Shown: in pieces, positions 1-64,000 of the stretch
Position numbering within the stretch: position 1 is the stretch's first letter
How the letters are laid out: every line of letters starts with the position of its first letter
From: Oryzomonas sagensis
GTDB lineage: Bacteria > Desulfobacterota > Desulfuromonadia > Geobacterales > Pseudopelobacteraceae
Length of the DNA: 64,000 bases
Reading direction: 5' to 3'
Assembly (NCBI RefSeq): GCF_008802355.1
Contig: NZ_VZRA01000004.1
Location: forward strand, 62,001-126,000
The notes under the pieces: generated by a model
The model's database searches: none
Told to the model about the DNA's origin: nothing
What the model saw: the letters and a program-made list of their open reading frames with translations, nothing else
Position numbers and translations under genes: made by a program

Positions 1-140
1 TGGACTTCCTGATGCAGGAGATGAACCGGGAGGTCAACACCATCGGCTCAAAATCCAGCGACGCCGAGATCACCTCGCTGGTTATCCGGATCAAGGCCGA
101 GATGGAGAAGATGCGCGAGCAGGTGCAGAACATCGAATAA
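1..140 (+). CDS. yicC: YicC-family endoribonuclease, C-terminal end (partial)
   Basis: The window opens inside a reading frame that ends at 138-140. The last 46 residues carry the YicC family C-terminal signature: [20 protein letters not shown], then a helix ending REQVQNIE. YicC proteins are RNases linked to stationary phase and small-RNA decay. The gene lies just upstream of gmk, its usual neighbour. The remA/DUF370 gene that often sits between yicC and gmk is absent here; a palindromic repeat fills that gap. The identification is from the tail only. Confidence 0.85.
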
Positions 141-141
141 G

Positions 142-262
142 AGGTTGTTGAAAAACAGCCATCTCGTCGCCGTCCTCGAAAACCGCCTTGTGCGGCGTAG
201 CGCTGCTACGCCTCCGCGGGGTTTTCTGCGGGTGCGACGATCTGACTATTTTTGAACAACCT
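142..262. repeat. Palindromic dispersed repeat (about 120 bp)
   Basis: The ends are inverted (AGGTTGTTGAAAAACAG against CTATTTTTGAACAACCT). The interior is also largely self-complementary, centred on GCGTAGC-gct-GCTACGC. I recall closely similar elements scattered between genes in Geobacter genomes, but that is memory, not a search. It would fold into one long hairpin and separates the yicC and gmk transcription units. Confidence 0.75.
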
Positions 263-405
263 AGGCTTTTCAGCAGCCTGATTAATACTTATAGATTCGT
301 ATAACGCGTGAATCATGAAGGTAAAATGGGCGGCCCTTCGGGTGGAACTTTCTTTTTGCGGCTGTTCTGTGCTACCCTCTGCAAAATTTCCGGGAAGGAC
401 GTCCC

Positions 406-1014
406 ATGAAACGCGAAGGCCTGATCCTGATCATATCGGCTCCCTCGGGGGCCGGCAAAACCTCCCTCTGCAATGAACTCCTGCAACGTTTTCCGGCCAT
501 GAGGGAGTCGGTGAGTTATACGACCCGGCCGCCGCGGGCCGGTGAAGTGGAAGGCCGGGATTATTTTTTCGTCTCCCGGCCGGAATTCGAACGCATGGTG
601 GCCGAGGATGCCTTTGCCGAATGGGCTGAAGTACACGGCAACCTGTACGGCACGGCGCTGCATACCCTGGAGGATGCCCGCCGCAACGGCATCGACCTGG
701 TGCTGGATATCGATTGCCAAGGGGCGATGATCCTGAAGGAACGCCTCGACGGCGGCGTGTTCGTGTTCATCCTGCCGCCGACCATGGAAGAGCTCCGCCA
801 TCGTCTGGAGAGCCGTTCGTCGGACGCCCGCGAGGTTATCGAGCGCCGTATCGCACGGGCCGCGGATGAGATCAAGGAGTGCCGCTGGTACGATTACATC
901 GTCATCAACGACCGCTTCGAGGATGCCGCCGAGGAACTGTCGGCCATCGTCCTGGCCCATCGTCGCCGGACCTCCCGAATGCTGGAGCAGGTGGCGAAAT
1001 TGTTTGATATTTGA
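406..1014 (+). CDS. gmk: Guanylate kinase
   Basis: This enzyme phosphorylates GMP (and dGMP) to GDP with ATP in the cytoplasm. The N-terminus holds the P-loop SAPSGAGKTSL (residues 11-21). It is followed by the GMP-binding region SYTTRPPRAGEVEGRDYFF and the lid and core helices of the family. At 202 residues it is normal length. The start at 406 follows AAGGACG. It leads the gmk-rpoZ-rel-ridA cluster, in which guanine nucleotide supply and (p)ppGpp metabolism are grouped together. Confidence 0.97.
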   Translation: MKREGLILIISAPSGAGKTSLCNELLQRFPAMRESVSYTTRPPRAGEVEGRDYFFVSRPEFERMVAEDAFAEWAEVHGNLYGTALHTLEDARRNGIDLVLDIDCQGAMILKERLDGGVFVFILPPTMEELRHRLESRSSDAREVIERRIARAADEIKECRWYDYIVINDRFEDAAEELSAIVLAHRRRTSRMLEQVAKLFDI

Positions 1015-1074
1015 GATGAAGTCATGTAAAAATAATGTTCCATTTTTCTATCAGTAGCAGGAAGGAGTAACGCT

Positions 1075-1284
1075 ATGGCACGGGTAACCGTTGAAGATTG
1101 CCTCAAAAAGGTCGATAACCGTTTTCTTCTGGTGATGTTGGCCTCCAAGCGGGTCAAACAGCTCTACAAGGGGGCTCATCCGCTTATCGATGCGAAGAAC
1201 AACCGCATGGTGGTAACCGCGTTGCGGGAAATCGCCGCCGGCAAGGTCAACTTCGAAATCAACAAGAAACAGCAAGCCCATTAA
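1075..1284 (+). CDS. rpoZ: RNA polymerase omega subunit
   Basis: This 69-residue protein begins [20 protein letters not shown], the conserved start of bacterial omega, and contains the AxxRxKQL-type helix (ASKRVKQL). Omega helps assemble RNA polymerase through the beta-prime subunit and contributes to ppGpp binding in many bacteria. The ribosome site AGGAAGGAG precedes the start. It sits 60 bp after gmk and 100 bp before rel, and a hairpin terminator follows it. Confidence 0.96.
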
Positions 1285-1294
1285 TTGCCGTACT

Positions 1295-1332
1295 GGGGTG
1301 AAATCGCAAATGGTGCGACTTCACCCTTTTTG
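1295..1332 (+). terminator. Rho-independent terminator after rpoZ
   Basis: The stem GGGTGAAatCGC / GcGActTCACCC is followed by TTTTT at 1327-1331. It lies between rpoZ and rel, so rel may also have its own promoter or depend on read-through. Confidence 0.75.
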
Positions 1333-1387
1333 TATCCATCCCCGTACCTTTTCCAATCCTTTTCGTCCTGCGAGTAGATAACGGCGC

Positions 1388-3538
1388 ATGATCAGACTCA
1401 ACGACATTCTCGACACGGTAACGGCGTACAACCCGACGGCTGATCTCAATATCATCCGCAAGGCTTATGTGTACTGCGCCAAGGTACACCAGGGCCAGAC
1501 GCGCCTGTCCGGGGAGCCCTACATCATCCATCCCATGGAGGTGGCAGGCCTGCTGGCCGAGTTGCGCCTGGACGTCCCCAGCATCGTCACCGGTTTTCTC
1601 CACGATACCATCGAAGACACCCTGACGACCTACGAAGAGTTGGTGGAGATGTTCGGGGAAGAGGTGGCCAGGCTGGTGGATGGGGTCACCAAGATCAGCA
1701 AGATTCACTTCAAGACCAAGCAGGAGAGCCAGGCCGAGAATTTTCGCAAGATGCTCCTGGCCATGGCTAACGATATCCGCGTCATCCTGGTCAAGCTGGC
1801 CGACCGCCTGCACAATATGCGCACGCTGGAGTTCCAGCCCGAAACCAAGCAGCGCACCATCGCCCAGGAGACGATGGATATCTACGCCCCCATCGCCAAT
1901 CGCCTGGGCATATCCTGGGTCAAGGTGGAGTTGGAGGACTTGGCGTTCCGCTATCTTAACCCGGATCTTTACTTCGACCTGGCCCGCAAGGTGTCCATGA
2001 AGAAGAAGGAACGGGAGGCGTACGTCGAAGAGGCAAAATCGATCATCTCCGACAAGCTGGCCTTCCAGGGGATCCCCGGCGAGGTTTCCGGCCGCAGCAA
2101 ACACCTCTATTCCATCTATCGCAAGATGGAGAAGCGCAACGTTGAATTCGAGGAGATCTACGACCTCCTGGCCATCCGCATTTTGGTGGAGGACGTGCGG
2201 GAGTGCTATGAGGTGCTTGGTTTGATCCATTCGGCCTGGAAGCCGATTCCGGGGCGTTTCAAGGACTACATCGCCATGCCCAAGGGGAACATGTACCAGT
2301 CGTTGCACACGACGGTCATCGGCCCCCACGGCGACAGGATGGAAGTGCAGATCCGCACCCACGAGATGCACCGCGTGGCCGATGCCGGCATTGCCGCCCA
2401 CTGGAAGTACAAAGAGGGCAAGGGGTACGACGAGAAGGAGGTCAAGCGTTTTGCCTGGCTGCGGCAATTGCTGGAGTGGCAGCAGGAGCTCCAGGATTCC
2501 AAGGAGTTCATGGATTCGGTCAAGGTGGATCTCTTCCCCGAGGAGGTCTACGTCTTTACCCCCAAGGGGGATGTGAAGGGCTTTCCCAAGGGGTCCACGC
2601 CGATCGATTTTGCCTACAGCGTGCATAGCGACGTGGGGCATCGCTGTGTGGGGGCCAAGGTCAACGGCAAGCTGGTGCCGCTCAAGTACGAATTGAAGAA
2701 CGGCGATATCGTCGAGGTCATTACCTCGCCCCACCATACCCCCAGCAAGGACTGGCTCAAAATCGTCCATAGTTCCCGGGCCCGCAACCGGATACGCGCC
2801 TGGATCAAGATCGAGGAGCGCAAGCGGAGCATCGTTCTGGGGCGCGAGATTTGTGAAAAGGACTTCCGCAAATACTCCATAAACCTGCAAAAAATCCAGA
2901 AGGCCGGGGACTTTAAAAGGATTGCCGGTGAGTTCGGTTTTGCCGGAGACGACGACCTGTTGGCGGCGGTGGGCTACGGCAAGATCTCCAGCGGCCAGAT
3001 CATCGGGAAGCTCGTGCCCGCGGAAAAGTTGCAGGAACGGACCGAACGCAAGGAGTCGCGGCTCTCGGCGGTCATCAACAAGCTCAAGGGCAAGTCTTCC
3101 AGTGCGGTGGAGATCAGCGGCGTCGACGATGTGCTGGTCCGCTTCGCCAAGTGCTGCAATCCGGTGTCGGGAGACGAGATCATCGGCTTTATCACCCGCG
3201 GCAAGGGGGTCACGATCCACACCGCGGACTGCAAGTTCGCCCTGGAGAGCGATCCCGCACGACAGATCGATGTGGCCTGGAACAAGATCAAAACCACCTC
3301 CCTTCCGGTCAAGATCAAGGTCATCTGTCACGACGTCAAGGGTATTCTGGCAAACATCACCATGGCCATTACCAACAGCGAGGCCAATATCGCCAGCGCC
3401 CATATTCAGAGCACCATTGACCAGCGTGGCGAAAATACCTTCGAGGTGAATGTCAGCGACCTGGCGCACCTGCGGAAGGTGATGAACGCCATTATGAAGA
3501 TCAAGGGTGTCATCAAAGTGGAGAGGCTAAAACAATGA
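1388..3538 (+). CDS. rel: Bifunctional (p)ppGpp synthetase/hydrolase (Rel)
   Basis: This stringent-response enzyme both makes and hydrolyses (p)ppGpp. The N-terminal HD hydrolase domain is intact, with H48 and the HDTIED motif near residues 72-77. The synthetase domain follows. Its RFKD motif (about residue 290) is the RxKD signature of bifunctional rather than synthesis-only enzymes. A TGS domain (VYVFTPKGDVKGFPKG) begins near residue 388, a conserved Cys-Cys region (FAKCCNPV) follows, and a C-terminal ACT domain ends the protein. The length, 716 residues, is typical. It overlaps the start of ridA by 4 bp (ATGA). Confidence 0.97.
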   Translation: MIRLNDILDTVTAYNPTADLNIIRKAYVYCAKVHQGQTRLSGEPYIIHPMEVAGLLAELRLDVPSIVTGFLHDTIEDTLTTYEELVEMFGEEVARLVDGVTKISKIHFKTKQESQAENFRKMLLAMANDIRVILVKLADRLHNMRTLEFQPETKQRTIAQETMDIYAPIANRLGISWVKVELEDLAFRYLNPDLYFDLARKVSMKKKEREAYVEEAKSIISDKLAFQGIPGEVSGRSKHLYSIYRKMEKRNVEFEEIYDLLAIRILVEDVRECYEVLGLIHSAWKPIPGRFKDYIAMPKGNMYQSLHTTVIGPHGDRMEVQIRTHEMHRVADAGIAAHWKYKEGKGYDEKEVKRFAWLRQLLEWQQELQDSKEFMDSVKVDLFPEEVYVFTPKGDVKGFPKGSTPIDFAYSVHSDVGHRCVGAKVNGKLVPLKYELKNGDIVEVITSPHHTPSKDWLKIVHSSRARNRIRAWIKIEERKRSIVLGREICEKDFRKYSINLQKIQKAGDFKRIAGEFGFAGDDDLLAAVGYGKISSGQIIGKLVPAEKLQERTERKESRLSAVINKLKGKSSSAVEISGVDDVLVRFAKCCNPVSGDEIIGFITRGKGVTIHTADCKFALESDPARQIDVAWNKIKTTSLPVKIKVICHDVKGILANITMAITNSEANIASAHIQSTIDQRGENTFEVNVSDLAHLRKVMNAIMKIKGVIKVERLKQ

Positions 3539-3915
3539 CGTGTGAAACAATTGCGACAGACAAGGCCCCTGCTGCCATCGGGCCGTATGCGCAGGCCATC
3601 AGGGCCAATGGGCTGCTCTTCTGCTCCGGGCAGATAGCGCTTGACCCGGCAACGGGCGAGTTGGCGACAGGGGGCGTTGCTGCGGAGACCGAACGGGTGA
3701 TGGCGAATATTGCCGCCGTACTGGCCGCTGCCGGCGTGGGGTTGTCGCAGGTGGTCAAGACCACCATTTTCCTTGCCGATATGGGGGATTTTGCTGTAGT
3801 GAACGAAATCTACGGGCGCTGTTTCGGCAATCACAAGCCGGCCCGTTCAACCGTGGCGGTCAAGAGCCTGCCCCGCGGTGCACTGGTTGAAATCGAGATC
3901 GTTGCCCTGGCGTGA
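3535..3915 (+). CDS. ridA: RidA family enamine/imine deaminase
   Basis: RidA hydrolyses reactive 2-aminoacrylate and related enamines released by PLP enzymes such as threonine dehydratase. The 126-residue protein has the family landmarks: IGPYAQAI near the start, FCSGQIALDP, and the C-terminal PRGALVEIEIVA with the conserved arginine that binds substrate carboxylate. The start overlaps the rel stop codon by 4 bp, which implies translational coupling. Confidence 0.96.
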   Translation: MTCETIATDKAPAAIGPYAQAIRANGLLFCSGQIALDPATGELATGGVAAETERVMANIAAVLAAAGVGLSQVVKTTIFLADMGDFAVVNEIYGRCFGNHKPARSTVAVKSLPRGALVEIEIVALA

Positions 3916-3955
3916 CATTCGGGGAGGGGAGGTGCCGACCTCCGGCGGGAAAACG

Positions 3956-3990
3956 ACAAAAAGCCGTGGACACCTGATGTGCCACGGCTT
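3956..3990 (-). terminator. Terminator of rpmB (facing ridA)
   Basis: The perfect-looking stem GCCGTGG...CCACGGC with inner CAC/GTG pairs (3963-3988) is flanked by an A run on the plus strand. On the minus strand this is a U run after the hairpin. It separates the convergent ridA and rpmB genes. Confidence 0.8.
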
Positions 3991-4030
3991 CAAATCGCAG
4001 ACCGTTCAAGCGGCTGATGCGGCGCCGCGA

Positions 4031-4222
4031 TTAGAGCGCTTTGGTGATCAGACCGGAACGGATGCAGCGGGTGCAGACCTTGATGGTTGCAACCGTGCCG
4101 TTTTTAACGGTTTTGACCTTCTGGATGTTCGGATGCCAGACGGTACGGGTCTTGTTGTTGGCGTGGCTCACGTTATTGCCGAAGCTGGGGCCTTTTCCGC
4201 AGATTTCACATTTTCTTGACAT
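4031..4222 (-). CDS. rpmB: Ribosomal protein bL28
   Basis: This 63-residue basic protein begins [20 protein letters not shown] and continues [16 protein letters not shown], the classic bL28 pattern. A zinc-type CxxC is followed by a second pair (CTRCIRSG), so this is the zinc-binding form. It is transcribed alone on the minus strand with its own terminator. Confidence 0.97.
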
Positions 4223-4303
4223 ATGGTGGTAACCTCCATTAATTGCTGAAAAAAGATTTTTAGCAGATTAATTGGCCGGTTGCAAGGGAAAAATGGACAA
4301 CAC

Positions 4304-4918
4304 ATGAATATCATCAAGGCCTTCATAACGCTCGTCATTATTCTGCTTCTCGTCGTTGCGGTGCTGTTCATCGACTTTACCTACAAGACCTTCTCCTACC
4401 GACAGCGGCCGGTCAAGGCCGATGCCATCGTGGTGCTGGCCGGCGGCAAGGGGCGGGTGGAGGAGGGGGTGCGGCTGTACCGGGAGCAACGGGGCAGCCA
4501 TCTTTTCCTGATCGGGGTCGATCCCTCCGTCCGTAAGAGCGACCTCTATCGCCCCCAGACCGGCGACCCCTCGTCCGAAGGGGTAATATTGGAAAAAGCC
4601 TCCCGCAACACCCTGGAGAACGCCATTTATGGCCGTGACGTCATCATGCGTGCCGATGTCCGATCCATCGTGCTCATCACTTCGCGCTATCACATGAAGC
4701 GGGCCGCAATCCTCTTCCGCAACGCACTGCCCAAGGATGTCGCCATCTACCCCTATCCGGTTGACAGCAAAAATCTCAAAGAGGCCTGGTGGAACCACGG
4801 CGGCAGCTTTCATCTCCTGTTCAGCGAATTCTACAAATATTGCATGTTCCGTTTTTTCTTCCTGCTCGCGCCCGGCGAGTTGCGCGAAAGCATCCTGCCC
4901 GGAGCTTCCGGTGGCTGA
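4304..4918 (+). CDS. YdcF/ElyC-like DUF218 membrane-anchored protein
   Basis: An N-terminal membrane helix (residues about 5-23) is followed by a DUF218 domain. Family hallmarks are ADAIVVLAGGKGRVEEGVRL, SRNTLENA and the SRYHMKRA motif. Members such as ElyC/SanA influence envelope integrity, but their biochemical activity is poorly defined. I chose the ATG at 4304. A TTG at 4280 would add eight residues, and neither has a well-spaced ribosome site. It diverges from rpmB and ends 73 bp before thrC. Confidence 0.8.
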   Translation: MNIIKAFITLVIILLLVVAVLFIDFTYKTFSYRQRPVKADAIVVLAGGKGRVEEGVRLYREQRGSHLFLIGVDPSVRKSDLYRPQTGDPSSEGVILEKASRNTLENAIYGRDVIMRADVRSIVLITSRYHMKRAAILFRNALPKDVAIYPYPVDSKNLKEAWWNHGGSFHLLFSEFYKYCMFRFFFLLAPGELRESILPGASGG

Positions 4919-4991
4919 GACGCTTCCCTAATCGGCGAATTTCTGCTAAATTCATTCTGCACTTCAGCCGAAGCCCGAAAGGAACCACAAC

Positions 4992-6377
4992 ATGCGTTAC
5001 CTCAGTACACGCGGCGGCATTCAGCCCATCCCCTTCAAGGATGCCGTCATGATGGGACTGGCCACCGATGGCGGTCTGCTCCTGCCCGAATCCTATCCCC
5101 GGATTACACCGGAGCAGCTCAACGCCTGGCGGCGGCTCTCCTACCCGGAGGTGGCCTTCGAGATCATCTCCCGCTTTGTGGACGATATCCCTCCCGCCGA
5201 CCTGAAGGGGGTGATCGACCGCTCCTACGCGACCTTTACCCACCCTGAGGTGACCCCGGTGGTCAGGGAAAACGGGGTCTACATCCTTGAGCTGTTCCAC
5301 GGTCTGACCCTGGCCTTCAAGGACGTTGCCCTGCAGTTCCTGGGTAATATGTTCGAATATATCCTGGCCGAACGGGGGCAAAACCTGAATATCGTCGGTG
5401 CAACCTCGGGCGATACCGGCAGCGCCGCCATTCACGGGGTGCGCGGCAAGAAGGGGATCAACATCTTCATTCTGCATCCCCACGGCAAGACCTCGCCGGT
5501 GCAGGCCCTGCAGATGACTACCGTCACCGATGCCAATGTCCACAACATCGCCATCCGCGGTACCTTTGACGACTGTCAGGACATGGTCAAGGCGCTCTTC
5601 AACGACCTGGAGTTTAAGGAAAAGTATGCTCTCGGCGCGGTGAATTCCATCAATTGGGCGCGGGTGCTGGCCCAGGTGGTCTACTATGTCTATGCATGGC
5701 TGCGGGTAACGGAGGCCGGAGAGGCGCCGGTCTCGTTCTCCGTTCCCACCGGCAATTTCGGCGATATCTTTGCCGGCTACGTGGCCAAGCGTATGGGGCT
5801 GCCCATTGAAAAACTCCTGTTGGCCACCAACGAGAACAACATCCTGACCCGCTTCGTCAACCAGGGCGATTACTCCCTGGCCGGCGTGGTCTCCACCCTG
5901 TCCCCTTCCATGGATATCCAGGTGGCCTCCAACTTCGAACGCTACCTGTTCCATCTTTTTGGTGAAGATCCGGTCCGGGTGCGGGCTGCCTTTGCCGAAC
6001 TGAAGGCAGAGGGGCGGATCACCTTCAGCAGCGAAGAGATGGCCCAGGTGCGCCGCGATTTCTGCTCGGCCTCGGTGGATCAGGAACAGACCCTGGATAC
6101 CATCGGCAGTTTTTACAAGGAAACCGGCTATCTGCTCGACCCCCATACCGCGGTCGGGGTGCGCGCCGCTCTGGAACAGTTGCCCGGCGACTCTCTTCGC
6201 GTCTGCCTGGCCACGGCACATCCGGCCAAGTTCGGCGAGGCGGTGGAAAAGGCCACCGGCACACCGGCCCCGGTCCCGCCCGCCATCGCCGCTTTGGAGG
6301 GGCTGCCGACCCGTTGCAAGGTGATGGATGCCGACCTGGCTGCTGTCCGTGAATTCATTGTGGCCACTATTGGGTAG
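4992..6377 (+). CDS. thrC: Threonine synthase
   Basis: This PLP enzyme converts O-phosphohomoserine to threonine. The start MRYLSTRGG is typical of the longer enterobacterial/yeast-type subclass. The cofactor lysine lies in LAFKDVALQF (about residue 110), and the phosphate-binding loop is GATSGDTGSAA. At 461 residues the length fits this subclass. It is the last complete core gene before the tRNA and the mobile element. Confidence 0.96.
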   Translation: MRYLSTRGGIQPIPFKDAVMMGLATDGGLLLPESYPRITPEQLNAWRRLSYPEVAFEIISRFVDDIPPADLKGVIDRSYATFTHPEVTPVVRENGVYILELFHGLTLAFKDVALQFLGNMFEYILAERGQNLNIVGATSGDTGSAAIHGVRGKKGINIFILHPHGKTSPVQALQMTTVTDANVHNIAIRGTFDDCQDMVKALFNDLEFKEKYALGAVNSINWARVLAQVVYYVYAWLRVTEAGEAPVSFSVPTGNFGDIFAGYVAKRMGLPIEKLLLATNENNILTRFVNQGDYSLAGVVSTLSPSMDIQVASNFERYLFHLFGEDPVRVRAAFAELKAEGRITFSSEEMAQVRRDFCSASVDQEQTLDTIGSFYKETGYLLDPHTAVGVRAALEQLPGDSLRVCLATAHPAKFGEAVEKATGTPAPVPPAIAALEGLPTRCKVMDADLAAVREFIVATIG

Positions 6378-6416
6378 GCCTGCTTTCGTAAAGAGGGCAA
6401 GGCTGTAAATAAATTG

Positions 6417-6449
6417 TTGACAAAATGGCCATCTCTTGGCATTTATAAA
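6417..6449 (+). promoter_or_regulatory. Promoter of the tRNA-Gly gene
   Basis: TTGACA at 6417-6422 and a TTTATAA box at 6442-6448 lie directly upstream of the tRNA 5' end. The spacing of about 19 bp is longer than ideal. It appears intact although the tRNA it served is broken. Confidence 0.45.
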
Positions 6450-6457
6450 AGTCCATC

Positions 6458-6499
<42 letters not shown>

Positions 6500-6530
6500 C
6501 ACACATAAAAAAGTGAAATCATAAATATTA

Positions 6531-6562
6531 GGGGTTTAGCTAAATCAGCTAAACCCTTTTTT
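6531..6562 (+). terminator. Rho-independent terminator just inside the element
   Basis: A perfect 10-bp stem GGGTTTAGCT-aaatc-AGCTAAACCC is followed by six T (6557-6562). It would stop read-through from the tRNA promoter into the element. The following 90 bases (6563-6648) contain a tandem GGTTGACTTTTTGGTTGACT and no gene. Confidence 0.85.
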
Positions 6563-6648
6563 GATTTTATGGTTGACTTTTTGGTTGACTTACGCAGGAT
6601 ATACTCAGTTACAAATAGATGCAAACAGATACGTCGATTCTCCATCGG

Positions 6649-7383
6649 TCATATTTTAAGGCCCTTGAGCCAAGGTTTGAGACTGTGGGATAACGCGTCT
6701 TTCTGAGTTTCGTTCGATTCATTCCAAAAATCCTGCAATAACGTTAAAACTTGATTGTAACGCGGGTCTTCTTGGCTTTTAGATACAGATACTGTGAGCT
6801 GTTTTTTTTGCTTCATAACTATATCAAGGTCATTTTGTAGCAAGCGACACTGGTCTGAATCTAAATTAAATACAGTGGCAAGCATTAGACCATTAAATGA
6901 ATCAACAGTTGTATCTAATTTAGCTTTTTTATTGATTGGTATTTCCGTCTGCTTAAATCCATTTATAAAACCATCAACTAATTGTCTGTCAGCTATAATC
7001 AAGTGTTTCTTATTCGCACCTAACAAAAATACGGCACCAAGATCCGATAATTGATAAACATGAACTTCTTGGAGTAAGTTTTCATTCAAAAAACTGGGAA
7101 GAAGGGAAGTTATCTCTTTTGATAAAGTCTTTATGTGGTCTGATCGAGTTGGAACCAATGGTATCCAAACGGCATGAGAGATAGGCGGTTTCCCATACGT
7201 GAGATATCCAGGGTCAACGTGTAAAATATCAGCCAATTTTATAACAGCATCTGTCCCGGGGCCATGTTTTCCGACCTCCCATATGCTTATTGAGGACCGC
7301 GGTACTTGCAGCAATTCCCCAACATCATTTTGGCTATAACCATTTAATACTCTGAGCAATTTAAACCTTTTTTTCTTATCCAT
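6649..7383 (-). CDS. XRE-family transcriptional regulator (copy 1)
   Basis: The N-terminal Cro/CI helix-turn-helix (residues about 5-60) reads LRVLNGYSQNDVGELLQVPRSSISIWEVG. A C-terminal domain of about 180 residues is shared with the regulator at 19490: both have a WIPL/WIPY segment, a run of leucines around LLP, and a hydrophobic strand before a variable end. I chose the ATG at 7383 because GGAGGGGGAG sits 5 bases upstream. The gene is divergent from an excisionase-like gene, the typical layout of an element's decision switch. It is AT-rich compared with thrC, consistent with transfer. The target site is unknown; the TTAAGGTTAA boxes in the divergent region are candidates. Confidence 0.7.
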   Translation of the reverse strand: MDKKKRFKLLRVLNGYSQNDVGELLQVPRSSISIWEVGKHGPGTDAVIKLADILHVDPGYLTYGKPPISHAVWIPLVPTRSDHIKTLSKEITSLLPSFLNENLLQEVHVYQLSDLGAVFLLGANKKHLIIADRQLVDGFINGFKQTEIPINKKAKLDTTVDSFNGLMLATVFNLDSDQCRLLQNDLDIVMKQKKQLTVSVSKSQEDPRYNQVLTLLQDFWNESNETQKDALSHSLKPWLKGLKI

Positions 7384-7458
7384 CTCCCCCTCCTTACTCC
7401 TCGTTATGCTGAGATACACTATGATAAATACAAAGTAAAGGGTATATAAAAATAGGGC

Positions 7459-7558
7459 TTGACGCTTAACATATCCATGATTAAGGTTAAGTTGTGATGA
7501 CAGTGTGACGGTTCACAAATGAACCGCCTTTTTTGGGACAAAGTAATTAACCTTAACA
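7459..7558 (+). promoter_or_regulatory. Promoter, immediate terminator and inverted operator boxes
   Basis: TTGACG (7459-7464), 17 bp, TAAGGT (7482-7487) forms a moderate promoter. About 20 bases after its expected start lies a hairpin CGGTTCA-caaa-TGAACCG (7509-7526) with a six-T run at 7529-7534, a terminator in front of the excisionase-like gene. The 10-mer TTAAGGTTAA (7481-7490) recurs inverted as TTAACCTTAA at 7548-7557, so regulator binding on both sides of the terminator is plausible. Confidence 0.55.
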
Positions 7559-7574
7559 AAAGATAGGTTAACAA

Positions 7575-7601
7575 AAAATGGACACCATACTGATATAGAT
7601 A
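7575..7601 (+). promoter_or_regulatory. 27-bp shared motif, copy A
   Basis: AAAATGGACACC..ACTGATAT.GATA occurs here, 30 bp before the small HTH gene, and again at 20656-20682. The two copies match at 24 of 27 positions while their flanks differ. It is likely a binding site for a protein encoded by the element. Confidence 0.6.
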
Positions 7602-7631
7602 ACAGAAAGTAATATTATGTGGAGGGATACG

Positions 7632-7829
7632 ATGACCAAACGTGGATTAAACGAAAAAGAAGCAGCGGAATATCTTGGAATGGCTGTAAACTCGCTCCGA
7701 CAGGCTCGCTGCCAAACATCTAGGGATGAAGGCAAGCGACTATCTCCGCCATTTTGCAAGATCAATAGGAAAATTGTTTACTTGCGCGATGACTTAGACC
7801 GATTTCTTGAAGAGCATCGGGTGGCATAG
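7632..7829 (+). CDS. Small helix-turn-helix protein, excisionase-like
   Basis: This 65-residue protein begins MTKRGLNEKEAAEYLGMAVNSL, the winged-helix opening of excisionase/MerR-like DNA-binding proteins (a helix that starts NEKEAAEYLG). It ends with YLRDDLDRFLEEHR, the usual closing helix. The start at 7632 follows GGAGGG by five bases. Such proteins direct integrase in excision or act as regulators. No integrase is adjacent, so its partner is unknown. Confidence 0.7.
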   Translation: MTKRGLNEKEAAEYLGMAVNSLRQARCQTSRDEGKRLSPPFCKINRKIVYLRDDLDRFLEEHRVA

Positions 7830-7929
7830 GGTAGGGGATCCGCGCGCTGTATGACTTTACTGCAATGGAGTACCTTCGTCTCCCCAAAACAAAGTTGCAT
7901 GCCCCGCCTCCATAAGATATTATCGGCCC

Positions 7930-10683
7930 ATGGCCCCTTTATCCTGGAATGAAATACGCGATCGGTCCGTAGCCTTTTCTCGCGAATGGGCCAATGAATC
8001 AAGTGAGGACGCAGAAGCAAAAAGCTTCTGGGATGCTTTCTTTTATGTCTTCGGAATCCCCCGGCGACGGGTTGCCTCCTTTGAGACCCCGGTAAAGAAG
8101 GGAGATGGTTCCGGGGGCTTCATCGACCTGCTCTGGAAAGGGACCTTGCTTGTAGAGCACAAATCCCGAGGCAAGAACCTGGACCGGGCGTTCAAGCAGG
8201 CAATGGACTACTTCCCAGGCCTCAAGGACCGCGATTTACCGAAATACATTCTGGTCTCCGATTTTGCCCGCTTTCGTCTTTATAACCTTGAAACCGACAA
8301 ACACTACGAATTTCCCCTCAAAGACCTCTACAAGCATGTCCGCCTCTTCGGCTTTGTTGCCGGCTATGAGACACATTCCTTTGGCAAGGAAGATCCGGTC
8401 AACATCAAGGCCGCCGAGCATTTGGGCAAGCTCCACGACCAACTGAAAGCAACCGGCTATGAGGGGCACGAGCTGGAACTATTCCTGGTTCGGATACTTT
8501 TCTGTCTTTTTGCCGAAGACACCTCAATTTTTGAGAAGGGATCTTTTAGCGAGTACATTGATAAGCGTACTGCGGAAGATGGATCTGACCTGGGTATGCA
8601 CCTGGGGCAGCTCTTCCAAATATTCAACACTCCTCACGACAAACGTTCAAAGGTCTTGGACGAACAGATAGCTTCGTTTCAGTACGTCAACGGCAAGCTC
8701 TTTGCCGAACAACTCCCCCTGGCTGGCTTCGATAAGGCTATGCGCGAGACCTTGCTGGACTGCTGCGCCCTTGATTGGAGCAGAATCTCACCGGCGATCT
8801 TTGGATCCCTATTTCAGTCGATTATGGACACGGCTGCCCGCCGCGCTTTGGGAGCGCACTACACCACTGAGACCAATATTCTCAAGGCGCTTCGCCCTCT
8901 GTTCCTCAATGATCTTTGGGCTGAATTTGAGCGTGTGAAGCGAGACCAGAAACGGCTGATGGAGTTCCACAATAAGCTTGCTTCACTTCGGATTCTTGAT
9001 CCTGCGTGTGGATGTGGGAACTTCCTCGTCATTGCATATCGTGAGCTTCGCTTGTTGGAAATTGAGGTTCTGCGCGAGCTGCACAAAAAGAAGGAATCTG
9101 GTTTCCTGGATGTTGGCGATATTGTCTATATTGATGTTGACCAGTTCTATGGTATCGAGTACGAGGAATTCCCGGCTCAAATTGCCCAGGTAGCCTTATG
9201 GCTGACAGACCACCAGATGAATATGTTGGTATCAGAGGAGTTTGGCCAGTATTTCGTTCGACTGCCGCTGAAGAAGGCGCCCAACATAGTGCATGGTAAC
9301 GCCCTGCGACTGGACTGGCGGGAGATTGTCAAGCCGGAGGAGTTGTCGTACATCGTTGGAAATCCTCCATTTGTGGGAAAGAAGGAACAGAACAAGGTCC
9401 AAAAAGCCGAGCTTGCTCAGATATTCCATGACGTCAAAGGGTGTGGTCTCCTTGATTATGTGTCCTGCTGGTACCGCAAGGCGGCGGATTATGCAAAGGA
9501 AAACCAGGCAATCTCATGTGCGTTCGTCTCAACCAATTCAATTACACAGGGGGAGCAAGTTGGAGTTCTCTGGCCAGGGCTCTTTCGTGCAGGCATAAAA
9601 CTGCACTTCGCACACCGGACATTCCAGTGGAGCAGTGAAGCCCGCGGTAAAGCCGCAGTTCATTGTGTCATAATCGGCTTCGGTTATACCGAGGCTTCCG
9701 AGATGTGGCTGTACGAATATGAGACGCAGAAATCGGAGCCTACAGGCCGTCAAGTCAACAACATCAACGCTTATCTTACCGACGGGCCTTCTGTTGTGCT
9801 TGAGAGGCGCTCGAGGCCAATTAGCCCGGTTTTGGCGATCAACAAGGGGAGCGAAGCTACTGATTTCGGTTTCCTTATTATGTCGCCTGAGGAAAAGACG
9901 GACCTATTATCAACAGAACCCGAGATTGAACCGTGGATGAGACTGTTGGTAGGTGGCGAAGAGCTGCTTAACAACACCGTCCGGTGGTGTCTCTGGCTCA
10001 CAGATATATCGCCAAGCCTTCTGAAAACCATGCCAAAAGTTATGGAAAGGGTTGCCAATGTCAAAGCGAAACGGCTAGAGAGTGGGAAAGAGAGGACCCG
10101 GGAATGGGCAGACTTCCCGACGCTCTTCTCTGAAAATCGACAACCTTCCACAGATTATCTTGCAATTCCCAAGGTTTCATCAGAGCGGCGCTATTACCTG
10201 CCGATGGCGTTTTTACCTCATGACTATATCGCAAGCGGTAGTCTGTTGGTTATCCCTGGAGCCGGGCTTTATCACTTCGGAGTTCTCTCTTCAATAATGC
10301 ACAACGCCTGGACAAGGTCAGTTTGCGGGCGGATGAAGAGTGACTATCAGTATTCCGCCGGGATCGTCTATAACAACTTCCCTTGGCCTGACAGGATTAC
10401 CGATAAACAGCAATTAGAAGTGGAGGTAGCAGCGCAGGGGGTTCTTGAGGTGAGAAAGCGATTCTCCGAGTCGTCCCTTGCGGATCTCTATGATCCCACC
10501 ACCATGCCCCCGGATCTGGTTAAAGCTCACCATACCCTCGATCGGGCGGTGGACGCAGCCTATGGTGTAAAAGGCTTCGCTTCTGAGGCCAAGAGAGTTG
10601 CCTATTTATTTGAGCTGTATCAGAGGTTGGCGTCGCCGTTGGAAAGCCTTTCCGCACGGAAGACCGCTCGAAGAAAAAAATAA
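7930..10683 (+). CDS. MmeI-like type IIG restriction-modification enzyme
   Basis: This is one long polypeptide (917 residues) with an N-terminal nuclease region and an adenine methyltransferase. The nuclease signature is FIDLLWKGTLLVEHKSRG, a D...ExK arrangement near residues 60-80. The methyltransferase has motif I DPACGCGNF (about residue 356) and motif IV NPPF (about residue 478). A C-terminal region of about 300 residues, with ADFPTLFSENRQPSTDYL and GRMKSDYQYS, matches the target-recognition part of this family as I know it. Such enzymes both methylate and cut and need no separate subunits. BREX PglX is a distant relative, but no BREX partners are nearby. It probably protects the element or host against phage. 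Confidence 0.85.
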   Translation: MAPLSWNEIRDRSVAFSREWANESSEDAEAKSFWDAFFYVFGIPRRRVASFETPVKKGDGSGGFIDLLWKGTLLVEHKSRGKNLDRAFKQAMDYFPGLKDRDLPKYILVSDFARFRLYNLETDKHYEFPLKDLYKHVRLFGFVAGYETHSFGKEDPVNIKAAEHLGKLHDQLKATGYEGHELELFLVRILFCLFAEDTSIFEKGSFSEYIDKRTAEDGSDLGMHLGQLFQIFNTPHDKRSKVLDEQIASFQYVNGKLFAEQLPLAGFDKAMRETLLDCCALDWSRISPAIFGSLFQSIMDTAARRALGAHYTTETNILKALRPLFLNDLWAEFERVKRDQKRLMEFHNKLASLRILDPACGCGNFLVIAYRELRLLEIEVLRELHKKKESGFLDVGDIVYIDVDQFYGIEYEEFPAQIAQVALWLTDHQMNMLVSEEFGQYFVRLPLKKAPNIVHGNALRLDWREIVKPEELSYIVGNPPFVGKKEQNKVQKAELAQIFHDVKGCGLLDYVSCWYRKAADYAKENQAISCAFVSTNSITQGEQVGVLWPGLFRAGIKLHFAHRTFQWSSEARGKAAVHCVIIGFGYTEASEMWLYEYETQKSEPTGRQVNNINAYLTDGPSVVLERRSRPISPVLAINKGSEATDFGFLIMSPEEKTDLLSTEPEIEPWMRLLVGGEELLNNTVRWCLWLTDISPSLLKTMPKVMERVANVKAKRLESGKERTREWADFPTLFSENRQPSTDYLAIPKVSSERRYYLPMAFLPHDYIASGSLLVIPGAGLYHFGVLSSIMHNAWTRSVCGRMKSDYQYSAGIVYNNFPWPDRITDKQQLEVEVAAQGVLEVRKRFSESSLADLYDPTTMPPDLVKAHHTLDRAVDAAYGVKGFASEAKRVAYLFELYQRLASPLESLSARKTARRKK

Positions 10684-10697
10684 TAGGGAATCTGTAT

Positions 10698-10994
10698 ATG
10701 ACAAAAGCGGACATTGCAAAACGGATCCAGGATAAACTTAGGGTAACCACCAAGGAAGCGCTGGAACTCTTTGAGAGTGTCATTGAGTTGATGAAAGAAA
10801 CCCTTGATTCCGGTGAAACCCTCAAAATCGCCGGCTTCGGCAGTTTCGTCGTCAAGCAGAAGAACCCCCGCCGCGGTCGCAATCCGCAAACGGGGGAATC
10901 GATTATGCTGAACGGCCGGCGGGTCGTGACGTTCAAATCAAGCGTGCTGCTGAGGAAGGCTGTTAACGGGATATCGGACGGGGAGGGAGTATAG
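10698..10994 (+). CDS. IHF/HU-family DNA-bending protein (IHF-alpha-like)
   Basis: The 98-residue protein has the complete DNABII fold, including IAGFGSFVVKQKNPRRGRNPQTGE with the beta-arm arginines and the proline that intercalates DNA. The sequence is closest in style to IHF alpha (starts MTKADIAKRIQDKL). DNABII proteins bend DNA in recombination, oriT processing and replication, so an element-borne copy could assist excision or transfer; that role is inferred. It lies 14 bp after the restriction gene. Confidence 0.9.
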   Translation: MTKADIAKRIQDKLRVTTKEALELFESVIELMKETLDSGETLKIAGFGSFVVKQKNPRRGRNPQTGESIMLNGRRVVTFKSSVLLRKAVNGISDGEGV

Positions 10995-10996
10995 AA

Positions 10997-11251
10997 ATGA
11001 AACAGACGATTGTGACGTCGATGAAATTACATGGAGAGAAGCCAAAGGCCCCGGATTTCCCGAAGATGGAATCACCATTTGAGCCCGGGAGAAAGTTGAA
11101 TTTCACTATTCGGGTTTATTGCTCTGAGTGCAACAGATCGATCTCTTATAGCGATCACAAATTGCCTCAACTCAAGGCTTGTAAGTGCGGGAACAGTGCG
11201 TTTGTGGTCAAATACCATGCCGAGGAATGCGTAGCGCTCAAGCTGGAATAA
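10997..11251 (+). CDS. Small zinc-ribbon protein, unknown function
   Basis: This 84-residue protein has CSEC (about residue 40) and CKC (about residue 60) around a short beta segment, the pattern of a zinc ribbon. It starts 2 bp after the IHF-like gene and is likely cotranscribed with it. I do not recognise the family. The N-terminal 30 residues are proline- and lysine-rich. Confidence 0.6.
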   Translation: MKQTIVTSMKLHGEKPKAPDFPKMESPFEPGRKLNFTIRVYCSECNRSISYSDHKLPQLKACKCGNSAFVVKYHAEECVALKLE

Positions 11252-11258
11252 TTTGGAT

Positions 11259-11498
11259 ATGCCCAAAGCCCCCACGAAAAGCAACCTCCTCTGCGTTTCC
11301 TGCCGGCGCACCTGCAAGCAGGCTCAAAATGCCGTCGTCGCCAAGTGCCCCCGCTACTATCCTTTCTCCTCAACAACCCGCAAAGTCGAGTTCACCTGGA
11401 AACAGATTGAGCTCCCTCTGGCTCCAGCTGACGGGCCGCATGAGAGCCCCGCCAAAGGCCCTGCGAAGCCCGATCAGAAGCGGAAACCGACCAAATAA
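11259..11498 (+). CDS. Small cysteine-containing basic protein, unknown
   Basis: This 79-residue protein begins MPKAPTKSNLLCVSCRRTCKQA. CxxC, a third cysteine and a later Cys suggest a zinc knuckle. The C-terminus is proline/lysine-rich and probably disordered. It follows the previous gene by 7 bp; TTG at 11253 is an alternative start. Function is not recognisable. The tail contains many PAKGPAKP-like units, which lowers confidence that the whole frame is a folded protein. Confidence 0.45.
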   Translation: MPKAPTKSNLLCVSCRRTCKQAQNAVVAKCPRYYPFSSTTRKVEFTWKQIELPLAPADGPHESPAKGPAKPDQKRKPTK

Positions 11499-11851
11499 TT
11501 GCACTGAGTCCGACCCGATACTCAATCATACGATCATGCAAGACATGCCCGCCAGTCTTTTGTGAGAGACTTTACGCAACTTAACATACTGACATTGTGG
11601 AATAATTACGAAATATTGACGTAATATGAGTGAATTTTGTAGGGATGGATGGGGCAGCAAAATTTTCAATTCTAGTGTAATGACTATATAAAACAGATAT
11701 ATACGAAATATTAGGCACCACTAGGATTTGACCTTAATAAATACTTGGCTGAGAGTTAACTTGCAAATATTTCAGGACAATAATCGAGTTTTGTGAGAGA
11801 TATTACGCAGAACAATCAAGAGATCCCCAATCTGAAATTGGAGGAATGCAG
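11499..11851. other. AT-rich intergenic region with short direct repeats
   Basis: About 350 bases without a gene. A 21-bp direct repeat, TTTTGTGAGAGA..TTACGCA, occurs at 11558-11578 and 11789-11809 (19 of 21 identical). TACGAAATATT also occurs twice (near 11607 and 11703). The spacing of about 231 bp is odd for an operator pair. They may bracket an old insertion or form a control region for the Mrr-like gene. Confidence 0.5.
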
Positions 11852-12805
11852 ATGACTACGATCGTTTTCAACCAGACAGTACATCCAATTAACTTTTCCG
11901 ATCTTTCAGGTAATGAATTTGAACGTCTTGTGTTTGCAACACTTCTGAGAATGTACGCTTGGCACACTCTCGATTGGTATGGTCAGACGGGGGGTGATAA
12001 GGGGCGTGATATAATTGGGACTCGTGATGACGAGTATGGCAATAAGGTAACAGTTGTCGTCGCCTGTGCAAATTGGAAGAACTTTGCTGTCGCAAAAGGA
12101 AATTCTGACATTGATAAAATAGTTAAAGGACTCCCAGAGCCTCCGCATGAGGTTATTATCATTGCTGGAAACGATGTGAGCGGGGCAACAAAAGAAAAGT
12201 GTAGAAAACATGCAGAAGCAAAGGGAGTTTCTGTCACTACGGTATGGTCCGGTTCTGAGTTTGAAGAACGTTTGAGGTTTCATGCTGCGTCTGTTCTGGA
12301 ACGATTTTTCAAAGGGGAGACCCTTCCAGATGAATCTAAAGCCCTGCAGACCTCTGTACTGCAATTGGATCCATCAACTGAGCGTGAGGCTGGTGAGCTC
12401 GTCGCGCTTCTCTTTAAGAGGCCCGCTTTCAGCACCCCCATTTTCAGTGAAAGTTCGCTGCCAGCGTTTCATCAAGCAATTTCTGATACAATTGGAGCCC
12501 TTAATACCGGTATCTGGAGAGACAGAGAGGGGGCGATGATCTACCGAATACCTTCACGCCAATCGTTCCCAAGTACCAGCGTCCGAGAGTCCCTTGGTAA
12601 TTGTGTGGATGCACTAAATTTACTTCGAATATCATTCGATGATGGTATCCGAACAGGTAAAATTCATCCATGCGGGTGTGATAAAGCTGACTGCCCAACT
12701 TTTATGATTGAACATAGATATTGTGAAATACTTGAACGCCATCGTGCTGAGGCACTTCAGTTCGCGAACAAGGCCTTTACTGAGCTCGGGGTGGATCAAG
12801 TATAA
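11852..12805 (+). CDS. Mrr-like PD-(D/E)XK restriction-endonuclease-fold protein
   Basis: The N-terminal 90 residues have the shape of the restriction-endonuclease fold: FERLVFATLLRM helix, TGGDKGRDIIG with the putative metal aspartate, then a core strand VVVACANWK. In active members this strand usually carries E/Q-x-K. Here that position reads A-C-A, with a lysine three residues later, so catalysis may be lost or the lysine may have moved. A C-terminal domain includes CGCDKADC, a possible zinc site near residue 270. I chose ATG 11852 because GAGG lies 7 bases upstream; ATG 11846 is too close. It may sense or cleave foreign DNA; alone on its strand, it converges with the transfer genes. Confidence 0.6.
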   Translation: MTTIVFNQTVHPINFSDLSGNEFERLVFATLLRMYAWHTLDWYGQTGGDKGRDIIGTRDDEYGNKVTVVVACANWKNFAVAKGNSDIDKIVKGLPEPPHEVIIIAGNDVSGATKEKCRKHAEAKGVSVTTVWSGSEFEERLRFHAASVLERFFKGETLPDESKALQTSVLQLDPSTEREAGELVALLFKRPAFSTPIFSESSLPAFHQAISDTIGALNTGIWRDREGAMIYRIPSRQSFPSTSVRESLGNCVDALNLLRISFDDGIRTGKIHPCGCDKADCPTFMIEHRYCEILERHRAEALQFANKAFTELGVDQV

Positions 12806-12829
12806 CAACGAGGACCACTATGCGTCCAG

Positions 12830-13219
12830 TTATCTGGAGTCTGCCTTGACGTCCGAGTAATAATTTGAGGATACAGTAGTGGTGTCTGTATCATCCGCCG
12901 CAGCATAAGTTTGGCCAGCGGTGCTTGATGATGCTGCTTTGATTGATTGGCGTCGACAGTCGCCGGGTCCCGGGAAACTGTTAAAAATATAGCTCTTAGG
13001 TTCACTATTCACCGCCTGAGGCTGTGTGGACTCCTGGCGCTGGTCGGTATTAAGCGCCGGAGCGTTCGAGGGTACATGTGATGCTTTTGTGGACTGGTGG
13101 CTGGCTTTACCACCAATATAATCAAATGCCCGGTAAATATAAGACGGGTGAAAGAGCAGGGAGTATATAAATGCCATGCCCAAGCTGGCAAAGAATGTGC
13201 GAAAGAATTGACTTTTCAT
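12830..13219 (-). CDS. Membrane-anchored small protein of the transfer block
   Basis: This 129-residue protein has an N-terminal signal anchor (FFRTFFASLGMAFIYSLLF) followed by a polar, Ser/Thr/Gln-rich, probably unstructured tail. The start at 13219 follows AAAGGAGGAGG. It is the last gene of a minus-strand operon that begins at 14551. The family is unknown; position suggests an envelope role in conjugation. Confidence 0.6.
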   Translation of the reverse strand: MKSQFFRTFFASLGMAFIYSLLFHPSYIYRAFDYIGGKASHQSTKASHVPSNAPALNTDQRQESTQPQAVNSEPKSYIFNSFPGPGDCRRQSIKAASSSTAGQTYAAADDTDTTTVSSNYYSDVKADSR

Positions 13220-13236
13220 ATCGGTAGCCTCCTCCT

Positions 13237-13707
13237 TTAGGCAGCTCTGTAGCTGCTGATGAACGAGTTAAGATAACGGCTGATCCACTCGTAATCTTTC
13301 TTTTCAATGTCATTTTGCGGGGCGGCAGGGGTGCATGAAATAAAATTGTTCTGGATTGTGCATTTTGCGAAAGCTTGGCGTGACCAGTTGGCTGGATCCA
13401 CCCTATCGACGACCTGGCCATCCTCAACCACCCACAGGTGTTTGGCCTTGGTCCCGTCTGGCAGGTCCAGGTAACCGACCTGAATGAGGCTGTGGGGATG
13501 CTTGAGGGCATATAGTGTGTTATAGACCCGGCAGTTGAGACTGAAAAAGGCTTTGCCGCGGTAGAGTTCGATTTTGGCAAGAACCTCAGGCGGAGTCGAA
13601 TGCATCAATTTGCGACCGATGAGTGGAGATAGGATTCCGACCGCAGCAATTGCGAGAATGGCTACAGTTATACCCAAATCACGCTTAGTTTTTTTGGACA
13701 GTGACAT
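13237..13707 (-). CDS. Single-pass membrane protein, unknown, transfer block
   Basis: This 156-residue protein has one N-terminal membrane helix (residues about 11-33) and a soluble domain containing FFSLNCRVYNTLYALKHPHS and three or more cysteines (C-R-V, CTIQ, SCTP) that could form disulphides outside the membrane. I chose ATG 13707 because GGAGGG precedes it at good spacing; the frame stays open upstream to 13782. It overlaps the gene before it by one base. Not recognised. Confidence 0.65.
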   Translation of the reverse strand: MSLSKKTKRDLGITVAILAIAAVGILSPLIGRKLMHSTPPEVLAKIELYRGKAFFSLNCRVYNTLYALKHPHSLIQVGYLDLPDGTKAKHLWVVEDGQVVDRVDPANWSRQAFAKCTIQNNFISCTPAAPQNDIEKKDYEWISRYLNSFISSYRAA

Positions 13708-14270
13708 TATTGATCCCTCCTCGATCTGCAGTAAGCTCCGCCAAAAATCGCGACCACGATAACCATAAATCCGATCGTCCACGCATCAAAAATTGATGGC
13801 TGTTTGGGAGCCTGCGGCCTCTGTGGTTGTACCGATGCCAAGGGAGGAAAGGTCCCGGCCGGGGCCTGAGCTTGGGGCTTGCCGTAAAGTTTTTCGGCGA
13901 GTTCTTGGTTGGGTCCTGCCTGGGCTGCCCGGGCGGAGGCCTCGGTGGCGATTATGTTGGCGGCGAACTGCCGGCCCTGGTCAACAGGTGACGAAAAGTG
14001 GGTGATGCCGATCGCTGCGACCATACCAAGGAGGGTAATTGTAATTATGGCCTCCAGGAGAAAAAATCCCTGGGTATTCCGGCAACGGGCCAGGGCGGCC
14101 GAACGGACAAATGCGGAGGGTTTCTCGCCGGCCACGGCTGCGGCTTCGCGAATTTCGGTGTCCTCGTCGTGGGTTAAAGCAACTTTCATAATAATCTCCC
14201 TCGGGTTTTCTTTCCTGGTGCCAAGTGGCTTGCCACGGCCTCTTTTAGGTTGCTGCTGTTCGGTACTCAT
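13707..14270 (-). CDS. Ribbon-helix-helix domain fused to a prepilin-like membrane segment
   Basis: Residues about 25-66 look like a MobC/CopG-type ribbon-helix-helix domain (IIMKVALTHDEDTEIREAAA, then PSAFVRSAAL). In the same frame this runs into QG-FFLLEAIITITLLGMVAA (about 68-86), which matches a type IV prepilin: glycine, two phenylalanines, glutamate at +5 and a hydrophobic helix. A Pro/Gln/Ala-rich linker and a second membrane helix near residue 160-178 complete the 187-residue protein. The frame is continuous; I see no sign of a fused error. A membrane-tethered DNA-binding protein next to the coupling protein would suit a relaxosome dock; that is inference. The start overlaps the previous gene by 4 bp. 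Confidence 0.7.
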   Translation of the reverse strand: MSTEQQQPKRGRGKPLGTRKENPREIIMKVALTHDEDTEIREAAAVAGEKPSAFVRSAALARCRNTQGFFLLEAIITITLLGMVAAIGITHFSSPVDQGRQFAANIIATEASARAAQAGPNQELAEKLYGKPQAQAPAGTFPPLASVQPQRPQAPKQPSIFDAWTIGFMVIVVAIFGGAYCRSRRDQ

Positions 14271-14551
14271 CTGGATCCTCCCCGTGAGCGCTCGATTTTC
14301 GCCAAAGCCTTATCCCAGCGTTTAATCAGATTGTTCACCTTCTGCTCGAGTTCTGCCCGAGCGGCTGCAGAGTCACTATTCAAATCCCCAGTACTGTGCC
14401 ACTGTGAATACAGGTATTGGGGTTTCGATTTCAGAGTCCCATATTTGCTAGTCGGGACTTGGCGAATATATATTTGTGATCTTACAGCGTACATCCCGCT
14501 CGCAAAGTCTAAGTTCCTGTCCTCACGATATATTTGGTAGTAATTCATCAT
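14267..14551 (-). CDS. Small soluble protein, first gene of the minus-strand operon
   Basis: This 94-residue protein (MMNYYQIYREDRNLDF...) has a C-terminal coiled-coil-like stretch (RAELEQKVNNLIKRWDKALA). I start it at 14551, where GTGTGGAG gives a ribosome site and the upstream promoter fits; the open frame extends 20 codons further. It overlaps the next gene by 4 bp. The family is unknown. Confidence 0.6.
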   Translation of the reverse strand: MMNYYQIYREDRNLDFASGMYAVRSQIYIRQVPTSKYGTLKSKPQYLYSQWHSTGDLNSDSAAARAELEQKVNNLIKRWDKALAKIERSRGGSR

Positions 14552-14582
14552 TTTTGACTCCACACATCTCAAATATGATTTA

Positions 14583-14637
14583 TATATACTATGGCCTAAA
14601 AATATTGTCAATGAATATTTTATGGCCTGTAAATATT
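14583..14637 (-). promoter_or_regulatory. Promoter with paired 17-bp operator boxes
   Basis: On the minus strand, TTGACA (14611-14606), 17 bp, TATATA (14588-14583) is a near-consensus promoter whose start would lie about 25 bases before the 14551 ATG. The box AATATT(T/A)..AGGCCATA occurs twice in direct repeat: once between -35 and -10, once 31 bp upstream. Three helical turns apart, both face the same side of the DNA, as expected for a repressor or activator pair. Confidence 0.75.
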
Positions 14638-14657
14638 ATTTGAGAGCAGTTTTGAAA

Positions 14658-14685
14658 ATAAAAATGCCCCCTCGGTATGAGGGGG
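14658..14685 (-). terminator. Terminator of the coupling-protein operon
   Basis: Stem CCCCCTC-ggtat-GAGGGGG (14667-14685) with an A run on the plus strand at 14655-14664, so a U run on the minus-strand RNA. It isolates the traD operon from the small-gene operon downstream. Confidence 0.85.
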
Positions 14686-14725
14686 CTGGGTGGTAGATGG
14701 GTGGATGTGACCAAGGGTGCGGTGA

Positions 14726-16621
14726 TCAGAGCATAAATCCGTCAAGCAGGTTGTTTTCGATCTCCGCCTCCACCTGTGCTTCGATCTTCCGGCGGTCGAG
14801 TTCGGTGGCTTCAACTTGGTGCCGTAATTCTTCCGGGGTAGGAGACTTTATAATCATCTGTGCTTCGGTTTCAACCTCCTCTGCCCTAGAATGGACCGAA
14901 CCAAAATCAAGTCCGTCACGGAGTATAAAACCTTCATTCCGTTTTGGCCGATTATTCTCTGCCGTCCATGGTATTTTTATTTTTGCCGTGATCCCACCTG
15001 GGAATGAAAAATATCCCTCTCCAATTTCAAGCCCCGTAATTTCAGAAGGCATTACAATTTTTCGAGTTGCTTTCTGCCTACTATGGTTTTCACCGCCCCT
15101 ACTATCGTCTTGGGAAATACTGTACGTCGTATTACTCTGCCAATATTCTTCGTCGCCCAACATATCTGAAAAATATCTAGTAGTCACTGAATCGCGCATT
15201 TGCATTATCAGCGCCGAGGAACAGTTATTAATCATCGTGCGTGAGTCCTTGTCACCGTAGATACTTTCAAGCCCTGCAGATTCTTGTACGCCAATAATTG
15301 TGGAGATGTTTTTGCCGCGTCCGAAAGTCAAAAATTTCTTAATCGTGGGGAGTTTTTGGAGATTCCCAATTTCATCAATAACGAAATAAGTAATCCGTGC
15401 CGGGTCTTTACTGTCGGGTAATGATAAAAGACGCTTGCCGGCCAAGTCGATGAACAATGATAAATAGGGTTTAAGCGTCGTCGCGACCTCTTCAACGGTC
15501 GTGACAAAGACGGATTGATCTGTCGAATTTTTCGCCCAATCCTGCAATGAGAATGGCCCGTCTGTCGCCCACTCCAGCCAACTGATATATGACATAAGGA
15601 CGGCGATAACCGAGGCCGCTTGCTTACTGGAGGCGTCTTGAATATAGGCATAACCGGCCTGTCCTAATGGTGTGGCCTTGCACATATCGGCGATATCGTT
15701 AATGGGTGAGGTAAACGATTTCCATAAGTCGCTGTTGAGTCGCTTGTTGTTGGTAAAATTGTATGCAAAAACTCCCCTGGCAACATCCTGAGAAGCGGCG
15801 GACCAAAATCTATCATCTCCCTGGGAAGCGGGTATCAACGACCCCGTAATTGCTGATAGATCAATCATTGTCTTAACTTCGTTAAGAATCGTCCATCCGA
15901 GTCCGCGGGCGTCCAGCGGGTTCAAGATAAGATCCTTCCCTGGTCTGTAATTTTTTTCAGTAAACTCCCCCTTAATATCATGAATAATTTGTCGCCGGCA
16001 TGCCTCTTGGACAGCTACAATCATTCGCTGAATTGGCGCCGATTTACCAGCACCGGTCTGGCCGGTTATTAAAATATGTCGGATTTCATACATATAGGGG
16101 ATGTGGAATGACGCCAAAGGGAGAATCCCGGAGCCGTCGTCTTTCTTTTTTAATTCTTCTTCCGTGATAAGCTTTGCTCCCCGTATATGTTCATCAGCTT
16201 TCATTTTCTCAGTGGCCGCCGCAAAATACCGCAGTGCTACCGGAAAAAGAATCCAAGCTGATAAAGAGATTGCTATGGATAACAACACGCAGGGATTACC
16301 ATAAATTTTCCAGAGGGAAGTAGAAAGAATCTGGATATCCCCGACATGTTTAATATGTCCATTAACCGGTACGGAAAAAGTAATATCCCAGCGGAACAAA
16401 TATGACAAAAGTGCAATTGGGTATCTCCAGACAAGTGCAGGAGCGGTGGGGTTTATGCATAATAACTGTGTGAGGATAACGAACAAAAACCCCTGCAAAG
16501 GGCAGCACACCATGCCGATTTGAAGGTACATTTTAATAGCCATTTCGGCTTGATGTTTTTTTTGCTCATACCCCTGATAAGAAGTGCCTGGGAAATTGAT
16601 TTTTGGGAACTGAATTTTCAT
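14726..16621 (-). CDS. traD: Type IV coupling protein (VirD4/TraD family ATPase)
   Basis: This inner-membrane ATPase brings the relaxase-DNA complex to the conjugation channel. About 631 residues. Two N-terminal membrane helices (near residues 38-57 and 110-132) precede the motor domain. The Walker A is GQTGAGKSAPIQ (about residues 187-198), and the Walker B is YFVIDEIGNLQKLP. The TraD-type N-terminal segment and the TrwB-like DNA-binding AAA domain are both present. The acidic, Glu-rich C-terminal tail resembles the relaxosome-contact tail of TraD. I start at ATG 16621 (GAGGG eight bases upstream) rather than GTG 16624. Its companions are the oriT and the MobF relaxase in the same element. 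Confidence 0.9.
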   Translation of the reverse strand: MKIQFPKINFPGTSYQGYEQKKHQAEMAIKMYLQIGMVCCPLQGFLFVILTQLLCINPTAPALVWRYPIALLSYLFRWDITFSVPVNGHIKHVGDIQILSTSLWKIYGNPCVLLSIAISLSAWILFPVALRYFAAATEKMKADEHIRGAKLITEEELKKKDDGSGILPLASFHIPYMYEIRHILITGQTGAGKSAPIQRMIVAVQEACRRQIIHDIKGEFTEKNYRPGKDLILNPLDARGLGWTILNEVKTMIDLSAITGSLIPASQGDDRFWSAASQDVARGVFAYNFTNNKRLNSDLWKSFTSPINDIADMCKATPLGQAGYAYIQDASSKQAASVIAVLMSYISWLEWATDGPFSLQDWAKNSTDQSVFVTTVEEVATTLKPYLSLFIDLAGKRLLSLPDSKDPARITYFVIDEIGNLQKLPTIKKFLTFGRGKNISTIIGVQESAGLESIYGDKDSRTMINNCSSALIMQMRDSVTTRYFSDMLGDEEYWQSNTTYSISQDDSRGGENHSRQKATRKIVMPSEITGLEIGEGYFSFPGGITAKIKIPWTAENNRPKRNEGFILRDGLDFGSVHSRAEEVETEAQMIIKSPTPEELRHQVEATELDRRKIEAQVEAEIENNLLDGFML

Positions 16622-16648
16622 CACTTCATCCCTCTCTAAAACCGGTGG

Positions 16649-17080
16649 TTACGGTAGCTGAATATTCTTACTTTCTTCCATAAGTTTGGCGTGTATAGTC
16701 CGGAATTTTTCTACCTGTTCCGGGGTGCCGGCCTGAAATGCTAATAGATGCTGAAAGATCAGATTTGCTTGAACGGTGGTCTTGAAAATTTTGTCCGTCA
16801 TAAACGAAATTCGGGCCTCTTGCTTTGCCTTCCACTTCCCGTCCCAGGTATCGCTCTTGGTCAGCAGATCGATTAGCAGGAGCATCCTTTTTTCGAGAGA
16901 TTCAACCCTCTCCACGATAGCCGCATTACAGTTGGCTCCTGCCAAAACCTGGTCAATCCCGGCCTCAACTAGGCTGCTTAAAGTCACGTTTTCGGCGTCG
17001 GCTTTCGCCTGAAGAGCTTCCAGTTTCGAGGCTTGGAACCGTATCCCCCTAGACACTGTTTTACCTGTCTGGTTATCCAT
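16649..17080 (-). CDS. Small accessory protein with RHH-like N-terminus and coiled coil
   Basis: 143 residues. The N-terminus (VSRGIRFQASKLEALQAKADAE..TLSSLVEAGIDQVL) has the beta-helix-helix look of a ribbon-helix-helix DNA-binding domain. A predicted coiled coil and a helical tail follow. It is encoded between traD and the oriT, where TraY/TraM-type oriT-binding accessory proteins are usually found, so a relaxosome role is likely by position. ATG 17080 has AAGGGGCG at good spacing. It overlaps the upstream gene by 8 bp. Confidence 0.6.
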   Translation of the reverse strand: MDNQTGKTVSRGIRFQASKLEALQAKADAENVTLSSLVEAGIDQVLAGANCNAAIVERVESLEKRMLLLIDLLTKSDTWDGKWKAKQEARISFMTDKIFKTTVQANLIFQHLLAFQAGTPEQVEKFRTIHAKLMEESKNIQLP

Positions 17081-17321
17081 TATTATTCGCCCCTTCCTGC
17101 TGGTAGAACTGCTCAACAAACTCTCCCATAGTATCGTGAATAAGTTCTTGGGAATTGGCATAGCCCAAAAGGTCGGAAAAAAATTTGGCTGTATCCGTTT
17201 TATCCAACGGTATAGTCAGTACAGAGCCGACGTTATTCAATATCATTTGCAAGTCCTTTTCATTATAAGTAGCCCCTATCAGTTCCGAAATTCCGACCTT
17301 CTCGATGTTGTCTTTTTTCAT
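17073..17321 (-). CDS. Small acidic protein beside oriT
   Basis: This 82-residue acidic, mainly helical protein (MKKDNIEKVGISELIGATYN...) has no recognisable motif. It is the first gene of the traD operon, directly next to the oriT, with AAAGGATAAG before its start. Possible relaxosome accessory or regulator by position only. Confidence 0.55.
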   Translation of the reverse strand: MKKDNIEKVGISELIGATYNEKDLQMILNNVGSVLTIPLDKTDTAKFFSDLLGYANSQELIHDTMGEFVEQFYQQEGANNNG

Positions 17322-17340
17322 GGCTTATCCTTTCTTCCCT

Positions 17341-17480
17341 GTGCACAGGTGTGCACGCAATGATTTCAATTAGTTGTCTTCCGTTGCTGTCGGTTTTGTG
17401 CACACCAGGCTTTTAATCTTTTCAGGTGGTTAGCTTTCCCGGTAGCCCAACGGGCTGCGTGGGGTGTGAGAAAAATAACC
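17341..17480 (+). other. Origin of transfer (oriT) with F-like nic site
   Basis: TGCGTGGGGTGTG at 17456-17468 equals, from memory, 13 bases of the F-plasmid nic core (TTTGCGTGGGGT/GTGG), which places the nick between 17465 and 17466 on the plus strand. Directly 5' is a hairpin AGCCC-aac-GGGCT (17444-17456), the usual relaxase recognition stem in MobF systems. Three GTGCAC palindromes (17341, 17351, 17398) are candidate accessory-protein sites. A TraI-type MobF relaxase and a TraD-type coupling protein are encoded nearby. The rest of the 250-bp gap (17481-17573) holds ATTATCT...AGATAAT and no gene. Confidence 0.8.
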
Positions 17481-17573
17481 TACAGGTTTTATGATTTTGA
17501 TTTTTGATCTTTTCCATCAAATATTATCTAAGGGAGGCAGAGATAATCTCCATACTCCAATAAAAAGTGACTA

Positions 17574-17831
17574 CTACTCAGCCTCAGATTCAGAAGCTGA
17601 CTTAACAGATTTCGACACAACTGCCTGGCTACCAACCAGCTGACGTTTGATATCTTCCAGCTTACCTGCTTTAACTATCTGCTTAGCCAAGTCAATAGCC
17701 TCAGCATTATCAATATCCTCAAGCTCAGCATTGATAGTCTTGATTTTGATCTGGAGCTTTTTGATCTGCTCAATAATTCCTTCCTTTTTCTCAACCAGTT
17801 TTGCTTTTTTCTCAGCTGTTGCCAGTGCCAT
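17574..17831 (-). CDS. Small coiled-coil protein downstream of parR
   Basis: This 85-residue protein is almost entirely a charged helix (EKKAKLVEKKEGIIEQIKKL...), a likely coiled coil, with a Ser/Glu-rich tail. AAAGGACGG precedes the ATG. It closes the parMR operon and lies between the partition genes and the oriT. Function unknown; it could be a third partition or relaxosome component. Confidence 0.6.
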   Translation of the reverse strand: MALATAEKKAKLVEKKEGIIEQIKKLQIKIKTINAELEDIDNAEAIDLAKQIVKAGKLEDIKRQLVGSQAVVSKSVKSASESEAE

Positions 17832-17850
17832 ATCTGTATCCGTCCTTTCT

Positions 17851-18213
17851 TTATTTACTCAGAAACCCATCAAAAGTCCTCGGCTGCGAATTTCCTTTCC
17901 CAGCCCCCGGCGCCTGCCGCCGTTCTATTTTTCCCACCTCACCCTCACCAGAAACCGCACGAAAACCCTCACCACGCCCACTGCCAACTCCACTCGAATC
18001 CTCGGCATTCCTGCTTGCCGGAAATCCCCTCCTTTTCGTCAATTTTGCCGGGGCCCCGACGATCATCTGCAACGCGCGGCAACCCTCCTCGGAACGGAGA
18101 AAGGATGACAGGGCGGCCCCTACCAATCCCGCCATCTGCCGACGGGCTTGGGCTGCTTTGAGGGCATCAATTACGACGACATCATTGCTATGCAGGCGGA
18201 TTACAAACTCCAT
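17851..18213 (-). CDS. parR: ParR-like partition adaptor protein
   Basis: 120 residues, encoded 2 bp after the ParM stop. The first 50 residues (EFVIRLHSNDVVVIDALKAA...MAGLVGAALSSFLRSEEG) have a ribbon-helix-helix look, as in ParR/StbB. The remaining Gly/Arg-rich tail is flexible and ends DGFLSK, comparable to the C-terminal peptide by which ParR caps ParM filaments. The size and gene order (centromere, parM, parR) match type II partition. Assignment rests mostly on context because ParR proteins diverge strongly. Confidence 0.65.
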   Translation of the reverse strand: MEFVIRLHSNDVVVIDALKAAQARRQMAGLVGAALSSFLRSEEGCRALQMIVGAPAKLTKRRGFPASRNAEDSSGVGSGRGEGFRAVSGEGEVGKIERRQAPGAGKGNSQPRTFDGFLSK

Positions 18214-18215
18214 CG

Positions 18216-19124
18216 TTAAGCCGCCTCGCTGCCGCGCAGAAATTCAAGGAAACCTCGGGCATTGGCGAAAACTGGATCGGGCAGAACAAGCTGGGGAATG
18301 CGGTTGTCAGAATTGAGACCGATGTTTGCAAAATGGACCGCTCCGCCGCCGAAATAAGCGACCTGACTGATGGGATTGGCAATTGATACAAACCCCCTCA
18401 TATCTTCAATGATCTCGTCGAGGAGAACTTTGCAGTATTCCTCCGCGGCTGCGTTGATTTCCGGTGTCAGATCGTGGCGGTCCAGGCCAGCCTGGATGAA
18501 TCCCAGTTCGGCAATTTTTGCGAGCTCGACGGGGGTTGTGGCGAGGCCGGATGTGAATGAAGTGATTCGCGGCGCCAGGTGATTTTCCACCATTTGGCAG
18601 ACGCCACGTTTATACAGAGTTTTACTGGCGACGACCGCGCCGCGGCGGGGGTCAAACAGGGTGACAATCACTGTGTTGTGACCGATATCAATCCCGAGCA
18701 ACAGTCCACCCTGATGAATCTGGCTGAGGTCGATCGATTTGAGACCTCCCAGCCCCTGCGGCAGAACCGTCACGCTGCCTACACGATCAGAAATAAGCGT
18801 GCGCTGCAGAGTCTCAATTGCCCCGCCTGCTCCTTGCTGGTCCTCCCAAAACTGAGCCGGTAGGCCAACTGCGAGATCAACCGGGATCGTGGCGTCCACC
18901 CCGACAGTGTCCAAGGCCGAGTTCACGAAAGCGGGGTAGTATTCGACGAGGTGCTGGGGGGTGCGGAGATATGCGACACCACCGGGGTGGTTGAGTGCGT
19001 CATCACCGACCAGGACGCGGCCGGCAGAATGCTGGTACACGCTCAGGATACGGTATTTAATATCATCGTCTGTCATGATTTTCGCTGACGAAAACCCCAG
19101 ATCGACTACAAATGTTTGTTTCAT
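18216..19124 (-). CDS. parM: ParM/StbA-like actin-type plasmid segregation ATPase
   Basis: 302 residues with the actin/Hsp70 nucleotide-fold signatures in order: phosphate 1 FVVDLGFSSAK (about 5-15), connect region, phosphate 2 LLLGIDIGHNTVIV (about 144-157), and adenosine motif VAYFGGGAVHF (about 265). ParM filaments push plasmid copies apart. Its presence implies that the element spends time as a circular, segregating plasmid, or needs protection from loss after excision. Transcription starts from a promoter repeat shared with two other operons (19158-19204). Confidence 0.85.
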   Translation of the reverse strand: MKQTFVVDLGFSSAKIMTDDDIKYRILSVYQHSAGRVLVGDDALNHPGGVAYLRTPQHLVEYYPAFVNSALDTVGVDATIPVDLAVGLPAQFWEDQQGAGGAIETLQRTLISDRVGSVTVLPQGLGGLKSIDLSQIHQGGLLLGIDIGHNTVIVTLFDPRRGAVVASKTLYKRGVCQMVENHLAPRITSFTSGLATTPVELAKIAELGFIQAGLDRHDLTPEINAAAEEYCKVLLDEIIEDMRGFVSIANPISQVAYFGGGAVHFANIGLNSDNRIPQLVLPDPVFANARGFLEFLRGSEAA

Positions 19125-19157
19125 TTTTATTAGCCCCTTTTGTCAGTGTTTTTTTGC

Positions 19158-19204
19158 CCTCTAATACAAAGAGGTTTTTCGACCCCTTCAATTTGCAAAA
19201 AAAA
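19158..19204 (-). promoter_or_regulatory. Shared promoter/operator repeat, copy 1 (parM operon)
   Basis: Read on the minus strand it is TTTTTTGCAAATTGAAGGGG-TCGAAAAACCTCTTTG plus TATTAGAGG, 36 bases identical to copies at 28308-28359 and 31884-31935. It contains AAGGGGT-cgaaaa-ACCTCTT and CCTCT-N7-AGAGG inverted repeats and ends about 34 bases before the parM start. Confidence 0.85.
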
Positions 19205-19226
19205 TATCGCGGCTGCAAAAATAATC

Positions 19227-19390
19227 AGTACACCGCCCGGTACACCGTTAAGTGTACTAATCAATGTACGAGTGATCTGTTTGCCGAAATTAAATGTATG
19301 ATATCAGGTGGATGTATTGTTTGTGCGCGATGGTAGTTGGGTGTGGGTAGTGTGCTGATTGGTGTACTGAGTAGTACACCAATCAGCACA
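19227..19390. other. parC-like centromere: phased RGTACACC boxes and an 18-bp palindrome
   Basis: The 8-mer RGTACACC occurs at 19227, 19239 and, inverted, 19251: an exact 12-bp period. A second pair, inverted then direct, sits at 19361 and 19373, again 12 bp apart, inside a perfect 18-bp inverted repeat (19351-19368 / 19373-19390, spacer GAGT). This arrangement upstream of parM matches the repeat arrays bound by ParR. Confidence 0.75.
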
Positions 19391-19489
19391 TGTTGTGATT
19401 TATGTCTGGCGGCATTACACAGGGGCGCTTGACAGATGTGGCGACAAATCATATGATTTGTCGTAACATCTTATATTGGGAGGATTTTT

Positions 19490-20290
19490 ATGAGTGCTGA
19501 ATGGGGGAGGAGACTTCGTGTCCTGCGGATCCTTGCCGGGTTTTCGCAGGAGATAATCGCAAAAAACGTTGGGACGTCTCTGAGCACATATACGCAATGG
19601 GAGACAAAAGGCCGTCAACCCCGCGGCACCGACCTGCTTGAACGCCTAACCGGGAATATAGGAGTCCGACTTGAGGTTTTAAACGGACGGCCATTTAGCC
19701 AAACTGATATAGTCCTCTGGATCCCCTATGATCAGGAAAAGTCCGACCTCATGGGGCAGACTGATCTGCTACTCATGGATGTGCTGCCTGGCTTACTTGG
19801 GAGTGGGTCATCAATAATAAAACTTGAGCTGGGTACTACAGCGCTTTATTCGATCAATCAACGGATACTGATTATGCCTACAGCCTCGATGGTAGGTTCT
19901 ATTCAGGCTGCTTTGGAAAAATGTGGGGTAATTGAGACGGTAGGGTCCCTGGCGATGCCCGGTACGTCTAAGCCCAGCTATAATTATCTTGAAAAGGCAT
20001 TACAACTCGATCTAATTACCCCAGATGCAGCTAAAATACTCCATTCACGGCTTTCTGCACATCTCATCAGGATACTCCCACAAGAGTACGATTATATTTC
20101 TGTGGCCGGTTGGAGCCTCGCTGAGCAGTTTCCAGGTTTGGAGCCTGGGGATGTTAAGCGCTTTGCAAAAAGCTTCGCCGATTTTATTTACAATGCGGAC
20201 GATGTGGGGGGGTGTGACTACGACTACAATGAGACAGTGACCGGCCTAGCCAACGAATTGGTCACGGCCTATAATTCAAAAATTAAATAA
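19490..20290 (+). CDS. XRE-family transcriptional regulator (copy 2)
   Basis: 266 residues; Cro/CI helix-turn-helix at residues about 7-60 (LRVLRILAGFSQEIIAKNVGTSLSTYTQWE). It shares domain layout with the regulator at 6649: HTH, spacer, a WIPY motif, a leucine-rich segment, and an LGTTALYSINQRILIM strand set matching LGAVFLLGANKKHLII. The two are therefore paralogues or relatives acquired together. It precedes a small HTH gene in the same direction and is followed by a terminator. It likely governs the replication/transfer operon downstream. Confidence 0.7.
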   Translation: MSAEWGRRLRVLRILAGFSQEIIAKNVGTSLSTYTQWETKGRQPRGTDLLERLTGNIGVRLEVLNGRPFSQTDIVLWIPYDQEKSDLMGQTDLLLMDVLPGLLGSGSSIIKLELGTTALYSINQRILIMPTASMVGSIQAALEKCGVIETVGSLAMPGTSKPSYNYLEKALQLDLITPDAAKILHSRLSAHLIRILPQEYDYISVAGWSLAEQFPGLEPGDVKRFAKSFADFIYNADDVGGCDYDYNETVTGLANELVTAYNSKIK

Positions 20291-20316
20291 ATTAAGTTAC
20301 ATATGCATCTCTTATA

Positions 20317-20350
20317 AAAGGCTGGCCTTGAAGGTCGGCCTTTTTATTTT
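20317..20350 (+). terminator. Terminator after the second XRE regulator
   Basis: The stem AGGCTGGCCTT-ga-AGGTCGGCCT (with one G-T pair) is followed by TTTTTATTTT at 20341-20350. It separates the regulator from the downstream promoter. Confidence 0.8.
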
Positions 20351-20378
20351 GTTATTCATACTCGCAACGACTTATCGT

Positions 20379-20407
20379 TTGACAAATAAAATGATTTGGG
20401 ATAATTT
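20379..20407 (+). promoter_or_regulatory. Strong promoter of the HTH/replication/relaxase operon
   Basis: TTGACA (20379-20384), 17 bp, TAATTT (20402-20407). The overlapping AACGA-ctta-TCGTT inverted repeat at 20366-20379 abuts the -35 box and could be the operator of the upstream XRE protein. Confidence 0.75.
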
Positions 20408-20435
20408 AAAATAAAACGACAAGGGGAGGGGCAAT

Positions 20436-20633
20436 ATGACGAACCCAAATAATAAGCAATCAACTGAAAATAAAGAGTTTTTGAAGGCTGGGCAGGTAAT
20501 GAAACGGCTCAACATATGCAGAAATACTCTCTGTACCTGGTCAAAAACAATCTTACCGCCGACAGTGGTGATCAACGGGCAGGGTCGTTGGTCAGCAGAT
20601 TCTATAGATTTGTTTATGTCGGGAAAGTCGTAG
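20436..20633 (+). CDS. Small helix-turn-helix protein, excisionase/AlpA-like
   Basis: This 65-residue protein has EFLKAGQVMKRLNICRNTLCTW, a MerR/AlpA-type helix-turn-helix, followed by GRWSADSIDLFM, the closing helix that in AlpA-like proteins ends with a short hydrophobic stretch. GGGGAGGGG precedes the start. The pairing with an XRE regulator repeats the arrangement at 6649-7829. Likely regulator or recombination directionality factor. Confidence 0.7.
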   Translation: MTNPNNKQSTENKEFLKAGQVMKRLNICRNTLCTWSKTILPPTVVINGQGRWSADSIDLFMSGKS

Positions 20634-20655
20634 CGACTTATATGATGTTACGAAT

Positions 20656-20682
20656 AAAATGGACACCCAACTGATATGGATA
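20656..20682 (+). promoter_or_regulatory. 27-bp shared motif, copy B
   Basis: Matches 7575-7601 at 24 of 27 positions (AAAATGGACACC..ACTGATAT.GATA). It lies between the small HTH gene and the sigma-like gene, whereas copy A lies upstream of an HTH gene. Confidence 0.6.
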
Positions 20683-20737
20683 TTGAAGGGTTAATTCCGG
20701 CCTGAACCCAGGGCCAACGACCAAAAGGAGATCGAAT

Positions 20738-21340
20738 ATGAATATAGAGATTGAGGCGGGGGCAGTTGAAACTGGGGTACATCATGAGGCCTGGCTGGCA
20801 TGGATGACAATCGAGAAAATAGTCCGCCGTCACATCGGCTACAAAAATGACTCGGACGGTGGAGTAATCGATGATGAGGATGATTGCTTGGGTTGGATAT
20901 GCGAGAGGTTTATTGCAGGTTACAAGCCTGGGATGTTAATGGCCGAATATATCAGCTACTGCAAACTGCTTACGAAGGATTACCAACGTAAAGAGCGCGT
21001 ACGCAAGAGGTACGCACAGCTGAGTGAAACCGGTGATGACAGCGATCTGTACTGTCTCACCAGCGCAGCCGGGGAACCCTCGATCAACGACCACAATGCA
21101 GCTGAGATAGCCATAGATGCCGAAAGTACTGCCGCTCTCCTGCTGCAGCTGGGTTACCTGAGCGAGCCCGAGTACTGCGCGTATCTTGACCGGATTATGT
21201 ACGAGGTCGAGGGGGTTGACCGGACGCACGGTACTGATTGGCGGACAATCGAAGCCAAGATTGAGAGGTTTCGGTCGGATTTTCGTCGATCTGAGACCCT
21301 CGGCGTGCCCCTACGCGGGTCCAAAAGAGGCCGGAAATAA
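20738..21340 (+). CDS. Sigma-70-like protein, possible region-2 fold
   Basis: 200 residues. The segment DCLGWICERFIAGYKPG..MAEYISYCKLLTKDYQRKERVRKRY resembles sigma-70 region 2 (a loading helix, a YxPG turn, then a basic helix ending with arginines). A C-terminal stretch could correspond to region 4 but lacks a clear HTH. I therefore call it sigma-like, not a proven sigma factor. It is followed without a gap (TAATG) by a replication-type gene. If real, it may direct transcription of the element's transfer genes from their non-standard shared promoter. Confidence 0.4.
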   Translation: MNIEIEAGAVETGVHHEAWLAWMTIEKIVRRHIGYKNDSDGGVIDDEDDCLGWICERFIAGYKPGMLMAEYISYCKLLTKDYQRKERVRKRYAQLSETGDDSDLYCLTSAAGEPSINDHNAAEIAIDAESTAALLLQLGYLSEPEYCAYLDRIMYEVEGVDRTHGTDWRTIEAKIERFRSDFRRSETLGVPLRGSKRGRK

Positions 21341-22647
21341 TGACAAAGCCATCCTCCAAAACCTCCTCAACGAGTGATAATGGTCGTGTTTATTACATTA
21401 TTACCCCTCTCGGTGACCTTGAGGGATCGCACTGGCGCGGTATCCGCCGGCTGCCGGATGGGCCTGCGGTTATCGTCATAGGTCTCAGGCTCCGCAATAT
21501 GGCCGCAGAGGTCAATCAGGGGGGGCGGCTGGTCCACCTGACCGGCGAACCGATGTCGTTGCAGGATATCGCACGGGCCCTGGATGAACCACTGGAACTT
21601 ATGCAGTACTCGACATCTATATTGGCGAAATATGGCCTTGCTGACGGCAACGACGACCTTGGCTGGACTATTACGGATCCAGTGGTACTCAAACACGTCA
21701 GCCGGGCACTACCAGGCAAATCCACTAAATTGATCGCCAGCCCTCCTAAATTAGTCCTGGATAGGGGAGCAGAAGAGGAGAAAACAGAAGATCGCGAACG
21801 GCGCGAGGCTCGCAACCGGAAACGCCTTGAGCGCTATCGTTCCCAATGGGGTTGTGAACCCCCCGAAATTATCTGGTCGGTGACGACTGCAGTCACAAAT
21901 CGTGACAAGCCTGTGACCGGAATTGTGACTAGTGAATGTCACGCGCCTTTGCAATATACCGAAAATACGACTAAAAACGGTGTGACTATAGATTATAGGG
22001 GTATAGGTGTAGGTATAGATGCAGAGACAGCAGCAGGAGAATGTCACGAAACCGCTGCTGCTTCTTCGCCTTCGGCTTTTCTAGATACTCAACCCCAAAA
22101 CCCGGTTGATGAAAGAACGCCAGTATCCTCTATTCCGGTACAGGTTTCCGTTCTCCCCCCAGAGATCGAGACTCTAATCTCCAAACTGCCCCTAAAACAC
22201 CAATCAGGGGCAAAAGGCGGTGCCGTGGCCGGCTTGGCCAACGGCGCCCCAGTGGCTGTCGTCCTCGACTGTCTCCGCCGGCTCTCTGCAAAGCTCCAAC
22301 GCGGTGACTCTGCTGTGTCCACTGCTCGTGGCTGGCTCAACTCAGCCATCACCGGGGCCGTCGCCGAAGATGCAGAAATGGCGGAGACAAAATCTCAGCA
22401 ACATGCAGCGACAGCCGAGCGCCAGCTGCGCGAAGCCGAAGCCGCAGAACGCGAGCGACAGGCGGACCTCCGCCGGCAGGCTTTTCTGCTCGCCAGCTGG
22501 GAATCGCTTGGGCTTGCTGATCAACAGTCTATCGAGTCGGAAGCCCGTGCAAAAATGTCTCTCTACAACCCCGATCCATCTTCGTCGATCCTCAAGGTGA
22601 CCTGTCTCGACATACTTCAACAGCGCTACCAGCTCTCCGCCGCATAG
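21340..22647 (+). CDS. Phage-type replisome-organiser-like replication protein
   Basis: 435 residues. The first 120 residues (VYYIITPLGDLEGSHWRGIR, VIVIGLRLRNMAAE, PMSLQDIARALDEP, a winged-helix pattern) look like the N-terminal domain of phage replisome organisers and DnaD-like initiators. These recruit the replicative helicase. A charged, poorly conserved middle and an Ala/Glu/Gln-rich helical C-terminus follow. Together with parMR it suggests the element can replicate autonomously. The start shares one base with the preceding stop. The domain call is by pattern and could be only a related winged helix. Confidence 0.5.
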   Translation: MTKPSSKTSSTSDNGRVYYIITPLGDLEGSHWRGIRRLPDGPAVIVIGLRLRNMAAEVNQGGRLVHLTGEPMSLQDIARALDEPLELMQYSTSILAKYGLADGNDDLGWTITDPVVLKHVSRALPGKSTKLIASPPKLVLDRGAEEEKTEDRERREARNRKRLERYRSQWGCEPPEIIWSVTTAVTNRDKPVTGIVTSECHAPLQYTENTTKNGVTIDYRGIGVGIDAETAAGECHETAAASSPSAFLDTQPQNPVDERTPVSSIPVQVSVLPPEIETLISKLPLKHQSGAKGGAVAGLANGAPVAVVLDCLRRLSAKLQRGDSAVSTARGWLNSAITGAVAEDAEMAETKSQQHAATAERQLREAEAAERERQADLRRQAFLLASWESLGLADQQSIESEARAKMSLYNPDPSSSILKVTCLDILQQRYQLSAA

Positions 22648-22659
22648 AAAGGAAATTTT

Positions 22660-25600
22660 ATGCTCTCCGTTTCTACCCCTAAATCCTCTCAAGCCATTCA
22701 AGCCTATTTCGAGAAGGATGATTATTACTTGAAGGGCGCTGAAACCTCTCAATGGGTTGGCTCCGGTGCTGAGTCATTGGGCCTCTCCGGGCCGGTCTCG
22801 AAAGAGGATTTCAAGGCCTTGACCGAAGGATATTCCCCCTCGGGGGATCAGCTCGTTAAACCGAAGATTACGAAAGACAAAGAGACTGGCGAAAAGATAG
22901 AGGAACATCGCGCCGGCAACGATCTGACATTCAGCGCCCCCAAGTCTGTTTCCATTGCGTACGCCGCCGGGGTACCAGGCATGAAAGAGGCTCATGACGC
23001 CGCCATGGACGCCATGTGCTCGTACCTCGAAAAGTATTACAGTCACGCTCGGACCCCTGAGGGGTTCGCGTCGGGTTCTTTGGTCGCCGCCAAATTCGAT
23101 CACGCCACCTCGCGGGCTGTAGATCCGCAGTTGCACTCGCACCTGTTTGGGCTCAATGTTACGCAAACAGAGGACGGCCAGTGGCGGGCCAATGAACCTA
23201 TCAACATTTTCAAAGATCAGAAGGTACTCGGGGCGCTTTACCGGCAAGTGCTGGCAAACCAGTTGATGAAGATGGGGTATGAAATCCGGTGGACCGATCG
23301 TGAACAAAATCTTTTCGAACTGAAAGCCGTGCCTCAAAATGTGATTGCCACTTTTAGCCAACGCCGCGAAGAAATTGAAGCAAAAGTTGAGAAGTGGAAA
23401 GAGTCAGGAAAATATGACCAGCTCAAGGGTAAGGGATTGACTGACGCGCAGATTTGGGAAAAAGCCACACTCGCCACTAGGGCCGCGAAAGATAAGAATC
23501 TTACAAAAGAAATGGTGTCGGAAATCTGGGAAAAAGTGTTTGCATCCCTGGGGCTGTCGAGCAAGAGCTTTGAACAGTCCGTGTCTGGGTCGCGGCTTGA
23601 AACTCCCGCCCTGGCCCCTGCCGATGAACGGGCAGAATCGATCATAAAAATAGCTGAACAGGCCGTGTCGTTCCATAACAACAAAGAGGCGGTTATCGAT
23701 CTGGCTCAGGTAATCAAAACCTGCTGCCAACTGTCGGCCGGTCAACACTCCCTTAGGGAGATTGTGGCCGCGGTGCAGGCCTCCGCTATCGAGCTAGGCG
23801 ACGTGGCGCGAAACCAGGGGCGTGTGAAATATACCACTCCGGAAATGATCCAAATTGAGCAAAACAATAAGACCATGGCTGAGTCCCTCGGGGGCACCTT
23901 TAAATCAATCACCTCGAAAGAGGAAGTGGAGCAATATCTTGATCACCTGAAAGCTACGGAACATATAGACCTGTCAAAAGGTCAACGGGATATGGTTGTG
24001 CAGGAACTTACGAACGGGAACGGCCTCAATGTAGCCAATGGTGACCCTGGGACCGGCAAGACTTATGCCCTCGGGATCATCACGCGATTTGATAAAGAAG
24101 TCCTCCTGCCTTCCGGCCGTGAACACGTCGTCTGGAATGTCGGTTTCACCGGGCGTGCTGCGGCGGAGATGGCGGCCAAGACAGGCGGCGAAAGTTATAC
24201 AACGGATTCTTTCCTTAATCGCCTGGAGTCCGGGAAGATTAAGCTCGGCGAACAGAAAGATGGCGTCCGCCGGCAAGAGGTAATCCGGGTCGATGAAGCC
24301 TCCTACGAAAGCGCCCGCCAGATAAATCATCTGCTCCGGGTTGTGAAGGATGCTCAAGGGAATGGGGCTACCATAAAAATGTCCCTGCAAGGGGATCTCA
24401 AACAACGCCTGTCTATCGCCGCCGGCCGGGCATTTCAGCAAATGAAAGAGATAACCCATAAGTTCGGCGCTTATATTGAGATGAAAGAGATTATACGCCA
24501 GTCCATTGCCTCCGGCCTCCGGCCGGTTGCCACTAAGCTGAACGATACCTCCCTCCCTATCGCACAACGTACCCTTGAAGCCCTGGGGATGATTGAAAAT
24601 CAAAACCGCATTGTGGAGATAAAAGACCGGGCGGGTCTGGTGAAAGCGACGGTCGCCGAATACCTGAACTATAGCCAAATGGACAACCCGGATAAACCCG
24701 GTCAAAAAGCTACCTCCATTGTCGTCTGCACCACAAACGCAGAAGTGCAGGAACTCAATAAAGCCATTCGACAAGAGCTGGTCGCCTCCGGGAAACTCGA
24801 AGAGGGCAGCAAGTTCAAGGTATACAACACGGCCTCCGTCAACGTCATGGCAAGTTCTTATAGGACCGGCCAAAAAGTCATGTTCTCAGGGTACCGTGAC
24901 GACGATACCCGCAAGCAAACTCAGTTCCGGAATATCCCCCTGAATACCCCTGGCCTGGTCAAAGAGATTAACGCTGAAAAGAACATGGTGACTATCCAGT
25001 ACGAAATGACCGGGCGTGGCGGGTCAAAGATTGTTGCCGAAGAATTCTCTGCGGCTGACCTGGCCCTGAATGTGTCAGTATACAACCTCAACGAAAAATT
25101 GTTTGCCGTAGGCGATAGGGTAATGAACCTGCTTAACGGCCGGTTCCGGAATGGAGAAATTATCCCTACGACTGATAAACAGGCGCACGAGGTCAAAAAC
25201 GGCGATATCGGCACTATAAAGGCTGTCAATGACGGAGTGGCAACGATACTCTTTAACGAAGGCGAGTCAAGCCAAAGAACCGTCAAAATGGCCCTCTCAC
25301 GGGCGCATATCGACCACGCCTACGCGGCGACTGACGCGAAACTACAAGGGGCAACGTTGGATTTTGGCGTTATATTCGCCGCAATAAAAGAAGGCGTCAA
25401 GAGCATGCTCAGTTACCAGGGGGAAAACGTCGCCCTGACGCGCTTCCGCCATGATCTGAAACTGCTCACAAATAGCCTCAAGGGCCTCAAAGATGAAATC
25501 AAAACCGAGCTGAAAAAAACATCTACCCTGGATTATAAAGAGAACCAAATGGTCTGGCCGGAAAAGGCCCGGGCCGCTGAAAAGGGAACTGAAAAGGAAC

Positions 25601-28173
25601 TGCCCCCTGGGGTTGCAGAAGCCGCCGAAGTGGAAGCCGCCGCCGCGTCTATCGGTAACGATGTTGCCGAAGTGGCCCGGGAGAATCACATCTTTGAACA
25701 GTCCATCGAGCACCAGGAAGCAGCTCTTGAAAAGATACTGAAAGAGGTTGAACGGCTTGAGAATCTGGATGAGCAGATATCGGCGGCCGTGGAGCCTCAA
25801 CAGGCGGAGCCTGCCGCTGCCGGCAAAGCGGAGCCGCCTGAAAAGTCTCAACCTGATGCCGCAATAGATTCGGTCTCTTCTGCCGAAGTCAAAGACCACG
25901 CAGGGGCCACTGGCCCCACTGAACCGCCTGGCCCTGGTGTAGAAGAACCTGGGAGACAATACACTGACAAGCAGGCCGACCCTCCTCAGACCGTCGCCGT
26001 CCCTGAGCAAACCGCCGAACGGGTGATTAATGCCATGCCGGACTTTTCCGGCGAGGCAGGCCGCTGGACCGGCGTTGGTGAACGGTTCGGACACCGGGCC
26101 TCCGCCGCCCCTCTTGACTTCTTTACTCACCAGGGCCGGGACGGTCACGAATATTCGATTAAATACGCTGGGGATTTCGGGTTCTCTACGTCAACCCGGT
26201 CCACCGTCGACACCGCCCTGTCGAAGCGCTCAACAGAGATTATCCGCGGCGATCATGGAAAAACTGTGAAAACCACCCATTCCCGGGGAGACTGGATTTC
26301 GCGGTCGTCTGAATCCTCCGGCGCGGTTCACCGCCACAAAACCAGGGATGAACAGGGCAATGTCATTCAAGCCGAAACCGTCCGGTTTTCCGAGCGGTCG
26401 CAACAACTCTTCGGGGGCCTGTATCGGTCCAGCACGCGCACGGAAAGGCTGCATGACGGCTCAAAGCGGCTAATCAAGTCAACTTCCTGGGGCAACAAGG
26501 TCAAGGGCACCACAACCACTTATCATAAAGATGGCCGGATCGTAGAGACGGAGTGGACCGGCACCAGGCGGGAAAACGGGGATCTCCAGATCAACGAGTC
26601 GACCACAAAAACTAAATTTGATGCCTCCAAGACGAAAATGGAAACCGGTAATTTCCTCGATATAGGAGTCCGCGCGATAATCCAAACAATCACTTTCCTC
26701 AAAGACCCCAATGAATACAGGGATCTCCGCAATCAACTGACAAGAGACCATGCTCTCAAGATCACAACTCAGCGGTATCAGCAAAACGGCTCTGTCCTGG
26801 GAAAAACGGAGATATTTACAAAATCCCAGCTCCGTGCCGACAAGGCCTGGGCCAGAAGTACAGATAAAAGTATGTCGTGCCTGACCAGGGAATATGATGC
26901 TGACACTAAGGTATTCAAGATTGCCAATTTCGTACGGGACCCTGAGGGGAATGCAAGCGGCACTGCAAAATATATCACTGAGGCCGGGAGAGTTGACAAA
27001 ACTACTGATTGGCAAAAGTTCGCCAACGACGCCATGAAGGGCCATACCCAGCACTTTGACGGCGTGGGGAAGCTCACAAAGGATACCACCTGGGAAAAGG
27101 ATGCCGCCGGGGAAATGAAGGGTGATACGAAGCATTTTGTCCGGGAAGACTACAATGGCGACAAGCTGACGGTGAATTACGCTACGAAAGAATCGGAATG
27201 GATGAAAAACACTGACAATGCCATGAAGGGTGAAACAAAACACCTGAATGAAGATGGGGCCGCCACTAAGACATCCTCCTGGGAAAAAGATGCTGATGAC
27301 AACATGAGCGGGAAAACTCAGCATTTCGCCGAGAATGGCGAGTTGAACAAAGAGACTGCCTGGGCGAAAGATGACACGGAAATGGCGGGCGAAACCCGCC
27401 GCTACGCCAACGATGAACTGCGGTCATTCTCTGCATGGACGCGGGATCTGGGCGAAGATGGAAAATTTGAGGTGGATTTCTCTGAATCGTACCTTCCGGG
27501 ATTTTTCAAGGATGCGGAGGAAAATGCCGGGAAAGAGGTGCGGCCGGAGCCTGATAAAACCGCTGCCCTGGAAACCCCAGAGCAGTCACACGAGCAGACC
27601 CACGAGATAGACCAGGATCAGCCTGAACCCCCTCCCTTGGCCGAGATAGACAACGAGGTTGCCGCTGCAGCCGATATTGTCTCCTCTCCTGAGATTCCAC
27701 CGGCCGAAGGGGTGGCCGTAGACAAGGATTTTGCCCAGGTTGAAGCCCCTGGGAATGACCTGGAGGACGAGAATGAACATGACCTCGACGAACAACACAC
27801 GACCGAAAATCTGTCATTGCAAGAATCTGAGTTGGAGATTGACGGCAACAGCCAAGAGACTGTGACCCTTAGTATCCCAGAGGCTATCGACGCTGCCCTG
27901 GACACAATTGCACACATTCAAGCCGAGATCCTCACCGGTGAGATAGGACAGCTAACCGAGGAAATTGCGCAGTCTGCAGAAGCTGGAATGGCTAAGCTGC
28001 TTGAAGAAGCGATTGAAAAGCTTAACACAGAAATTTCCAGCAACCAGGCCCAGGCGACTCTCTCTGATGTTGCTGACAAACTCGGTCCCGAGGTACAGCA
28101 GGCTGAACAGCAGCACGAACAACATGAGGCCCGGGAACGAGATGTTGAGAGGGAAATGGATTTCGAGATATAA
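22660..28173 (+). CDS. traI: MobF conjugative relaxase-helicase (TraI/TrwC) with repeat-rich C-terminal extension
   Basis: 1,837 residues. The N-terminal relaxase has the catalytic tyrosines in DYYLKG (Y22, Y23), the RAGNDLTFSAPKSVS motif (about 84-98) and the metal histidines H148, H159, H161 (PQLHSHLFGLN), nearly the TrwC numbering. A superfamily-1 helicase follows, with Walker A GDPGTGKTYA near residue 462 and a RecD2-like C-terminal motif HAYAATDAKLQG near 885. After a Pro/Glu/Ala linker, residues about 1150-1620 hold an unusual domain of beta repeats, including W.K.AD..M.GKT.HF units. A Glu-rich helical tail ends the protein. It nicks oriT, stays attached to the transferred strand and unwinds DNA. 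AAAGGAAATTTT precedes the start. Confidence 0.9.
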   Translation: MLSVSTPKSSQAIQAYFEKDDYYLKGAETSQWVGSGAESLGLSGPVSKEDFKALTEGYSPSGDQLVKPKITKDKETGEKIEEHRAGNDLTFSAPKSVSIAYAAGVPGMKEAHDAAMDAMCSYLEKYYSHARTPEGFASGSLVAAKFDHATSRAVDPQLHSHLFGLNVTQTEDGQWRANEPINIFKDQKVLGALYRQVLANQLMKMGYEIRWTDREQNLFELKAVPQNVIATFSQRREEIEAKVEKWKESGKYDQLKGKGLTDAQIWEKATLATRAAKDKNLTKEMVSEIWEKVFASLGLSSKSFEQSVSGSRLETPALAPADERAESIIKIAEQAVSFHNNKEAVIDLAQVIKTCCQLSAGQHSLREIVAAVQASAIELGDVARNQGRVKYTTPEMIQIEQNNKTMAESLGGTFKSITSKEEVEQYLDHLKATEHIDLSKGQRDMVVQELTNGNGLNVANGDPGTGKTYALGIITRFDKEVLLPSGREHVVWNVGFTGRAAAEMAAKTGGESYTTDSFLNRLESGKIKLGEQKDGVRRQEVIRVDEASYESARQINHLLRVVKDAQGNGATIKMSLQGDLKQRLSIAAGRAFQQMKEITHKFGAYIEMKEIIRQSIASGLRPVATKLNDTSLPIAQRTLEALGMIENQNRIVEIKDRAGLVKATVAEYLNYSQMDNPDKPGQKATSIVVCTTNAEVQELNKAIRQELVASGKLEEGSKFKVYNTASVNVMASSYRTGQKVMFSGYRDDDTRKQTQFRNIPLNTPGLVKEINAEKNMVTIQYEMTGRGGSKIVAEEFSAADLALNVSVYNLNEKLFAVGDRVMNLLNGRFRNGEIIPTTDKQAHEVKNGDIGTIKAVNDGVATILFNEGESSQRTVKMALSRAHIDHAYAATDAKLQGATLDFGVIFAAIKEGVKSMLSYQGENVALTRFRHDLKLLTNSLKGLKDEIKTELKKTSTLDYKENQMVWPEKARAAEKGTEKELPPGVAEAAEVEAAAASIGNDVAEVARENHIFEQSIEHQEAALEKILKEVERLENLDEQISAAVEPQQAEPAAAGKAEPPEKSQPDAAIDSVSSAEVKDHAGATGPTEPPGPGVEEPGRQYTDKQADPPQTVAVPEQTAERVINAMPDFSGEAGRWTGVGERFGHRASAAPLDFFTHQGRDGHEYSIKYAGDFGFSTSTRSTVDTALSKRSTEIIRGDHGKTVKTTHSRGDWISRSSESSGAVHRHKTRDEQGNVIQAETVRFSERSQQLFGGLYRSSTRTERLHDGSKRLIKSTSWGNKVKGTTTTYHKDGRIVETEWTGTRRENGDLQINESTTKTKFDASKTKMETGNFLDIGVRAIIQTITFLKDPNEYRDLRNQLTRDHALKITTQRYQQNGSVLGKTEIFTKSQLRADKAWARSTDKSMSCLTREYDADTKVFKIANFVRDPEGNASGTAKYITEAGRVDKTTDWQKFANDAMKGHTQHFDGVGKLTKDTTWEKDAAGEMKGDTKHFVREDYNGDKLTVNYATKESEWMKNTDNAMKGETKHLNEDGAATKTSSWEKDADDNMSGKTQHFAENGELNKETAWAKDDTEMAGETRRYANDELRSFSAWTRDLGEDGKFEVDFSESYLPGFFKDAEENAGKEVRPEPDKTAALETPEQSHEQTHEIDQDQPEPPPLAEIDNEVAAAADIVSSPEIPPAEGVAVDKDFAQVEAPGNDLEDENEHDLDEQHTTENLSLQESELEIDGNSQETVTLSIPEAIDAALDTIAHIQAEILTGEIGQLTEEIAQSAEAGMAKLLEEAIEKLNTEISSNQAQATLSDVADKLGPEVQQAEQQHEQHEARERDVEREMDFEI

Positions 28174-28210
28174 CCTTTCGTACTTCCTTCCACATTACCA
28201 ACTTTACCCA

Positions 28211-28240
28211 GCCCCGGCCGTCCGCCGGGGCTTCTTCTTT
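28211..28240 (+). terminator. Terminator after traI
   Basis: GCCCCGGC-cgtcc-GCCGGGGC (28211-28231) followed by a T-rich tract. The same GCCCCGG/CCGGGGC stem ends the next operon (31835-31864), and a similar hairpin follows 33908. Confidence 0.8.
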
Positions 28241-28307
28241 CTGCGGTCATGATTTGTTCACTTTTCTCTCCATTGCTTTTCGCAATATTTCATTCTTTTT
28301 CATTCCA

Positions 28308-28359
28308 TAAAGATTTTTTGCAAATTGAAGGGGTCGAAAAACCTCTTTGAATATAGAGG
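28308..28359 (+). promoter_or_regulatory. Shared promoter/operator repeat, copy 2
   Basis: It is identical to copy 3 over 42 bases from TAAAGATTTTTTGCAAATTG to CCTCTTTG; then AATATAGAGG. The AAGGGGT/ACCTCTT and CCTCT/AGAGG inverted repeats are preserved while the loop between the latter varies, which suggests a structural or protein-binding constraint. The next start codon is 24 bases downstream. Confidence 0.85.
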
Positions 28360-28382
28360 ACAAAATTTCGGAGGAGAAATTT

Positions 28383-28850
28383 ATGGCAGCTACACGTAAC
28401 TCAAACTTTGCAGCCGGCGCCGGGATATCTGTCGGCTCGGACGGAGACATGATGGTTTTTGATCACCTTGTCGGTCGTCACCTGTTCCGCCTCGGTCTGG
28501 CCCTGGCGTGCGAAGATTTGCAAGCTTCAATGCGCTTGTCCTCAACTTTTTTCGGGCTTATTTATTCACTCTCTCTCCGCAAAAAATATCCGGTCAAAAG
28601 AATCAGAGAAGCTCTGAAGAGTTATCTGATTTCGTTGATTTCCTGCGAAGCCGCCGCCGGTAGCGATGATTTTAGCGAAATCGGCGGCGCTGCCGAATGC
28701 CTGATTGGACACTATGGGGTTTCCGGTGAGCTGTTGGATGAAACATTTGCAGACGCCGCTGTCCAAAACCCAATTTTCGGGGGGTGGGTGAGTGGGAAAG
28801 CAGCTATGGAAGTGACTAAAGACGGAATGAAGGGAGAAGTTGAACAATGA
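28383..28850 (+). CDS. Hypothetical protein, first gene of an envelope operon
   Basis: 155 residues, no signal peptide; mixed helical content (GRHLFRLGLALACEDLQASM). GGAGGAG precedes the ATG at 28383. It overlaps the next gene by 4 bp, so it is translationally coupled to a membrane protein. Not recognised. Being the first gene after the shared promoter, it may be regulatory or scaffold-like. Confidence 0.6.
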   Translation: MAATRNSNFAAGAGISVGSDGDMMVFDHLVGRHLFRLGLALACEDLQASMRLSSTFFGLIYSLSLRKKYPVKRIREALKSYLISLISCEAAAGSDDFSEIGGAAECLIGHYGVSGELLDETFADAAVQNPIFGGWVSGKAAMEVTKDGMKGEVEQ

Positions 28851-29164
28851 ACTGGCTAACCAAAATACTGGCCCCGTCACTGATTGTAATTTTGGCCATC
28901 GTTTATTTTTCGTATCAAAAAAACGACAACGAAATGACTCAGGATAGTGCGAAATTTGACCGGGATTGGAACGAGAGTATGCAGCATTTTGCAAAATCTC
29001 CGGGCGAAAAGAAAAAATATGCGGCAAGGGCAACCATGGCGCAAAGCGATTATAGCTCTGCCAGAGCGGAGGGGGCCAAGCATAAGCAAAGGGTTGATAA
29101 TGCAGGGGATAACCTTAACGATGCCCTGGATGATCTCAAAAAAGAGAACGGGGGTGGGAAGTGA
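28847..29164 (+). CDS. Small single-pass membrane protein
   Basis: 105 residues. An N-terminal hydrophobic helix (ILAPSLIVILAIVYFSY) acts as signal anchor. The remainder is highly charged and helical, rich in Lys, Asp and Asn. Overlaps of 4 bp on both sides bind it into one operon with the flanking genes. Unknown function. Confidence 0.6.
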   Translation: MNWLTKILAPSLIVILAIVYFSYQKNDNEMTQDSAKFDRDWNESMQHFAKSPGEKKKYAARATMAQSDYSSARAEGAKHKQRVDNAGDNLNDALDDLKKENGGGK

Positions 29165-30177
29165 AAAATATCATCCTTTTTGTCCTACTGGCCCTGGCGG
29201 TGCCCCTGGCGGCCTCCGCCCTGGATCTCTCGGTTGACAGCAGTAAGGACAAGTCGATCTCGCGGGAACGGGCCTTATCAATCCGGAAAAGCCTGGAGGA
29301 TCGGCACTCCGATACCACAAGCCACTCCCACGACACGAGCAACAGCACGACAAACCGCCGTGCGCGCAACATCAACCGGGACACCTCCAATACGGTATCA
29401 ATCCCCATGATAGCCCTGCTCCCGGATCTGGGCTTTAAACCCCTGCTTCCCGTGGATCTCGGGCTCGCCGCCCCGATTGAAAAGGGCGGCTGGATCACAG
29501 TACATGTACAGGAGTACTACGCCAAAGCGTGGGCCTCCTACGCCCCTGTAGAGACCGTCACAGACCCGGCGCCGGTCAAAGCCTACATTGATCTGGTGGC
29601 ACGCAAGTCCCTGATTGCCGCTCAAGCGCAACTCTACCTCATGGATCGGCTCGGCCGCCTGGCCGGGAAAAAAGCCGTCACAAAGAACGGCCGGAAAACC
29701 CTTGATGCGTCGGTGCTGGTTGGCATCAATGATCTCCCTCCCCTGGCCGCTCAGGCTTACGCAGACGCGGAAAAAAATGTGTCTGCGCCGTATCTCTTGG
29801 GAATATGGGAGAGATACCAGAAAGAGATGGCGGGCGGGAATTGTCGCCTGTCCGGGAATCATGGGATTTCCTGCGGCAACATCATAATCGAGCTGGACAA
29901 CCCGCCGCGGCTCGCCTTGGGGAACATCCCTCTCTACAACGGGTCCACGTTCGCTGGTGTGACAGGCGATGTGCGGGTGTCCTCGAGCGTCAGCCTGCAT
30001 GATGCCTACGAGCGGTCAAAAGTCGTGTCTGACGCGGATAGGCGGTCAACAGATGATATGGAAAGCAACGGAAATGCCTTTGAAGCTGCTATGAGCCGCC
30101 GTGAAACGCTGAATAAGAGCAAAGGGAATAAAATAAACATGGGGGTTGGCAAATTTGTGCCCGGGCCTTCACACTAA
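29161..30177 (+). CDS. Secreted protein, unknown, conjugation-associated
   Basis: 338 residues with a clear signal peptide (NIILFVLLALAVPLAASA, cleavage near residue 20). A Ser/Asp/Arg/His-rich low-complexity stretch (about 25-75) is followed by a folded domain containing QEYYAKAWASYAP and one CRLSGNHGISCG pair of cysteines that could form a disulphide. It starts with GTG overlapping the previous stop. I do not recognise the family. Export, operon position and the shared promoter with parM suggest an envelope function tied to the element's life cycle. Confidence 0.6.
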   Translation: MKNIILFVLLALAVPLAASALDLSVDSSKDKSISRERALSIRKSLEDRHSDTTSHSHDTSNSTTNRRARNINRDTSNTVSIPMIALLPDLGFKPLLPVDLGLAAPIEKGGWITVHVQEYYAKAWASYAPVETVTDPAPVKAYIDLVARKSLIAAQAQLYLMDRLGRLAGKKAVTKNGRKTLDASVLVGINDLPPLAAQAYADAEKNVSAPYLLGIWERYQKEMAGGNCRLSGNHGISCGNIIIELDNPPRLALGNIPLYNGSTFAGVTGDVRVSSSVSLHDAYERSKVVSDADRRSTDDMESNGNAFEAAMSRRETLNKSKGNKINMGVGKFVPGPSH

Positions 30178-30204
30178 AACTCAGTCCGTCACTGGAGGTG
30201 ACCA

Positions 30205-30912
30205 TTGAAAACCACAATTTTCGCTATTCTTCTTGCCATTGCCATTTCTTCCGCCGCTTTTGCTGGCTTCACCGTTCCGGTTTCTGATCAGAGTTTCGGT
30301 ATTTATAAAGAAAAATCCGAAGAATATCAGACTGGAAAAACCAAAATTGGCAACATGCATCAGTCGATTAAATCATCGGAATCTGGATACAATATTACCA
30401 TTGACTACAAGTATGACGATGGCAGGCAGACGCAGGAAAATTTTAATACCGATAAATCATTGGCTTTGAAATCGTTTGATATTTATATAAAAAGCAATGC
30501 TTTGATCTATTTTGGTGGAACAATAAAAGGTAACATACTGAATGTAAGAGAAGAAATAACAGAAGAAAAAGGCAAAAGATCCCTGGAGGACAATTTACAG
30601 ATCACGGATAAACTGTATCCGTTATCAGCTATAGCATTATACCTGTTAATGCATGAGGGGGTCCCTGAAAAAGAATTCCAGATATCAGTGTTAAACTCGG
30701 ATAACTCAACGTATTTTATGTCTCAAACTACGATAAGGCCTACCCGGATTGCTGTTTTAAGCGCCAATATATCAGGATATGATATTGGATATTCCCTCAG
30801 AAACGCAATGTGCACTCAGTTGTATTGCGATTTTCATATTGAGGTTGATAAAAACGGGAATACTATAAAAATCATCAAAAATGGATTGATTTTTGAAGCT
30901 GAGAAGCCATAA
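30205..30912 (+). CDS. Secreted protein, unknown
   Basis: 235 residues beginning at a TTG codon with GGAGGTGA upstream. A signal peptide (TIFAILLAIAISSAAFA) precedes a mostly beta, Lys/Asn-rich domain. It is AT-rich relative to the gene before it, so it may have a separate origin. Third exported product of this operon. No family recognised. Confidence 0.6.
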   Translation: MKTTIFAILLAIAISSAAFAGFTVPVSDQSFGIYKEKSEEYQTGKTKIGNMHQSIKSSESGYNITIDYKYDDGRQTQENFNTDKSLALKSFDIYIKSNALIYFGGTIKGNILNVREEITEEKGKRSLEDNLQITDKLYPLSAIALYLLMHEGVPEKEFQISVLNSDNSTYFMSQTTIRPTRIAVLSANISGYDIGYSLRNAMCTQLYCDFHIEVDKNGNTIKIIKNGLIFEAEKP

Positions 30913-30931
30913 CAGAAAAGGAGGCGCTTAA

Positions 30932-31798
30932 ATGAAACTGTATATTTTATCGATAATTGCCGTAATCATCACAACGGCTTTTTCTACTTTCGCAGCTCCG
31001 CCGAATTTTTTTACATTAGACCAGGTTCCGAAACAGTCTAAACCTTTATCTTCGGGGCCATTAAGAGGCACTGATCTCCCGTCAGTATTTGTAGCTGATG
31101 CCCGGGCCAACGAAAAAAATATAAACAACCAATGTGATAATTTCAAAACTGCATACAACGATTATATTCAGTTCAATGGTTCAGGGCAGTCGAGGCACAA
31201 TTCTCCTGGTGAGAATATAGCCGCCGAGGAATACATGAATATGCAGCACAAAAGGTTCGGCGGGCAAGTACAGTCGCAATGGCAGTCGGTTCAGGGGAGC
31301 TGGCCTTCGGGTTTCAACCCACAGGTTTGTTCTGGGACTATGCCGACTAAGACCGGATCTTTTACAATGTCTGACGGCAAGTTACTGCGAAGTGAGGAAA
31401 TAACAGGCTGGGGCCGTTTTGATGCCACTTACGGTCCAAATCACAAATATCCCGTGCAGATAACGGTGTCAGACGGACGGAATAATGCGCTGACTGGCGT
31501 CAAGAATTCAGAAAATGAGCCGTTCATTGTCAGATCGGTTAATTTCGACTTTCTCAAATTGGACCCAATAACGCAATCGTATACAAGCAGATATGGTTCA
31601 TTTACAGCTTCTGGCAATGAGCTCGTTGACTATTTCAATGTAATAGAGAGGGATTGCCCGATATTGGATATTGATAAAAATAGATGCCACAGTGCCCTGT
31701 CATGGTTCGGAATAATGCTTAAATACCCTGATGATAAAACGAGACAATTCACTATTGATAATCTGATCCAGTTTGCAAAAGCAAAAAACACACGATAA
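30932..31798 (+). CDS. Secreted protein, unknown, with several cysteines
   Basis: 288 residues; signal peptide ILSIIAVIITTAFSTFA. The mature part has cysteines at NNQCDNF, QVCSG, RDCPI and NRCHS, an even number compatible with two disulphides in the periplasm. AAAAGGAGGCG precedes the ATG. Last gene of the operon, followed by a strong terminator. The family is not recognised. Confidence 0.6.
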   Translation: MKLYILSIIAVIITTAFSTFAAPPNFFTLDQVPKQSKPLSSGPLRGTDLPSVFVADARANEKNINNQCDNFKTAYNDYIQFNGSGQSRHNSPGENIAAEEYMNMQHKRFGGQVQSQWQSVQGSWPSGFNPQVCSGTMPTKTGSFTMSDGKLLRSEEITGWGRFDATYGPNHKYPVQITVSDGRNNALTGVKNSENEPFIVRSVNFDFLKLDPITQSYTSRYGSFTASGNELVDYFNVIERDCPILDIDKNRCHSALSWFGIMLKYPDDKTRQFTIDNLIQFAKAKNTR

Positions 31799-31834
31799 AC
31801 TCAGTAAACTAGAGAGCTACAAAGAAAACTACTC

Positions 31835-31864
31835 AAGCCCCGGCCTTCCACCGGGGCTTTTTTC
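31835..31864 (+). terminator. Terminator of the first envelope operon
   Basis: AAGCCCCGG-ccttcca-CCGGGGCTT with a T6 run at 31858-31863. Near-copy of the traI terminator stem. Confidence 0.88.
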
Positions 31865-31883
31865 ATTTCTATTTTTGCACCAC

Positions 31884-31935
31884 TAAAGATTTTTTGCAAA
31901 TTGAAGGGGTCGAAAAACCTCTTTGTATGTAGAGG
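31884..31935 (+). promoter_or_regulatory. Shared promoter/operator repeat, copy 3
   Basis: It is identical to copy 2 through CCTCTTTG, then TATGTAGAGG. It starts 20 bases after the terminator and ends 28 bases before the next ATG, so it must contain or directly regulate the promoter of the second envelope operon. Confidence 0.85.
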
Positions 31936-31962
31936 GAAAAAATATCTGAAGGAGGTCTCAAG

Positions 31963-32193
31963 ATGCTAAAGGCCGTAAGAAAAATAGAACATCCCCGCCG
32001 CGCTGTCGTCGGGGGTTGCAAAATACCCAGGATATCTAGAGGGGACAACACCCAGCGCTATTACGACGCTCACGTCCACGCATATCACAGCCTCCGCCGG
32101 CGGGCCCTGGAAACCGGGGACGAGCAATCAGCACAAATTGTTGCCGGATATGACGCGCTCATCAAGCATCTGCAGTCTCGCATCGGAAACTAA
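31963..32193 (+). CDS. Small basic hypothetical protein
   Basis: 76 residues, Arg/His-rich (RKIEHPRRAVVGGCKIPRIS...), helical C-terminus, no signal peptide. AAGGAGG precedes the start at good spacing. Like 28383, it is the cytoplasmic first gene of an operon of exported proteins. Unknown function. Confidence 0.55.
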   Translation: MLKAVRKIEHPRRAVVGGCKIPRISRGDNTQRYYDAHVHAYHSLRRRALETGDEQSAQIVAGYDALIKHLQSRIGN

Positions 32194-32214
32194 ACAAAAA
32201 GGAGCCCAAAGACC

Positions 32215-32634
32215 ATGCGGAAAATCATCATGATCGTAGCAATTCTAACAATGACGGCAATGGCAGCGCATGCCGGCACCGGTGCAACAGATATTACTCC
32301 TCACCTTACTAGGTGCGATGCGGTGGCAGTCATCAAGACACCGATTTGGCAGCGGCTGGCCACTGCATTTATCATCAGTGAGACAAAAGTTGTGAGGAAA
32401 ACAGAATTTGTTGAGACTTTCGGACTTTTGACTGTTGAGAGGGCAGAGGACTTTGCTTCCTCTTTTGCCGATAAAATACTGTCACAAAATTTATCGGAGA
32501 TCGAGCAGGGCAGGCTTTTTTGCACAGAAGATGGTAGCAAAAACGTTCTGTATATCGATTTTTATGGGAACGGAGAGAAACCGGTATTTTCGGGAAGGCT
32601 GTTGACTGATGTGGCAAGAGAAGAGAAGCGGTAA
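32215..32634 (+). CDS. Exported small protein, paralogue of the next gene
   Basis: 139 residues with signal peptide MRKIIMIVAILTMTAMAAHA. The mature part shares a pattern with the next gene: a cysteine soon after the start, P.W..(L/I)AT..(I/L)..E, a central E/D-rich helix, and a C-terminal C..(D/P). The two genes are adjacent and presumably arose by duplication. Function unknown. Confidence 0.6.
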   Translation: MRKIIMIVAILTMTAMAAHAGTGATDITPHLTRCDAVAVIKTPIWQRLATAFIISETKVVRKTEFVETFGLLTVERAEDFASSFADKILSQNLSEIEQGRLFCTEDGSKNVLYIDFYGNGEKPVFSGRLLTDVAREEKR

Positions 32635-32664
32635 CGCACGCCAATCGAGAAAGGAACACAAACC

Positions 32665-33111
32665 ATGCGGAAAATCATCGTAACAATCGTTGCAATCATC
32701 ACAATAGCAGCTGCGGCGCATGCGGAGCAGTCCAATGTGTACAAATGCTTCGGCGTGCAGGCTGTCGACCCGCCCGTCTGGAAAAAGATTGCAACCCTGG
32801 GGCTGGCAAGTGAACAGACCATTAACATCGACACGCAGTTCCTGGTTCCCGTCACCGTGTCTGGCCGCGATATCGAAGAGGCGATGGACGCCCAAAAGAT
32901 ACTCGCCACGGAGGCAATGAAACTGGATGCATCTCAAATTCGGGCCGCTCAAGTTACCTGCACTGGTCCCGCCGGCGATGTAATTCATCTCGCTTACGAT
33001 CGCGAACACATCGGTTTCCGGAGCCGATACCAGCCAGCCCCCGCGGCAGCGGCACTGGAGGCGGCCAAAACTCATGCTGGCACTGCTTACGATCAGGGGG
33101 TGTACCAGTGA
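32665..33111 (+). CDS. Exported small protein, paralogue of the preceding gene
   Basis: 148 residues; signal peptide MRKIIVTIVAIITIAAAAHA, nearly the same as its neighbour's. KCFGVQAVDPPVWKKIATLG parallels the RCDAVAVIKTPIWQRLATAF region of 32215. Two cysteines align between the pair. The C-terminal Ala-rich tail is unique. Unknown function. Confidence 0.6.
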   Translation: MRKIIVTIVAIITIAAAAHAEQSNVYKCFGVQAVDPPVWKKIATLGLASEQTINIDTQFLVPVTVSGRDIEEAMDAQKILATEAMKLDASQIRAAQVTCTGPAGDVIHLAYDREHIGFRSRYQPAPAAAALEAAKTHAGTAYDQGVYQ

Positions 33112-33161
33112 CCCTCAACACGCTCCGGTAAACAAATCATTCAACGAATGGAGAAAACATC

Positions 33162-33908
33162 ATGAACAAAGGATTTGCACAGGTTTTAGTAGGGTTTTTG
33201 ATGATGATCGGAATGGCAGCATTGGCGGGGTGCGGGTCGGATGCTGCAAAAACCTCCGCATCTACAACAGCGCAAAAGCAAACGCCGACACTGACGGCAA
33301 TCACGATTACCCCTGCCACCAACAATCTCGCGGTCGGTGCAACCCAACAGCTGACCGCCATCGGAACGTACTCAGACGGCACGACTGCGGATATATCGCG
33401 CGACGCAAATTGGGTATCCTCGGATCCGACAATTGCCCTGCCGGCGCAATCAACCGTAGGTTTCCCCCCTCACGCGGGTACAACTGGGGAGATCAGCGGA
33501 GTAGCCACAGGTACGGCGACTATCACTGTGACGTCCGGGGCGATTACATCGTCTCCATTTGTGATGCATGTCGGGACGCTGACGGCAATATCGATTACAC
33601 CCTCACCAACCGCCAGTATTGGCCAGAACACAACCCAGCAGTTTGCCGCGGTGGGTACGTTTGCGGACGGCTCGATGGGCGATATCACAAACAGTGTTGT
33701 CTGGTCGTCGTCTGATCAGTCCATTGCAGCAGCAAACACGGTCATAAGCGGATTCCCGGCGCATCAGGTGGCGACTGGTGCCACCGGCCAGGTGACGGGC
33801 ACTGGGCTCGGGACGGCGACTATTACTGCAGCCGTCGGGGCGATTACGTCAAATTCGGTGACGGTAACGGTGGTCGAAAGCGCACTGAAATCGGCAACTG
33901 CACAATAG
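33162..33908 (+). CDS. Lipoprotein with two bacterial Ig-like (Big_2) domains
   Basis: 248 residues. The lipobox is LAGC (Cys near residue 24) after a signal peptide. Two Big_2-type repeats follow: both carry LTAI(T/S)ITP, (T/N)TQQ(L/F)(T/A)A(I/V)GT(Y/F).DG, a W-S-S-(D/S) segment, and end in a GTATIT motif. Such proteins sit on the outer surface and mediate adhesion or display. A GC-rich hairpin CCCCCGGC-tcc-GGCCGGGGG follows at 33923-33943, without a clear T run. Confidence 0.8.
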   Translation: MNKGFAQVLVGFLMMIGMAALAGCGSDAAKTSASTTAQKQTPTLTAITITPATNNLAVGATQQLTAIGTYSDGTTADISRDANWVSSDPTIALPAQSTVGFPPHAGTTGEISGVATGTATITVTSGAITSSPFVMHVGTLTAISITPSPTASIGQNTTQQFAAVGTFADGSMGDITNSVVWSSSDQSIAAANTVISGFPAHQVATGATGQVTGTGLGTATITAAVGAITSNSVTVTVVESALKSATAQ

Positions 33909-33990
33909 CCCAACTATCACCTCAACCCCCGGCTCCGGCCGGGGGGGATTAACTATGCAAACCCGCGTGGGCGGAGAAGGAGTAACGAAC

Positions 33991-35427
33991 ATGCAAAAGA
34001 TTTTTGTTTGGATATTGATGGTCACCACCCTGGTGGTGTTTGCGGGGTGCGGAAGAAAGACCGACGGGACGCCGGGGGCCTTAAATGCAACGTTCGCGAA
34101 CCAGTCGTCCGCCGTGAAATGGAAAATATCGGCCTCCTCTGGTAGTGCCCAGTTGACTGCCGTTCTACCGGCGTCGGCCACCGGGACGGCGACTTTTTCG
34201 ACCTCCGGCGGGACGTTGTCGCAAGCGGCTGTACCGGTGGATACGTCCGCCACCACCAAAACAGCTGTAACCAAGGTTATCGGCACCGGCGTGTATAAAG
34301 TCAAGGTTGCGGCGCCGGCCGCGGATGGGAGCCAGATCACCGGTGAAACTACGGTGAGTACCGTTCCGGTATCGTGGACTATGTCGCAGACTGCGACCAG
34401 CGCCGCTGCAATCGGGTCAACGTGGTCAGTCAGTATGACTGCCTCGGCAGCCGGATCATTTTCGATCTACGCCGAAACTACTAACGACCTGCCAATTTAT
34501 CATCTTGCTGCGAACAACTCTGATGGGACGTTGCGGTATGATCATGTGATCGTTTCTCCGGCAAACATGGCACCCAGCGGCACTCATGGTGCACTGCAGG
34601 TAGATTTGTCCAATGTCTACATTATGTTTTCTGGTAACTCTGATGATGGTTCGGCGGTAGTGGCATATGACGTGACAACGGGCACTCAGAGATGGATATA
34701 TAATAATCCAGCAATGGGCATCGGAATGGCCAGTGACCCGGTTGACGGAAAAACGCTGTATTTGCTCGAAAATTGGATGAACCGTGATGGGACTAACGCA
34801 GGAAATATCGTAGCTATCAACACCGTTGATGGCAGTTCGAAATGGACTACTCAGACGACCATGGATTATATCAATGTCGTCACCTGCTACGGTGGTTCGG
34901 TTTTTGCCGGAGGTACGTCAGCTGATGGGGTGAATTATTTCGTCAGCAAATATGATAAATCCTCTGGCAATTTAGTGTTCGAAAAAACGTTCTCTCCGCC
35001 CGCCAGTATGACAGATCAATATGGCAATCCCGGATCCGGAGTTGTTAATGCAATATCCACTGATGGTTCAGGCGTCTATTTTGCTGGAGTTATGCTTAAC
35101 CCCCTGGTACCAGGTTCATACCAAAGCTATGCTGCAAAAATAGATCTGGGCGGCCAATTGCTCTGGGCAAATGGCACGCAGATAGATATCCAGGGCATGT
35201 TTGCAGCTACGGATGGCAGCGGCTACTTCGCGGTGGGGTCTGACGGCCCCGGTGCGGCCGTAATAAACAAATATAATCCTAACGGCAGCCTGCTTTGGAC
35301 GTCTCAAATTTCCAATTTAAATCTTCCACAAATTGCTGTTTCCGGTTCGGCTGTTTATGCGGCGGGTATTATCTATAATAGCACCGGCGGGGTGGCAGGA
35401 GTATTCCGATTAAACGACATTGAGTAG
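33991..35427 (+). CDS. Surface lipoprotein with Ig-like N-terminus and PQQ-like beta-propeller
   Basis: 478 residues from ATG 33991; the frame is open 12 codons upstream. A lipobox FAGC follows the signal peptide. Residues about 40-160 look like an Ig-like beta domain. From about 165 on, repeated blades containing G..VA.(D/N)..(T/S)G...W and related units indicate a beta-propeller of the PQQ/quinoprotein-like type, without cofactor residues that I can identify. Probably an outer-surface protein; ligand unknown. Confidence 0.65.
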   Translation: MQKIFVWILMVTTLVVFAGCGRKTDGTPGALNATFANQSSAVKWKISASSGSAQLTAVLPASATGTATFSTSGGTLSQAAVPVDTSATTKTAVTKVIGTGVYKVKVAAPAADGSQITGETTVSTVPVSWTMSQTATSAAAIGSTWSVSMTASAAGSFSIYAETTNDLPIYHLAANNSDGTLRYDHVIVSPANMAPSGTHGALQVDLSNVYIMFSGNSDDGSAVVAYDVTTGTQRWIYNNPAMGIGMASDPVDGKTLYLLENWMNRDGTNAGNIVAINTVDGSSKWTTQTTMDYINVVTCYGGSVFAGGTSADGVNYFVSKYDKSSGNLVFEKTFSPPASMTDQYGNPGSGVVNAISTDGSGVYFAGVMLNPLVPGSYQSYAAKIDLGGQLLWANGTQIDIQGMFAATDGSGYFAVGSDGPGAAVINKYNPNGSLLWTSQISNLNLPQIAVSGSAVYAAGIIYNSTGGVAGVFRLNDIE

Positions 35428-35727
35428 TTGCAATGAACCATCCGCTGCACCGCCGCCGGGACGGTAAAATCCCGGCACATGTTTTATGCCGCTGAATTTC
35501 GACTGTCAGAGGCGGAAAAGAGGTTGCTCAAAAATTAACGTTTACCGGCCGGTGATCTCCTTGAGGAATGCCCGAATACGACCGCCACTGGCACCGGCCA
35601 GGTTTATCATAGACCAGAGGCGAGTTCAAAAAGGGGCGGGGCCTGCGCGGAGCGTTCAAGGTCCCATGTGAGGCGGCCGGTGAAACCCGGCCAAGCCTCG
35701 CAACAACATTTTGGGGAGTTAATCAAT
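35428..35727. other. Non-coding stretch with one hairpin
   Basis: 300 bases without a convincing gene. The inverted repeat GCCGGGA-cggtaaaa-TCCCGGC (35454-35475) followed by acatgtttt may end the lipoprotein transcript. A 61-codon frame at 35486 has no ribosome site and an atypical composition, so I do not call it. Confidence 0.4.
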
Positions 35728-36027
35728 ATGATCGATGTGTATGAAATCAATAGGGACAACAAATCCCGCACCCTTCGGGTTTCTGGAACAAAATTACTTG
35801 TCCTGGTAATGAGTTACACACAGGCTCATCTCTATTTTCAGTCAAAGGGAATGCTTGTCGAGGGGCCACGTCTCCGCGAAATGCGGCAGGAGTTGAATCC
35901 TCACCTTCCAGGGCCCGTAGTGGCAGTGGCGTTTGTCGAGGAACAGATGTACGCCCTCGTGGAGCATGAGCCTGCAATGCACATAAATCACCCAACTGCG
36001 GATGTGTGGCAGTCGGCTGTAGCTTAA
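35728..36027 (+). CDS. Hypothetical cytoplasmic protein
   Basis: 99 residues (MIDVYEINRDNKSRTLRV...). The start at 35728 has GGGGAG upstream; the frame continues 20 codons further without a start signal. Mixed alpha/beta composition, no motif. First of four small genes that lie close together on the plus strand. Confidence 0.55.
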   Translation: MIDVYEINRDNKSRTLRVSGTKLLVLVMSYTQAHLYFQSKGMLVEGPRLREMRQELNPHLPGPVVAVAFVEEQMYALVEHEPAMHINHPTADVWQSAVA

Positions 36028-36044
36028 CATTTTCGAGGCAATCC

Positions 36045-36248
36045 GTGACCACACAGACAATATACGAAATCGATACCAACACCGAACCGTCTGTCTTTGA
36101 CGATGGCTATTGGCTGGCGCTATTTGCAGAGCTCGGCTGGCCATATTCCTGCGATCTGGAGCCCGAGCAGGCTTATTTTGTCGACCTGGAGGAAGAGATA
36201 GATCTGCGAGAGTTTGAGGAATCAGAACCGGAGAGGATGGCAGCGTGA
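36045..36248 (+). CDS. Small acidic hypothetical protein
   Basis: 67 residues from a GTG at 36045 with CGAGG upstream. It is very acidic (LEEEIDLREFEESEPE). Very low pI is a feature of DNA-mimic anti-restriction proteins, but the composition alone cannot show this. It overlaps the next start by 4 bp (GTGA). Confidence 0.45.
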   Translation: MTTQTIYEIDTNTEPSVFDDGYWLALFAELGWPYSCDLEPEQAYFVDLEEEIDLREFEESEPERMAA

Positions 36249-36604
36249 GTATTTTTGTGTGGACACTGGTAATTACCTGGCTCCTCGCCGGCTGTTGTGC
36301 GGTCACCGCGCGGGCGGAGACGGAGACCGAGGCTGTGGGGATGGTGCTGGGGCATGATACTGTGCAGATTCAAGCGACAGCTCAAACTCCAACACCGAGG
36401 CCACCATGGGTGCCGGCATACTCCAGCGACGACTGGAGGACGGAGATGAGGATTTACCTGGCGCCCGTTGATTCGAGGAAACTGCTGTTGATGGCCGAGG
36501 CTGCAGAGGCAGAGAATAAATTTGATTTCAGGTTCCAGGTCAGGCGCTGGGGCGGTACTGCAGCAAGCAAACATGCAATCTACTCACTTGTATTCATCTT
36601 CTGA
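36245..36604 (+). CDS. Small exported lipoprotein-like protein
   Basis: 119 residues from a GTG start overlapping the previous stop. An N-terminal hydrophobic segment ends LLAGC, a lipobox. The mature part is short with a Pro/Thr stretch and a helical end. No family recognised. Confidence 0.5.
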   Translation: MSIFVWTLVITWLLAGCCAVTARAETETEAVGMVLGHDTVQIQATAQTPTPRPPWVPAYSSDDWRTEMRIYLAPVDSRKLLLMAEAAEAENKFDFRFQVRRWGGTAASKHAIYSLVFIF

Positions 36605-36637
36605 GAAATATACTTACGATAGGGAAGGGGAGTGAGC

Positions 36638-37069
36638 ATGAATAGAATTAGCCCGGAAGAATATGCAAAAGCTGTTGTGGACTGTATCAATTTGGCAAGG
36701 CAATCAACTGGCGGCGGCCGTGTCGCAGCCCAGGCAATACTCAGCGCGTACAACGGCGATTCGTTTCAATTGGACGTGTCCGGCCTCTGCAACCTTGACA
36801 ACGACAATTATGAAACCGTCCTCAAAGTAATCCGCGGGCGCTTTGAGGTGGGCCGTGAACCGCATGAAATGGTCTCGGATGGCGGCAAAATTTTCCGGGC
36901 GCTGTGGACACAGTGGGAGCGTTTGGAGCTTGTCGAACGGGCAAAACGTGAGTGTCCTGACTGCAATGGCCGCGGAGCAATTTTCCTAAACACGAATGAT
37001 GACGACGATATGACTACAAAGCCGTGTGAGAGGTGTGCGGGAACCGGTAGAATTTGTAGATGTGCATGA
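36638..37069 (+). CDS. DUF7673-like protein with C-terminal zinc-knuckle motif
   Basis: 143 residues. The N-terminal part (GGGRVAAQAILSAYNGDSF..LDVSGLCNLD) fits a small domain of unknown function often found on plasmids; I label it DUF7673-like from memory. The C-terminus holds CPDCNGRG and CERCAGTG, two CxxCxGxG units as in the DnaJ zinc domain. ATG 36638 follows GGGGAG. Possibly a nucleic-acid- or protein-binding accessory. Confidence 0.5.
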   Translation: MNRISPEEYAKAVVDCINLARQSTGGGRVAAQAILSAYNGDSFQLDVSGLCNLDNDNYETVLKVIRGRFEVGREPHEMVSDGGKIFRALWTQWERLELVERAKRECPDCNGRGAIFLNTNDDDDMTTKPCERCAGTGRICRCA

Positions 37070-37213
37070 TCAAAAACCGCACATGTACCTCTTGGGCCAT
37101 CGGCTTGTTAAAAAGCAGGAAATGCTAACAGTGATCCATATGGCAACATATATAATTGGCGTTAATGTACTAAATATATTTTATCTTTTTGCTAAATTGC
37201 AAAACAATTACTT

Positions 37214-40063
37214 TCAATTTATCTTATAGCTCACCGTATTGCTCCTTAATCCACTTGGGCCGTCCACTGCCCACCAACTATATGTCCCAGAAGGTTTGCT
37301 TGTTGAGGACGGATATGGCACACTAAAAGTGCCATTTGTATCTATAAGTTGCGATGATGTTGGATACTCTGTTCCGTCTGGTTTTTGGAAGTGTAGTGTA
37401 GCATTACTATTTGGGCTGAATCCTGTCCCCCAGTCGGTAAAGGTTGTCCCTGCAGGGCCTGACATAGGCGATTGTGCTATTGTTGGGTTCAAAGTAATGG
37501 TATACCTTAGAGAATTACTAGCTTTCCCAGTTGGACCGTCTACTACCCACCATGTATAGGTTCCTGGTGCTTTGGACGTCGTAGATGGGTATGAGATTGA
37601 AAAAGCTCCATTAGCATTTATTGCTTGCGACTGTGGCGTATATTCAGTTCCATCTGGTTTTTGCACATTCAGAGTCGCAGTGCTGCTTGGTGAAAATCCA
37701 GATCCTGACTGTTGGAAAGTTGTTCCACCTGGGCCTGACGAGGGTGTCTGAGAAATCTGTGGATTTATTGCCTGGGTCACCGTGTAGCTCACCGGGTTGC
37801 TGATTTTCCCGGTTGGCCCATCGACTCCCCACCACGTGTAAGTGCCTAGTGTCCTGTCCAGAGGAATTGTATAGGTTATAGAAAATGATCCATCTGACTT
37901 GATAGTTTGCGATGACGGCGGGAACTCTGTTCCATCAGGTTTTTTGAAGTGCAGGACGGCAGTGCTATTTGGACTGAAACCAGTTCCCCACTGTGAGACA
38001 GTATCTCCTTGCTTTGCCGTCATTGGTGTTTGAGCGACCGTCGGGTTCACGCTCACGCCCTGATTCACAGTGTAGCTAACGGTGTTACTGACTTTCCCGG
38101 TTGGGCCATCGACCCCCCACCACGTATAAGTGCCAGGAGTTCTGTCCAGAGGAATTGTGTAGGTTATAGAAAATGAACCATCAGATTTGATAGTTTGCGA
38201 TGATGGTGAGAACTCTGTTCCATCAGGCTTCTTAAAATGCAGAACGGCCGTGCTGTTTGGACTGAAACCAGTACCCCATTGTGAGACCGTATCTCCTTGT
38301 TTAGCTGTCATTGGCGTTTGAGCTACGGCTGGTGTGATATTTCCGGTTTGAGTTACAGTATAGACGACAATGTTGCTGATATTCCCGGTTGGGCCATCGA
38401 CTCCCCACCAAGTGTACGAACCTGGTATCCTGTCGCTTGGCACGGTGTAGTCAACTGAAAAACTGCCGTCTGATTTAATTACTTGCTGCGATGGAGTGAA
38501 TTCGCTTCCGTCTGGTTTGCGGAAATGCAAGGCAGCTGTACTGTTTGGGGTAAATCCTGTTCCCCATTGAGTGATTAAGCCATCTTGCGCTACCGACATC
38601 GGGCTTTGTGCGATTATGGGGGCGATGATTTGATCAGGTAAAACATCGAGACTAAAATCTTTTGACACAGGGGTAGCAGCCACATTACGGACTTGGGCTG
38701 CAGCTGTTTTTCCAACAGCATTAGGCCCGGCAGAAAGTGAAAATCCATATGTACCAGCCGTAGTTGGTTTTCCAGTGAGCTCACCTTGTAAATTAAGCGA
38801 TAAACCACTGGGTAGATTGCCGGTTATAATATTCCAAAAACATTGAATTACGCTTCCAATGCTGGAGAATTTGTAATAATAATTCTGATTAACTCTCGCA
38901 GAAGGAAGTTGCTTTGGTGAAGATATTATCAACGTAGAGCTCCCTGGTGCACTTGTAACAGTAATAGCAGAGTCTCTTTTTACGTTCTCACCTGCTAAAT
39001 CAATCACCTTGACGGAAAAAGTAAATGTCCCTTCTTTGGTTGGCGTCCCTGATATAATTCCGTCTTTTGATATGCTTAAACCGTCAGGCAAATTGCCGTT
39101 AATTATGCTCCATGAATATGGGGTTGTGCCATTAACAGCTGAAAGTGTCTGGCTATACCATGTACCCACAGTTAATGTAGGACACATAGACAAACTTTTG
39201 TCTGAAATTGCCAAGGGCAAGGGTTCGCCTTTGCGTCTTACAGCAATTCCTATTTTTTTATGTTTCGACCCACCCCATGTATCTTCAAAGCTCTTCCTCG
39301 TGTAAGCCTTATTATGCCCGTTAGACTCGTGTGATAATCCTTGTCCGGGATCATTTACGATAATATTTGAATCGTCATATCCAACTACTACCATCCAATG
39401 GTCTGCCCCATTTCTCATTATGTTACTGAAGTTACCTTTTTGAGTAAGAGTCAAAACAATAACGGGGTGCCCTTTGTCGATTTCATCTTCAATTCCTGAT
39501 AAATCGTCAGTTGTGACCACCATAGCATCAAAACCTTTATCTTTGAGCAATGCTAACAACATTGAATCATTAGTCAATTGACCATTATAATATTCCGAAG
39601 ACCCTGGATTGCCTGATGGCTTGTAATTACTATAATGTGACGCCATGAAATCGATAATGGCTTTAATACTATTTTCAGCATTCCCTTTTACAGTATTCCC
39701 ATTAGAATCCTTTGAATCCGAGGTCAGAGGTGTGTTATTTAAAAAGGACGCTACCATTAAATAACATGCTGGACCACAGTTTACCGTATGATCCCAATCA
39801 CCAGGAGGCACTTGAGGGATCCAAGGCACAGTAAGTGTAGTAGGCGCAGCACTATTTGCTGCTAGAATTTTCTTTGCAACGGAATTGCTTTTGTCTGAGC
39901 CAATCACCCCTATAAACTTATCTTCGTTACTAGCGGTTGCTCCCGCAAGAGTGGGTCCATCCGAAGCAGATGAACTGGGGCTGGAACCTGAGCCTCCACA
40001 GCTTGTCATTGCGACAAATGAAACAAGCGAAATCACCAGATATACGAAATGGCGATATTTCAT
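37214..40063 (-). CDS. Surface lipoprotein with C39-like cysteine peptidase and Ig-like repeats
   Basis: 949 residues. The lipid attachment cysteine is C22 (AMTSC). A C39-like papain-fold peptidase spans about 75-265: catalytic C96 in NCGPACYLM, H222 in DHWMVVVGY and N237/D238 in IVNDPGQG. Two He_PIG-type Ig domains follow (about 283-475; ..LP.GLS.....G.I.G.PT..GT..F). Then five repeats of about 85-95 residues, each with QWGTGF-like, HF.KPDG-like and TYTWW.VDGP.G motifs. Repeats two and three are nearly identical, so they duplicated recently. No ABC transporter is adjacent, so it is not a bacteriocin-maturation C39 protease. Its mRNA begins with a GEMM-type riboswitch (40307-40383). Confidence 0.75.
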   Translation of the reverse strand: MKYRHFVYLVISLVSFVAMTSCGGSGSSPSSSASDGPTLAGATASNEDKFIGVIGSDKSNSVAKKILAANSAAPTTLTVPWIPQVPPGDWDHTVNCGPACYLMVASFLNNTPLTSDSKDSNGNTVKGNAENSIKAIIDFMASHYSNYKPSGNPGSSEYYNGQLTNDSMLLALLKDKGFDAMVVTTDDLSGIEDEIDKGHPVIVLTLTQKGNFSNIMRNGADHWMVVVGYDDSNIIVNDPGQGLSHESNGHNKAYTRKSFEDTWGGSKHKKIGIAVRRKGEPLPLAISDKSLSMCPTLTVGTWYSQTLSAVNGTTPYSWSIINGNLPDGLSISKDGIISGTPTKEGTFTFSVKVIDLAGENVKRDSAITVTSAPGSSTLIISSPKQLPSARVNQNYYYKFSSIGSVIQCFWNIITGNLPSGLSLNLQGELTGKPTTAGTYGFSLSAGPNAVGKTAAAQVRNVAATPVSKDFSLDVLPDQIIAPIIAQSPMSVAQDGLITQWGTGFTPNSTAALHFRKPDGSEFTPSQQVIKSDGSFSVDYTVPSDRIPGSYTWWGVDGPTGNISNIVVYTVTQTGNITPAVAQTPMTAKQGDTVSQWGTGFSPNSTAVLHFKKPDGTEFSPSSQTIKSDGSFSITYTIPLDRTPGTYTWWGVDGPTGKVSNTVSYTVNQGVSVNPTVAQTPMTAKQGDTVSQWGTGFSPNSTAVLHFKKPDGTEFPPSSQTIKSDGSFSITYTIPLDRTLGTYTWWGVDGPTGKISNPVSYTVTQAINPQISQTPSSGPGGTTFQQSGSGFSPSSTATLNVQKPDGTEYTPQSQAINANGAFSISYPSTTSKAPGTYTWWVVDGPTGKASNSLRYTITLNPTIAQSPMSGPAGTTFTDWGTGFSPNSNATLHFQKPDGTEYPTSSQLIDTNGTFSVPYPSSTSKPSGTYSWWAVDGPSGLRSNTVSYKIN

Positions 40064-40197
40064 TCCAGCCTCCTAAACAATTAAATTTGAAAAGCTTATA
40101 GGTTTGGTAGTTCTAATCCGATGAGACAAGACACGGTAGAAGAAAATGATGTTGCCCTTTATCTATTCATCAGTATTTTTGGATAGCTTCTGGTCGA

Positions 40198-40240
40198 AAA
40201 TATAAAATGCCGGCACACGGAAATAATCCGTAGTGCCGGC
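40198..40240 (-). terminator. Riboswitch expression-platform terminator
   Basis: Minus-strand hairpin GCCGGCACtACGGA...TCCGTgTGCCGGC (40240-40209) followed by TTTTATATTTT. It lies between the aptamer and the lipoprotease gene. TGCCGG at the aptamer's 3' end duplicates part of the hairpin's 3' arm and could compete for the 5' arm. Confidence 0.8.
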
Positions 40241-40306
40241 CTTTAAAATCAGATCACTGTATTTGGAAAGACTTAAAAGGCGCACAAAAGCCCCCAGATG
40301 AAAAAT

Positions 40307-40383
40307 CCGGCAGCCCAGCTGTCCATTATAATGAACTGGACCTGTGGCTTTGTGTGCCTACCTTGCGATAGGGTTACCCTAGA
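40307..40383 (-). ncRNA. GEMM-type (cyclic-dinucleotide class I) riboswitch aptamer
   Basis: The minus strand reads AGGGTAACCC, then a P2 helix CCTATC-GCAA-GGTAGG with a GNRA loop, then CACACAAAGCC, then P3 with CAGGTCC...GGACAGCTG, closing with GGGCTGCCGG that pairs with the start. Each element matches the GEMM-I consensus (tetraloop, AAAGCC, receptor bulge, GGGYUGCC). Ligands are c-di-GMP or 3',3'-cGAMP. The G in the ligand-contact position would favour c-di-GMP, but I assign that only tentatively. Confidence 0.85.
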
Positions 40384-40700
40384 TCGGAATTGTTGTTCAA
40401 ATACTCCTTAGTATCGGTGAAATCAAGTTATATATTGATATGTTACACTGTATTGCTGTTAAAAAAATTAACACTATCAAATTTATCATAATTATATTAG
40501 ATAGTTGAAACCGCAATTTTTATGCACCTTTTTTGCACTATTTAGTTTTTTGCAGGTTTCGGATCGGACGCGAGGGAAACCCCTGGGCTTCTGCAAAGAA
40601 AACCGCGGTCAGTGATTATGAAGGTGGTTTTGACCGACGGCGAACTGAGCACGATTGATAAGCATCGGCCCTGGCCGGCCACATTGAAAAATGAAGTGAT
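40384..40700. other. Intergenic region between the riboswitch and the MucR-like gene
   Basis: This is AT-rich upstream of the riboswitch, where its promoter should lie. A GC-rich patch (40546-40716) has an open frame ending in a 32-codon ORF from ATG 40618 with no ribosome site; it looks like the tail of a decayed gene. No other feature seen. Confidence 0.4.
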
Positions 40701-40730
40701 AAAAAGGGGGACCTAATAACCAGGTCCCCC
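40701..40730 (-). terminator. Terminator of the MucR-like gene
   Basis: Minus-strand stem GGGGGACCT-ggttatt-AGGTCCCCC followed by TTTTT (plus-strand A run at 40701-40705). Confidence 0.88.
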
Positions 40731-40763
40731 CCCTCAACCAAATCCTAAGCAGCACAGTCTACG

Positions 40764-41297
40764 TTACTTTGCCTTCACCGCAGATTTACGCACAGCGGTA
40801 GTTACCTTTACCGGTTTAGCAGGTTTCGCAGCCTTTACGGCCTTAGCAGTTTTCGCAGGCGCCTTCGCCGCAGCGATCTTCTCAGCCCGCACCTTACGAG
40901 CTTTTGCCAGGTTATCACCGAGCCCCCTGTCTAGCGCTGCCTGTCGCCTGGATTCACTGTAGTTTTTGGCTGACAAGGACTGAGACGAGGGGATATTGAA
41001 TTGCTTGCGGTATTGTCCAGGCTTCAGTCCGTGAGCCATGTTCAGGTGGCGGGTAAGGGTTTTAAAACCACCTTTTCCGCAGATCATGCAGATCACTTCG
41101 TCCTTCTTGAATGCTTGTTTTATGGTGAGCGCCGGCTTTGCCTCAGCAGATATGCCTTCTGCGGGTGTCCCGGATTCAAGAGCTTTCAGAGTTGAATGAA
41201 CCTTCTGGAGTTCTGCGAGAAGATCATCACTACTCATTTGATTTGCGGATGCGTGAGCCGATACGATATCTGCTACCATTTCCATTAAAGAGGCCAT
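40764..41297 (-). CDS. MucR/Ros-family zinc-finger regulator with basic tail
   Basis: 177 residues. The core CMICGKGGFKTLTRHLNMAH is the prokaryotic Cys2-His2 zinc finger of MucR/Ros, followed by GLKPGQYRKQFNIP. The last 50 residues are Lys/Ala/Pro repeats like histone H1 or AlgP tails, which would add non-specific DNA binding. MucR proteins silence AT-rich acquired genes in alphaproteobacteria. Here it may silence cargo of the element; that is inference. A minus-strand promoter TTGATA-N16-TATATT lies at 41368-41341. Confidence 0.85.
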   Translation of the reverse strand: MASLMEMVADIVSAHASANQMSSDDLLAELQKVHSTLKALESGTPAEGISAEAKPALTIKQAFKKDEVICMICGKGGFKTLTRHLNMAHGLKPGQYRKQFNIPSSQSLSAKNYSESRRQAALDRGLGDNLAKARKVRAEKIAAAKAPAKTAKAVKAAKPAKPVKVTTAVRKSAVKAK

Positions 41298-41340
41298 TAA
41301 TTTAGTCCTTTCAGTGATCTATTATGATACTTATGTTTAT

Positions 41341-41368
41341 AATATATACTATGTCTGATATATATCAA
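41341..41368 (-). promoter_or_regulatory. Promoter of the MucR-like gene
   Basis: TTGATA (41368-41363), 16 bp, TATATT (41346-41341) on the minus strand, within a very AT-rich stretch containing further TATATA words. Confidence 0.6.
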
Positions 41369-41391
41369 GATTATTTAAGTAAAAAATCTTG

Positions 41392-44300
41392 CTAATTTGA
41401 AACAGTAGTATCGACGCCAAACACTCTCAGCTCTATAGCCCCAAGCTTATTCATATTAATCGATGATGCAAGCTGTTGCAGTCTGTCGATCAAGTCACGA
41501 AATCCTAGTTTTTCATTTGTGTCTGGATCACGCCATGACCGAGACCTATGATATGAGATCACCAGAACACCGTGTCGCCGTGTTGATGGTTTCAAGTAGT
41601 CCTCCGCAAGTTGCTTTTTCAAGGCTTTTTCGAGATATCGCACCGACCAGCCCATGTTTGCGTTTTTGATCTCTACGGCAACCTCGAACTGAGCTGCAGT
41701 GGATGAGATGATGATGTCTGGTTTGTCTCCAAGAGCGATATGAGCCTCCCTGTGAGCATGAAAACGCCCTTGTGAGCGCAGGCTCATTTGCTCTGCTAGC
41801 CACTTTTGGACTTCATCTTCATCCTGAGCCCGTTCGAGCAAGGCCCGGGAAGTGGCGTCACTAGTGGAAAAACTTAATTTTATGTCCGAGAGGATTCCCA
41901 TCACAATTTTCAAAAGAGCATCACCTGTCTTTGCAGGCTCAACATGTTCGCTTTCCAATGTGATTACTTCTGAGGGATTCCAAGCGGACGGTTCAGAATC
42001 TATTTCGGCCTTACCTCGCGCAAGCTCTTTGAAGCGGATCTTTAAATCTCTGAAAGCTGGATCATCAGCCAAAGTACGCAAAGCGCGGTAAGCGTCGGCG
42101 CCAGGTCTATTGATCAATGTGCTGAGGATGGTATTGCAAGCTCCATCTAAATTATCCGAATCATCAACTGGAATCTGCAAGTTGTGAGCTAAGCGGAGGA
42201 GGGATTCAAGGGAGGCTACGGAGGCTTTTCCCAGAAGATTTGGAGCGGAAAAGTTGTACCGGCCGAAAAGGGCAACGAGAACTCCAGCCACTCGGGAATC
42301 ATTAGGGATAATAGCAGGATTAGAAATCCAGGCAAAAAATTCTTGCGTAGCAGCGTCAGCATCAATCAGGTACATCATCGTAATGTATAGAATCATAAGC
42401 TTGTCATCGCTTGTGGATTGAGCCGCTTGCAGCCTCCGCCGTGCAAGCGAAACAATTTTACGCTGCTGAAATTCTTCAAGTTTCAGACGAGGTAAAATTC
42501 TTATTCCGTTGCCAAGTATTTCGATATTTCTAGGTTTTTTACCAGTGATGGTCTCAAATAGTATTTGGTTGACCGCTTCCTGAATCTGGACGTCCTTCCC
42601 AGCATAATGTGATAAAAAGTCGCAACGTCCTTTGTGGTTTCCTGACCATTCGTTTTGTATGGTCTTTCTTAGTATCGGTAGGGCTATAGAAGGATGGCTT
42701 TGTACAAGGTCATCAAACCAGTTTTGATATCCCTGTTCTGATATGCAGGCATGCTGTACAGCTCGTTCAGCCTCCGAGGCGCTTAACCGTTGGGCCCAAT
42801 CAGCATTACCTTCGGCTTCCACTCCCAGGCCGGCAATCGAAAGAATTGTTGTGTGTTTCACCGTAATTTGGTTATTCCCTTTATGTGTAGGTCTTTCCGG
42901 TAGTGTGACGCGCCAAATAACTTTTAAACCATCCCGATAAGCCTCAGCGATCGGCCTACTGAATCCCTCTTCAATTAGCCTCCATTGCATGCAAGCCTTT
43001 AGGTGACTTTCATAGGCCCGATGTTGCAGCCAGGTACAAAGATTATGTAATCTGTACGCTCCAGCAGACCAAGAAGCCAATTTTTCAGAATCATAGAGGA
43101 CAGATGGGTCTTTCTCCAGATCACTACAAAATGCGACCCAAGAATCTTTATCTTTACGTTCCCTCTCTTCTGCTTCAAGTACATATTTTTGGTGCTTTTC
43201 CATTAACTTGCGGTGCTCTTCGGTTTCAATCATTGCAACAGGTGTGAGGTATTTATTGAGATCGCTCTCAAGTATGGAGTTCCCAAAAATAAGTTCACGC
43301 AATTTGGGCAGCTCGACGTCATGTATACCAGCAAAGGCAATAATTCTGAATGCAGCACTTAAAGCCGTTTGTTGCTCCAGCTCGTTGTCTCGACCAGAAA
43401 TATCATCATATAACCAGGCAAGATCATCAGGTTCGAGAGCCCACAACGAATCCCCATAAAAGAAAATCTCATTTACGAGGACTGGACGAGTATCTTCATG
43501 GTCAGTGTTCTGACGGATTTCCCCAACATCAGCCCAAAACAGCTTTCGTTTGAGAAATCTGTTGCTATTAATGGACTTTCTTATATCCAACATATCTTCA
43601 TTTTTCGACATGTTTTGATCAGAACGTTCTATTGCCATAAGTAAATGAATCAGCCCATCGGTCGCATCAACTTTATCTTGATTGACCAATACTTCTTTTG
43701 CAATTAAGGTGAAATCGACCGCAAGACCATGGTGCTGTGCGGATGTTCGTCTATATGAGTCTTTGAATGGTGGTGAAAGAACCAGATTTGAGAGTCCATC
43801 CATTAGCTGTTCCCTGCTTGCGGCAGGGCACAGCTCCCATAAGCTATAAATCTCGTGATCAATATCTCTGAGAGATTCTTCTCTGGCCTTCGGTGTGTGA
43901 CGAATCATATTGAGCAAATCGTCAACTAAAAGGTGAGATGGGAAGAGTATTGTTGCGAAATACGGGCAGAGACGCGGACTAATCCGGCCAGTAGCTCCCC
44001 TGGTCCAGGTTGCTGCAGCACTCAAACCATCCTGGTCATCGCAGCTAACAAGAGCTTGAAGGGCAACAGTCCGAAAATAGTCATCTGCATTTTCCTCCAA
44101 GGCAGTTAGGCGTGCTAAATCGATGCATTCCAGGATTTTTGCTTCTCTTATCAACCCCAGGAGGTTGGATCTGAAATCCTCGCGATGATTCAGCTCCCAA
44201 GCTCGTCGTATGGCTACGCTCAATTCAGGTGTAGCAAACATCCATATTGATCTGTGGTCCAATGAATCATTTGATATTTCGCCGGCCGCGTGACGTGTGG

Positions 44301-45714
44301 CGTAGTTCAACAAAAGGCGTTCTTTAGCCTCCAATGGAAAAGAACGCGAATCCCCATAACGCAAAAGAACAATGGGTTCACGTTGAATAATCTCATCACG
44401 GAATGATGGATGTTTGATAGCAAGCCAAGCTGCTGGTGCATGTAAAGAGGGTACAAGTGTCTTAACACCGTAGGCTTCCTTGAATATAAGATCCCAAATT
44501 ACCTGCTCAGGACAGCCAGACTGTAGCAGCTTATCAAACCAGCAAGCTGTGAGGTATTCTTGGGTGCCACGATGATGAAACCGGATACGTCCATAGGTGG
44601 CTGGCGCAAAAATTCCTCTACGCGTCAGTGCATTGCGCTCAGCGTCGGTCCAATCATTCAGGATATTAGTAGGGTCAAGTGCGTTTTGGGCTAGAGATGG
44701 ATCAGGTTCATGGCCGGCTGCTCTCAGAGTGTAGGATTTACCAAGTGTTAGTGCTGCCGCCAGCCTTTCCCCACCAGTCCGTGATTTTTCATAAGTCAGA
44801 TCGTTATTGTCTCCGCGGAATTTGTCTCTTTCGGAAAGCTTTCTGCAAATGCTATTCTCTGTCATTTCTACCAATGACCCAAAAGACTTGTGGCACTTCC
44901 AATATTCAGCCAGGTCTAACAGGTCACCTGGTCGTTCAGCATAAGCATCAAGACCATGCTGAACAATAGCAGCTACAAAATCTTCAGGATCATCAACACT
45001 TGCTGCAACAGCAAGTTTATGTTGTTGCGCGGCGCTTAGAGGAGTGAGCTGCACAACCAAAAGGTATCCAAGCTTTTGTACTGGTTCCTCTTCTTCTTCA
45101 TAGGTTTGTCGGTTCTTCCGATTTTCTTTGTTGAAAATTGGGTTTAACAGCCGTTCGTGTTCACCCTCTGGTTGTGCGGGTGGCTCTGGTTTCTGATATA
45201 CAGGGAGAAGGCGCTCAACTTCAGTGCGGTCTTCTCCGCATTTCCAATCACTTGCTCTGCATGATATATAGACGTGTGCTCTTTCTAACCCTCTGCCTAG
45301 TTCTTTTGCTAAGTGGCGTAGAGCTCTCTCAACGCTCTTCCGGTTGAGGCGAGCTTCATCAACTGAGTCCAGGAAAAACCACCCAGTTTCTCCTGTTTGA
45401 TTCTCCTTCCATACCTCGAATGCCGCAGCTTCCGACGGGTCCAATGCCTCTTCAAACCCTTCATCAGCGAGATCCTCAATTCGAATAAAAAAAGCCGCCT
45501 TCCCCTGAGCGGCAAGTGCTCTGGCCTGATTTTTAAATTCCTCAGTTTTACCGCTTGATGCCTCCGCTAGCAGAACTACACGGTCATATTTCAGTGAATC
45601 TTCCCATCTAAGCCACCCAGCGACCTTGTGACCCCATGCCATACCGATCTCTAGGTTGCTTTCTTGTTCTTTGCTGATTACCGCAAAGCATCGATTAAGT
45701 TCGATAAATTGCAT
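41392..45714 (-). CDS. Large NTPase with C-terminal PD-(D/E)XK nuclease (candidate defence protein)
   Basis: 1,440 residues. A P-loop NTPase lies at the N-terminus: Walker A LLAEASSGKT (about 48-57), Walker B WFFLDSVDEA (about 112-121) and a sensor-like YISCRASDW (about 149-157), the layout of NACHT/STAND ATPases. About 1,000 residues of helical, HEAT/Arm-like repeats follow. The end holds a nuclease core: EAHIALGDKPDIII (D1333) and FEVAVEIK (E1348, K1350), a full PD...ExK set. Known Avs proteins carry the nuclease at the N-terminus; here it is at the C-terminus. No partner gene is adjacent. A phage-sensing NTPase that unleashes a DNase is the likely idea, but untested. Confidence 0.6.
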   Translation of the reverse strand: MQFIELNRCFAVISKEQESNLEIGMAWGHKVAGWLRWEDSLKYDRVVLLAEASSGKTEEFKNQARALAAQGKAAFFIRIEDLADEGFEEALDPSEAAAFEVWKENQTGETGWFFLDSVDEARLNRKSVERALRHLAKELGRGLERAHVYISCRASDWKCGEDRTEVERLLPVYQKPEPPAQPEGEHERLLNPIFNKENRKNRQTYEEEEEPVQKLGYLLVVQLTPLSAAQQHKLAVAASVDDPEDFVAAIVQHGLDAYAERPGDLLDLAEYWKCHKSFGSLVEMTENSICRKLSERDKFRGDNNDLTYEKSRTGGERLAAALTLGKSYTLRAAGHEPDPSLAQNALDPTNILNDWTDAERNALTRRGIFAPATYGRIRFHHRGTQEYLTACWFDKLLQSGCPEQVIWDLIFKEAYGVKTLVPSLHAPAAWLAIKHPSFRDEIIQREPIVLLRYGDSRSFPLEAKERLLLNYATRHAAGEISNDSLDHRSIWMFATPELSVAIRRAWELNHREDFRSNLLGLIREAKILECIDLARLTALEENADDYFRTVALQALVSCDDQDGLSAAATWTRGATGRISPRLCPYFATILFPSHLLVDDLLNMIRHTPKAREESLRDIDHEIYSLWELCPAASREQLMDGLSNLVLSPPFKDSYRRTSAQHHGLAVDFTLIAKEVLVNQDKVDATDGLIHLLMAIERSDQNMSKNEDMLDIRKSINSNRFLKRKLFWADVGEIRQNTDHEDTRPVLVNEIFFYGDSLWALEPDDLAWLYDDISGRDNELEQQTALSAAFRIIAFAGIHDVELPKLRELIFGNSILESDLNKYLTPVAMIETEEHRKLMEKHQKYVLEAEERERKDKDSWVAFCSDLEKDPSVLYDSEKLASWSAGAYRLHNLCTWLQHRAYESHLKACMQWRLIEEGFSRPIAEAYRDGLKVIWRVTLPERPTHKGNNQITVKHTTILSIAGLGVEAEGNADWAQRLSASEAERAVQHACISEQGYQNWFDDLVQSHPSIALPILRKTIQNEWSGNHKGRCDFLSHYAGKDVQIQEAVNQILFETITGKKPRNIEILGNGIRILPRLKLEEFQQRKIVSLARRRLQAAQSTSDDKLMILYITMMYLIDADAATQEFFAWISNPAIIPNDSRVAGVLVALFGRYNFSAPNLLGKASVASLESLLRLAHNLQIPVDDSDNLDGACNTILSTLINRPGADAYRALRTLADDPAFRDLKIRFKELARGKAEIDSEPSAWNPSEVITLESEHVEPAKTGDALLKIVMGILSDIKLSFSTSDATSRALLERAQDEDEVQKWLAEQMSLRSQGRFHAHREAHIALGDKPDIIISSTAAQFEVAVEIKNANMGWSVRYLEKALKKQLAEDYLKPSTRRHGVLVISYHRSRSWRDPDTNEKLGFRDLIDRLQQLASSINMNKLGAIELRVFGVDTTVSN

Positions 45715-45932
45715 TGTTGTTCCTTCATTTTCCGGGAATTTAAACGCATTTAAACAATACGTGAAGGAAAGGTGATGGTCAACAATGAGTAGCCGTAGAA
45801 AACGTATTTCGGGGCTCTACCAATTTTTTATCTGAATCGTGAGCTGACCTCGTAAAAGGAAAATAATTCAAATGCCCGCCGGCGTGTGATATTAGAAGTG
45901 TGTGATGCTACATCTGAAAATCAGGAGGTGTC

Positions 45933-46577
45933 ATGAAAAAGCTTCTGTGGTTACTGCTGGCAGCACTATTCCTCGCCGGCTGCGCGCCCCTCTCGGTAGA
46001 AACCAAGACAACAGCCTTTTACACACCGGATTTCAAAATTAGAGGGTCAATCTCCGTAGTTGCTGCTGAAGCGGCGGTAAACAGTTCACTTGAATTTGCG
46101 CGCTACAAAATGCAGTTTGAGGAAAAGCTCGCGTCCAAAGGCTACAGTATAGCGAGCAATCCGGCAGAAGCCCAATATATCGCATTTGTGTCATACGGCA
46201 TCGACACCGGCAAAAACGCCAATGTCTCGACACCTATCTTTGGCCAGACAGGTGGAGGCACAAGCTATTCGTACGGATCAGTAGGAGGGACCTCATTTAC
46301 CGGCACTTCCTATTCGATGCCAACCTACGGCATTGTGGGTTCGATGAACAGTTCAGAAACTGTCTATACCAGGTCTATCGCACTGGATATTGTGGACGCT
46401 GCCAGTCTGAAAGCAGGCCATGCCGTAAAGGTCTACGAGGCCCGGGCAAAGAGTAACGGAATGTGCAGTGTTATAGCGGGTGTCTTTGAGGAGATGCTAG
46501 AGGCGCTCTTCACCGAATTCCCTGGCGAGAATGGCAAGGTACGTACTATCACGGTGCAATCGAAAGGGGACTGCTGA
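45933..46577 (+). CDS. DUF4136-like lipoprotein
   Basis: 214 residues; signal peptide and lipobox LAGC (LLLAALFLAGCAP). The mature part resembles DUF4136-type lipoproteins: an FYTPDF-like start, a helix with FEEKLASKGYSIASNPAEAQYI, a Gly/Ser/Tyr-rich middle, and a final helix EEMLEALFTEFPG. Function is not known. A 33-bp gap separates it from the Sel1 gene. AGGAGGTG precedes the start. Confidence 0.65.
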   Translation: MKKLLWLLLAALFLAGCAPLSVETKTTAFYTPDFKIRGSISVVAAEAAVNSSLEFARYKMQFEEKLASKGYSIASNPAEAQYIAFVSYGIDTGKNANVSTPIFGQTGGGTSYSYGSVGGTSFTGTSYSMPTYGIVGSMNSSETVYTRSIALDIVDAASLKAGHAVKVYEARAKSNGMCSVIAGVFEEMLEALFTEFPGENGKVRTITVQSKGDC

Positions 46578-46610
46578 GATACTGGCAAAATACAATCCAA
46601 AGGAGCCATT

Positions 46611-47267
46611 GTGAAGATATTTATTACCGCCCTCATTATGATTTCAACTATGGCTACTACTGCATTTTCTGATGAAAACTATTTTAGCGAAGGCCTTGCA
46701 GCCGCCAAACGAGGGGATTTTGTCACCGCCAAACAGAAATGGCAGCCAATCGCGATTTTAGGAAATATTAACGCCCAATTCAACATGGGGCTTTTGTATG
46801 AAAAAGGGAGGGGCGTTACTCAAGACTATGCTGAAGCAGCCAAGTGGTACCGAATGGCCGCAGACCAAGGCGATGCAGTGGCACAATTCAAGTTGGGGTA
46901 TTTATATTCTGATGGTACAGGACTCCCTCAAAACTATGCTGAGGCTGTGAAATGGTATCGAAAAGCTGCAGACCAGGGTGATAGGGACGCTCAAAGAAAC
47001 TTGGGTGGACGTTACAGCTACGGCGAAGGAGTAACACAGGACAAACAGGAGGCGTTGAAATGGTTTGTTAAAGCAGCAAATCAAGGTGACGCCGGGTCAA
47101 TGTATGTAATAGGGTCTATGTATAGTAGAGGCGATGGTGTAAAACAGAGCTACAAAGAAGCCCTTGTGTGGTATCAGAGAGCCGCGGATCTGGGTGATCG
47201 TGACGCTCAGCAAGAAGTTGAAGTGATGAAGTTGAGAATTATGGAAGAAACAAGTTCTAAAAAATAG
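46611..47267 (+). CDS. Secreted Sel1-repeat protein
   Basis: 218 residues from a GTG with AAGGAG upstream. After a signal peptide (IFITALIMISTMATTAFS) come about five Sel1-like repeats, each with A(Q/M)..LG.(L/M)Y..G.GV.Q...EA..W(Y/F)..AA.QGD. Sel1 repeats form alpha-solenoid interaction surfaces. It may act with the preceding lipoprotein in the periplasm; the partner is unknown. Confidence 0.85.
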   Translation: MKIFITALIMISTMATTAFSDENYFSEGLAAAKRGDFVTAKQKWQPIAILGNINAQFNMGLLYEKGRGVTQDYAEAAKWYRMAADQGDAVAQFKLGYLYSDGTGLPQNYAEAVKWYRKAADQGDRDAQRNLGGRYSYGEGVTQDKQEALKWFVKAANQGDAGSMYVIGSMYSRGDGVKQSYKEALVWYQRAADLGDRDAQQEVEVMKLRIMEETSSKK

Positions 47268-47861
47268 CAACTTATATATTGTAATGTTCAGCAACCTTAA
47301 ATAACACATATACCATCAGAAATCATCAGCAATCTATTGCAACCACATTATATCATTTGCAACCATCTGCTTTCATCTGCAACCATTACCCCTCAAAACC
47401 GCCCTCCAAATCTGCGGTCTGCGGACTGATATCCTCGTGATCCGGCGCCGGCCGCCGCGAGGGCCAATGATCCCTGGGATCTGCCAGGTTGTTGTTAGGA
47501 CTCTGTTAGGTTTTCGTCGGGACTGTGATGCGGGGGACGGACGGGGAACGGGGACCGGGGGTTATGGGTTAGGCTGCCAACATGGCCGGGAGAAATGCGG
47601 GCGCGCCGTGTGAGTTTTATGGAGAGGAGGGGCGGACAAACAGAAGTGGACAGACAGCCGGGCAATCGGAGTTATATGGTACTTGAGGGGGATTGAATTC
47701 CATATTTTGTGCTATAATATTCACAGAGATAGGGATTAAATGCTTGACATCCTAACCGACGTTGGGTATTTTCCCTACCATCTTACTACCCCATCGCTTT
47801 CGAGCATGGGCGCGGGGCGCCAGTAAAATGGCGCCCCTGCTATTTTCTGAGGTGTTCATCA
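47268..47861. other. Intergenic region: 20-bp iterons, direct repeat, promoter and leader hairpin
   Basis: About 590 bases without a gene. TGCAACCA recurs at 47338, 47358 and 47378, an exact 20-bp period. A 75-bp G-rich block (47498-47573) recurs imperfectly at 48567-48635. An extended -10 promoter TG-C-TATAAT is at 47710-47718. The leader carries GGGGCGCC-agtaaaat-GGCGCCCC (47813-47836) followed by a weak T tract, a possible attenuator for the NYN gene. Confidence 0.55.
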
Positions 47862-48485
47862 TTGGTAAGAACCTACGTCTACATCGATGGTTTCAACCTA
47901 TACCACCGCCTCCTTTACAATTCACCATATAAATGGCTTGACGTTAAACGCCTCTGCGAACAGCTCCTCAAACCTTACAACCAGATAGTGGCAATCAAAT
48001 ATTTTACTGCCCTCGTCTCCGGTCGAACTGACCCAAATCAGCCCATTCGCCAGGAAACTTATTTCCGCGCTATGCAGCACTATATTCCTGAGATGACACT
48101 CTACTACGGCAGCTTTCAGACCCACCCCAAAATAGCTCGCCTAGTCACGCCTATCAATGGGAAAAATTACGCTGAAGTGCTGAAAACCGAGGAAAAAGGT
48201 TCCGATGTAAATCTGTCGGTCCACCTTCTTAACGATGCTTGGCTGGACGCATACGATTCAGCAGTCCTAATCTCAAACGATAGCGACATTGCAGAAGCCC
48301 TTAGACTCGTCAGGCTTCACCATCCTACGAAAACAATTGGTCTCTTGAGCCCTGTCGAAATGCCCTCTAATGAATTAAAAAAACACGCGACATACGTAAA
48401 GAAAATTCGTAATGGCGTCCTTGCCAATTCGCAATTGCCGAATCCAGTCCCAGGGACATCTTTCAGTAAGCCCGCTTCCTGGTAA
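47862..48485 (+). CDS. NYN-domain (PIN-like) ribonuclease
   Basis: 207 residues from a TTG with GAGGTG eight bases upstream. The N-terminus TYVYIDGFNLYHRLL is the NYN signature; the central KGSDVNLSVHLLNDAW and the late AVLISNDSDIAEAL carry the remaining acidic metal ligands. The fold is a PIN-like RNase. It lies alone between two copies of a G-rich direct repeat. NYN proteins process RNA, and some act in defence or as toxins; no antitoxin is adjacent. Confidence 0.85.
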   Translation: MVRTYVYIDGFNLYHRLLYNSPYKWLDVKRLCEQLLKPYNQIVAIKYFTALVSGRTDPNQPIRQETYFRAMQHYIPEMTLYYGSFQTHPKIARLVTPINGKNYAEVLKTEEKGSDVNLSVHLLNDAWLDAYDSAVLISNDSDIAEALRLVRLHHPTKTIGLLSPVEMPSNELKKHATYVKKIRNGVLANSQLPNPVPGTSFSKPASW

Positions 48486-48566
48486 ATCTCTCTCTTCCTC
48501 ATCACACCATTCCCCAAAGTCTGACACTCTCGACCACCCCAGCGCCCAGAACCACCCCTCAATCTT

Positions 48567-48635
48567 GGACTCTGTCAGGTTTTCGTCAGGTCTGTGTTGA
48601 GGGGGACGGCCGGGAACCGGGGGTTGTTTGTCAGG
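48567..48635 (+). repeat. Imperfect direct repeat flanking the NYN gene (right copy)
   Basis: GGACTCTGT(C/T)AGGTTTTCGTC(A/G)GG, then a G-rich run GGGGGACGG..GGGAACC/GGGG, matches 47498-47573 in the same orientation. The copies bracket the NYN gene with 1.07 kb spacing. A weaker, inverted relative may exist near 50590-50650. Confidence 0.6.
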
Positions 48636-48730
48636 TTAAGAGTATCTACATTGGGCAGGATGATGTGGTAGCGCCGAAGAAGTATTTGCAGTACGTACCT
48701 ATATTGGGTACATAGTGCATATGATTAAGG

Positions 48731-48910
48731 CTAAGCGAGAGGGGCACGTTTGCGAGGAATCCTGCTGTTTTCGATTGTGGCTTTTGCACGCGCAACGATA
48801 GCAGTAGAGACTTTCATCTCAGAAAGCTTTTTTGCCATGACATCATTAATTGGCGGATTCGTGCCTACCTGGATGCGCCTGGTCGGTATGAAAAAATCAG
48901 ATCGATCCAT
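48731..48910 (-). CDS. Small protein at the end of the abiE operon
   Basis: 59 residues from ATG 48910 (AGAGGGTG eight bases upstream), overlapping the abiEii end by 14 bp. Basic C-terminus (IENSRIPRKRAP). No family recognised. Standard abiE loci have two genes, so this third, coupled gene is unusual. Confidence 0.5.
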   Translation of the reverse strand: MDRSDFFIPTRRIQVGTNPPINDVMAKKLSEMKVSTAIVARAKATIENSRIPRKRAPLA

Positions 48911-49880
48911 TAATTTCACCCTCTAATGCCACCAGTGCAGACATTATTGTGCCAATGTCAGGATATTCACCAAAAATCATTGAGCGCATATCGCGGTAAT
49001 CTGCCGTAACCGATTCCAGGACATGCCCCTTTGGCACAAGACGTAAAGTACCCGGCTTGGCCAAATCATATCTGGCCCAACCCCTCGGATAAAATCTGTC
49101 CTTGAACTCTACCACGTCTGACAACAGATCCAAATCGGCCAGAGCAGTATTTTTGACCGACGAGGTCGCCATTTTTGCTAGGTCATAGTAGTGCCGAGAG
49201 TATCTCAGTGGTTGGGGACTGCCGGCCGGCCGATACGCTTCGTGATGAAGAATTGTTGCCTTTTCCCAGAACGTGCGTTCAGCCTTGATGGCTTTAACCG
49301 GACACTCACTCCGCTCGAAAACTGCGGGGAATACCTCTGCAGTATAAGGGTGAATTGTATAATTTGCATAGGGAAGCCATGACGCCAGAGGCCCAATCTC
49401 CAAGCGCACCTCTGGTCTTAAATAGTCATGGTCGAAGGCGGCGGGGTAGCTAATGTTCAATACATTAGGATCGCCCCCATCTACTTCACATCGACAAATC
49501 GGACCGACACATTCAGACACTTGTCGCAGCAATTCTGTGGCGATATAAGCCTGCCCCCGCTCGTCTATATCCTTATTCAGCTTTTGTTGTTTCGATTTAG
49601 ATCTGGCCGCTTTTGGGTCTTCACCCGTGAGGGTGGTCCAATCGAGAATTAAATCAATGTCCTCCGAAAAGCGGTCAATGAGACTAAACACCTTGGAGAG
49701 ACTCGTTCCACCTTTAAACATCAAGATACGGGACAGGTCCGTGTGAGCAAATAACTTATCAAGAGTCCACGTGACCCAGAAATCCTTTTCCACGATAGCT
49801 GGGGTCATGTCCCGTCGGGCAGCCGTTTCAGAAAAGAGATCGCTACGCTGTTTTGCAGATAAATTGGCAACCTTATCCAT
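48897..49880 (-). CDS. abiEii: AbiEii-family nucleotidyltransferase toxin
   Basis: 327 residues. The nucleotidyltransferase core has FKGGTSLSKVFSLIDRFSEDIDL (about 54-76): GG[T/S]-S-L then the paired aspartates of a DNA polymerase beta-type fold. AbiEii/AbiGii toxins arrest growth during phage infection, in characterised relatives by modifying tRNA acceptor ends. The antitoxin gene overlaps it by 8 bp upstream, the normal order. The length is in the family range. Confidence 0.88.
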   Translation of the reverse strand: MDKVANLSAKQRSDLFSETAARRDMTPAIVEKDFWVTWTLDKLFAHTDLSRILMFKGGTSLSKVFSLIDRFSEDIDLILDWTTLTGEDPKAARSKSKQQKLNKDIDERGQAYIATELLRQVSECVGPICRCEVDGGDPNVLNISYPAAFDHDYLRPEVRLEIGPLASWLPYANYTIHPYTAEVFPAVFERSECPVKAIKAERTFWEKATILHHEAYRPAGSPQPLRYSRHYYDLAKMATSSVKNTALADLDLLSDVVEFKDRFYPRGWARYDLAKPGTLRLVPKGHVLESVTADYRDMRSMIFGEYPDIGTIMSALVALEGEINGSI

Positions 49881-50487
49881 TCGGCTTCTCCCGACAAATT
49901 TCCTTGATGCAGTCGTAGACCCAGCCAGTGGCTGTTTTAGTATCTTTCAAAATTTTGGGACACATATCTGAGCTAAACTGCTTACGGATTTTATCCATTA
50001 TTTCTGGGCTAACCCGCTGCTTACCAAGTGCTTTAAGCGCTTGAACAATGATTCCACTTTCCCGGTGTTTAAAACCAATTTCTTTAAGAGCGGTTTTTTT
50101 GAACTCCAGGGTGTAATTGAGAATTTTATAAGTGCGATTCGGGCCATCAGAGAGATAAATATATTTGCCCAGGACCTGGGTAGACAAGCCAAGGAGATTT
50201 AGAGCAGCATCTCCAGAGGGCTGAATGCGCCAGTTAAATTTGCGCGCAAAAGACCTGGCAACCTGGTCAAAATCAGGGCTCAATTGTTGTTTCAACAGAT
50301 CACTGTATTTGGGGTAGTCATACAGTCCACGATAGATACGGCGGATTTTGCCTTCGCCTGCCAGATCCGATAGGGCGTTATCGATCTGCTTGCGTTCAAA
50401 TTCGTCTATAAATTCATTTGGGAAGAAAGCCCAACCCCTACCGTGTCCATATATCCTAAAAAGTATCTTATCATTGATACCTTGCAA
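49873..50487 (-). CDS. abiEi: AbiEi-like antitoxin / DUF6088 regulator
   Basis: 204 residues from a TTG with AAGGAG eight bases upstream. The N-terminal winged helix (RKQIDNALSDLAGEGKIRRIYRGLY) and the following QPSGDAALNLLGLS segment are typical of AbiEi/DUF6088 proteins. These repress their own promoter and neutralise AbiEii. An inverted repeat at 50508-50535 directly upstream is the likely operator. Confidence 0.85.
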   Translation of the reverse strand: MQGINDKILFRIYGHGRGWAFFPNEFIDEFERKQIDNALSDLAGEGKIRRIYRGLYDYPKYSDLLKQQLSPDFDQVARSFARKFNWRIQPSGDAALNLLGLSTQVLGKYIYLSDGPNRTYKILNYTLEFKKTALKEIGFKHRESGIIVQALKALGKQRVSPEIMDKIRKQFSSDMCPKILKDTKTATGWVYDCIKEICREKPNG

Positions 50488-50507
50488 GGTATTGCTCCTT
50501 TCAAAAA

Positions 50508-50535
50508 TCTAGAAAAATATACTATTTTTTCTAGG
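50508..50535. promoter_or_regulatory. Inverted repeat operator of abiE
   Basis: TCTAGAAAAA-tatacta-TTTTTTCTAGGA, about 9-bp arms, placed 20 bases before the antitoxin start. AbiEi proteins are known to bind inverted repeats in their own promoter. Confidence 0.65.
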
Positions 50536-50655
50536 AATTGCAAAGGAAATTATCGTCTAGCCCACCATCCCCCGTAAACCTCAGAGAGACTCCCCATCGT
50601 CCGGCACCTCCCCCGCAAAATCTCCACAAAAACCACACGAAAACCCCGTGGGAAC

Positions 50656-50738
50656 TTGACTCTGCACCTTAAAGAAGGTATAGAAGTTCTTGACAACGCC
50701 TGCCACCTCCTTCGGGACGTCGGTGGGCTTTTTTTATT
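50656..50738 (+). promoter_or_regulatory. Promoter followed directly by a terminator (short RNA or attenuated leader)
   Basis: TTGACT (50656-50661), 17 bp, TATAGA (50679-50684), then within about 15 bases the stem GCC..CCACC / GGTGGGC (50698-50728) with a T7 run. Any transcript would be about 45 nt unless termination is suppressed. Upstream (50536-50655) I see only a C/A-rich stretch. Next downstream is the gene at 50912. Confidence 0.6.
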
Positions 50739-50911
50739 TCAAACAAAATCATCGTCTCCCCCAACTAACATTAGTTAATACTCACGCAAAAAAATCCGCA
50801 TAAAATCTCACCTGCCTGCCTGTTTCATCAACAATAAGTTGATATAAACCGAATAGTTACTGATGTTGCAACTCCGAATTCCGGTTGACCGGTAGGCCGG
50901 GTTGAGACAGA

Positions 50912-51241
50912 ATGGGGGTGATGAGATGCCCGACCTGTAACAGCGAACTGATTGAAACCCGAGAAGACACGGACTATGCCGAGAGCGGGTTTTTGATCTC
51001 TATCGTGCTCAGAGATATCAGAGTGCTTCGGTGCCCCGCGTGCCCAAATTATGTGATTTCGATATACAGAATGGTGGAACTGCATAGGAAAATAAAGGCT
51101 GCGGCGAAAAAGGTTAAAGGCGATCAAGATACCGTTGAAGCAGAGATTGTTGGGGACCATTGGGTGGTAAAAGTCGTACCGCGATACGACATTTGGCACA
51201 ACACTCCGCGCTCGCAGCCGCTAATTGATTGGAAGGAATAA
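50912..51241 (+). CDS. YgiT/MqsA-type zinc-finger protein
   Basis: 109 residues. CPTCNSE and CPACPNY are two CxxC pairs about 30 residues apart, as in YgiT/MqsA N-terminal domains, but no helix-turn-helix follows. A charged helix (VELHRKIKAAAKKVKG) and a beta end come instead. It ends exactly where the HicB-like gene begins (TAA-ATG), suggesting a two-gene toxin-antitoxin-like unit at the head of the phosphoesterase operon. ATG 50921 is an alternative start. Confidence 0.6.
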   Translation: MGVMRCPTCNSELIETREDTDYAESGFLISIVLRDIRVLRCPACPNYVISIYRMVELHRKIKAAAKKVKGDQDTVEAEIVGDHWVVKVVPRYDIWHNTPRSQPLIDWKE

Positions 51242-51646
51242 ATGACCCGGAGAAAAAAGAATGCTCCGTATAGAGTCGGGATGAGACTCCCGGATAAGCT
51301 CCCGAAGAAGACTCTGGAGTTTATGAAAAACGCGGTAACACCTCCGCAGGTCTATGAACTTGTCGCACGGGTAAAAGCTGTTGAAGAGAGATCGAAGCGT
51401 GAGTCTGAAAGAGCTGAAGCAATTGCAACCCCTGACAAACACACATATCAGGTCACCTGGTCGGAAGAGGACGGTGAATATGCAGGGCTTTGCGTTGAGT
51501 TCACAAACCTTCGCCATTTGGCAAAAACGCCAGTAGAGGCGCTGGCGGGGATTCGGGGGCTGGTAAAGGATGTGGAAGCTGAGCTGCTTCGAAACGGGGT
51601 GCCGCCGGGGCAGAGTACGGGAAGCCGCGGATTGAGCGGATTTTGA
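51242..51646 (+). CDS. HicB-like antitoxin-fold protein
   Basis: 134 residues. The C-terminal half (YQVTWSEEDGEYAGLCVEFT..RHLAKTPVEALAGIRGLV) has the partial RNase H fold of HicB antitoxins. No HicA toxin is seen beside it; the zinc-finger protein upstream takes that position. An N-terminal basic region of about 45 residues may bind DNA or a partner. Confidence 0.65.
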   Translation: MTRRKKNAPYRVGMRLPDKLPKKTLEFMKNAVTPPQVYELVARVKAVEERSKRESERAEAIATPDKHTYQVTWSEEDGEYAGLCVEFTNLRHLAKTPVEALAGIRGLVKDVEAELLRNGVPPGQSTGSRGLSGF

Positions 51647-51667
51647 CGGTTAGTTGAGGGGAGAGTC

Positions 51668-52456
51668 ATGATATCGACCGTCAACTTTGCTGTAGCCGGC
51701 GACACTCACGGCCATATGCATCTAATGGTCGAAAGGCTCAAGCAGATGTCAGAGCAGACCGGGGTTACACCGTCATTCGTCCTCCAAGTTGGTGATTTCC
51801 AGCCTATCAGGAATCAGGATGACCTTACCTCGATGAATGCTCCAGAGCGGCACCGTAGCATCGGTGATTTCCCGGACTTCGCCGCCGGCTCGGCGACCTT
51901 CCCCTGGCCACTATGGTTCATTGCCGGCAACCACGAACCCTTCTATTACCTTGACCAGCACCTGGAGGGGTTCACCCTCGTGCCGAATTGTCATTATCTT
52001 GGCCGGGCAGGCCGGGCGACCGTTGAAGGTCTTGTCGTTGCCGGTCTCTCGGGAATATACAGTGAAAAACACTTTCACGAAAAACGTACTCCGACCAGAC
52101 TGAAAGACCAGAACTGGAAGCGCCGCGGCTATTTCTCAGATGAGGACCTTCAGACAATGCTTAATATGCCCCGGCCCGATATCCTGCTGTTGCACGACTG
52201 CCCGGTTGACGTTTTCGGCAGAGATGTTCCTTTACGAGGGAATTTAATTGTTCGGGAACTGGTAGAGCGCATGGCGCCCAAACTGGTTCTGTGCGGTCAC
52301 ATCCACCAGTTTGCCAGGGGTATAATCAACGGATCTCAGGTTTATGCGTTTGGCCACATCAAAGATGATGCGGGGAGTGTAGCAATTTTCCAGTGGCGAG
52401 AGGATGCTGGGATTGAGTTGATTAGTGTCAATCGGGAGCAGCAATGGCAATTGTAG
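51668..52456 (+). CDS. Metallophosphoesterase resembling RNA lariat debranching enzyme (Dbr1-like)
   Basis: 262 residues with the full calcineurin-like metal set: GDTHGH, GDF, GNHE, a late LLHDCP and GHIHQF. Beyond the fold it follows the Dbr1 pattern: GDFQPIRNQDDLTSM, then a conserved GNHE, PNCHYLGRAG and GLSGIY, in the order of eukaryotic Dbr1 (GDFQAVRNEADL, GNHE, YLG.AG, G.SGI). Dbr1 opens 2',5'-phosphodiester branches. Here the first metal aspartate is kept, whereas Dbr1 has cysteine there. Comparison is from memory. Substrates could be branched or 2',5'-linked nucleotides; unproven. It overlaps the next gene by 13 bp. Confidence 0.7.
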   Translation: MISTVNFAVAGDTHGHMHLMVERLKQMSEQTGVTPSFVLQVGDFQPIRNQDDLTSMNAPERHRSIGDFPDFAAGSATFPWPLWFIAGNHEPFYYLDQHLEGFTLVPNCHYLGRAGRATVEGLVVAGLSGIYSEKHFHEKRTPTRLKDQNWKRRGYFSDEDLQTMLNMPRPDILLLHDCPVDVFGRDVPLRGNLIVRELVERMAPKLVLCGHIHQFARGIINGSQVYAFGHIKDDAGSVAIFQWREDAGIELISVNREQQWQL

Positions 52457-53259
52457 TCGGCGACATACACGGCGATCTCGCCATGACCCGGGCCTTTCTT
52501 TCCTACAAGCCCGAGGCGGAGCATGTATCCCTGGGCGATATCGTCGATTCACGGGATCCTCTGACCCCTTTCGACGAGGAACTGGCCTGCCTCGACCTTT
52601 TGCTGGATTCTGATTGTGTACTCGTGTGGGGCAACCATGATCTAGCCTACACTCCAGAGCGGCCTTGGGGAGACTTCACCCGCCACGGCCGTATCAACGA
52701 TCCGGAAGTCCAGGCGTGGATCGACGATAACCAGTACCTGGCCAGTATCTTCGAGAAAAATAGGGAGCTCTATTGCCGAGACATCTTCGAGTCCCGCTAC
52801 CACCTTGCCCGCCAGAAAGACCAGGTTAAGGCCGCCCACGCCGCCGGCGGCTGGCTCTGCACTCACGCCGGGGTATCCACCGCCCTGACGGCTGCCTTAC
52901 CCTCCGCCCCTTGGGGCTCCGCGGATCCATCGGCTATCGCCTCGTGGATCTGTGAGGAGTTTGAGCGGGAGTTTGCGACAAAAGCCCGGCCCTGGCACGA
53001 GTCATTGGCACACTACGGCAAGGGCCCGCTGTTTTGCAGAGACTGGACTCGTGGTGGTGAAGATTCCTTCGGCGGCATCTTCTGGTATGACCCCCAATGG
53101 GAGCCTTCACACCCTCCTGATCCGCGATTTAAACAGATATTCGGCCACACAAAGGTTGCGGGCCCTATGCGGAAGGGTAACCACGTCAACATCCACATCG
53201 AGGACGGCTGGTGGGTTTTCGACACTGAAACTGAGGGGTTTGTGAGGCTGGGGCCGTGA
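52444..53259 (+). CDS. Metallophosphoesterase, PPP/ApaH-like
   Basis: 271 residues with GDIHGD at the N-terminus, GDIVDSR, GNHD, THAGVS and a final GHT. This is the order seen in serine/threonine protein phosphatases and ApaH/PrpE-type nucleotide phosphatases. A large insertion (about 85-165) covers the active site. Substrate unknown. It is translated in overlap with both neighbours, so a fixed stoichiometry with the other phosphoesterases is likely. Confidence 0.8.
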   Translation: MAIVVGDIHGDLAMTRAFLSYKPEAEHVSLGDIVDSRDPLTPFDEELACLDLLLDSDCVLVWGNHDLAYTPERPWGDFTRHGRINDPEVQAWIDDNQYLASIFEKNRELYCRDIFESRYHLARQKDQVKAAHAAGGWLCTHAGVSTALTAALPSAPWGSADPSAIASWICEEFEREFATKARPWHESLAHYGKGPLFCRDWTRGGEDSFGGIFWYDPQWEPSHPPDPRFKQIFGHTKVAGPMRKGNHVNIHIEDGWWVFDTETEGFVRLGP

Positions 53260-53453
53260 GTAGCCAAAAAACGAAGTCTAAATACAGAAGTGACCTGTTT
53301 GCAGCGATTCATGAAACCGCGAGTGATCTCTTTCGAGTTGGGATTATAAACAAAGAAAAAATGGAACAATTTGATAAGTGGTGTTTAGCAAATCCGAAGC
53401 TATTCAAGCGCATGGTTGAGGATGGTTATAACAAAGAGGCGACAAAGAAATGA
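53256..53453 (+). CDS. HigA-like antitoxin N-terminal fragment, 65 residues
   Basis: KYRSDLFAAIHETASDLFRV and INKEKMEQFDKWCL match the N-terminal arm of a common XRE/HigA antitoxin family, but the helix-turn-helix that normally follows is missing; the protein ends NKEATKK. The GTG start overlaps the previous stop by 4 bp and its end overlaps the next start by 4 bp, so it is maintained in frame with the operon rather than looking like debris. Confidence 0.6.
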   Translation: MSSQKTKSKYRSDLFAAIHETASDLFRVGIINKEKMEQFDKWCLANPKLFKRMVEDGYNKEATKK

Positions 53454-54229
53454 TTTGGATCACCGGAGACCTCCACGGCGGCGTGACGGCCTGGCACATA
53501 TCCTCCGCTAAGTTCAAACCGGCGAAGAATGGCGATATTTGCCTCTGCTGCGGTGACCTCGGCGGGGTCTGGTACCACGACTACCACATGAATGAGAAGC
53601 ATCGGAGAGAAGAGGGCTATTTCCTGGAGCAGACTCTTCGACAGCGTGTGACCTGGTTGGCCGTGGATGGAAACCACGAAAACTTCGCCAGGCTGTTCGG
53701 CGGAGAGTTTCCGTTGGTGGATTTGTACGGCGGGAAGGCCTACCAGGTCCGGAAGAACGTCTACTACCTGAAACGTGGCGAGGTGTTCGAGATCGAGGGG
53801 AAAACGTTCCTGGCCTTTGGCGGGGCCATGAGCCATGACAAGGCCCCTGGGTGGGTCCGACCTCCTCTCTCTTATGGGCTTGGTGGCTTCGGCGATGGCC
53901 GTGAGTGGAACAAGGGACGAACAGAGGGGATCGACTGGTGGCCGGAGGAGATTCCGAGCCGCGAGGATTTCGAGAACGCCTGCCGCAACCTGGAGAGAGT
54001 AGGGTGGAAGGTGGATTATGTGATCAGTCACACCTGTCCGGTGAGCGAGAGGATTATGTTTGGCGGCCGGAAGCACCTGGCTGATCCGACGGAGAGCATG
54101 CTGCAGGAGCTGTGGGACCGGGGGTTGGAGTTCGGGGAGTGGCACTTTGGGCACTTCCACGAGGAGAAGCGGGTGGATAAGTTTGTGTGCCACTATAACC
54201 AGGTGGAGCTGCTGGGTGGGATATTATAA
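53450..54229 (+). CDS. Third metallophosphoesterase of the operon
   Basis: 259 residues: GDLHGG, CCGDLGG, GNHEN, SHTCP and GHFH give the complete two-metal site. It contains FGGAMSHDK and a W-rich middle (IDWWPEE), typical of phage- and island-encoded members whose substrates are unknown. It lies between the HigA-like fragment and a membrane protein with 4-bp and 1-bp overlaps. Confidence 0.8.
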   Translation: MIWITGDLHGGVTAWHISSAKFKPAKNGDICLCCGDLGGVWYHDYHMNEKHRREEGYFLEQTLRQRVTWLAVDGNHENFARLFGGEFPLVDLYGGKAYQVRKNVYYLKRGEVFEIEGKTFLAFGGAMSHDKAPGWVRPPLSYGLGGFGDGREWNKGRTEGIDWWPEEIPSREDFENACRNLERVGWKVDYVISHTCPVSERIMFGGRKHLADPTESMLQELWDRGLEFGEWHFGHFHEEKRVDKFVCHYNQVELLGGIL

Positions 54230-54741
54230 TGTTGGAAGTGGCGCATGATCCTGTGATGCAGATGATGATATTCTTATCTGCCGTTGGGCTGGCATCTATC
54301 GTAATTCAGATTGTTGGGAAATTCAGGAAGGCCCGCCCAGACCGGGAGACCGCTTTTGCGGGCGGACCTGGACATGTCCCGGCCGAAAAGGCTCTGCATG
54401 ACCGCCTGGCAAATCTGGGTATCCGCATGTATATGTTGTCCTATGGTTCAGGTCCCATTAATCAGCTTATATACATGCATCCGCACAAAACAACTCCAGA
54501 GTGGCGGTCCGATATTCGGCGGATTGTTGGAGAGATCAAGAAGGCTGGACTCTGTGGCGACGAGGCAATTAATGCATTATTAAGCAAATTGCAGGATGCG
54601 GGTTATATGGAGACCACGGACGTGGTGTCCGATGTTTATGAGTGCCGTGTTGATGGGAAATTGCCGGGGATTTTTGATAACCCAATACATTTAGAGCAGG
54701 CGGACGGATTTGGTCACCATGGATGGGAATCCAAGAAATGA
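54229..54741 (+). CDS. Membrane-anchored protein at the end of the phosphoesterase operon
   Basis: 170 residues with one N-terminal helix (MMIFLSAVGLASIVIQIVG), a flexible linker and a soluble helical domain containing WRSDIRRIVGEIKKAG. The start overlaps the previous stop (TAATG). Not recognised. It could place the operon's products at the membrane. Confidence 0.6.
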   Translation: MLEVAHDPVMQMMIFLSAVGLASIVIQIVGKFRKARPDRETAFAGGPGHVPAEKALHDRLANLGIRMYMLSYGSGPINQLIYMHPHKTTPEWRSDIRRIVGEIKKAGLCGDEAINALLSKLQDAGYMETTDVVSDVYECRVDGKLPGIFDNPIHLEQADGFGHHGWESKK

Positions 54742-54862
54742 GGCAGGGGTTGAGGGAAAGGATTACATTTCGCTGGTTTTGTGAAAAATTTACTGCCAAC
54801 GAATAAAGCCATGACAACAACGGAACTGAAAAAATAGCCCTGCGTAAAAATTGGCTGAGTGA

Positions 54863-55498
54863 CTAAAATTCATTACTATCGCTAGGTTCTCCATCATCAT
54901 TGTAAAATCTTCGTGTTAGCACATCGGCTGCCGCTTCTCCAAGGGAAGGGTAGAGTGCCAAGAGTAGATATTTGCTAATTTTTGAAAGTTTCGGATCGTG
55001 TTGTCTCAAAACTCGGATTGCGTTAGGGTCAATGTTTAAGAGTTTCTCTACGTGGACTAAGGCAACCTGATACTCTTCTAATAATAACTGACCCCTGTTA
55101 AAGTCAGCTTTCGAGTCTAGCCAATTTGCAAAATAGGTTGCGACGCCTTCCTCAAGATATGTAGTTTCTCGTCGAAGACTTGGTGACAAGAGATGAACGC
55201 ATTCGTGCGCACACTGGAGACACGCCAATTCAAAATCTAGAAAAGCCGCCTTTTCTAATTGAATGACGGCTGTTTTATCTCGTACGGAAAGATGCGGTCC
55301 TCCTTCGAACAAAAAATCGACACCGAGTAGTACGAAATCCTTATCCCTCGGGCCAAAAAGCTCTTCCACATCTTTGATTATATTTTTTAAGCATGTTGAT
55401 AAGGGCGGTGCCCATTCCTCTTTATAAGGCGACTTAAAAACAACGGGCCATTTTTCGTCGAATATTTTCTCTGGTTCCACCATGGGATACATACTCAT
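54863..55498 (-). CDS. Zincin-like putative metallopeptidase
   Basis: About 211 residues. CAHECVHLLSPS contains HEcvH, the zinc-peptidase HExxH motif, and 20 residues later YLEEGVATYFA supplies a glutamate in the right setting for the third ligand. No signal peptide, so it acts in the cytoplasm. The start could be 55498 or 55492 (GAGGAG lies close); an upstream start would overlap the SRAP gene. Substrate unknown. Confidence 0.6.
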   Translation of the reverse strand: MSMYPMVEPEKIFDEKWPVVFKSPYKEEWAPPLSTCLKNIIKDVEELFGPRDKDFVLLGVDFLFEGGPHLSVRDKTAVIQLEKAAFLDFELACLQCAHECVHLLSPSLRRETTYLEEGVATYFANWLDSKADFNRGQLLLEEYQVALVHVEKLLNIDPNAIRVLRQHDPKLSKISKYLLLALYPSLGEAAADVLTRRFYNDDGEPSDSNEF

Positions 55499-55527
55499 AC
55501 TCCTCGTGCTGCGCCCTTGATCTTCAT

Positions 55528-56208
55528 TTACACCCTCGCAATACACCCCACACCATCATATTTAACATTATTCACCAGATCCGGCACCTTGTAGGCCTCC
55601 AGGACCTCTGAGGGAATAGGCTCGAACATGCTCCTCAGTTGCTCTGGATCGTGCATGCTGTGACTCAGCCAGAGTCCGTAATCTTCTGGCCGGAGGATCA
55701 CCGGCATACGGTCGTGTAACGGCGCCACGAGCTCATTGGCCCTGGTCGTGAGAATGGTGAAGGTCTCCAGGAAGTTCTCGTCCTCAAGCCGCTTCCATTG
55801 TTCCCATAGTCCAGCGAAGCACATCGGCGAGCCGTCGGCCATGTGGATGTAGTGCGGCTGTTTCTTCCCACCCTCGAGAGCCGGCGGCATCCACTCAAAA
55901 AAGCCTCCTGCCGGCACGATGCAGCGTCTGTATTTTATTGCTTGGCGAAAGGCTGGCTTCTCGGCGACGGTCTCACACCTAGCGTTTATCATCTGGTTGC
56001 CAATTTTGGGATCTTTTGCCCAGAAGGGCACGAGTCCCCATTTCATAAAATCGACGCGGTTGTGGTCGCCCTCGTTGCGGACCACGGCCACATTCTGGGT
56101 TGGGGCAACATTATAACGTGCCGGTTGGTTACCGAGGTCTTTCTCAATCCGGTCGATGATCTTCTTCAGCTCTTGAATGGGTATGTCGGTGACAAAGCGG
56201 CCACACAT
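55528..56208 (-). CDS. SRAP-domain protein (YedK/HMCES family)
   Basis: 226 residues starting MCGRF; after Met removal the cysteine becomes the catalytic N-terminus that forms a thiazolidine crosslink with abasic sites in single-stranded DNA. Further family motifs are RYNVAPTQ, WGLVPFWA, INARCETVAEKPAF and CIVPAGGFFEW. It shields abasic DNA during repair or replication. Conjugation exposes single-stranded DNA, so an element copy makes sense. Operon: PLD nuclease, 53-residue protein, SRAP. Confidence 0.95.
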   Translation of the reverse strand: MCGRFVTDIPIQELKKIIDRIEKDLGNQPARYNVAPTQNVAVVRNEGDHNRVDFMKWGLVPFWAKDPKIGNQMINARCETVAEKPAFRQAIKYRRCIVPAGGFFEWMPPALEGGKKQPHYIHMADGSPMCFAGLWEQWKRLEDENFLETFTILTTRANELVAPLHDRMPVILRPEDYGLWLSHSMHDPEQLRSMFEPIPSEVLEAYKVPDLVNNVKYDGVGCIARV

Positions 56209-56210
56209 AG

Positions 56211-56372
56211 TTAATGCGCCACCTTCATGCGTTTGACCTCTTCCAGAAACTCTCCCCTGGTGATCAGCCCCCTCCGTTCCAGGATGTTGAACATGGCCGT
56301 GATCTCGAAGCTGTTGGAAATAACCAACTCCTCCAGGGACACGGTGTCCTGTTGGTCAAGTTTCTCTGCCAT
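56211..56372 (-). CDS. 53-residue protein between the PLD nuclease and SRAP genes
   Basis: It reads MAEKLDQQDTVSLEELVISN, a helical middle (FEITAMFNILERRGLITRGE) and ends MKVAH. It is too short to be called by length filters, but it sits 2 bp from both neighbours and has a sensible composition. The ITAMFNILERRGLIT section looks like a small winged or SHOCT-like helical unit. Role unknown. Confidence 0.65.
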   Translation of the reverse strand: MAEKLDQQDTVSLEELVISNSFEITAMFNILERRGLITRGEFLEEVKRMKVAH

Positions 56373-56374
56373 AG

Positions 56375-56899
56375 TTACCTCGTGTAGGGGGTTGAGTGGG
56401 CTTTGTGGATCTCGTAGTTCCGCAGGTACTTCTCCATCAGAGGCTTATTCCCTTTGATGACCAGGAGGTTTTCGGCGTTCTTCTCTTCGGCCGCTTTGGT
56501 GAAGTTGAAACTACCGGTGATCAGGGTGGCGCGGTCGATGATTATGATCTTGTTATGGGCAATGGCGTGGGCCGAGTCGATCAGGACCGGTATGCCGGCG
56601 TTGGCCAAAAAAGTGGCCGCGGAATACTTCGCCGTGGCGTTGCTCTTGTCTAGGACTGCCTCAATCTTAACGCCCCGCTTCCGGGCGTCAAGGAGGGCTT
56701 TGGCAATCGGCTTGCTGGTGAATGAATAGGCCTGGACCAGAACCTCCTGCCGGGCGCCGCGGATTTCACTGACAACAGCCTCGGTGGTGCCACCTTGTGG
56801 CGAGAAGAAGGCCTCCACCGTGCCGGTTGACGGTAGCGGTGCTGCTGAGACGGATACGGCCATGAGTAGTATGATTATAAGGGCATTGATAGTTTTCAC
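56375..56899 (-). CDS. Periplasmic PLD-family nuclease (Nuc-like)
   Basis: 174 residues from a GTG with AGGAG upstream. A signal peptide (ALIIILLMAVSVSA) is followed by a single phospholipase-D domain with the HKD motif HNKIIIIDRATLITGSFNF (H-x-K-x4-D). Single-HKD, secreted members such as Nuc of pKM101 are dimeric nucleases common on conjugative plasmids. It could degrade DNA in the periplasm. A terminator-like hairpin lies only about 20 bases upstream of the start. Confidence 0.88.
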   Translation of the reverse strand: MKTINALIIILLMAVSVSAAPLPSTGTVEAFFSPQGGTTEAVVSEIRGARQEVLVQAYSFTSKPIAKALLDARKRGVKIEAVLDKSNATAKYSAATFLANAGIPVLIDSAHAIAHNKIIIIDRATLITGSFNFTKAAEEKNAENLLVIKGNKPLMEKYLRNYEIHKAHSTPYTR

Positions 56900-56917
56900 C
56901 TATTCACTCCTGATTGT

Positions 56918-56976
56918 AATAAAAAACCCCGGCGTCATGCACCAGCTCAAGGCTGGGAGAGGAACGTTCCGGGGGC
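56918..56976 (-). terminator. Branched hairpin terminator just before the PLD gene
   Basis: Minus-strand GCCCCCGG ... CCGGGG with an inner CCAGC-cttga-GCTGG stem, then TTTTTTATT. Its T run is about 20 bases from the PLD start codon, leaving no room for a separate promoter, so it may act as an attenuator. Confidence 0.65.
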
Positions 56977-57010
56977 AGTAGCTCTTTTTTACAATAGCTC
57001 ATCGTTTAAT

Positions 57011-57099
57011 GCAAGAAAAACGATGATGACAATATTACGGCTTCACGCTTTGCTGCATGAGGCCGTATCCAAACCAAACGTCATGGTCATTTTTCTTGC
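57011..57099. repeat. Long imperfect palindrome (89 bp)
   Basis: The outer arms GCAAGAAAAA / TTTTTCTTGC enclose further pairing (GATGAC/GTCATG region, ACGGC / GGCCGT). It lies between the PLD and beta-barrel genes. A further hairpin, CCCCCC...GGGGGG, follows at 57138-57176. The function could be RNA processing, termination or a miniature mobile repeat. Confidence 0.5.
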
Positions 57100-57196
57100 A
57101 TCTGGTAGCAAGATGTTGGATTATATCCTTAACAGCACCCCCCACGCATCTCGTGAGATCTGCGCACCATGGGGGGTCATTTTATTTACCTGCCCC

Positions 57197-57829
57197 CTAA
57201 AACCTGAATCTCACTCCTGCCATTATCGACGATCCAGCCAAGTCTCCACCGCCTGCGTTGTTGTTGTCGCTTTCAGTAATCCCGAAGTAGCGGTAGCCAA
57301 TATCCAGAGACGTTACCCGATCAAGCATAATATCCAGGCCGAAGCCGGCTTGATAGGCGAGGCCCGTCATGTCGCCATCCCACGGTCCGGCCGAGGCCAC
57401 ATGACCCCGGCCGAGGCCCAGTCCTGCCCCGAAGTAGGGGGTCACCGGAGTTCTATTCCGCGCCTGGAGCCAGCCATTGATCATCCAAGCCAGTGCCCAG
57501 GTATCTCCCCCGCCGTTGTGACCCGGCGCATAACGATAAGACAGTTCATTCTCCAACCGGAAGAAAGGGCCAAGCTCGGCGCCGAATGCACCGGCTACCC
57601 CAACTCCGCCGTCGTAGCGGGTCTCTGTGGGAGTAAGCGTGGTATTATCTGATGTTGTGTGCGTTGGCAGCCAGGCCCCACCGGCAATGGAGAGATAGGG
57701 GGCTACCCCGCCGTAGGGGTTGTAAGGGCTTTCGTTTCTGTAGCCGTCGCGAAAGGCGAAGGCTGTCTGGGCAGCAAGGATGCCGGTAAGAGCAACAACA
57801 AGAACGTACGGCGAAAATAGGCGTTTCAT
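57197..57829 (-). CDS. Outer-membrane beta-barrel protein
   Basis: 210 residues from ATG 57829 (GAGGAGGC upstream). The signal peptide LVVALTGILAAQTAFA is followed by alternating aromatic/polar strands (YLSIAGGAWLPT, FFRLENELSYRY, TPYFGAGLGLGRG, SLDIGYRYFG) ending in the hallmark terminal aromatic FRF, the signal for BAM insertion. It resembles small OmpA/OmpX-like barrels. Cell-surface role, perhaps surface exclusion or phage blocking; unproven. Confidence 0.85.
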   Translation of the reverse strand: MKRLFSPYVLVVALTGILAAQTAFAFRDGYRNESPYNPYGGVAPYLSIAGGAWLPTHTTSDNTTLTPTETRYDGGVGVAGAFGAELGPFFRLENELSYRYAPGHNGGGDTWALAWMINGWLQARNRTPVTPYFGAGLGLGRGHVASAGPWDGDMTGLAYQAGFGLDIMLDRVTSLDIGYRYFGITESDNNNAGGGDLAGSSIMAGVRFRF

Positions 57830-57961
57830 GGGCTGCCTCCTCGGGGATTTGTCGATACTTTGAGTGTATGACGTTTGTTTTCGTGGTTTTGTTACACTCG
57901 TCAATTACAGGATACTGCGGGCCTACGCTGCGGAGGGGGAATATGGAACGGCTTTAAACAA

Positions 57962-58178
57962 TTGACAATAAAGCCAGCCAGAGATAAACTTTAGGCAATT
58001 AGACCGTACATGTGCCCTACGGTCTATAAAGATGATGCAGGAGTTACAACCCTGCGGGTCCGAGATGCACCCTGGAACGAGGTCAAGCCGTAAGGGCTAA
58101 GTATCGTTCGGTTGGGCATCGGCCAACAAATGTTGAAGAATCACGAAAAGGGGCGGTGACTTACCGCCCCTTTTCGCA
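57962..58178 (+). ncRNA. Predicted small RNA with own promoter and terminator
   Basis: Promoter TTGACA (57962-57967), 17 bp, TAAACT (57985-57990). The transcript would start near 57997 and run to a perfect 12-bp terminator AAAAGGGGCGGT-gactt-ACCGCCCCTTTT (58147-58175), about 180 nt. In between are hairpins AGACCGT...ACGGTCT (58001-58025), GCAGG...CCTGC and GTTGG...CCAAC. There is no ORF. The family is not recognised; the length is in the 6S RNA range but I see no 6S signature. The terminator also serves the minus-strand gene ending at 58232. Confidence 0.65.
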
Positions 58179-58231
58179 TTTGTAGAAAAGAATTGCTCGA
58201 TCTCGTTTTTTTTCGGTCAATTCTGCTCTGA

Positions 58232-61200
58232 TTACCTCGCTGTTGCCGTTGCCTCTTTCAAACGCATCAATAGTCTTTCACCGAGAACTCCAACCTCGCC
58301 CCCCATCCGATGTGCTAGCCTCGCCAGTTTCTTATAGTGTGCGAGTTCTTTGGGTTGAGACTTGACCAGTTGGCCGATCGTCTTGACTGCTCTTGGATCA
58401 TCCAAGTTCAACCTGCCGACAAAGCTAGAGAATAACTCAACAGACAGCTCGTGGATGAGGTGAAAGAAAGTTGCGATATACTTCGGTGAATCGAGCGTAA
58501 GATCATACAGAGATTCTTCCAGCTTCTGAAGCTGATCGCGAACAACGTCGATGCAGACATCCCTATCTACTTCTGCAATTGCAGCAATTGCCAAGACAGT
58601 TTCATTCCACCGTCGCTCAACTCCAATCAGTTTCACACCTTTTCCGGACTTAAAAAAATTGATCGCCGTTTCGGGAGCAACTGCTGCGAGCATTGGTTCA
58701 AGCGGTCCGGCAATAACCTGTTCGTTTCGAACAACCCAGTTGCGCGCGGGTTGACGATCCTTGCCAATACAAAAGAACCCAAGAAGATGTCTAAGTTCGT
58801 CAGATTGTGCACTCCAATCAGATCTGGCCGCAACATCGAACTCCTCTTCTGGAACGTGCGACGCAACTCGAGAAATGAATTCTGCATCCACTTCGTGAAT
58901 GATCGATAGACAACGGGCCAAATTTTCCATATCCCGCGAAATGATGTTTTTCATCGCCAAGGCAAAGTCTAAAGGATCGAGTTGTGCGACGATACTTTGA
59001 GCAATTCGGGTTTGTCTTTCGTCTGGATATTCACCACCTCGAAGAAAATGTGGGATGAAACCGAGGCAGTACCAAAAGATGTTATCCATCGAATTAATTG
59101 TATGAATTGGATCCGTACCAATAGCGCGGACAATAAATGGGACAATATCTTCAATGTATTGAAGGTTGCATTGGCAGCGTTCCCTTCGGCTCAAAAGAGT
59201 CAAGCTCCCGACAAGTTTATCCACAGCGTAGGCGCGGCTCGCATTAGCAGTAAGAATAATCTTCAAGGCCCTGGACCAATCGAATTGAGCAAGAAAAGCC
59301 TCGGACCATGGTGGGTGATAATATGCTAGTCGGTTGAGGATCTCACCGAAACTGTAGAAGTCATCCAGAGTAACATTATTTGCTAGACCGGTGAGGCGTA
59401 TCAAATCAATCTGTTCAAATAAGGTTTTAGCGACATCGGATGTTTCAGGGCAGCCCTTTTTGTCAGAGGCACAAATAAGGTGGTTAGCAATTTCACTGCT
59501 GAATCGTGCAATCCGCCCGGTGCTAGCTGTAAACCATTCCAACAATAATTCTTTGTCAGTGAGCATTTCCTCAAGCGAGAATTCGAAGAGTTTAAAAAGA
59601 AGCGATACGCAGCCTACGGCCCATTCAGTCTGACGCCACTCGTGCCGACATCTATTCATGAGTGGCTCGAGTACCGGCCGTAGTTTCTTTCGCTGGCTGA
59701 ATCGCACTGCATCAATCAGTTGAATTGCATTCAGCACCCAGCAAACACCTTGCAAAGATGTATTGTCGTCCAGCACTGTGGCGACGAGCATGTCGATTAC
59801 GCTAGGCCAAGTCTCCTGGTTTTCGGTGTTTAAACTTGTTTCAATGATCCTGTGGGCGTAGCTGATGTGTTTCGTGCGAAAGATGTCATCTGAAATCAGG
59901 ATCAGCCCGAGAGAAGCAAGGTGCGAGATTGCTTTATCAGCCTCGTCACCAGTTAAGCCCAATTCTCCAGAAATGCGGGAAATGATTTTTCCCGAGATCC
60001 CAGCGTCGCAACTACTGATCTGCCGAATAGCAATCGCTGTTACAAGCGCGTTCGCATTCGGTACCTGCTTCAGACTCTCGTATTCTTCACGTGCTGTCCG
60101 CCATCCACCCCGCAAAACCCAGAAAAACTCCCATGGAGTTTTTTGACGCGCACAGTCATCGATGCGCCGCTCGAATGAGGTACCCATATACCTGTCGCTG
60201 ATCTCGTCATCAAACCTCTGGACGATCGGCAAGATTTCATCTCGTCGCGTAAGAATTTTATTTTTGAGTTCATCAACGCATGACGTAGGCGAGATGCATG
60301 AGGGATTGGGAGTTACAATATCTGCAAGAGTGTTGGTTAAGATAACCTTCAGCTTTTCGCAAGAACGTTCCGATAATCGATCTGCGAAGCCCGCCCCGAA
60401 CTGTTGGGCATCATCTATGACTAGGACAGAAGGCGAAGCCATGGGCAGGTGCTTCAACAATTCATCCCCTTTGGCATTGTAGTGTGGTCGCCAGACCGAA
60501 TAGCCTCTGTCATGGAATTTCTTTGCGGCCTGCCACGCTGTAATCGACTTACCACACCCTTGCTGCCCAGCTATAGAAAACCAGTGAGAGCGCTCAAGTT
60601 CAATAATGACCTGACCACAAATGCTGAATGATGGGCATTGATTTACATCAGCTGGGCCGAGCCGTTTTCCGGCAATCGCATTTTCGATTCCACGCTGGTA
60701 GGAGAAATCGACCAACTCCCATCTTAAATCAGACGGAGTTTCAACGTTTTTAAGCCACGCTTTCAGCAAATCAACAAAATCACGACGCCCAAACGGGGAA
60801 CCACTACTCGCAAAAATAGAAAGCTCAGTAACCAAAGCACGAACCATGAGTTCGCGATGACTTGGGGAACGTGCATTGATCTGCTCTTGAACCAAAAATC
60901 TGTCGAGCAAGTGGGCAGCAAGTCCCAATAACCCATCAAAATCAAGATTCTTTGGACAAGGAACATTGACCTTCCCATGGCGTCCCACTTTGGCGACTGA
61001 CGCTGAACAAGGGCCTACAAGAATGAGCGTAAGCTCATCTGCTGTCGATTGCTGCTCCAACTCATTTGCCCATTTTTGCACGTCGGATATGCTTATCTGG
61101 TTGATAGAGGATTTGACCTGGCATGCCTTCGTCGAGGATGCTCCAGACCACGAGATATCGATTTTATCAGAGACATGTGTAGGCTCTAGCGTAAGCTGGT

Positions 61201-61288
61201 CCCAATCCGAGCGATTGAGAGACTCTAGCAATGCTATAACGGACTGGATTAGATATCCACGGTTACCGTCTTGACCACTCAAGATCAA
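58232..61288 (-). CDS. Avs-like STAND NTPase with N-terminal Cap4-like nuclease
   Basis: 1,018 residues. The first 100 residues (GYLIQSVIALLESL, TLEPTHVSDKIDISW, CQVKSSINQI) form a PD-(D/E)XK nuclease of the Cap4 type: E35, D44, Q57-x-K59. Then a P-loop NTPase with Walker A IAGQQGCGKS (about 239-248), Walker B SVLVIDDAQQ (about 287-296) and a winged-helix-like region, followed by a long helical-repeat sensor. This effector-NTPase-sensor order is that of antiviral STAND (Avs) proteins, which recognise phage proteins and then degrade DNA. It starts at TTG 61288, or at TTG 61282 with better spacing. Stand-alone gene. Confidence 0.7.
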   Translation of the reverse strand: MILSGQDGNRGYLIQSVIALLESLNRSDWDQLTLEPTHVSDKIDISWSGASSTKACQVKSSINQISISDVQKWANELEQQSTADELTLILVGPCSASVAKVGRHGKVNVPCPKNLDFDGLLGLAAHLLDRFLVQEQINARSPSHRELMVRALVTELSIFASSGSPFGRRDFVDLLKAWLKNVETPSDLRWELVDFSYQRGIENAIAGKRLGPADVNQCPSFSICGQVIIELERSHWFSIAGQQGCGKSITAWQAAKKFHDRGYSVWRPHYNAKGDELLKHLPMASPSVLVIDDAQQFGAGFADRLSERSCEKLKVILTNTLADIVTPNPSCISPTSCVDELKNKILTRRDEILPIVQRFDDEISDRYMGTSFERRIDDCARQKTPWEFFWVLRGGWRTAREEYESLKQVPNANALVTAIAIRQISSCDAGISGKIISRISGELGLTGDEADKAISHLASLGLILISDDIFRTKHISYAHRIIETSLNTENQETWPSVIDMLVATVLDDNTSLQGVCWVLNAIQLIDAVRFSQRKKLRPVLEPLMNRCRHEWRQTEWAVGCVSLLFKLFEFSLEEMLTDKELLLEWFTASTGRIARFSSEIANHLICASDKKGCPETSDVAKTLFEQIDLIRLTGLANNVTLDDFYSFGEILNRLAYYHPPWSEAFLAQFDWSRALKIILTANASRAYAVDKLVGSLTLLSRRERCQCNLQYIEDIVPFIVRAIGTDPIHTINSMDNIFWYCLGFIPHFLRGGEYPDERQTRIAQSIVAQLDPLDFALAMKNIISRDMENLARCLSIIHEVDAEFISRVASHVPEEEFDVAARSDWSAQSDELRHLLGFFCIGKDRQPARNWVVRNEQVIAGPLEPMLAAVAPETAINFFKSGKGVKLIGVERRWNETVLAIAAIAEVDRDVCIDVVRDQLQKLEESLYDLTLDSPKYIATFFHLIHELSVELFSSFVGRLNLDDPRAVKTIGQLVKSQPKELAHYKKLARLAHRMGGEVGVLGERLLMRLKEATATAR

Positions 61289-61360
61289 TTCCTTTCCACA
61301 ACACCGACTTGGCCGCTTCCACAGCTTCGGTCGTATAGTCTCTGCGCGTCAGCTTGAGCC

Positions 61361-61984
61361 TTACTTAAAGATTTTTTCGTAATTCGTTTTTACAAATTCC
61401 AAAAATTCTATATTTTGAGTTTGTAGCTGGGTAAATATTTCTTCCGGATCAATCTGCATAAGCATGTTAAGGCTCTTTTGGACTTCAGGGTTTTGCCAAT
61501 TCATTGAAGCATCACCAATGATTGTAGCGACTGCTTGTAACTTGCCGTGCTGCCATGAAAGCATTTGGCATGTTTTTATGCATTGTTCGTAGCTCCTGAA
61601 GCCTAAGACCTGTCCCTTTGTGGCAAGAGAACAAATTTTAGCCAGAGCGGGAGACGAAACTTTGAGACACTCAAATAATCTGCTGCTATCTTCGATTCCA
61701 TACTTCTCAATGTAGACGATAGCTTCTGGATATGTGACATCGGTCCTTTGGCCAATCATGTCTTTGTGACATTCAATTTTTATCTTTATGTGACGAACGA
61801 CATGTATAGGTGTTGACATAAGATCAACAAATTCATGAACTGAATTAGTAAGTTCATCCATAAAGTCAATTTGTCTTTGTGCCTTTGATTGGCGTCTCCA
61901 TGTTGAAAGTGCAATAGTGGCCACTGTCGCAACCCAAGCACTTATGATGATCTTAACTAATTCAGTCCAATCAATTTCATACAT
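61361..61984 (-). CDS. Membrane-anchored hypothetical protein
   Basis: 207 residues from ATG 61984 (AAGGA ten bases upstream). An N-terminal membrane helix (LVKIIISAWVATVATIALS) precedes a cytoplasmic helical domain with no recognised motif. Proteins of this kind (one membrane helix plus a helical body) occur often in defence islands, but no function can be assigned. It lies 73 bp upstream of the Avs-like gene on the same strand, so cotranscription is possible. Confidence 0.6.
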   Translation of the reverse strand: MYEIDWTELVKIIISAWVATVATIALSTWRRQSKAQRQIDFMDELTNSVHEFVDLMSTPIHVVRHIKIKIECHKDMIGQRTDVTYPEAIVYIEKYGIEDSSRLFECLKVSSPALAKICSLATKGQVLGFRSYEQCIKTCQMLSWQHGKLQAVATIIGDASMNWQNPEVQKSLNMLMQIDPEEIFTQLQTQNIEFLEFVKTNYEKIFK

Positions 61985-62322
61985 TGTAGTCAATCCTTGC
62001 AAATTTGGGCATCTCGAAAGTAAGCTGTCGGATAGGCTTGGGAGAGTTTTGTAAATGCAGTTTGTTATATATCGGCTTGCATTGCAAGAAAACTCTTGAC
62101 AGTCACCTTGCCTAAAATCCCGTCAAATTGACCTTCTCAATGAAATCTCAATAATTTGCACATAGCCGTAACATGGGTTATAAACAGTCAATGTGGAAAC
62201 CTTTCGTCGGCAGTTATTAAGCACTACTTAACAACTTCGGCGGATGACAAGGACTATCAGATAAGACACTACAGTTTGCAGGCTACCACTGACTTCGGCG
62301 AAACAGTAGGGAGGGAGCTATT
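61985..62322. other. Intergenic region, no gene seen
   Basis: About 340 bases between the divergent 61984 and 62323 genes. ACTTCGGCG occurs twice (about 62243 and 62292) and GGGAGGGAG is the ribosome site of the next gene. No clear RNA or mobile element. Confidence 0.4.
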
Positions 62323-62601
62323 ATGATACCAGAAAGTGACGACATCCCGCGCCGTATGGACGGCAGCGAAATGAAACCGTTCACAGGATCAACAAAAAAG
62401 ACCTGGATCACCGCCCTGGTCCTCTGCGTCCTTGGCTTCATCGGTTTCGGTGGCCTGCATCGCTTCTATGTCGGCAAGGTGGGTACCGGTATCCTCTGGA
62501 TCCTCACCTGCGGGCTGCTTGGCATCGGGACAGTGATCGACCTGGTCTACATCCTGACCGGCGGCTTCCGCTGCAAGAATGGCGAGCCGCTTTACAAATA
62601 A
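62323..62601 (+). CDS. TM2-domain membrane protein
   Basis: 92 residues. The TM2 signature is complete: first helix (ITALVLCVLGFIGFGGLHRFYVG), then KVGTGILWILTCGLLGIGTVIDLV. Two membrane helices with the DxxD/F-G-G-HRFY turn are typical. Function is generally unknown; such genes are frequent near phage and stress genes. GGGAGGGAG precedes the ATG. Confidence 0.88.
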   Translation: MIPESDDIPRRMDGSEMKPFTGSTKKTWITALVLCVLGFIGFGGLHRFYVGKVGTGILWILTCGLLGIGTVIDLVYILTGGFRCKNGEPLYK

Positions 62602-62719
62602 CCGGCAATGAGGCCATCAAAACCTGTTGAGTAACTTATTCATCAATAATTTAGGTGGTATGGCACGTCAGTCAGATTCCCGCCCAACTTCCCTCTTGAC
62701 ACCTTTGTCTGGATCAGTA

Positions 62720-62743
62720 TCATTTGAATACCATATCAAATGA
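62720..62743. promoter_or_regulatory. Palindromic operator upstream of lexA
   Basis: Perfect inverted repeat TCATTTGA-ataccata-TCAAATGA, ending 21 bases before the lexA ATG at 62765. LexA represses its own gene, so this is the best candidate for its binding site. It is not the E. coli CTGT-N8-ACAG box, as expected for a different clade. Confidence 0.7.
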
Positions 62744-62764
62744 CTACCAATGCCGGATAGGGAC

Positions 62765-63373
62765 ATGATTGAACTCACTGATCGACAGCAGGAAGTTTTA
62801 GACTACATCACCAATTATCAGGCCGAACACGGCAGTTCGCCAACTTTGCGGGAAATCTCTGCCTGTATCGGGACGGCCGGGACTGCCGCGGCGATGCACC
62901 ACCTGGGAGCCCTGGAAAAGAAAGGCTACATCCAGCTTCGAAAGGGGAGCTCCCGGGGGATCGTCCTCTCCCAGGCGCCGCCGGCGACAATCTCCTTGCC
63001 GATCGTCGGCCGGATACGTGCCGGCATGCTGCAACCGGCCATCGAGGATATCACCGGACACCTGGCTGTCGACCGGAACCTAGTCAAGGGGGAGGGCTGC
63101 TATTTCCTGAAGGTCGAAGGCGATTCGATGATCAACAAGGGGATTCTCCACGGTGACATAGCCATGATCCGCCCACAGCAAGTAGCAACCAACGGCGAGG
63201 TCGTGGCGGTCATGGTGGACGGGGACGCCACCCTCAAGCAGTTTTTCAAGGAGCCGGACCGCATCCTGCTCCAGCCGGCCAATCCGAATTACGACCCCAT
63301 CGTTATCCGCCCCGGGGAGGGCGAAGTTTCCATCGTCGGCAAGATGATCGGCTTGTTTCGCAGCACGGAGTAG
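62765..63373 (+). CDS. lexA: LexA repressor, SOS response
   Basis: 202 residues from ATG 62765 (GGATAGGG just upstream); ATG 62750 would add five. The winged helix (LTDRQQEVLDYI, SPTLREISACIG, HLGALEKKGYI) is followed by a self-cleavage domain: cleavage bond A-G in RIRAGMLQ, nucleophile serine in GDSM and lysine in TLKQF. It represses SOS genes until RecA filaments trigger autocleavage. In many elements, LexA ties transfer or mutagenesis genes to DNA damage. The next gene starts 3 bp later. Confidence 0.95.
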   Translation: MIELTDRQQEVLDYITNYQAEHGSSPTLREISACIGTAGTAAAMHHLGALEKKGYIQLRKGSSRGIVLSQAPPATISLPIVGRIRAGMLQPAIEDITGHLAVDRNLVKGEGCYFLKVEGDSMINKGILHGDIAMIRPQQVATNGEVVAVMVDGDATLKQFFKEPDRILLQPANPNYDPIVIRPGEGEVSIVGKMIGLFRSTE

Positions 63374-63376
63374 GTT

Positions 63377-63622
63377 ATGCAGCCGATCAGGAAGCCCATA
63401 CGAGTGGCCGTCATCTTCGGCCCGGGCGGGAAGATTGCCCCCAAGTGGTTTGAGCTGAACAACCGCAAACATGAGGTGAAGCTCACAACATACGCCTGGC
63501 GGGATAGGGTGGGCGAGACCCTGTTAATGCATTATGCTGTCAGCGATGGTGAAACATTGTTCGAACTGGTCTACAATACCCATGACCAGATATGGTCACT
63601 CAATGCACTCCAGGCGGAATGA
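63377..63622 (+). CDS. Small protein co-transcribed with lexA
   Basis: 81 residues (MQPIRKPIRVAVIFGPGGKI...). It starts 3 bp after the lexA stop and has GGAGTAGG upstream. Beta-rich, with FELNNRKHEVK and YAWRD; I recall similar small genes following lexA in Geobacter-type genomes, often before imuB/dnaE2 or dinB, but none is visible here. Probably damage-inducible. Confidence 0.65.
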   Translation: MQPIRKPIRVAVIFGPGGKIAPKWFELNNRKHEVKLTTYAWRDRVGETLLMHYAVSDGETLFELVYNTHDQIWSLNALQAE

Positions 63623-63655
63623 CTGTGACACCACAGATTCGTAGTTAGGATAACA

Positions 63656-64000
63656 TGAGCAATCTAGACCATTACAAACAGGCATTTGGTAGCGTCGGAT
63701 GGTTTATACCTCCGTATGTTACAGTAGGATTCCTCAGTATTCTATCCAAGAGGATTGCTGACAATGGACACTCTTTGGATCAGCAAGAGCTAGAGGCATT
63801 TCTGGCTTTAATATATTCTGCTGACAACGTCGCTGCGATGGTCACGGAGCGCTATCCTGTGACTCCTTATATACAGGACTACAAAAAAATTATTTCGGAA
63901 GCCGTTCAAGCGCACTTTACGGGTCTTGATCATATAGCGGTATCAGGATTGATTCCAGTAATTGAGGGAGCTGGCAAGAAATTAGCTGATGACAGGTCTG
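63656..64000 (+). CDS. Hypothetical protein, partial (continues past the window)
   Basis: It begins MSNLDHYKQAFGSVGWFIPP with AGGA upstream, and is open for 115 codons to the window end. Mixed helical content (ISEAVQAHFTGLDHIAVSGL). Not recognised. It lies 33 bp after the lexA-linked gene and may belong to the same operon. Confidence 0.65.

Follow-up and report, generated by a model that had tools for sequence, protein, structure and literature searches.

Three operons of an element integrated in the genome of Oryzomonas sagensis are preceded by the same 36-bp sequence, and we propose that this sequence is a promoter/operator through which one trans-acting regulator, distinct from the protein encoded at 20738, switches the partition genes parMR and two operons for exported proteins together. 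On the strength of the sequence comparisons, the probability of this reading is put at about 0.6. That a single regulator controls partition along with exported proteins was the original prediction, and it appears to be the best reading still, being favored by the identity of the three sites, their common orientation, their nearly equal distance from the start codons, the private character of the sequence and, by analogy, a parallel regulon in related elements.

Three copies of a private sequence

The core, TTTTTTGCAAATTGAAGGGGTCGAAAAACCTCTTTG, is identical over all 36 bp in the three copies, as established by direct reading and confirmed by an exact search, in keeping with the agreement in at least 36 bases that had been claimed; the genome contains three copies in total. 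Each copy is directed at its own gene (Table 1), and the distance from the end of the core to the start codon is 42, 33 and 37 nt for copies 1, 2 and 3, respectively. Copies 2 and 3 additionally have TAAAGA in common 5' of the core, which extends the identity to 42 bases (93% over 58 nt). Beyond the core, similarity drops to 3-7 matches in 10 immediately upstream and 4-8 in 10 immediately downstream. The overlapping inverted repeats are present as described: AGAGG is kept in every copy while the 4-5 bases that separate it from the core vary (TATT, AATAT and TATGT in copies 1, 2 and 3), with a loop between CCTCT and AGAGG of 7, 8 and 8 nt.

Three identical cores are not due to chance: a crude formula that assumes uniform bases gives a probability of approximately 2.6e-12, and the next best site in 104 kb matches at 23 of 36 positions, with 21-25 in 15 first-order Markov controls. 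When a 24-base piece of the motif was sought with up to 3 mismatches, it was found three times in its own genome and not once in 276 further genomes from the class; by this measure, the motif sequence is private to this genome.

Several searches bear on further copies. No degenerate fourth copy scores above the control range in the window (the whole stretch of 64,000 nucleotides analyzed here) and 20 kb on each side of it. Exact 19-mer matches in five genome contigs and one viral contig were rejected because the remainder of the motif is absent there. BLAST at E <= 1 yielded short matches in 111 of 195 other relatives, with a best E of 0.003; among the 10 loci inspected (L005-L009, L012-L015 and L022), all except L007 share sequence with a stop-to-stop frame of 100 codons or more. 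L005 and L007 represent one chromosomal locus in two genomes of a single genus, beside a gene that by eye is OmpH/Skp-like, and were judged to be chance matches. Seven further stretches and three viral contigs gave best scores of 20-25 of 36, not above controls, and the right half of the motif together with AGAGG, used as a pattern, matched no viral contig. The element of a genome of the same genus (G004), which encodes a related relaxase and coupling protein and a distant homolog of ORF 29161, shows no repeat like the motif.

Table 1. Features discussed in the text, in positions of the window.
Feature	Position	Strand	Remarks
Left att site	6458..6498	+	41 bp repeated in the 5' part of the tRNA-Gly gene, G000:C4:131054-131094, beyond the window
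TrwB/TraD-type coupling protein	14726..16624	-	
parR candidate	17851..18213	-	N-terminus similar (35% over 51 aa) to that encoded by the gene following parM in pPRO1
parM, actin-like partition ATPase	18216..19124	-	Pfam matches weak, below cut-off
Motif copy 1	19158..19202	-	core 19167-19202, AGAGG 19158-19162; precedes parM
parC-like array	19226..19390	.	5 of the window's 14 GTACAC/GTGTAC words and an 18-bp perfect inverted repeat
XRE-type regulator	19490..20290	+	candidate regulator; divergent from parM
200-aa ORF	20738..21340	+	originally called sigma-like; no sigma homology detected
TrwC/MOBF relaxase-helicase	22660..28173	+	
Terminator-like hairpin	28210..28232	+	~76 bp 5' of copy 2
Motif copy 2	28308..28359	+	core 28314-28349, AGAGG 28355-28359; precedes operon A
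Exported-protein operon A	28383..31798	+	operon inferred from spacing
Operon A ORFs	28383-28850, 28847-29164, 29161-30177, 30205-30912, 30932-31798	+	last three begin with signal sequences (by eye)
Terminator-like hairpin	31835..31859	+	~25 bp 5' of copy 3
Motif copy 3	31884..31935	+	core 31890-31925, AGAGG 31931-31935; precedes operon B
Exported-protein operon B	31963..35427	+	operon inferred from spacing
Operon B ORFs 1-3	31963-32193, 32215-32634, 32665-33111	+	
Operon B ORF	33162-33908	+	Big_2, lipoprotein-like
Operon B ORF	33955-35427	+	PQQ_2, lipoprotein-like

The element and its partition locus

The window contains most of a 62.6-kb element that is integrated at a tRNA-Gly gene, with att repeats 62,596 bp apart from start to start. 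Apart from the relaxase-helicase and the coupling protein, the element encodes an integrase, ParM and the ParR candidate; the VirB4/TraC-type and TraG-loop ATPase families have no member in the whole genome. The combination of an integrase, att repeats at a tRNA gene and a relaxase with no complete mating pore is that of a putative integrative mobilizable element.

ParM is 51.7% identical to its counterpart in Geobacter pSD and 50.3% identical to that in Pelobacter pPRO1, and the ParR candidate has no Pfam match. With an actin-like ParM, an adjacent small gene of weak, local similarity to parR and a repeat array upstream, the locus has the layout of a type II ParMRC system. Among the products of operon A, ORF 29161 has no homologs in the viral contigs or in PLSDB, and ORF 30932 has none in PLSDB.

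Promoter/operator or RNA leader

According to the proposed scenario, the motif would act at the DNA level, with transcription probably starting within it or just after it; one protein would read all three copies, the regulation would be positive, and the regulator would be encoded either by the integrative mobilizable element itself or by a conjugative helper. Partition of the excised form and the surface or transfer functions would then be expressed in the same state. Between positions 17000 and 36900, 18 sigma70-like sites were reported at the scan thresholds and none overlaps a copy of the motif, so that, at these thresholds, the claim that no ordinary -35/-10 pair fits all three copies holds. 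Sigma54 and sigma28 promoters were considered as well and, by eye, fail to fit all three. The hairpin that precedes copy 3 is so close that a promoter lying entirely 5' of the motif would hardly fit.

Several considerations count against a promoter/operator. A typical sigma promoter would not keep its whole spacer identical, and 36 identical bases are equally compatible with recent copying or with an RNA leader; the gap before AGAGG varies between 4 and 5 nt, unlike what would be expected of a rigid dimer site; and no multi-operon motif was found in pSD and pPRO1, which have the closest ParM.

The alternative that survives best, although we consider it unlikely, is that the motif lies in the 5' untranslated region of the three mRNAs, where alternative pairing of the anti-Shine-Dalgarno-like CCUCUUU with GGGG, AGAGG or the ribosome binding site would set translation. 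Such a leader would fit the fact that every copy ends 33-42 nt before a start codon and has overlapping inverted repeats in which AGAGG is constant and the loop variable; furthermore, the promoter of parMRC of plasmid R1 is located in parC, and the parC-like array lies upstream of the motif here. However, the predicted folds of the three copies are not better than those of shuffled sequences (z -0.73, -0.52 and -0.49), copy 3 has scant space for an upstream promoter, the upstream T-run and TTGCAAATTG are conserved as much as the stems, and no Rfam family matches the motif at the gathering score, the only match in the window being a c-di-GMP-I riboswitch elsewhere. Nor do three near-identical copies offer a covariation signal to assess. 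For each of the copies, the fold of lowest energy has CCUCU paired with the upstream GGGG rather than with AGAGG. Because a perfect 5-bp stem with a loop of 4-9 is found in approximately 4% of random 26-mers, the CCTCT/AGAGG pairing by itself is weak evidence, and the functional stem of the original prediction is without independent support.

A parallel motif in related elements

No copy of the motif turned up in the related elements, where a search had been suggested; the F-type elements of relatives carry a different motif, ACCTKCCCCC, usually accompanied by GATWAT, which precedes parM, an OmpA-led tra operon and a rep operon. An exact ACCTKCCCCC is located 72-80 bp 5' of the aligned start in 23 of 29 parM loci, many of which are close relatives of one another. 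Eleven regions (394,871 bases) contain 23 occurrences, with 0-4 in 10 Markov controls, and 21 of these precede parM (9), the OmpA-led tra operon (7) or an AlpA-like gene before TrfA (5). The motif and a sigma-like gene co-occur in these elements, the gene being found near parM in 10 of the 11 regions. Two members of this sigma-like family match Sigma70_r4 above the cut-off (E 3e-6 and 1.2e-5), 6 of 8 PDB profile matches are sigma chains, and sigma chains top the Foldseek list, one of them at E <= 0.001. In G117 the sigma-like gene is present and the exact ACCTKCCCCC absent, and in pSD and pPRO1 the gene is present and no repeated motif was detected: comparison of 13 upstream regions in each revealed no motif common to several operons, with a single 13-bp match among those of pPRO1.

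These elements resemble the present one in the ParM family, the placement of a site before parM, the bacterial class and the coverage of several operons with exported or transfer functions. They differ in the motif itself, which is unrelated, and in having tra genes, TrfA and a sigma-like gene that were not found in the window element. The two motifs not being homologous, the support from the relatives is by analogy. The literature search, of partial coverage and hence weak as evidence, returned no account of a sigma factor or a common motif for the ParM elements of Desulfuromonadia.

Candidate regulators

So could the site be read by the protein encoded at 20738, which was originally described as sigma-like? 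The case for a divergent, element-encoded sigma factor that uses the motif as its promoter is that no sigma70 pair fits at the scan thresholds, that relatives have such a protein near parM, and that, by eye, its acidic, ERF and RKxxRxR patterns are reminiscent of region 2. Against this, sigma homology is not detectable: the ORF has no Pfam match at a limit of E 10, no PHROG match at 0.1 and no sigma match in PDB, the profile of the relatives' sigma-like family gives nothing significant, and Sigma70_r2 has no match on its contig, the five in the genome being all on contigs C1-C3. The single-sequence structure model has no confident fold (pLDDT 43.8), and 243 other genomes yielded three weak matches only. 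The description is thus unsupported by any of these approaches, and although the protein may be a very divergent sigma factor, its use of the motif as a promoter seems improbable, more so than an RNA leader. Homologs of the ORF were found neither in the viral contigs nor in PLSDB; its best match sits in a frame that, by eye, reads like cytidylate kinase.

Two other regulator families fare no better, which counts against the promoter/operator scenario: the genome has no match to the FlhC family (PF05280) and none to the KorA family (PF16509) at E <= 0.1, the latter search being weakly controlled because none of 14 control genomes passes the cut-off either.

Least probable of all is a short sequence recently spread or converted to three places without regulatory function, as might be suggested by 36-42 bp of identity with far less similarity outside and by the lack of copies in the other genomes searched, given that each copy sits in a short interval ahead of an operon, with a common orientation and an almost constant distance, that the downstream genes are, by eye, unlike duplicates of one another, and that AGAGG is retained past a gap of changing length.

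Comparison with known systems and implications

A promoter/operator of the proposed kind would have precedents. In the SXT/R391 elements, transcription of srpM, srpR and int comes from a promoter that depends exclusively on SetCD (PMC4489591), and the SetCD boxes are located directly upstream of the -35 box (PMC4344509). The regulons of SetCD and of AcaCD of IncA/C plasmids are similar to the proposed one in that one motif stands before several operons, ParM-type partition included, in an integrative element, and in that the promoters need more than sigma70; the AcaCD boxes in SGI1 and MGIVmi1 indicate that mobilizable islands can bear boxes for the activator of a helper. The differences are that the motif is another one, that the present genome is devoid of an FlhC-family match and that their sites were mapped by ChIP-exo, whereas activation through the window motif is predicted from sequence. 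SigN (ZpdN) of Bacillus subtilis is a sigma factor encoded by plasmid pBS32, many operons of which are preceded by its own consensus (PMC6751061), but pBS32 is a Gram-positive plasmid with prophage-like genes, and no such sigma factor was detected in the window element. The KorA/KorB/TrbA circuits of IncP-1 plasmids likewise coordinate plasmid core functions through shared operators, but these regulators are repressors, and KorA has no family match in the present genome.

Tentatively, the integrative and conjugative elements of Desulfuromonadia might each possess a private control site, in many cases with a dedicated sigma-like factor, that turns on partition, replication and mating apparatus at once, the sites being unrelated between elements; the window element would belong to the mobilizable ones and carry a new site, which the regulator of a helper might read. 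If the proposed common control is real, segregation would be coupled to transfer by one switch, as in the SXT/R391 elements, but by means of a regulator that is not of the FlhC family, and the relatives would perhaps employ an element-encoded sigma factor for such a switch. The motif would then name the regulated operons, predicting that the uncharacterized exported proteins are part of the active or transfer state, and could be used as bait for the regulator or the helper element.

Three copies of one site in a mobile element

The original prediction of three near-identical copies of a promoter/operator-like sequence is borne out by direct reading: a 36-bp core lies before parM (copy 1) and before two operons for exported proteins (copies 2 and 3), with three copies in the genome as a whole, and a crude estimate puts the chance of such a repeated 36-mer at ~2.6e-12. 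Copies 2 and 3 are preceded by TAAAGA, which extends identity to 42 bases, and are 93% identical across 58 nt. In all three copies, AGAGG follows the core behind TATT, AATAT or TATGT, and the start codon lies 42, 33 and 37 nt past the core end (copies 1, 2 and 3). The best non-copy site in 104 kb matches 23 of the 36 positions, within the range of 21-25 seen in 15 first-order Markov controls.

Positions of the core copies, of the repeats bounding the element and of example sites in relatives
Feature	Position	Strand	Basis or location
Core TTTTTTGCAAATTGAAGGGGTCGAAAAACCTCTTTG, copy 1	19167-19202	-	Sequence reading and exact search
Core TTTTTTGCAAATTGAAGGGGTCGAAAAACCTCTTTG, copy 2	28314-28349	+	Sequence reading and exact search
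Core TTTTTTGCAAATTGAAGGGGTCGAAAAACCTCTTTG, copy 3	31890-31925	+	Sequence reading and exact search
41-bp direct repeat, left	6458-6498		Bounds element
41-bp direct repeat, right	G000:C4:131054-131094 (outside the window)		Bounds element; in 5' part of tRNA-Gly(ccc) gene
ACCTKCCCCC, examples	L081:15480, 15820, 19574		Regions L079-L095: F-type elements with sigma-like gene, Desulfuromonadia

The window starts with chromosomal genes (guanylate kinase, RelA/SpoT, RidA family, threonine synthase), and the element spans 62,596 bp from start to start of the direct repeats, with a tyrosine integrase frame adjoining the tRNA-Gly gene. It encodes a TrwC relaxase, a TrwB coupling protein, ParM, a ParR candidate, MmeI-type restriction and AbiE genes; since neither the VirB4 (PF03135) nor the TraG-loop (PF19044) family is matched anywhere in the genome, it looks mobilizable rather than self-transmissible.

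The suggested search of related elements yielded no credible copy: even when as many as three mismatches are allowed, a 24-mer from the core turns up in one of 277 genomes of the class, that of O. sagensis itself. BLAST of 62 bases against 196 genomes gave, outside this genome, just short weak matches (best E 0.003), judged to be chance after inspection of 10 loci, and PLSDB has no match at E 0.01. Also rejected were an exact 19-mer in five genome contigs and one viral contig, all lacking the remainder of the motif, and an exact 17-mer in three viral contigs where the core scores 20-22/36. Within the collections searched, the site is new. We regard it as real, private to this integrative mobilizable element and shared by three of its operons.

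The element has further features of note. A c-di-GMP-I riboswitch (40306-40388, minus strand) precedes the gene for a 949-aa protein that combines a C39-peptidase-like domain with tandem repeats of 288 nt. Near the right end, a LexA-like repressor and a Y-family (IMS) polymerase (62750-63373 and L074:450-1685) make SOS control possible, and the HEPN/Toprim-N gene beside the polymerase (L074:1689-2918) could be a defence gene. Three adjacent calcineurin-like phosphoesterase genes followed by SRAP and PLD-like genes (51668-54229) are possibly a defence or repair island.

Promoter, operator or RNA leader

So is the site read as DNA or as RNA? We favour, with a probability of about 0.6, a shared DNA-level promoter/operator whose regulator would not be ORF 20738 (20738-21340, plus strand). 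This preference follows from the leaders folding no better than shuffles (z -0.73, -0.52 and -0.49), from the expectation of a 5-bp stem of the CCUCU/AGAGG sort in ~4% of random 26-mers, from a terminator-like hairpin ~25 bp before copy 3, into which any promoter wholly upstream of that copy must extend, and from the lack of overlap between the copies and the 18 sigma70-like sites reported in 17000-36900 (17.6 expected), which agrees, at the thresholds of that scan, with the earlier claim that no ordinary -35/-10 pair fits. Another such hairpin lies ~76 bp before copy 2. The main rival, an RNA leader, could draw on pairing of CCUCU with AGAGG, which is possible, but in the lowest-energy fold of all three leaders CCUCU pairs with upstream GGGG; with the shuffle-like folding and the hairpin so close to copy 3, this makes an RNA leader unlikely. 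The folding gives the predicted functional CCTCT/AGAGG stem no support.

It is still less probable that ORF 20738 recognises the motif as a sigma-specific promoter, as the comparisons reveal no sigma relation of this protein, earlier called sigma-like: it has no Pfam match at a limit of E 10, no PHROG match, one PDB match, unrelated to sigma factors, and an hhalign probability of 0.2% against the sigma-like family of relatives, and Sigma70_r2 has no match on its contig. Its single-sequence structure model has a pLDDT of 43.8, and the three weak matches among 243 other genomes are not convincing homologues. Least probable of all is that the motif is a sequence that spread without function.

Upstream of parM, the 36-bp motif is a separate layer, located between parM and an array of GTACAC/GTGTAC words. 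Five of the 14 such words in the window fall within 19228-19379, between parM and the divergent gene for an XRE-type regulator, and the array contains an 18-bp perfect inverted repeat; the words also occur upstream of parM in the Geobacter plasmid pSD and are likely ParR sites (parC). Just upstream of the XRE gene (19490), an inverted repeat with two 19-nt arms (19434-19471, 89%) is perhaps the operator of that gene itself. A second duplicated intergenic sequence, AAAATGGACACC..ACTGATAT.GATA (89% across 27 nt), precedes both an HTH_17 gene (7632-7829) beside the MmeI gene and ORF 20738 (copies at 7575-7601 and 20656-20682), and is possibly another shared site.

Comparison with known systems

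In SXT/R391 ICEs, srpM, srpR and int are driven by a promoter that depends exclusively on the activator SetCD (PMC4489591), with the -35 box directly downstream of the SetCD boxes, reminiscent of class II activation (PMC4344509); unrelated mobilizable islands contain boxes for AcaCD of IncA/C plasmids (PMC4207636); and SigN of pBS32 is a plasmid-encoded sigma factor with its own promoters (PMC6751061). Because the SetCD/AcaCD layout is comparable to that of the present element and SigN provides a precedent for a plasmid-encoded sigma, the layout is of a known kind. The difference is that FlhC has no match in the O. sagensis genome; the KorA family has none there either. As the element lacks a mating-pore ATPase, its regulator could come from a helper, as AcaCD does for SGI1.

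A parallel motif in related elements

Relatives of ParM occur in 39 of 391 genomes, that of O. sagensis included; loci were available for 29 of the other 38, and all 29 were read. In 23 of these loci an exact ACCTKCCCCC stands 72-80 bp upstream of the aligned start of ParM, and allowing a single mismatch raises the number to 25 (72-82 bp), the exceptions being L043 (the Pelobacter plasmid pPRO1), L061, L069 and L071; many of the 29 are closely related and therefore not independent. The C-run is followed after 4-7 nt by GATATT or GATTAT in 22 of the 23 exact loci and by GAGTAA in one. Across 11 regions around parM (394,871 bases; one 20-kb stretch each for G052 and G062), the motif occurs 23 times (0-4 in 10 Markov controls): before parM (9), before an OmpA-family gene heading a DsbC/tra operon (7), before a gene that we take to be AlpA-like (5) and elsewhere (2). 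Because the regions were picked around parM once the motif was seen there, the count for parM is not independent, unlike those for the tra and rep operons. Pfam identifies OmpA and TrfA, whereas DsbC and tra were named by reading the frames alongside the pPRO1 annotation. Two regions lack the exact motif (G117 and G098), and both G174 copies lack GATWAT. By eye, pSD and pPRO1 (L040 and L041) have a common leader, GCACCAAATAATCT...TTAGGG.AGAGGG, directly upstream of the OmpA-tra operon.

A sigma-like protein of ~185 aa is encoded upstream of parM in 10 of the 11 regions (not found in the fetched G098 stretch), as well as in pSD and pPRO1; G117 has the gene and lacks the exact motif. Two members exceed the curated Sigma70_r4 cut-off (E 3e-6 and 1.2e-5), and an 11-row family profile has eight PDB matches at E <= 0.01, of which six are sigma chains, an ECF sigma factor among them, and two, including the best, are repeat proteins. 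With a model of this protein (pLDDT 77.4, pTM 0.43), sigma factors top the Foldseek list, one match at E <= 0.001, but TM-scores are ~0.3, so the domains fit whereas their arrangement does not. This protein may read ACCTKCCCCC. More broadly, related conjugative elements follow the same design but use a different sequence.
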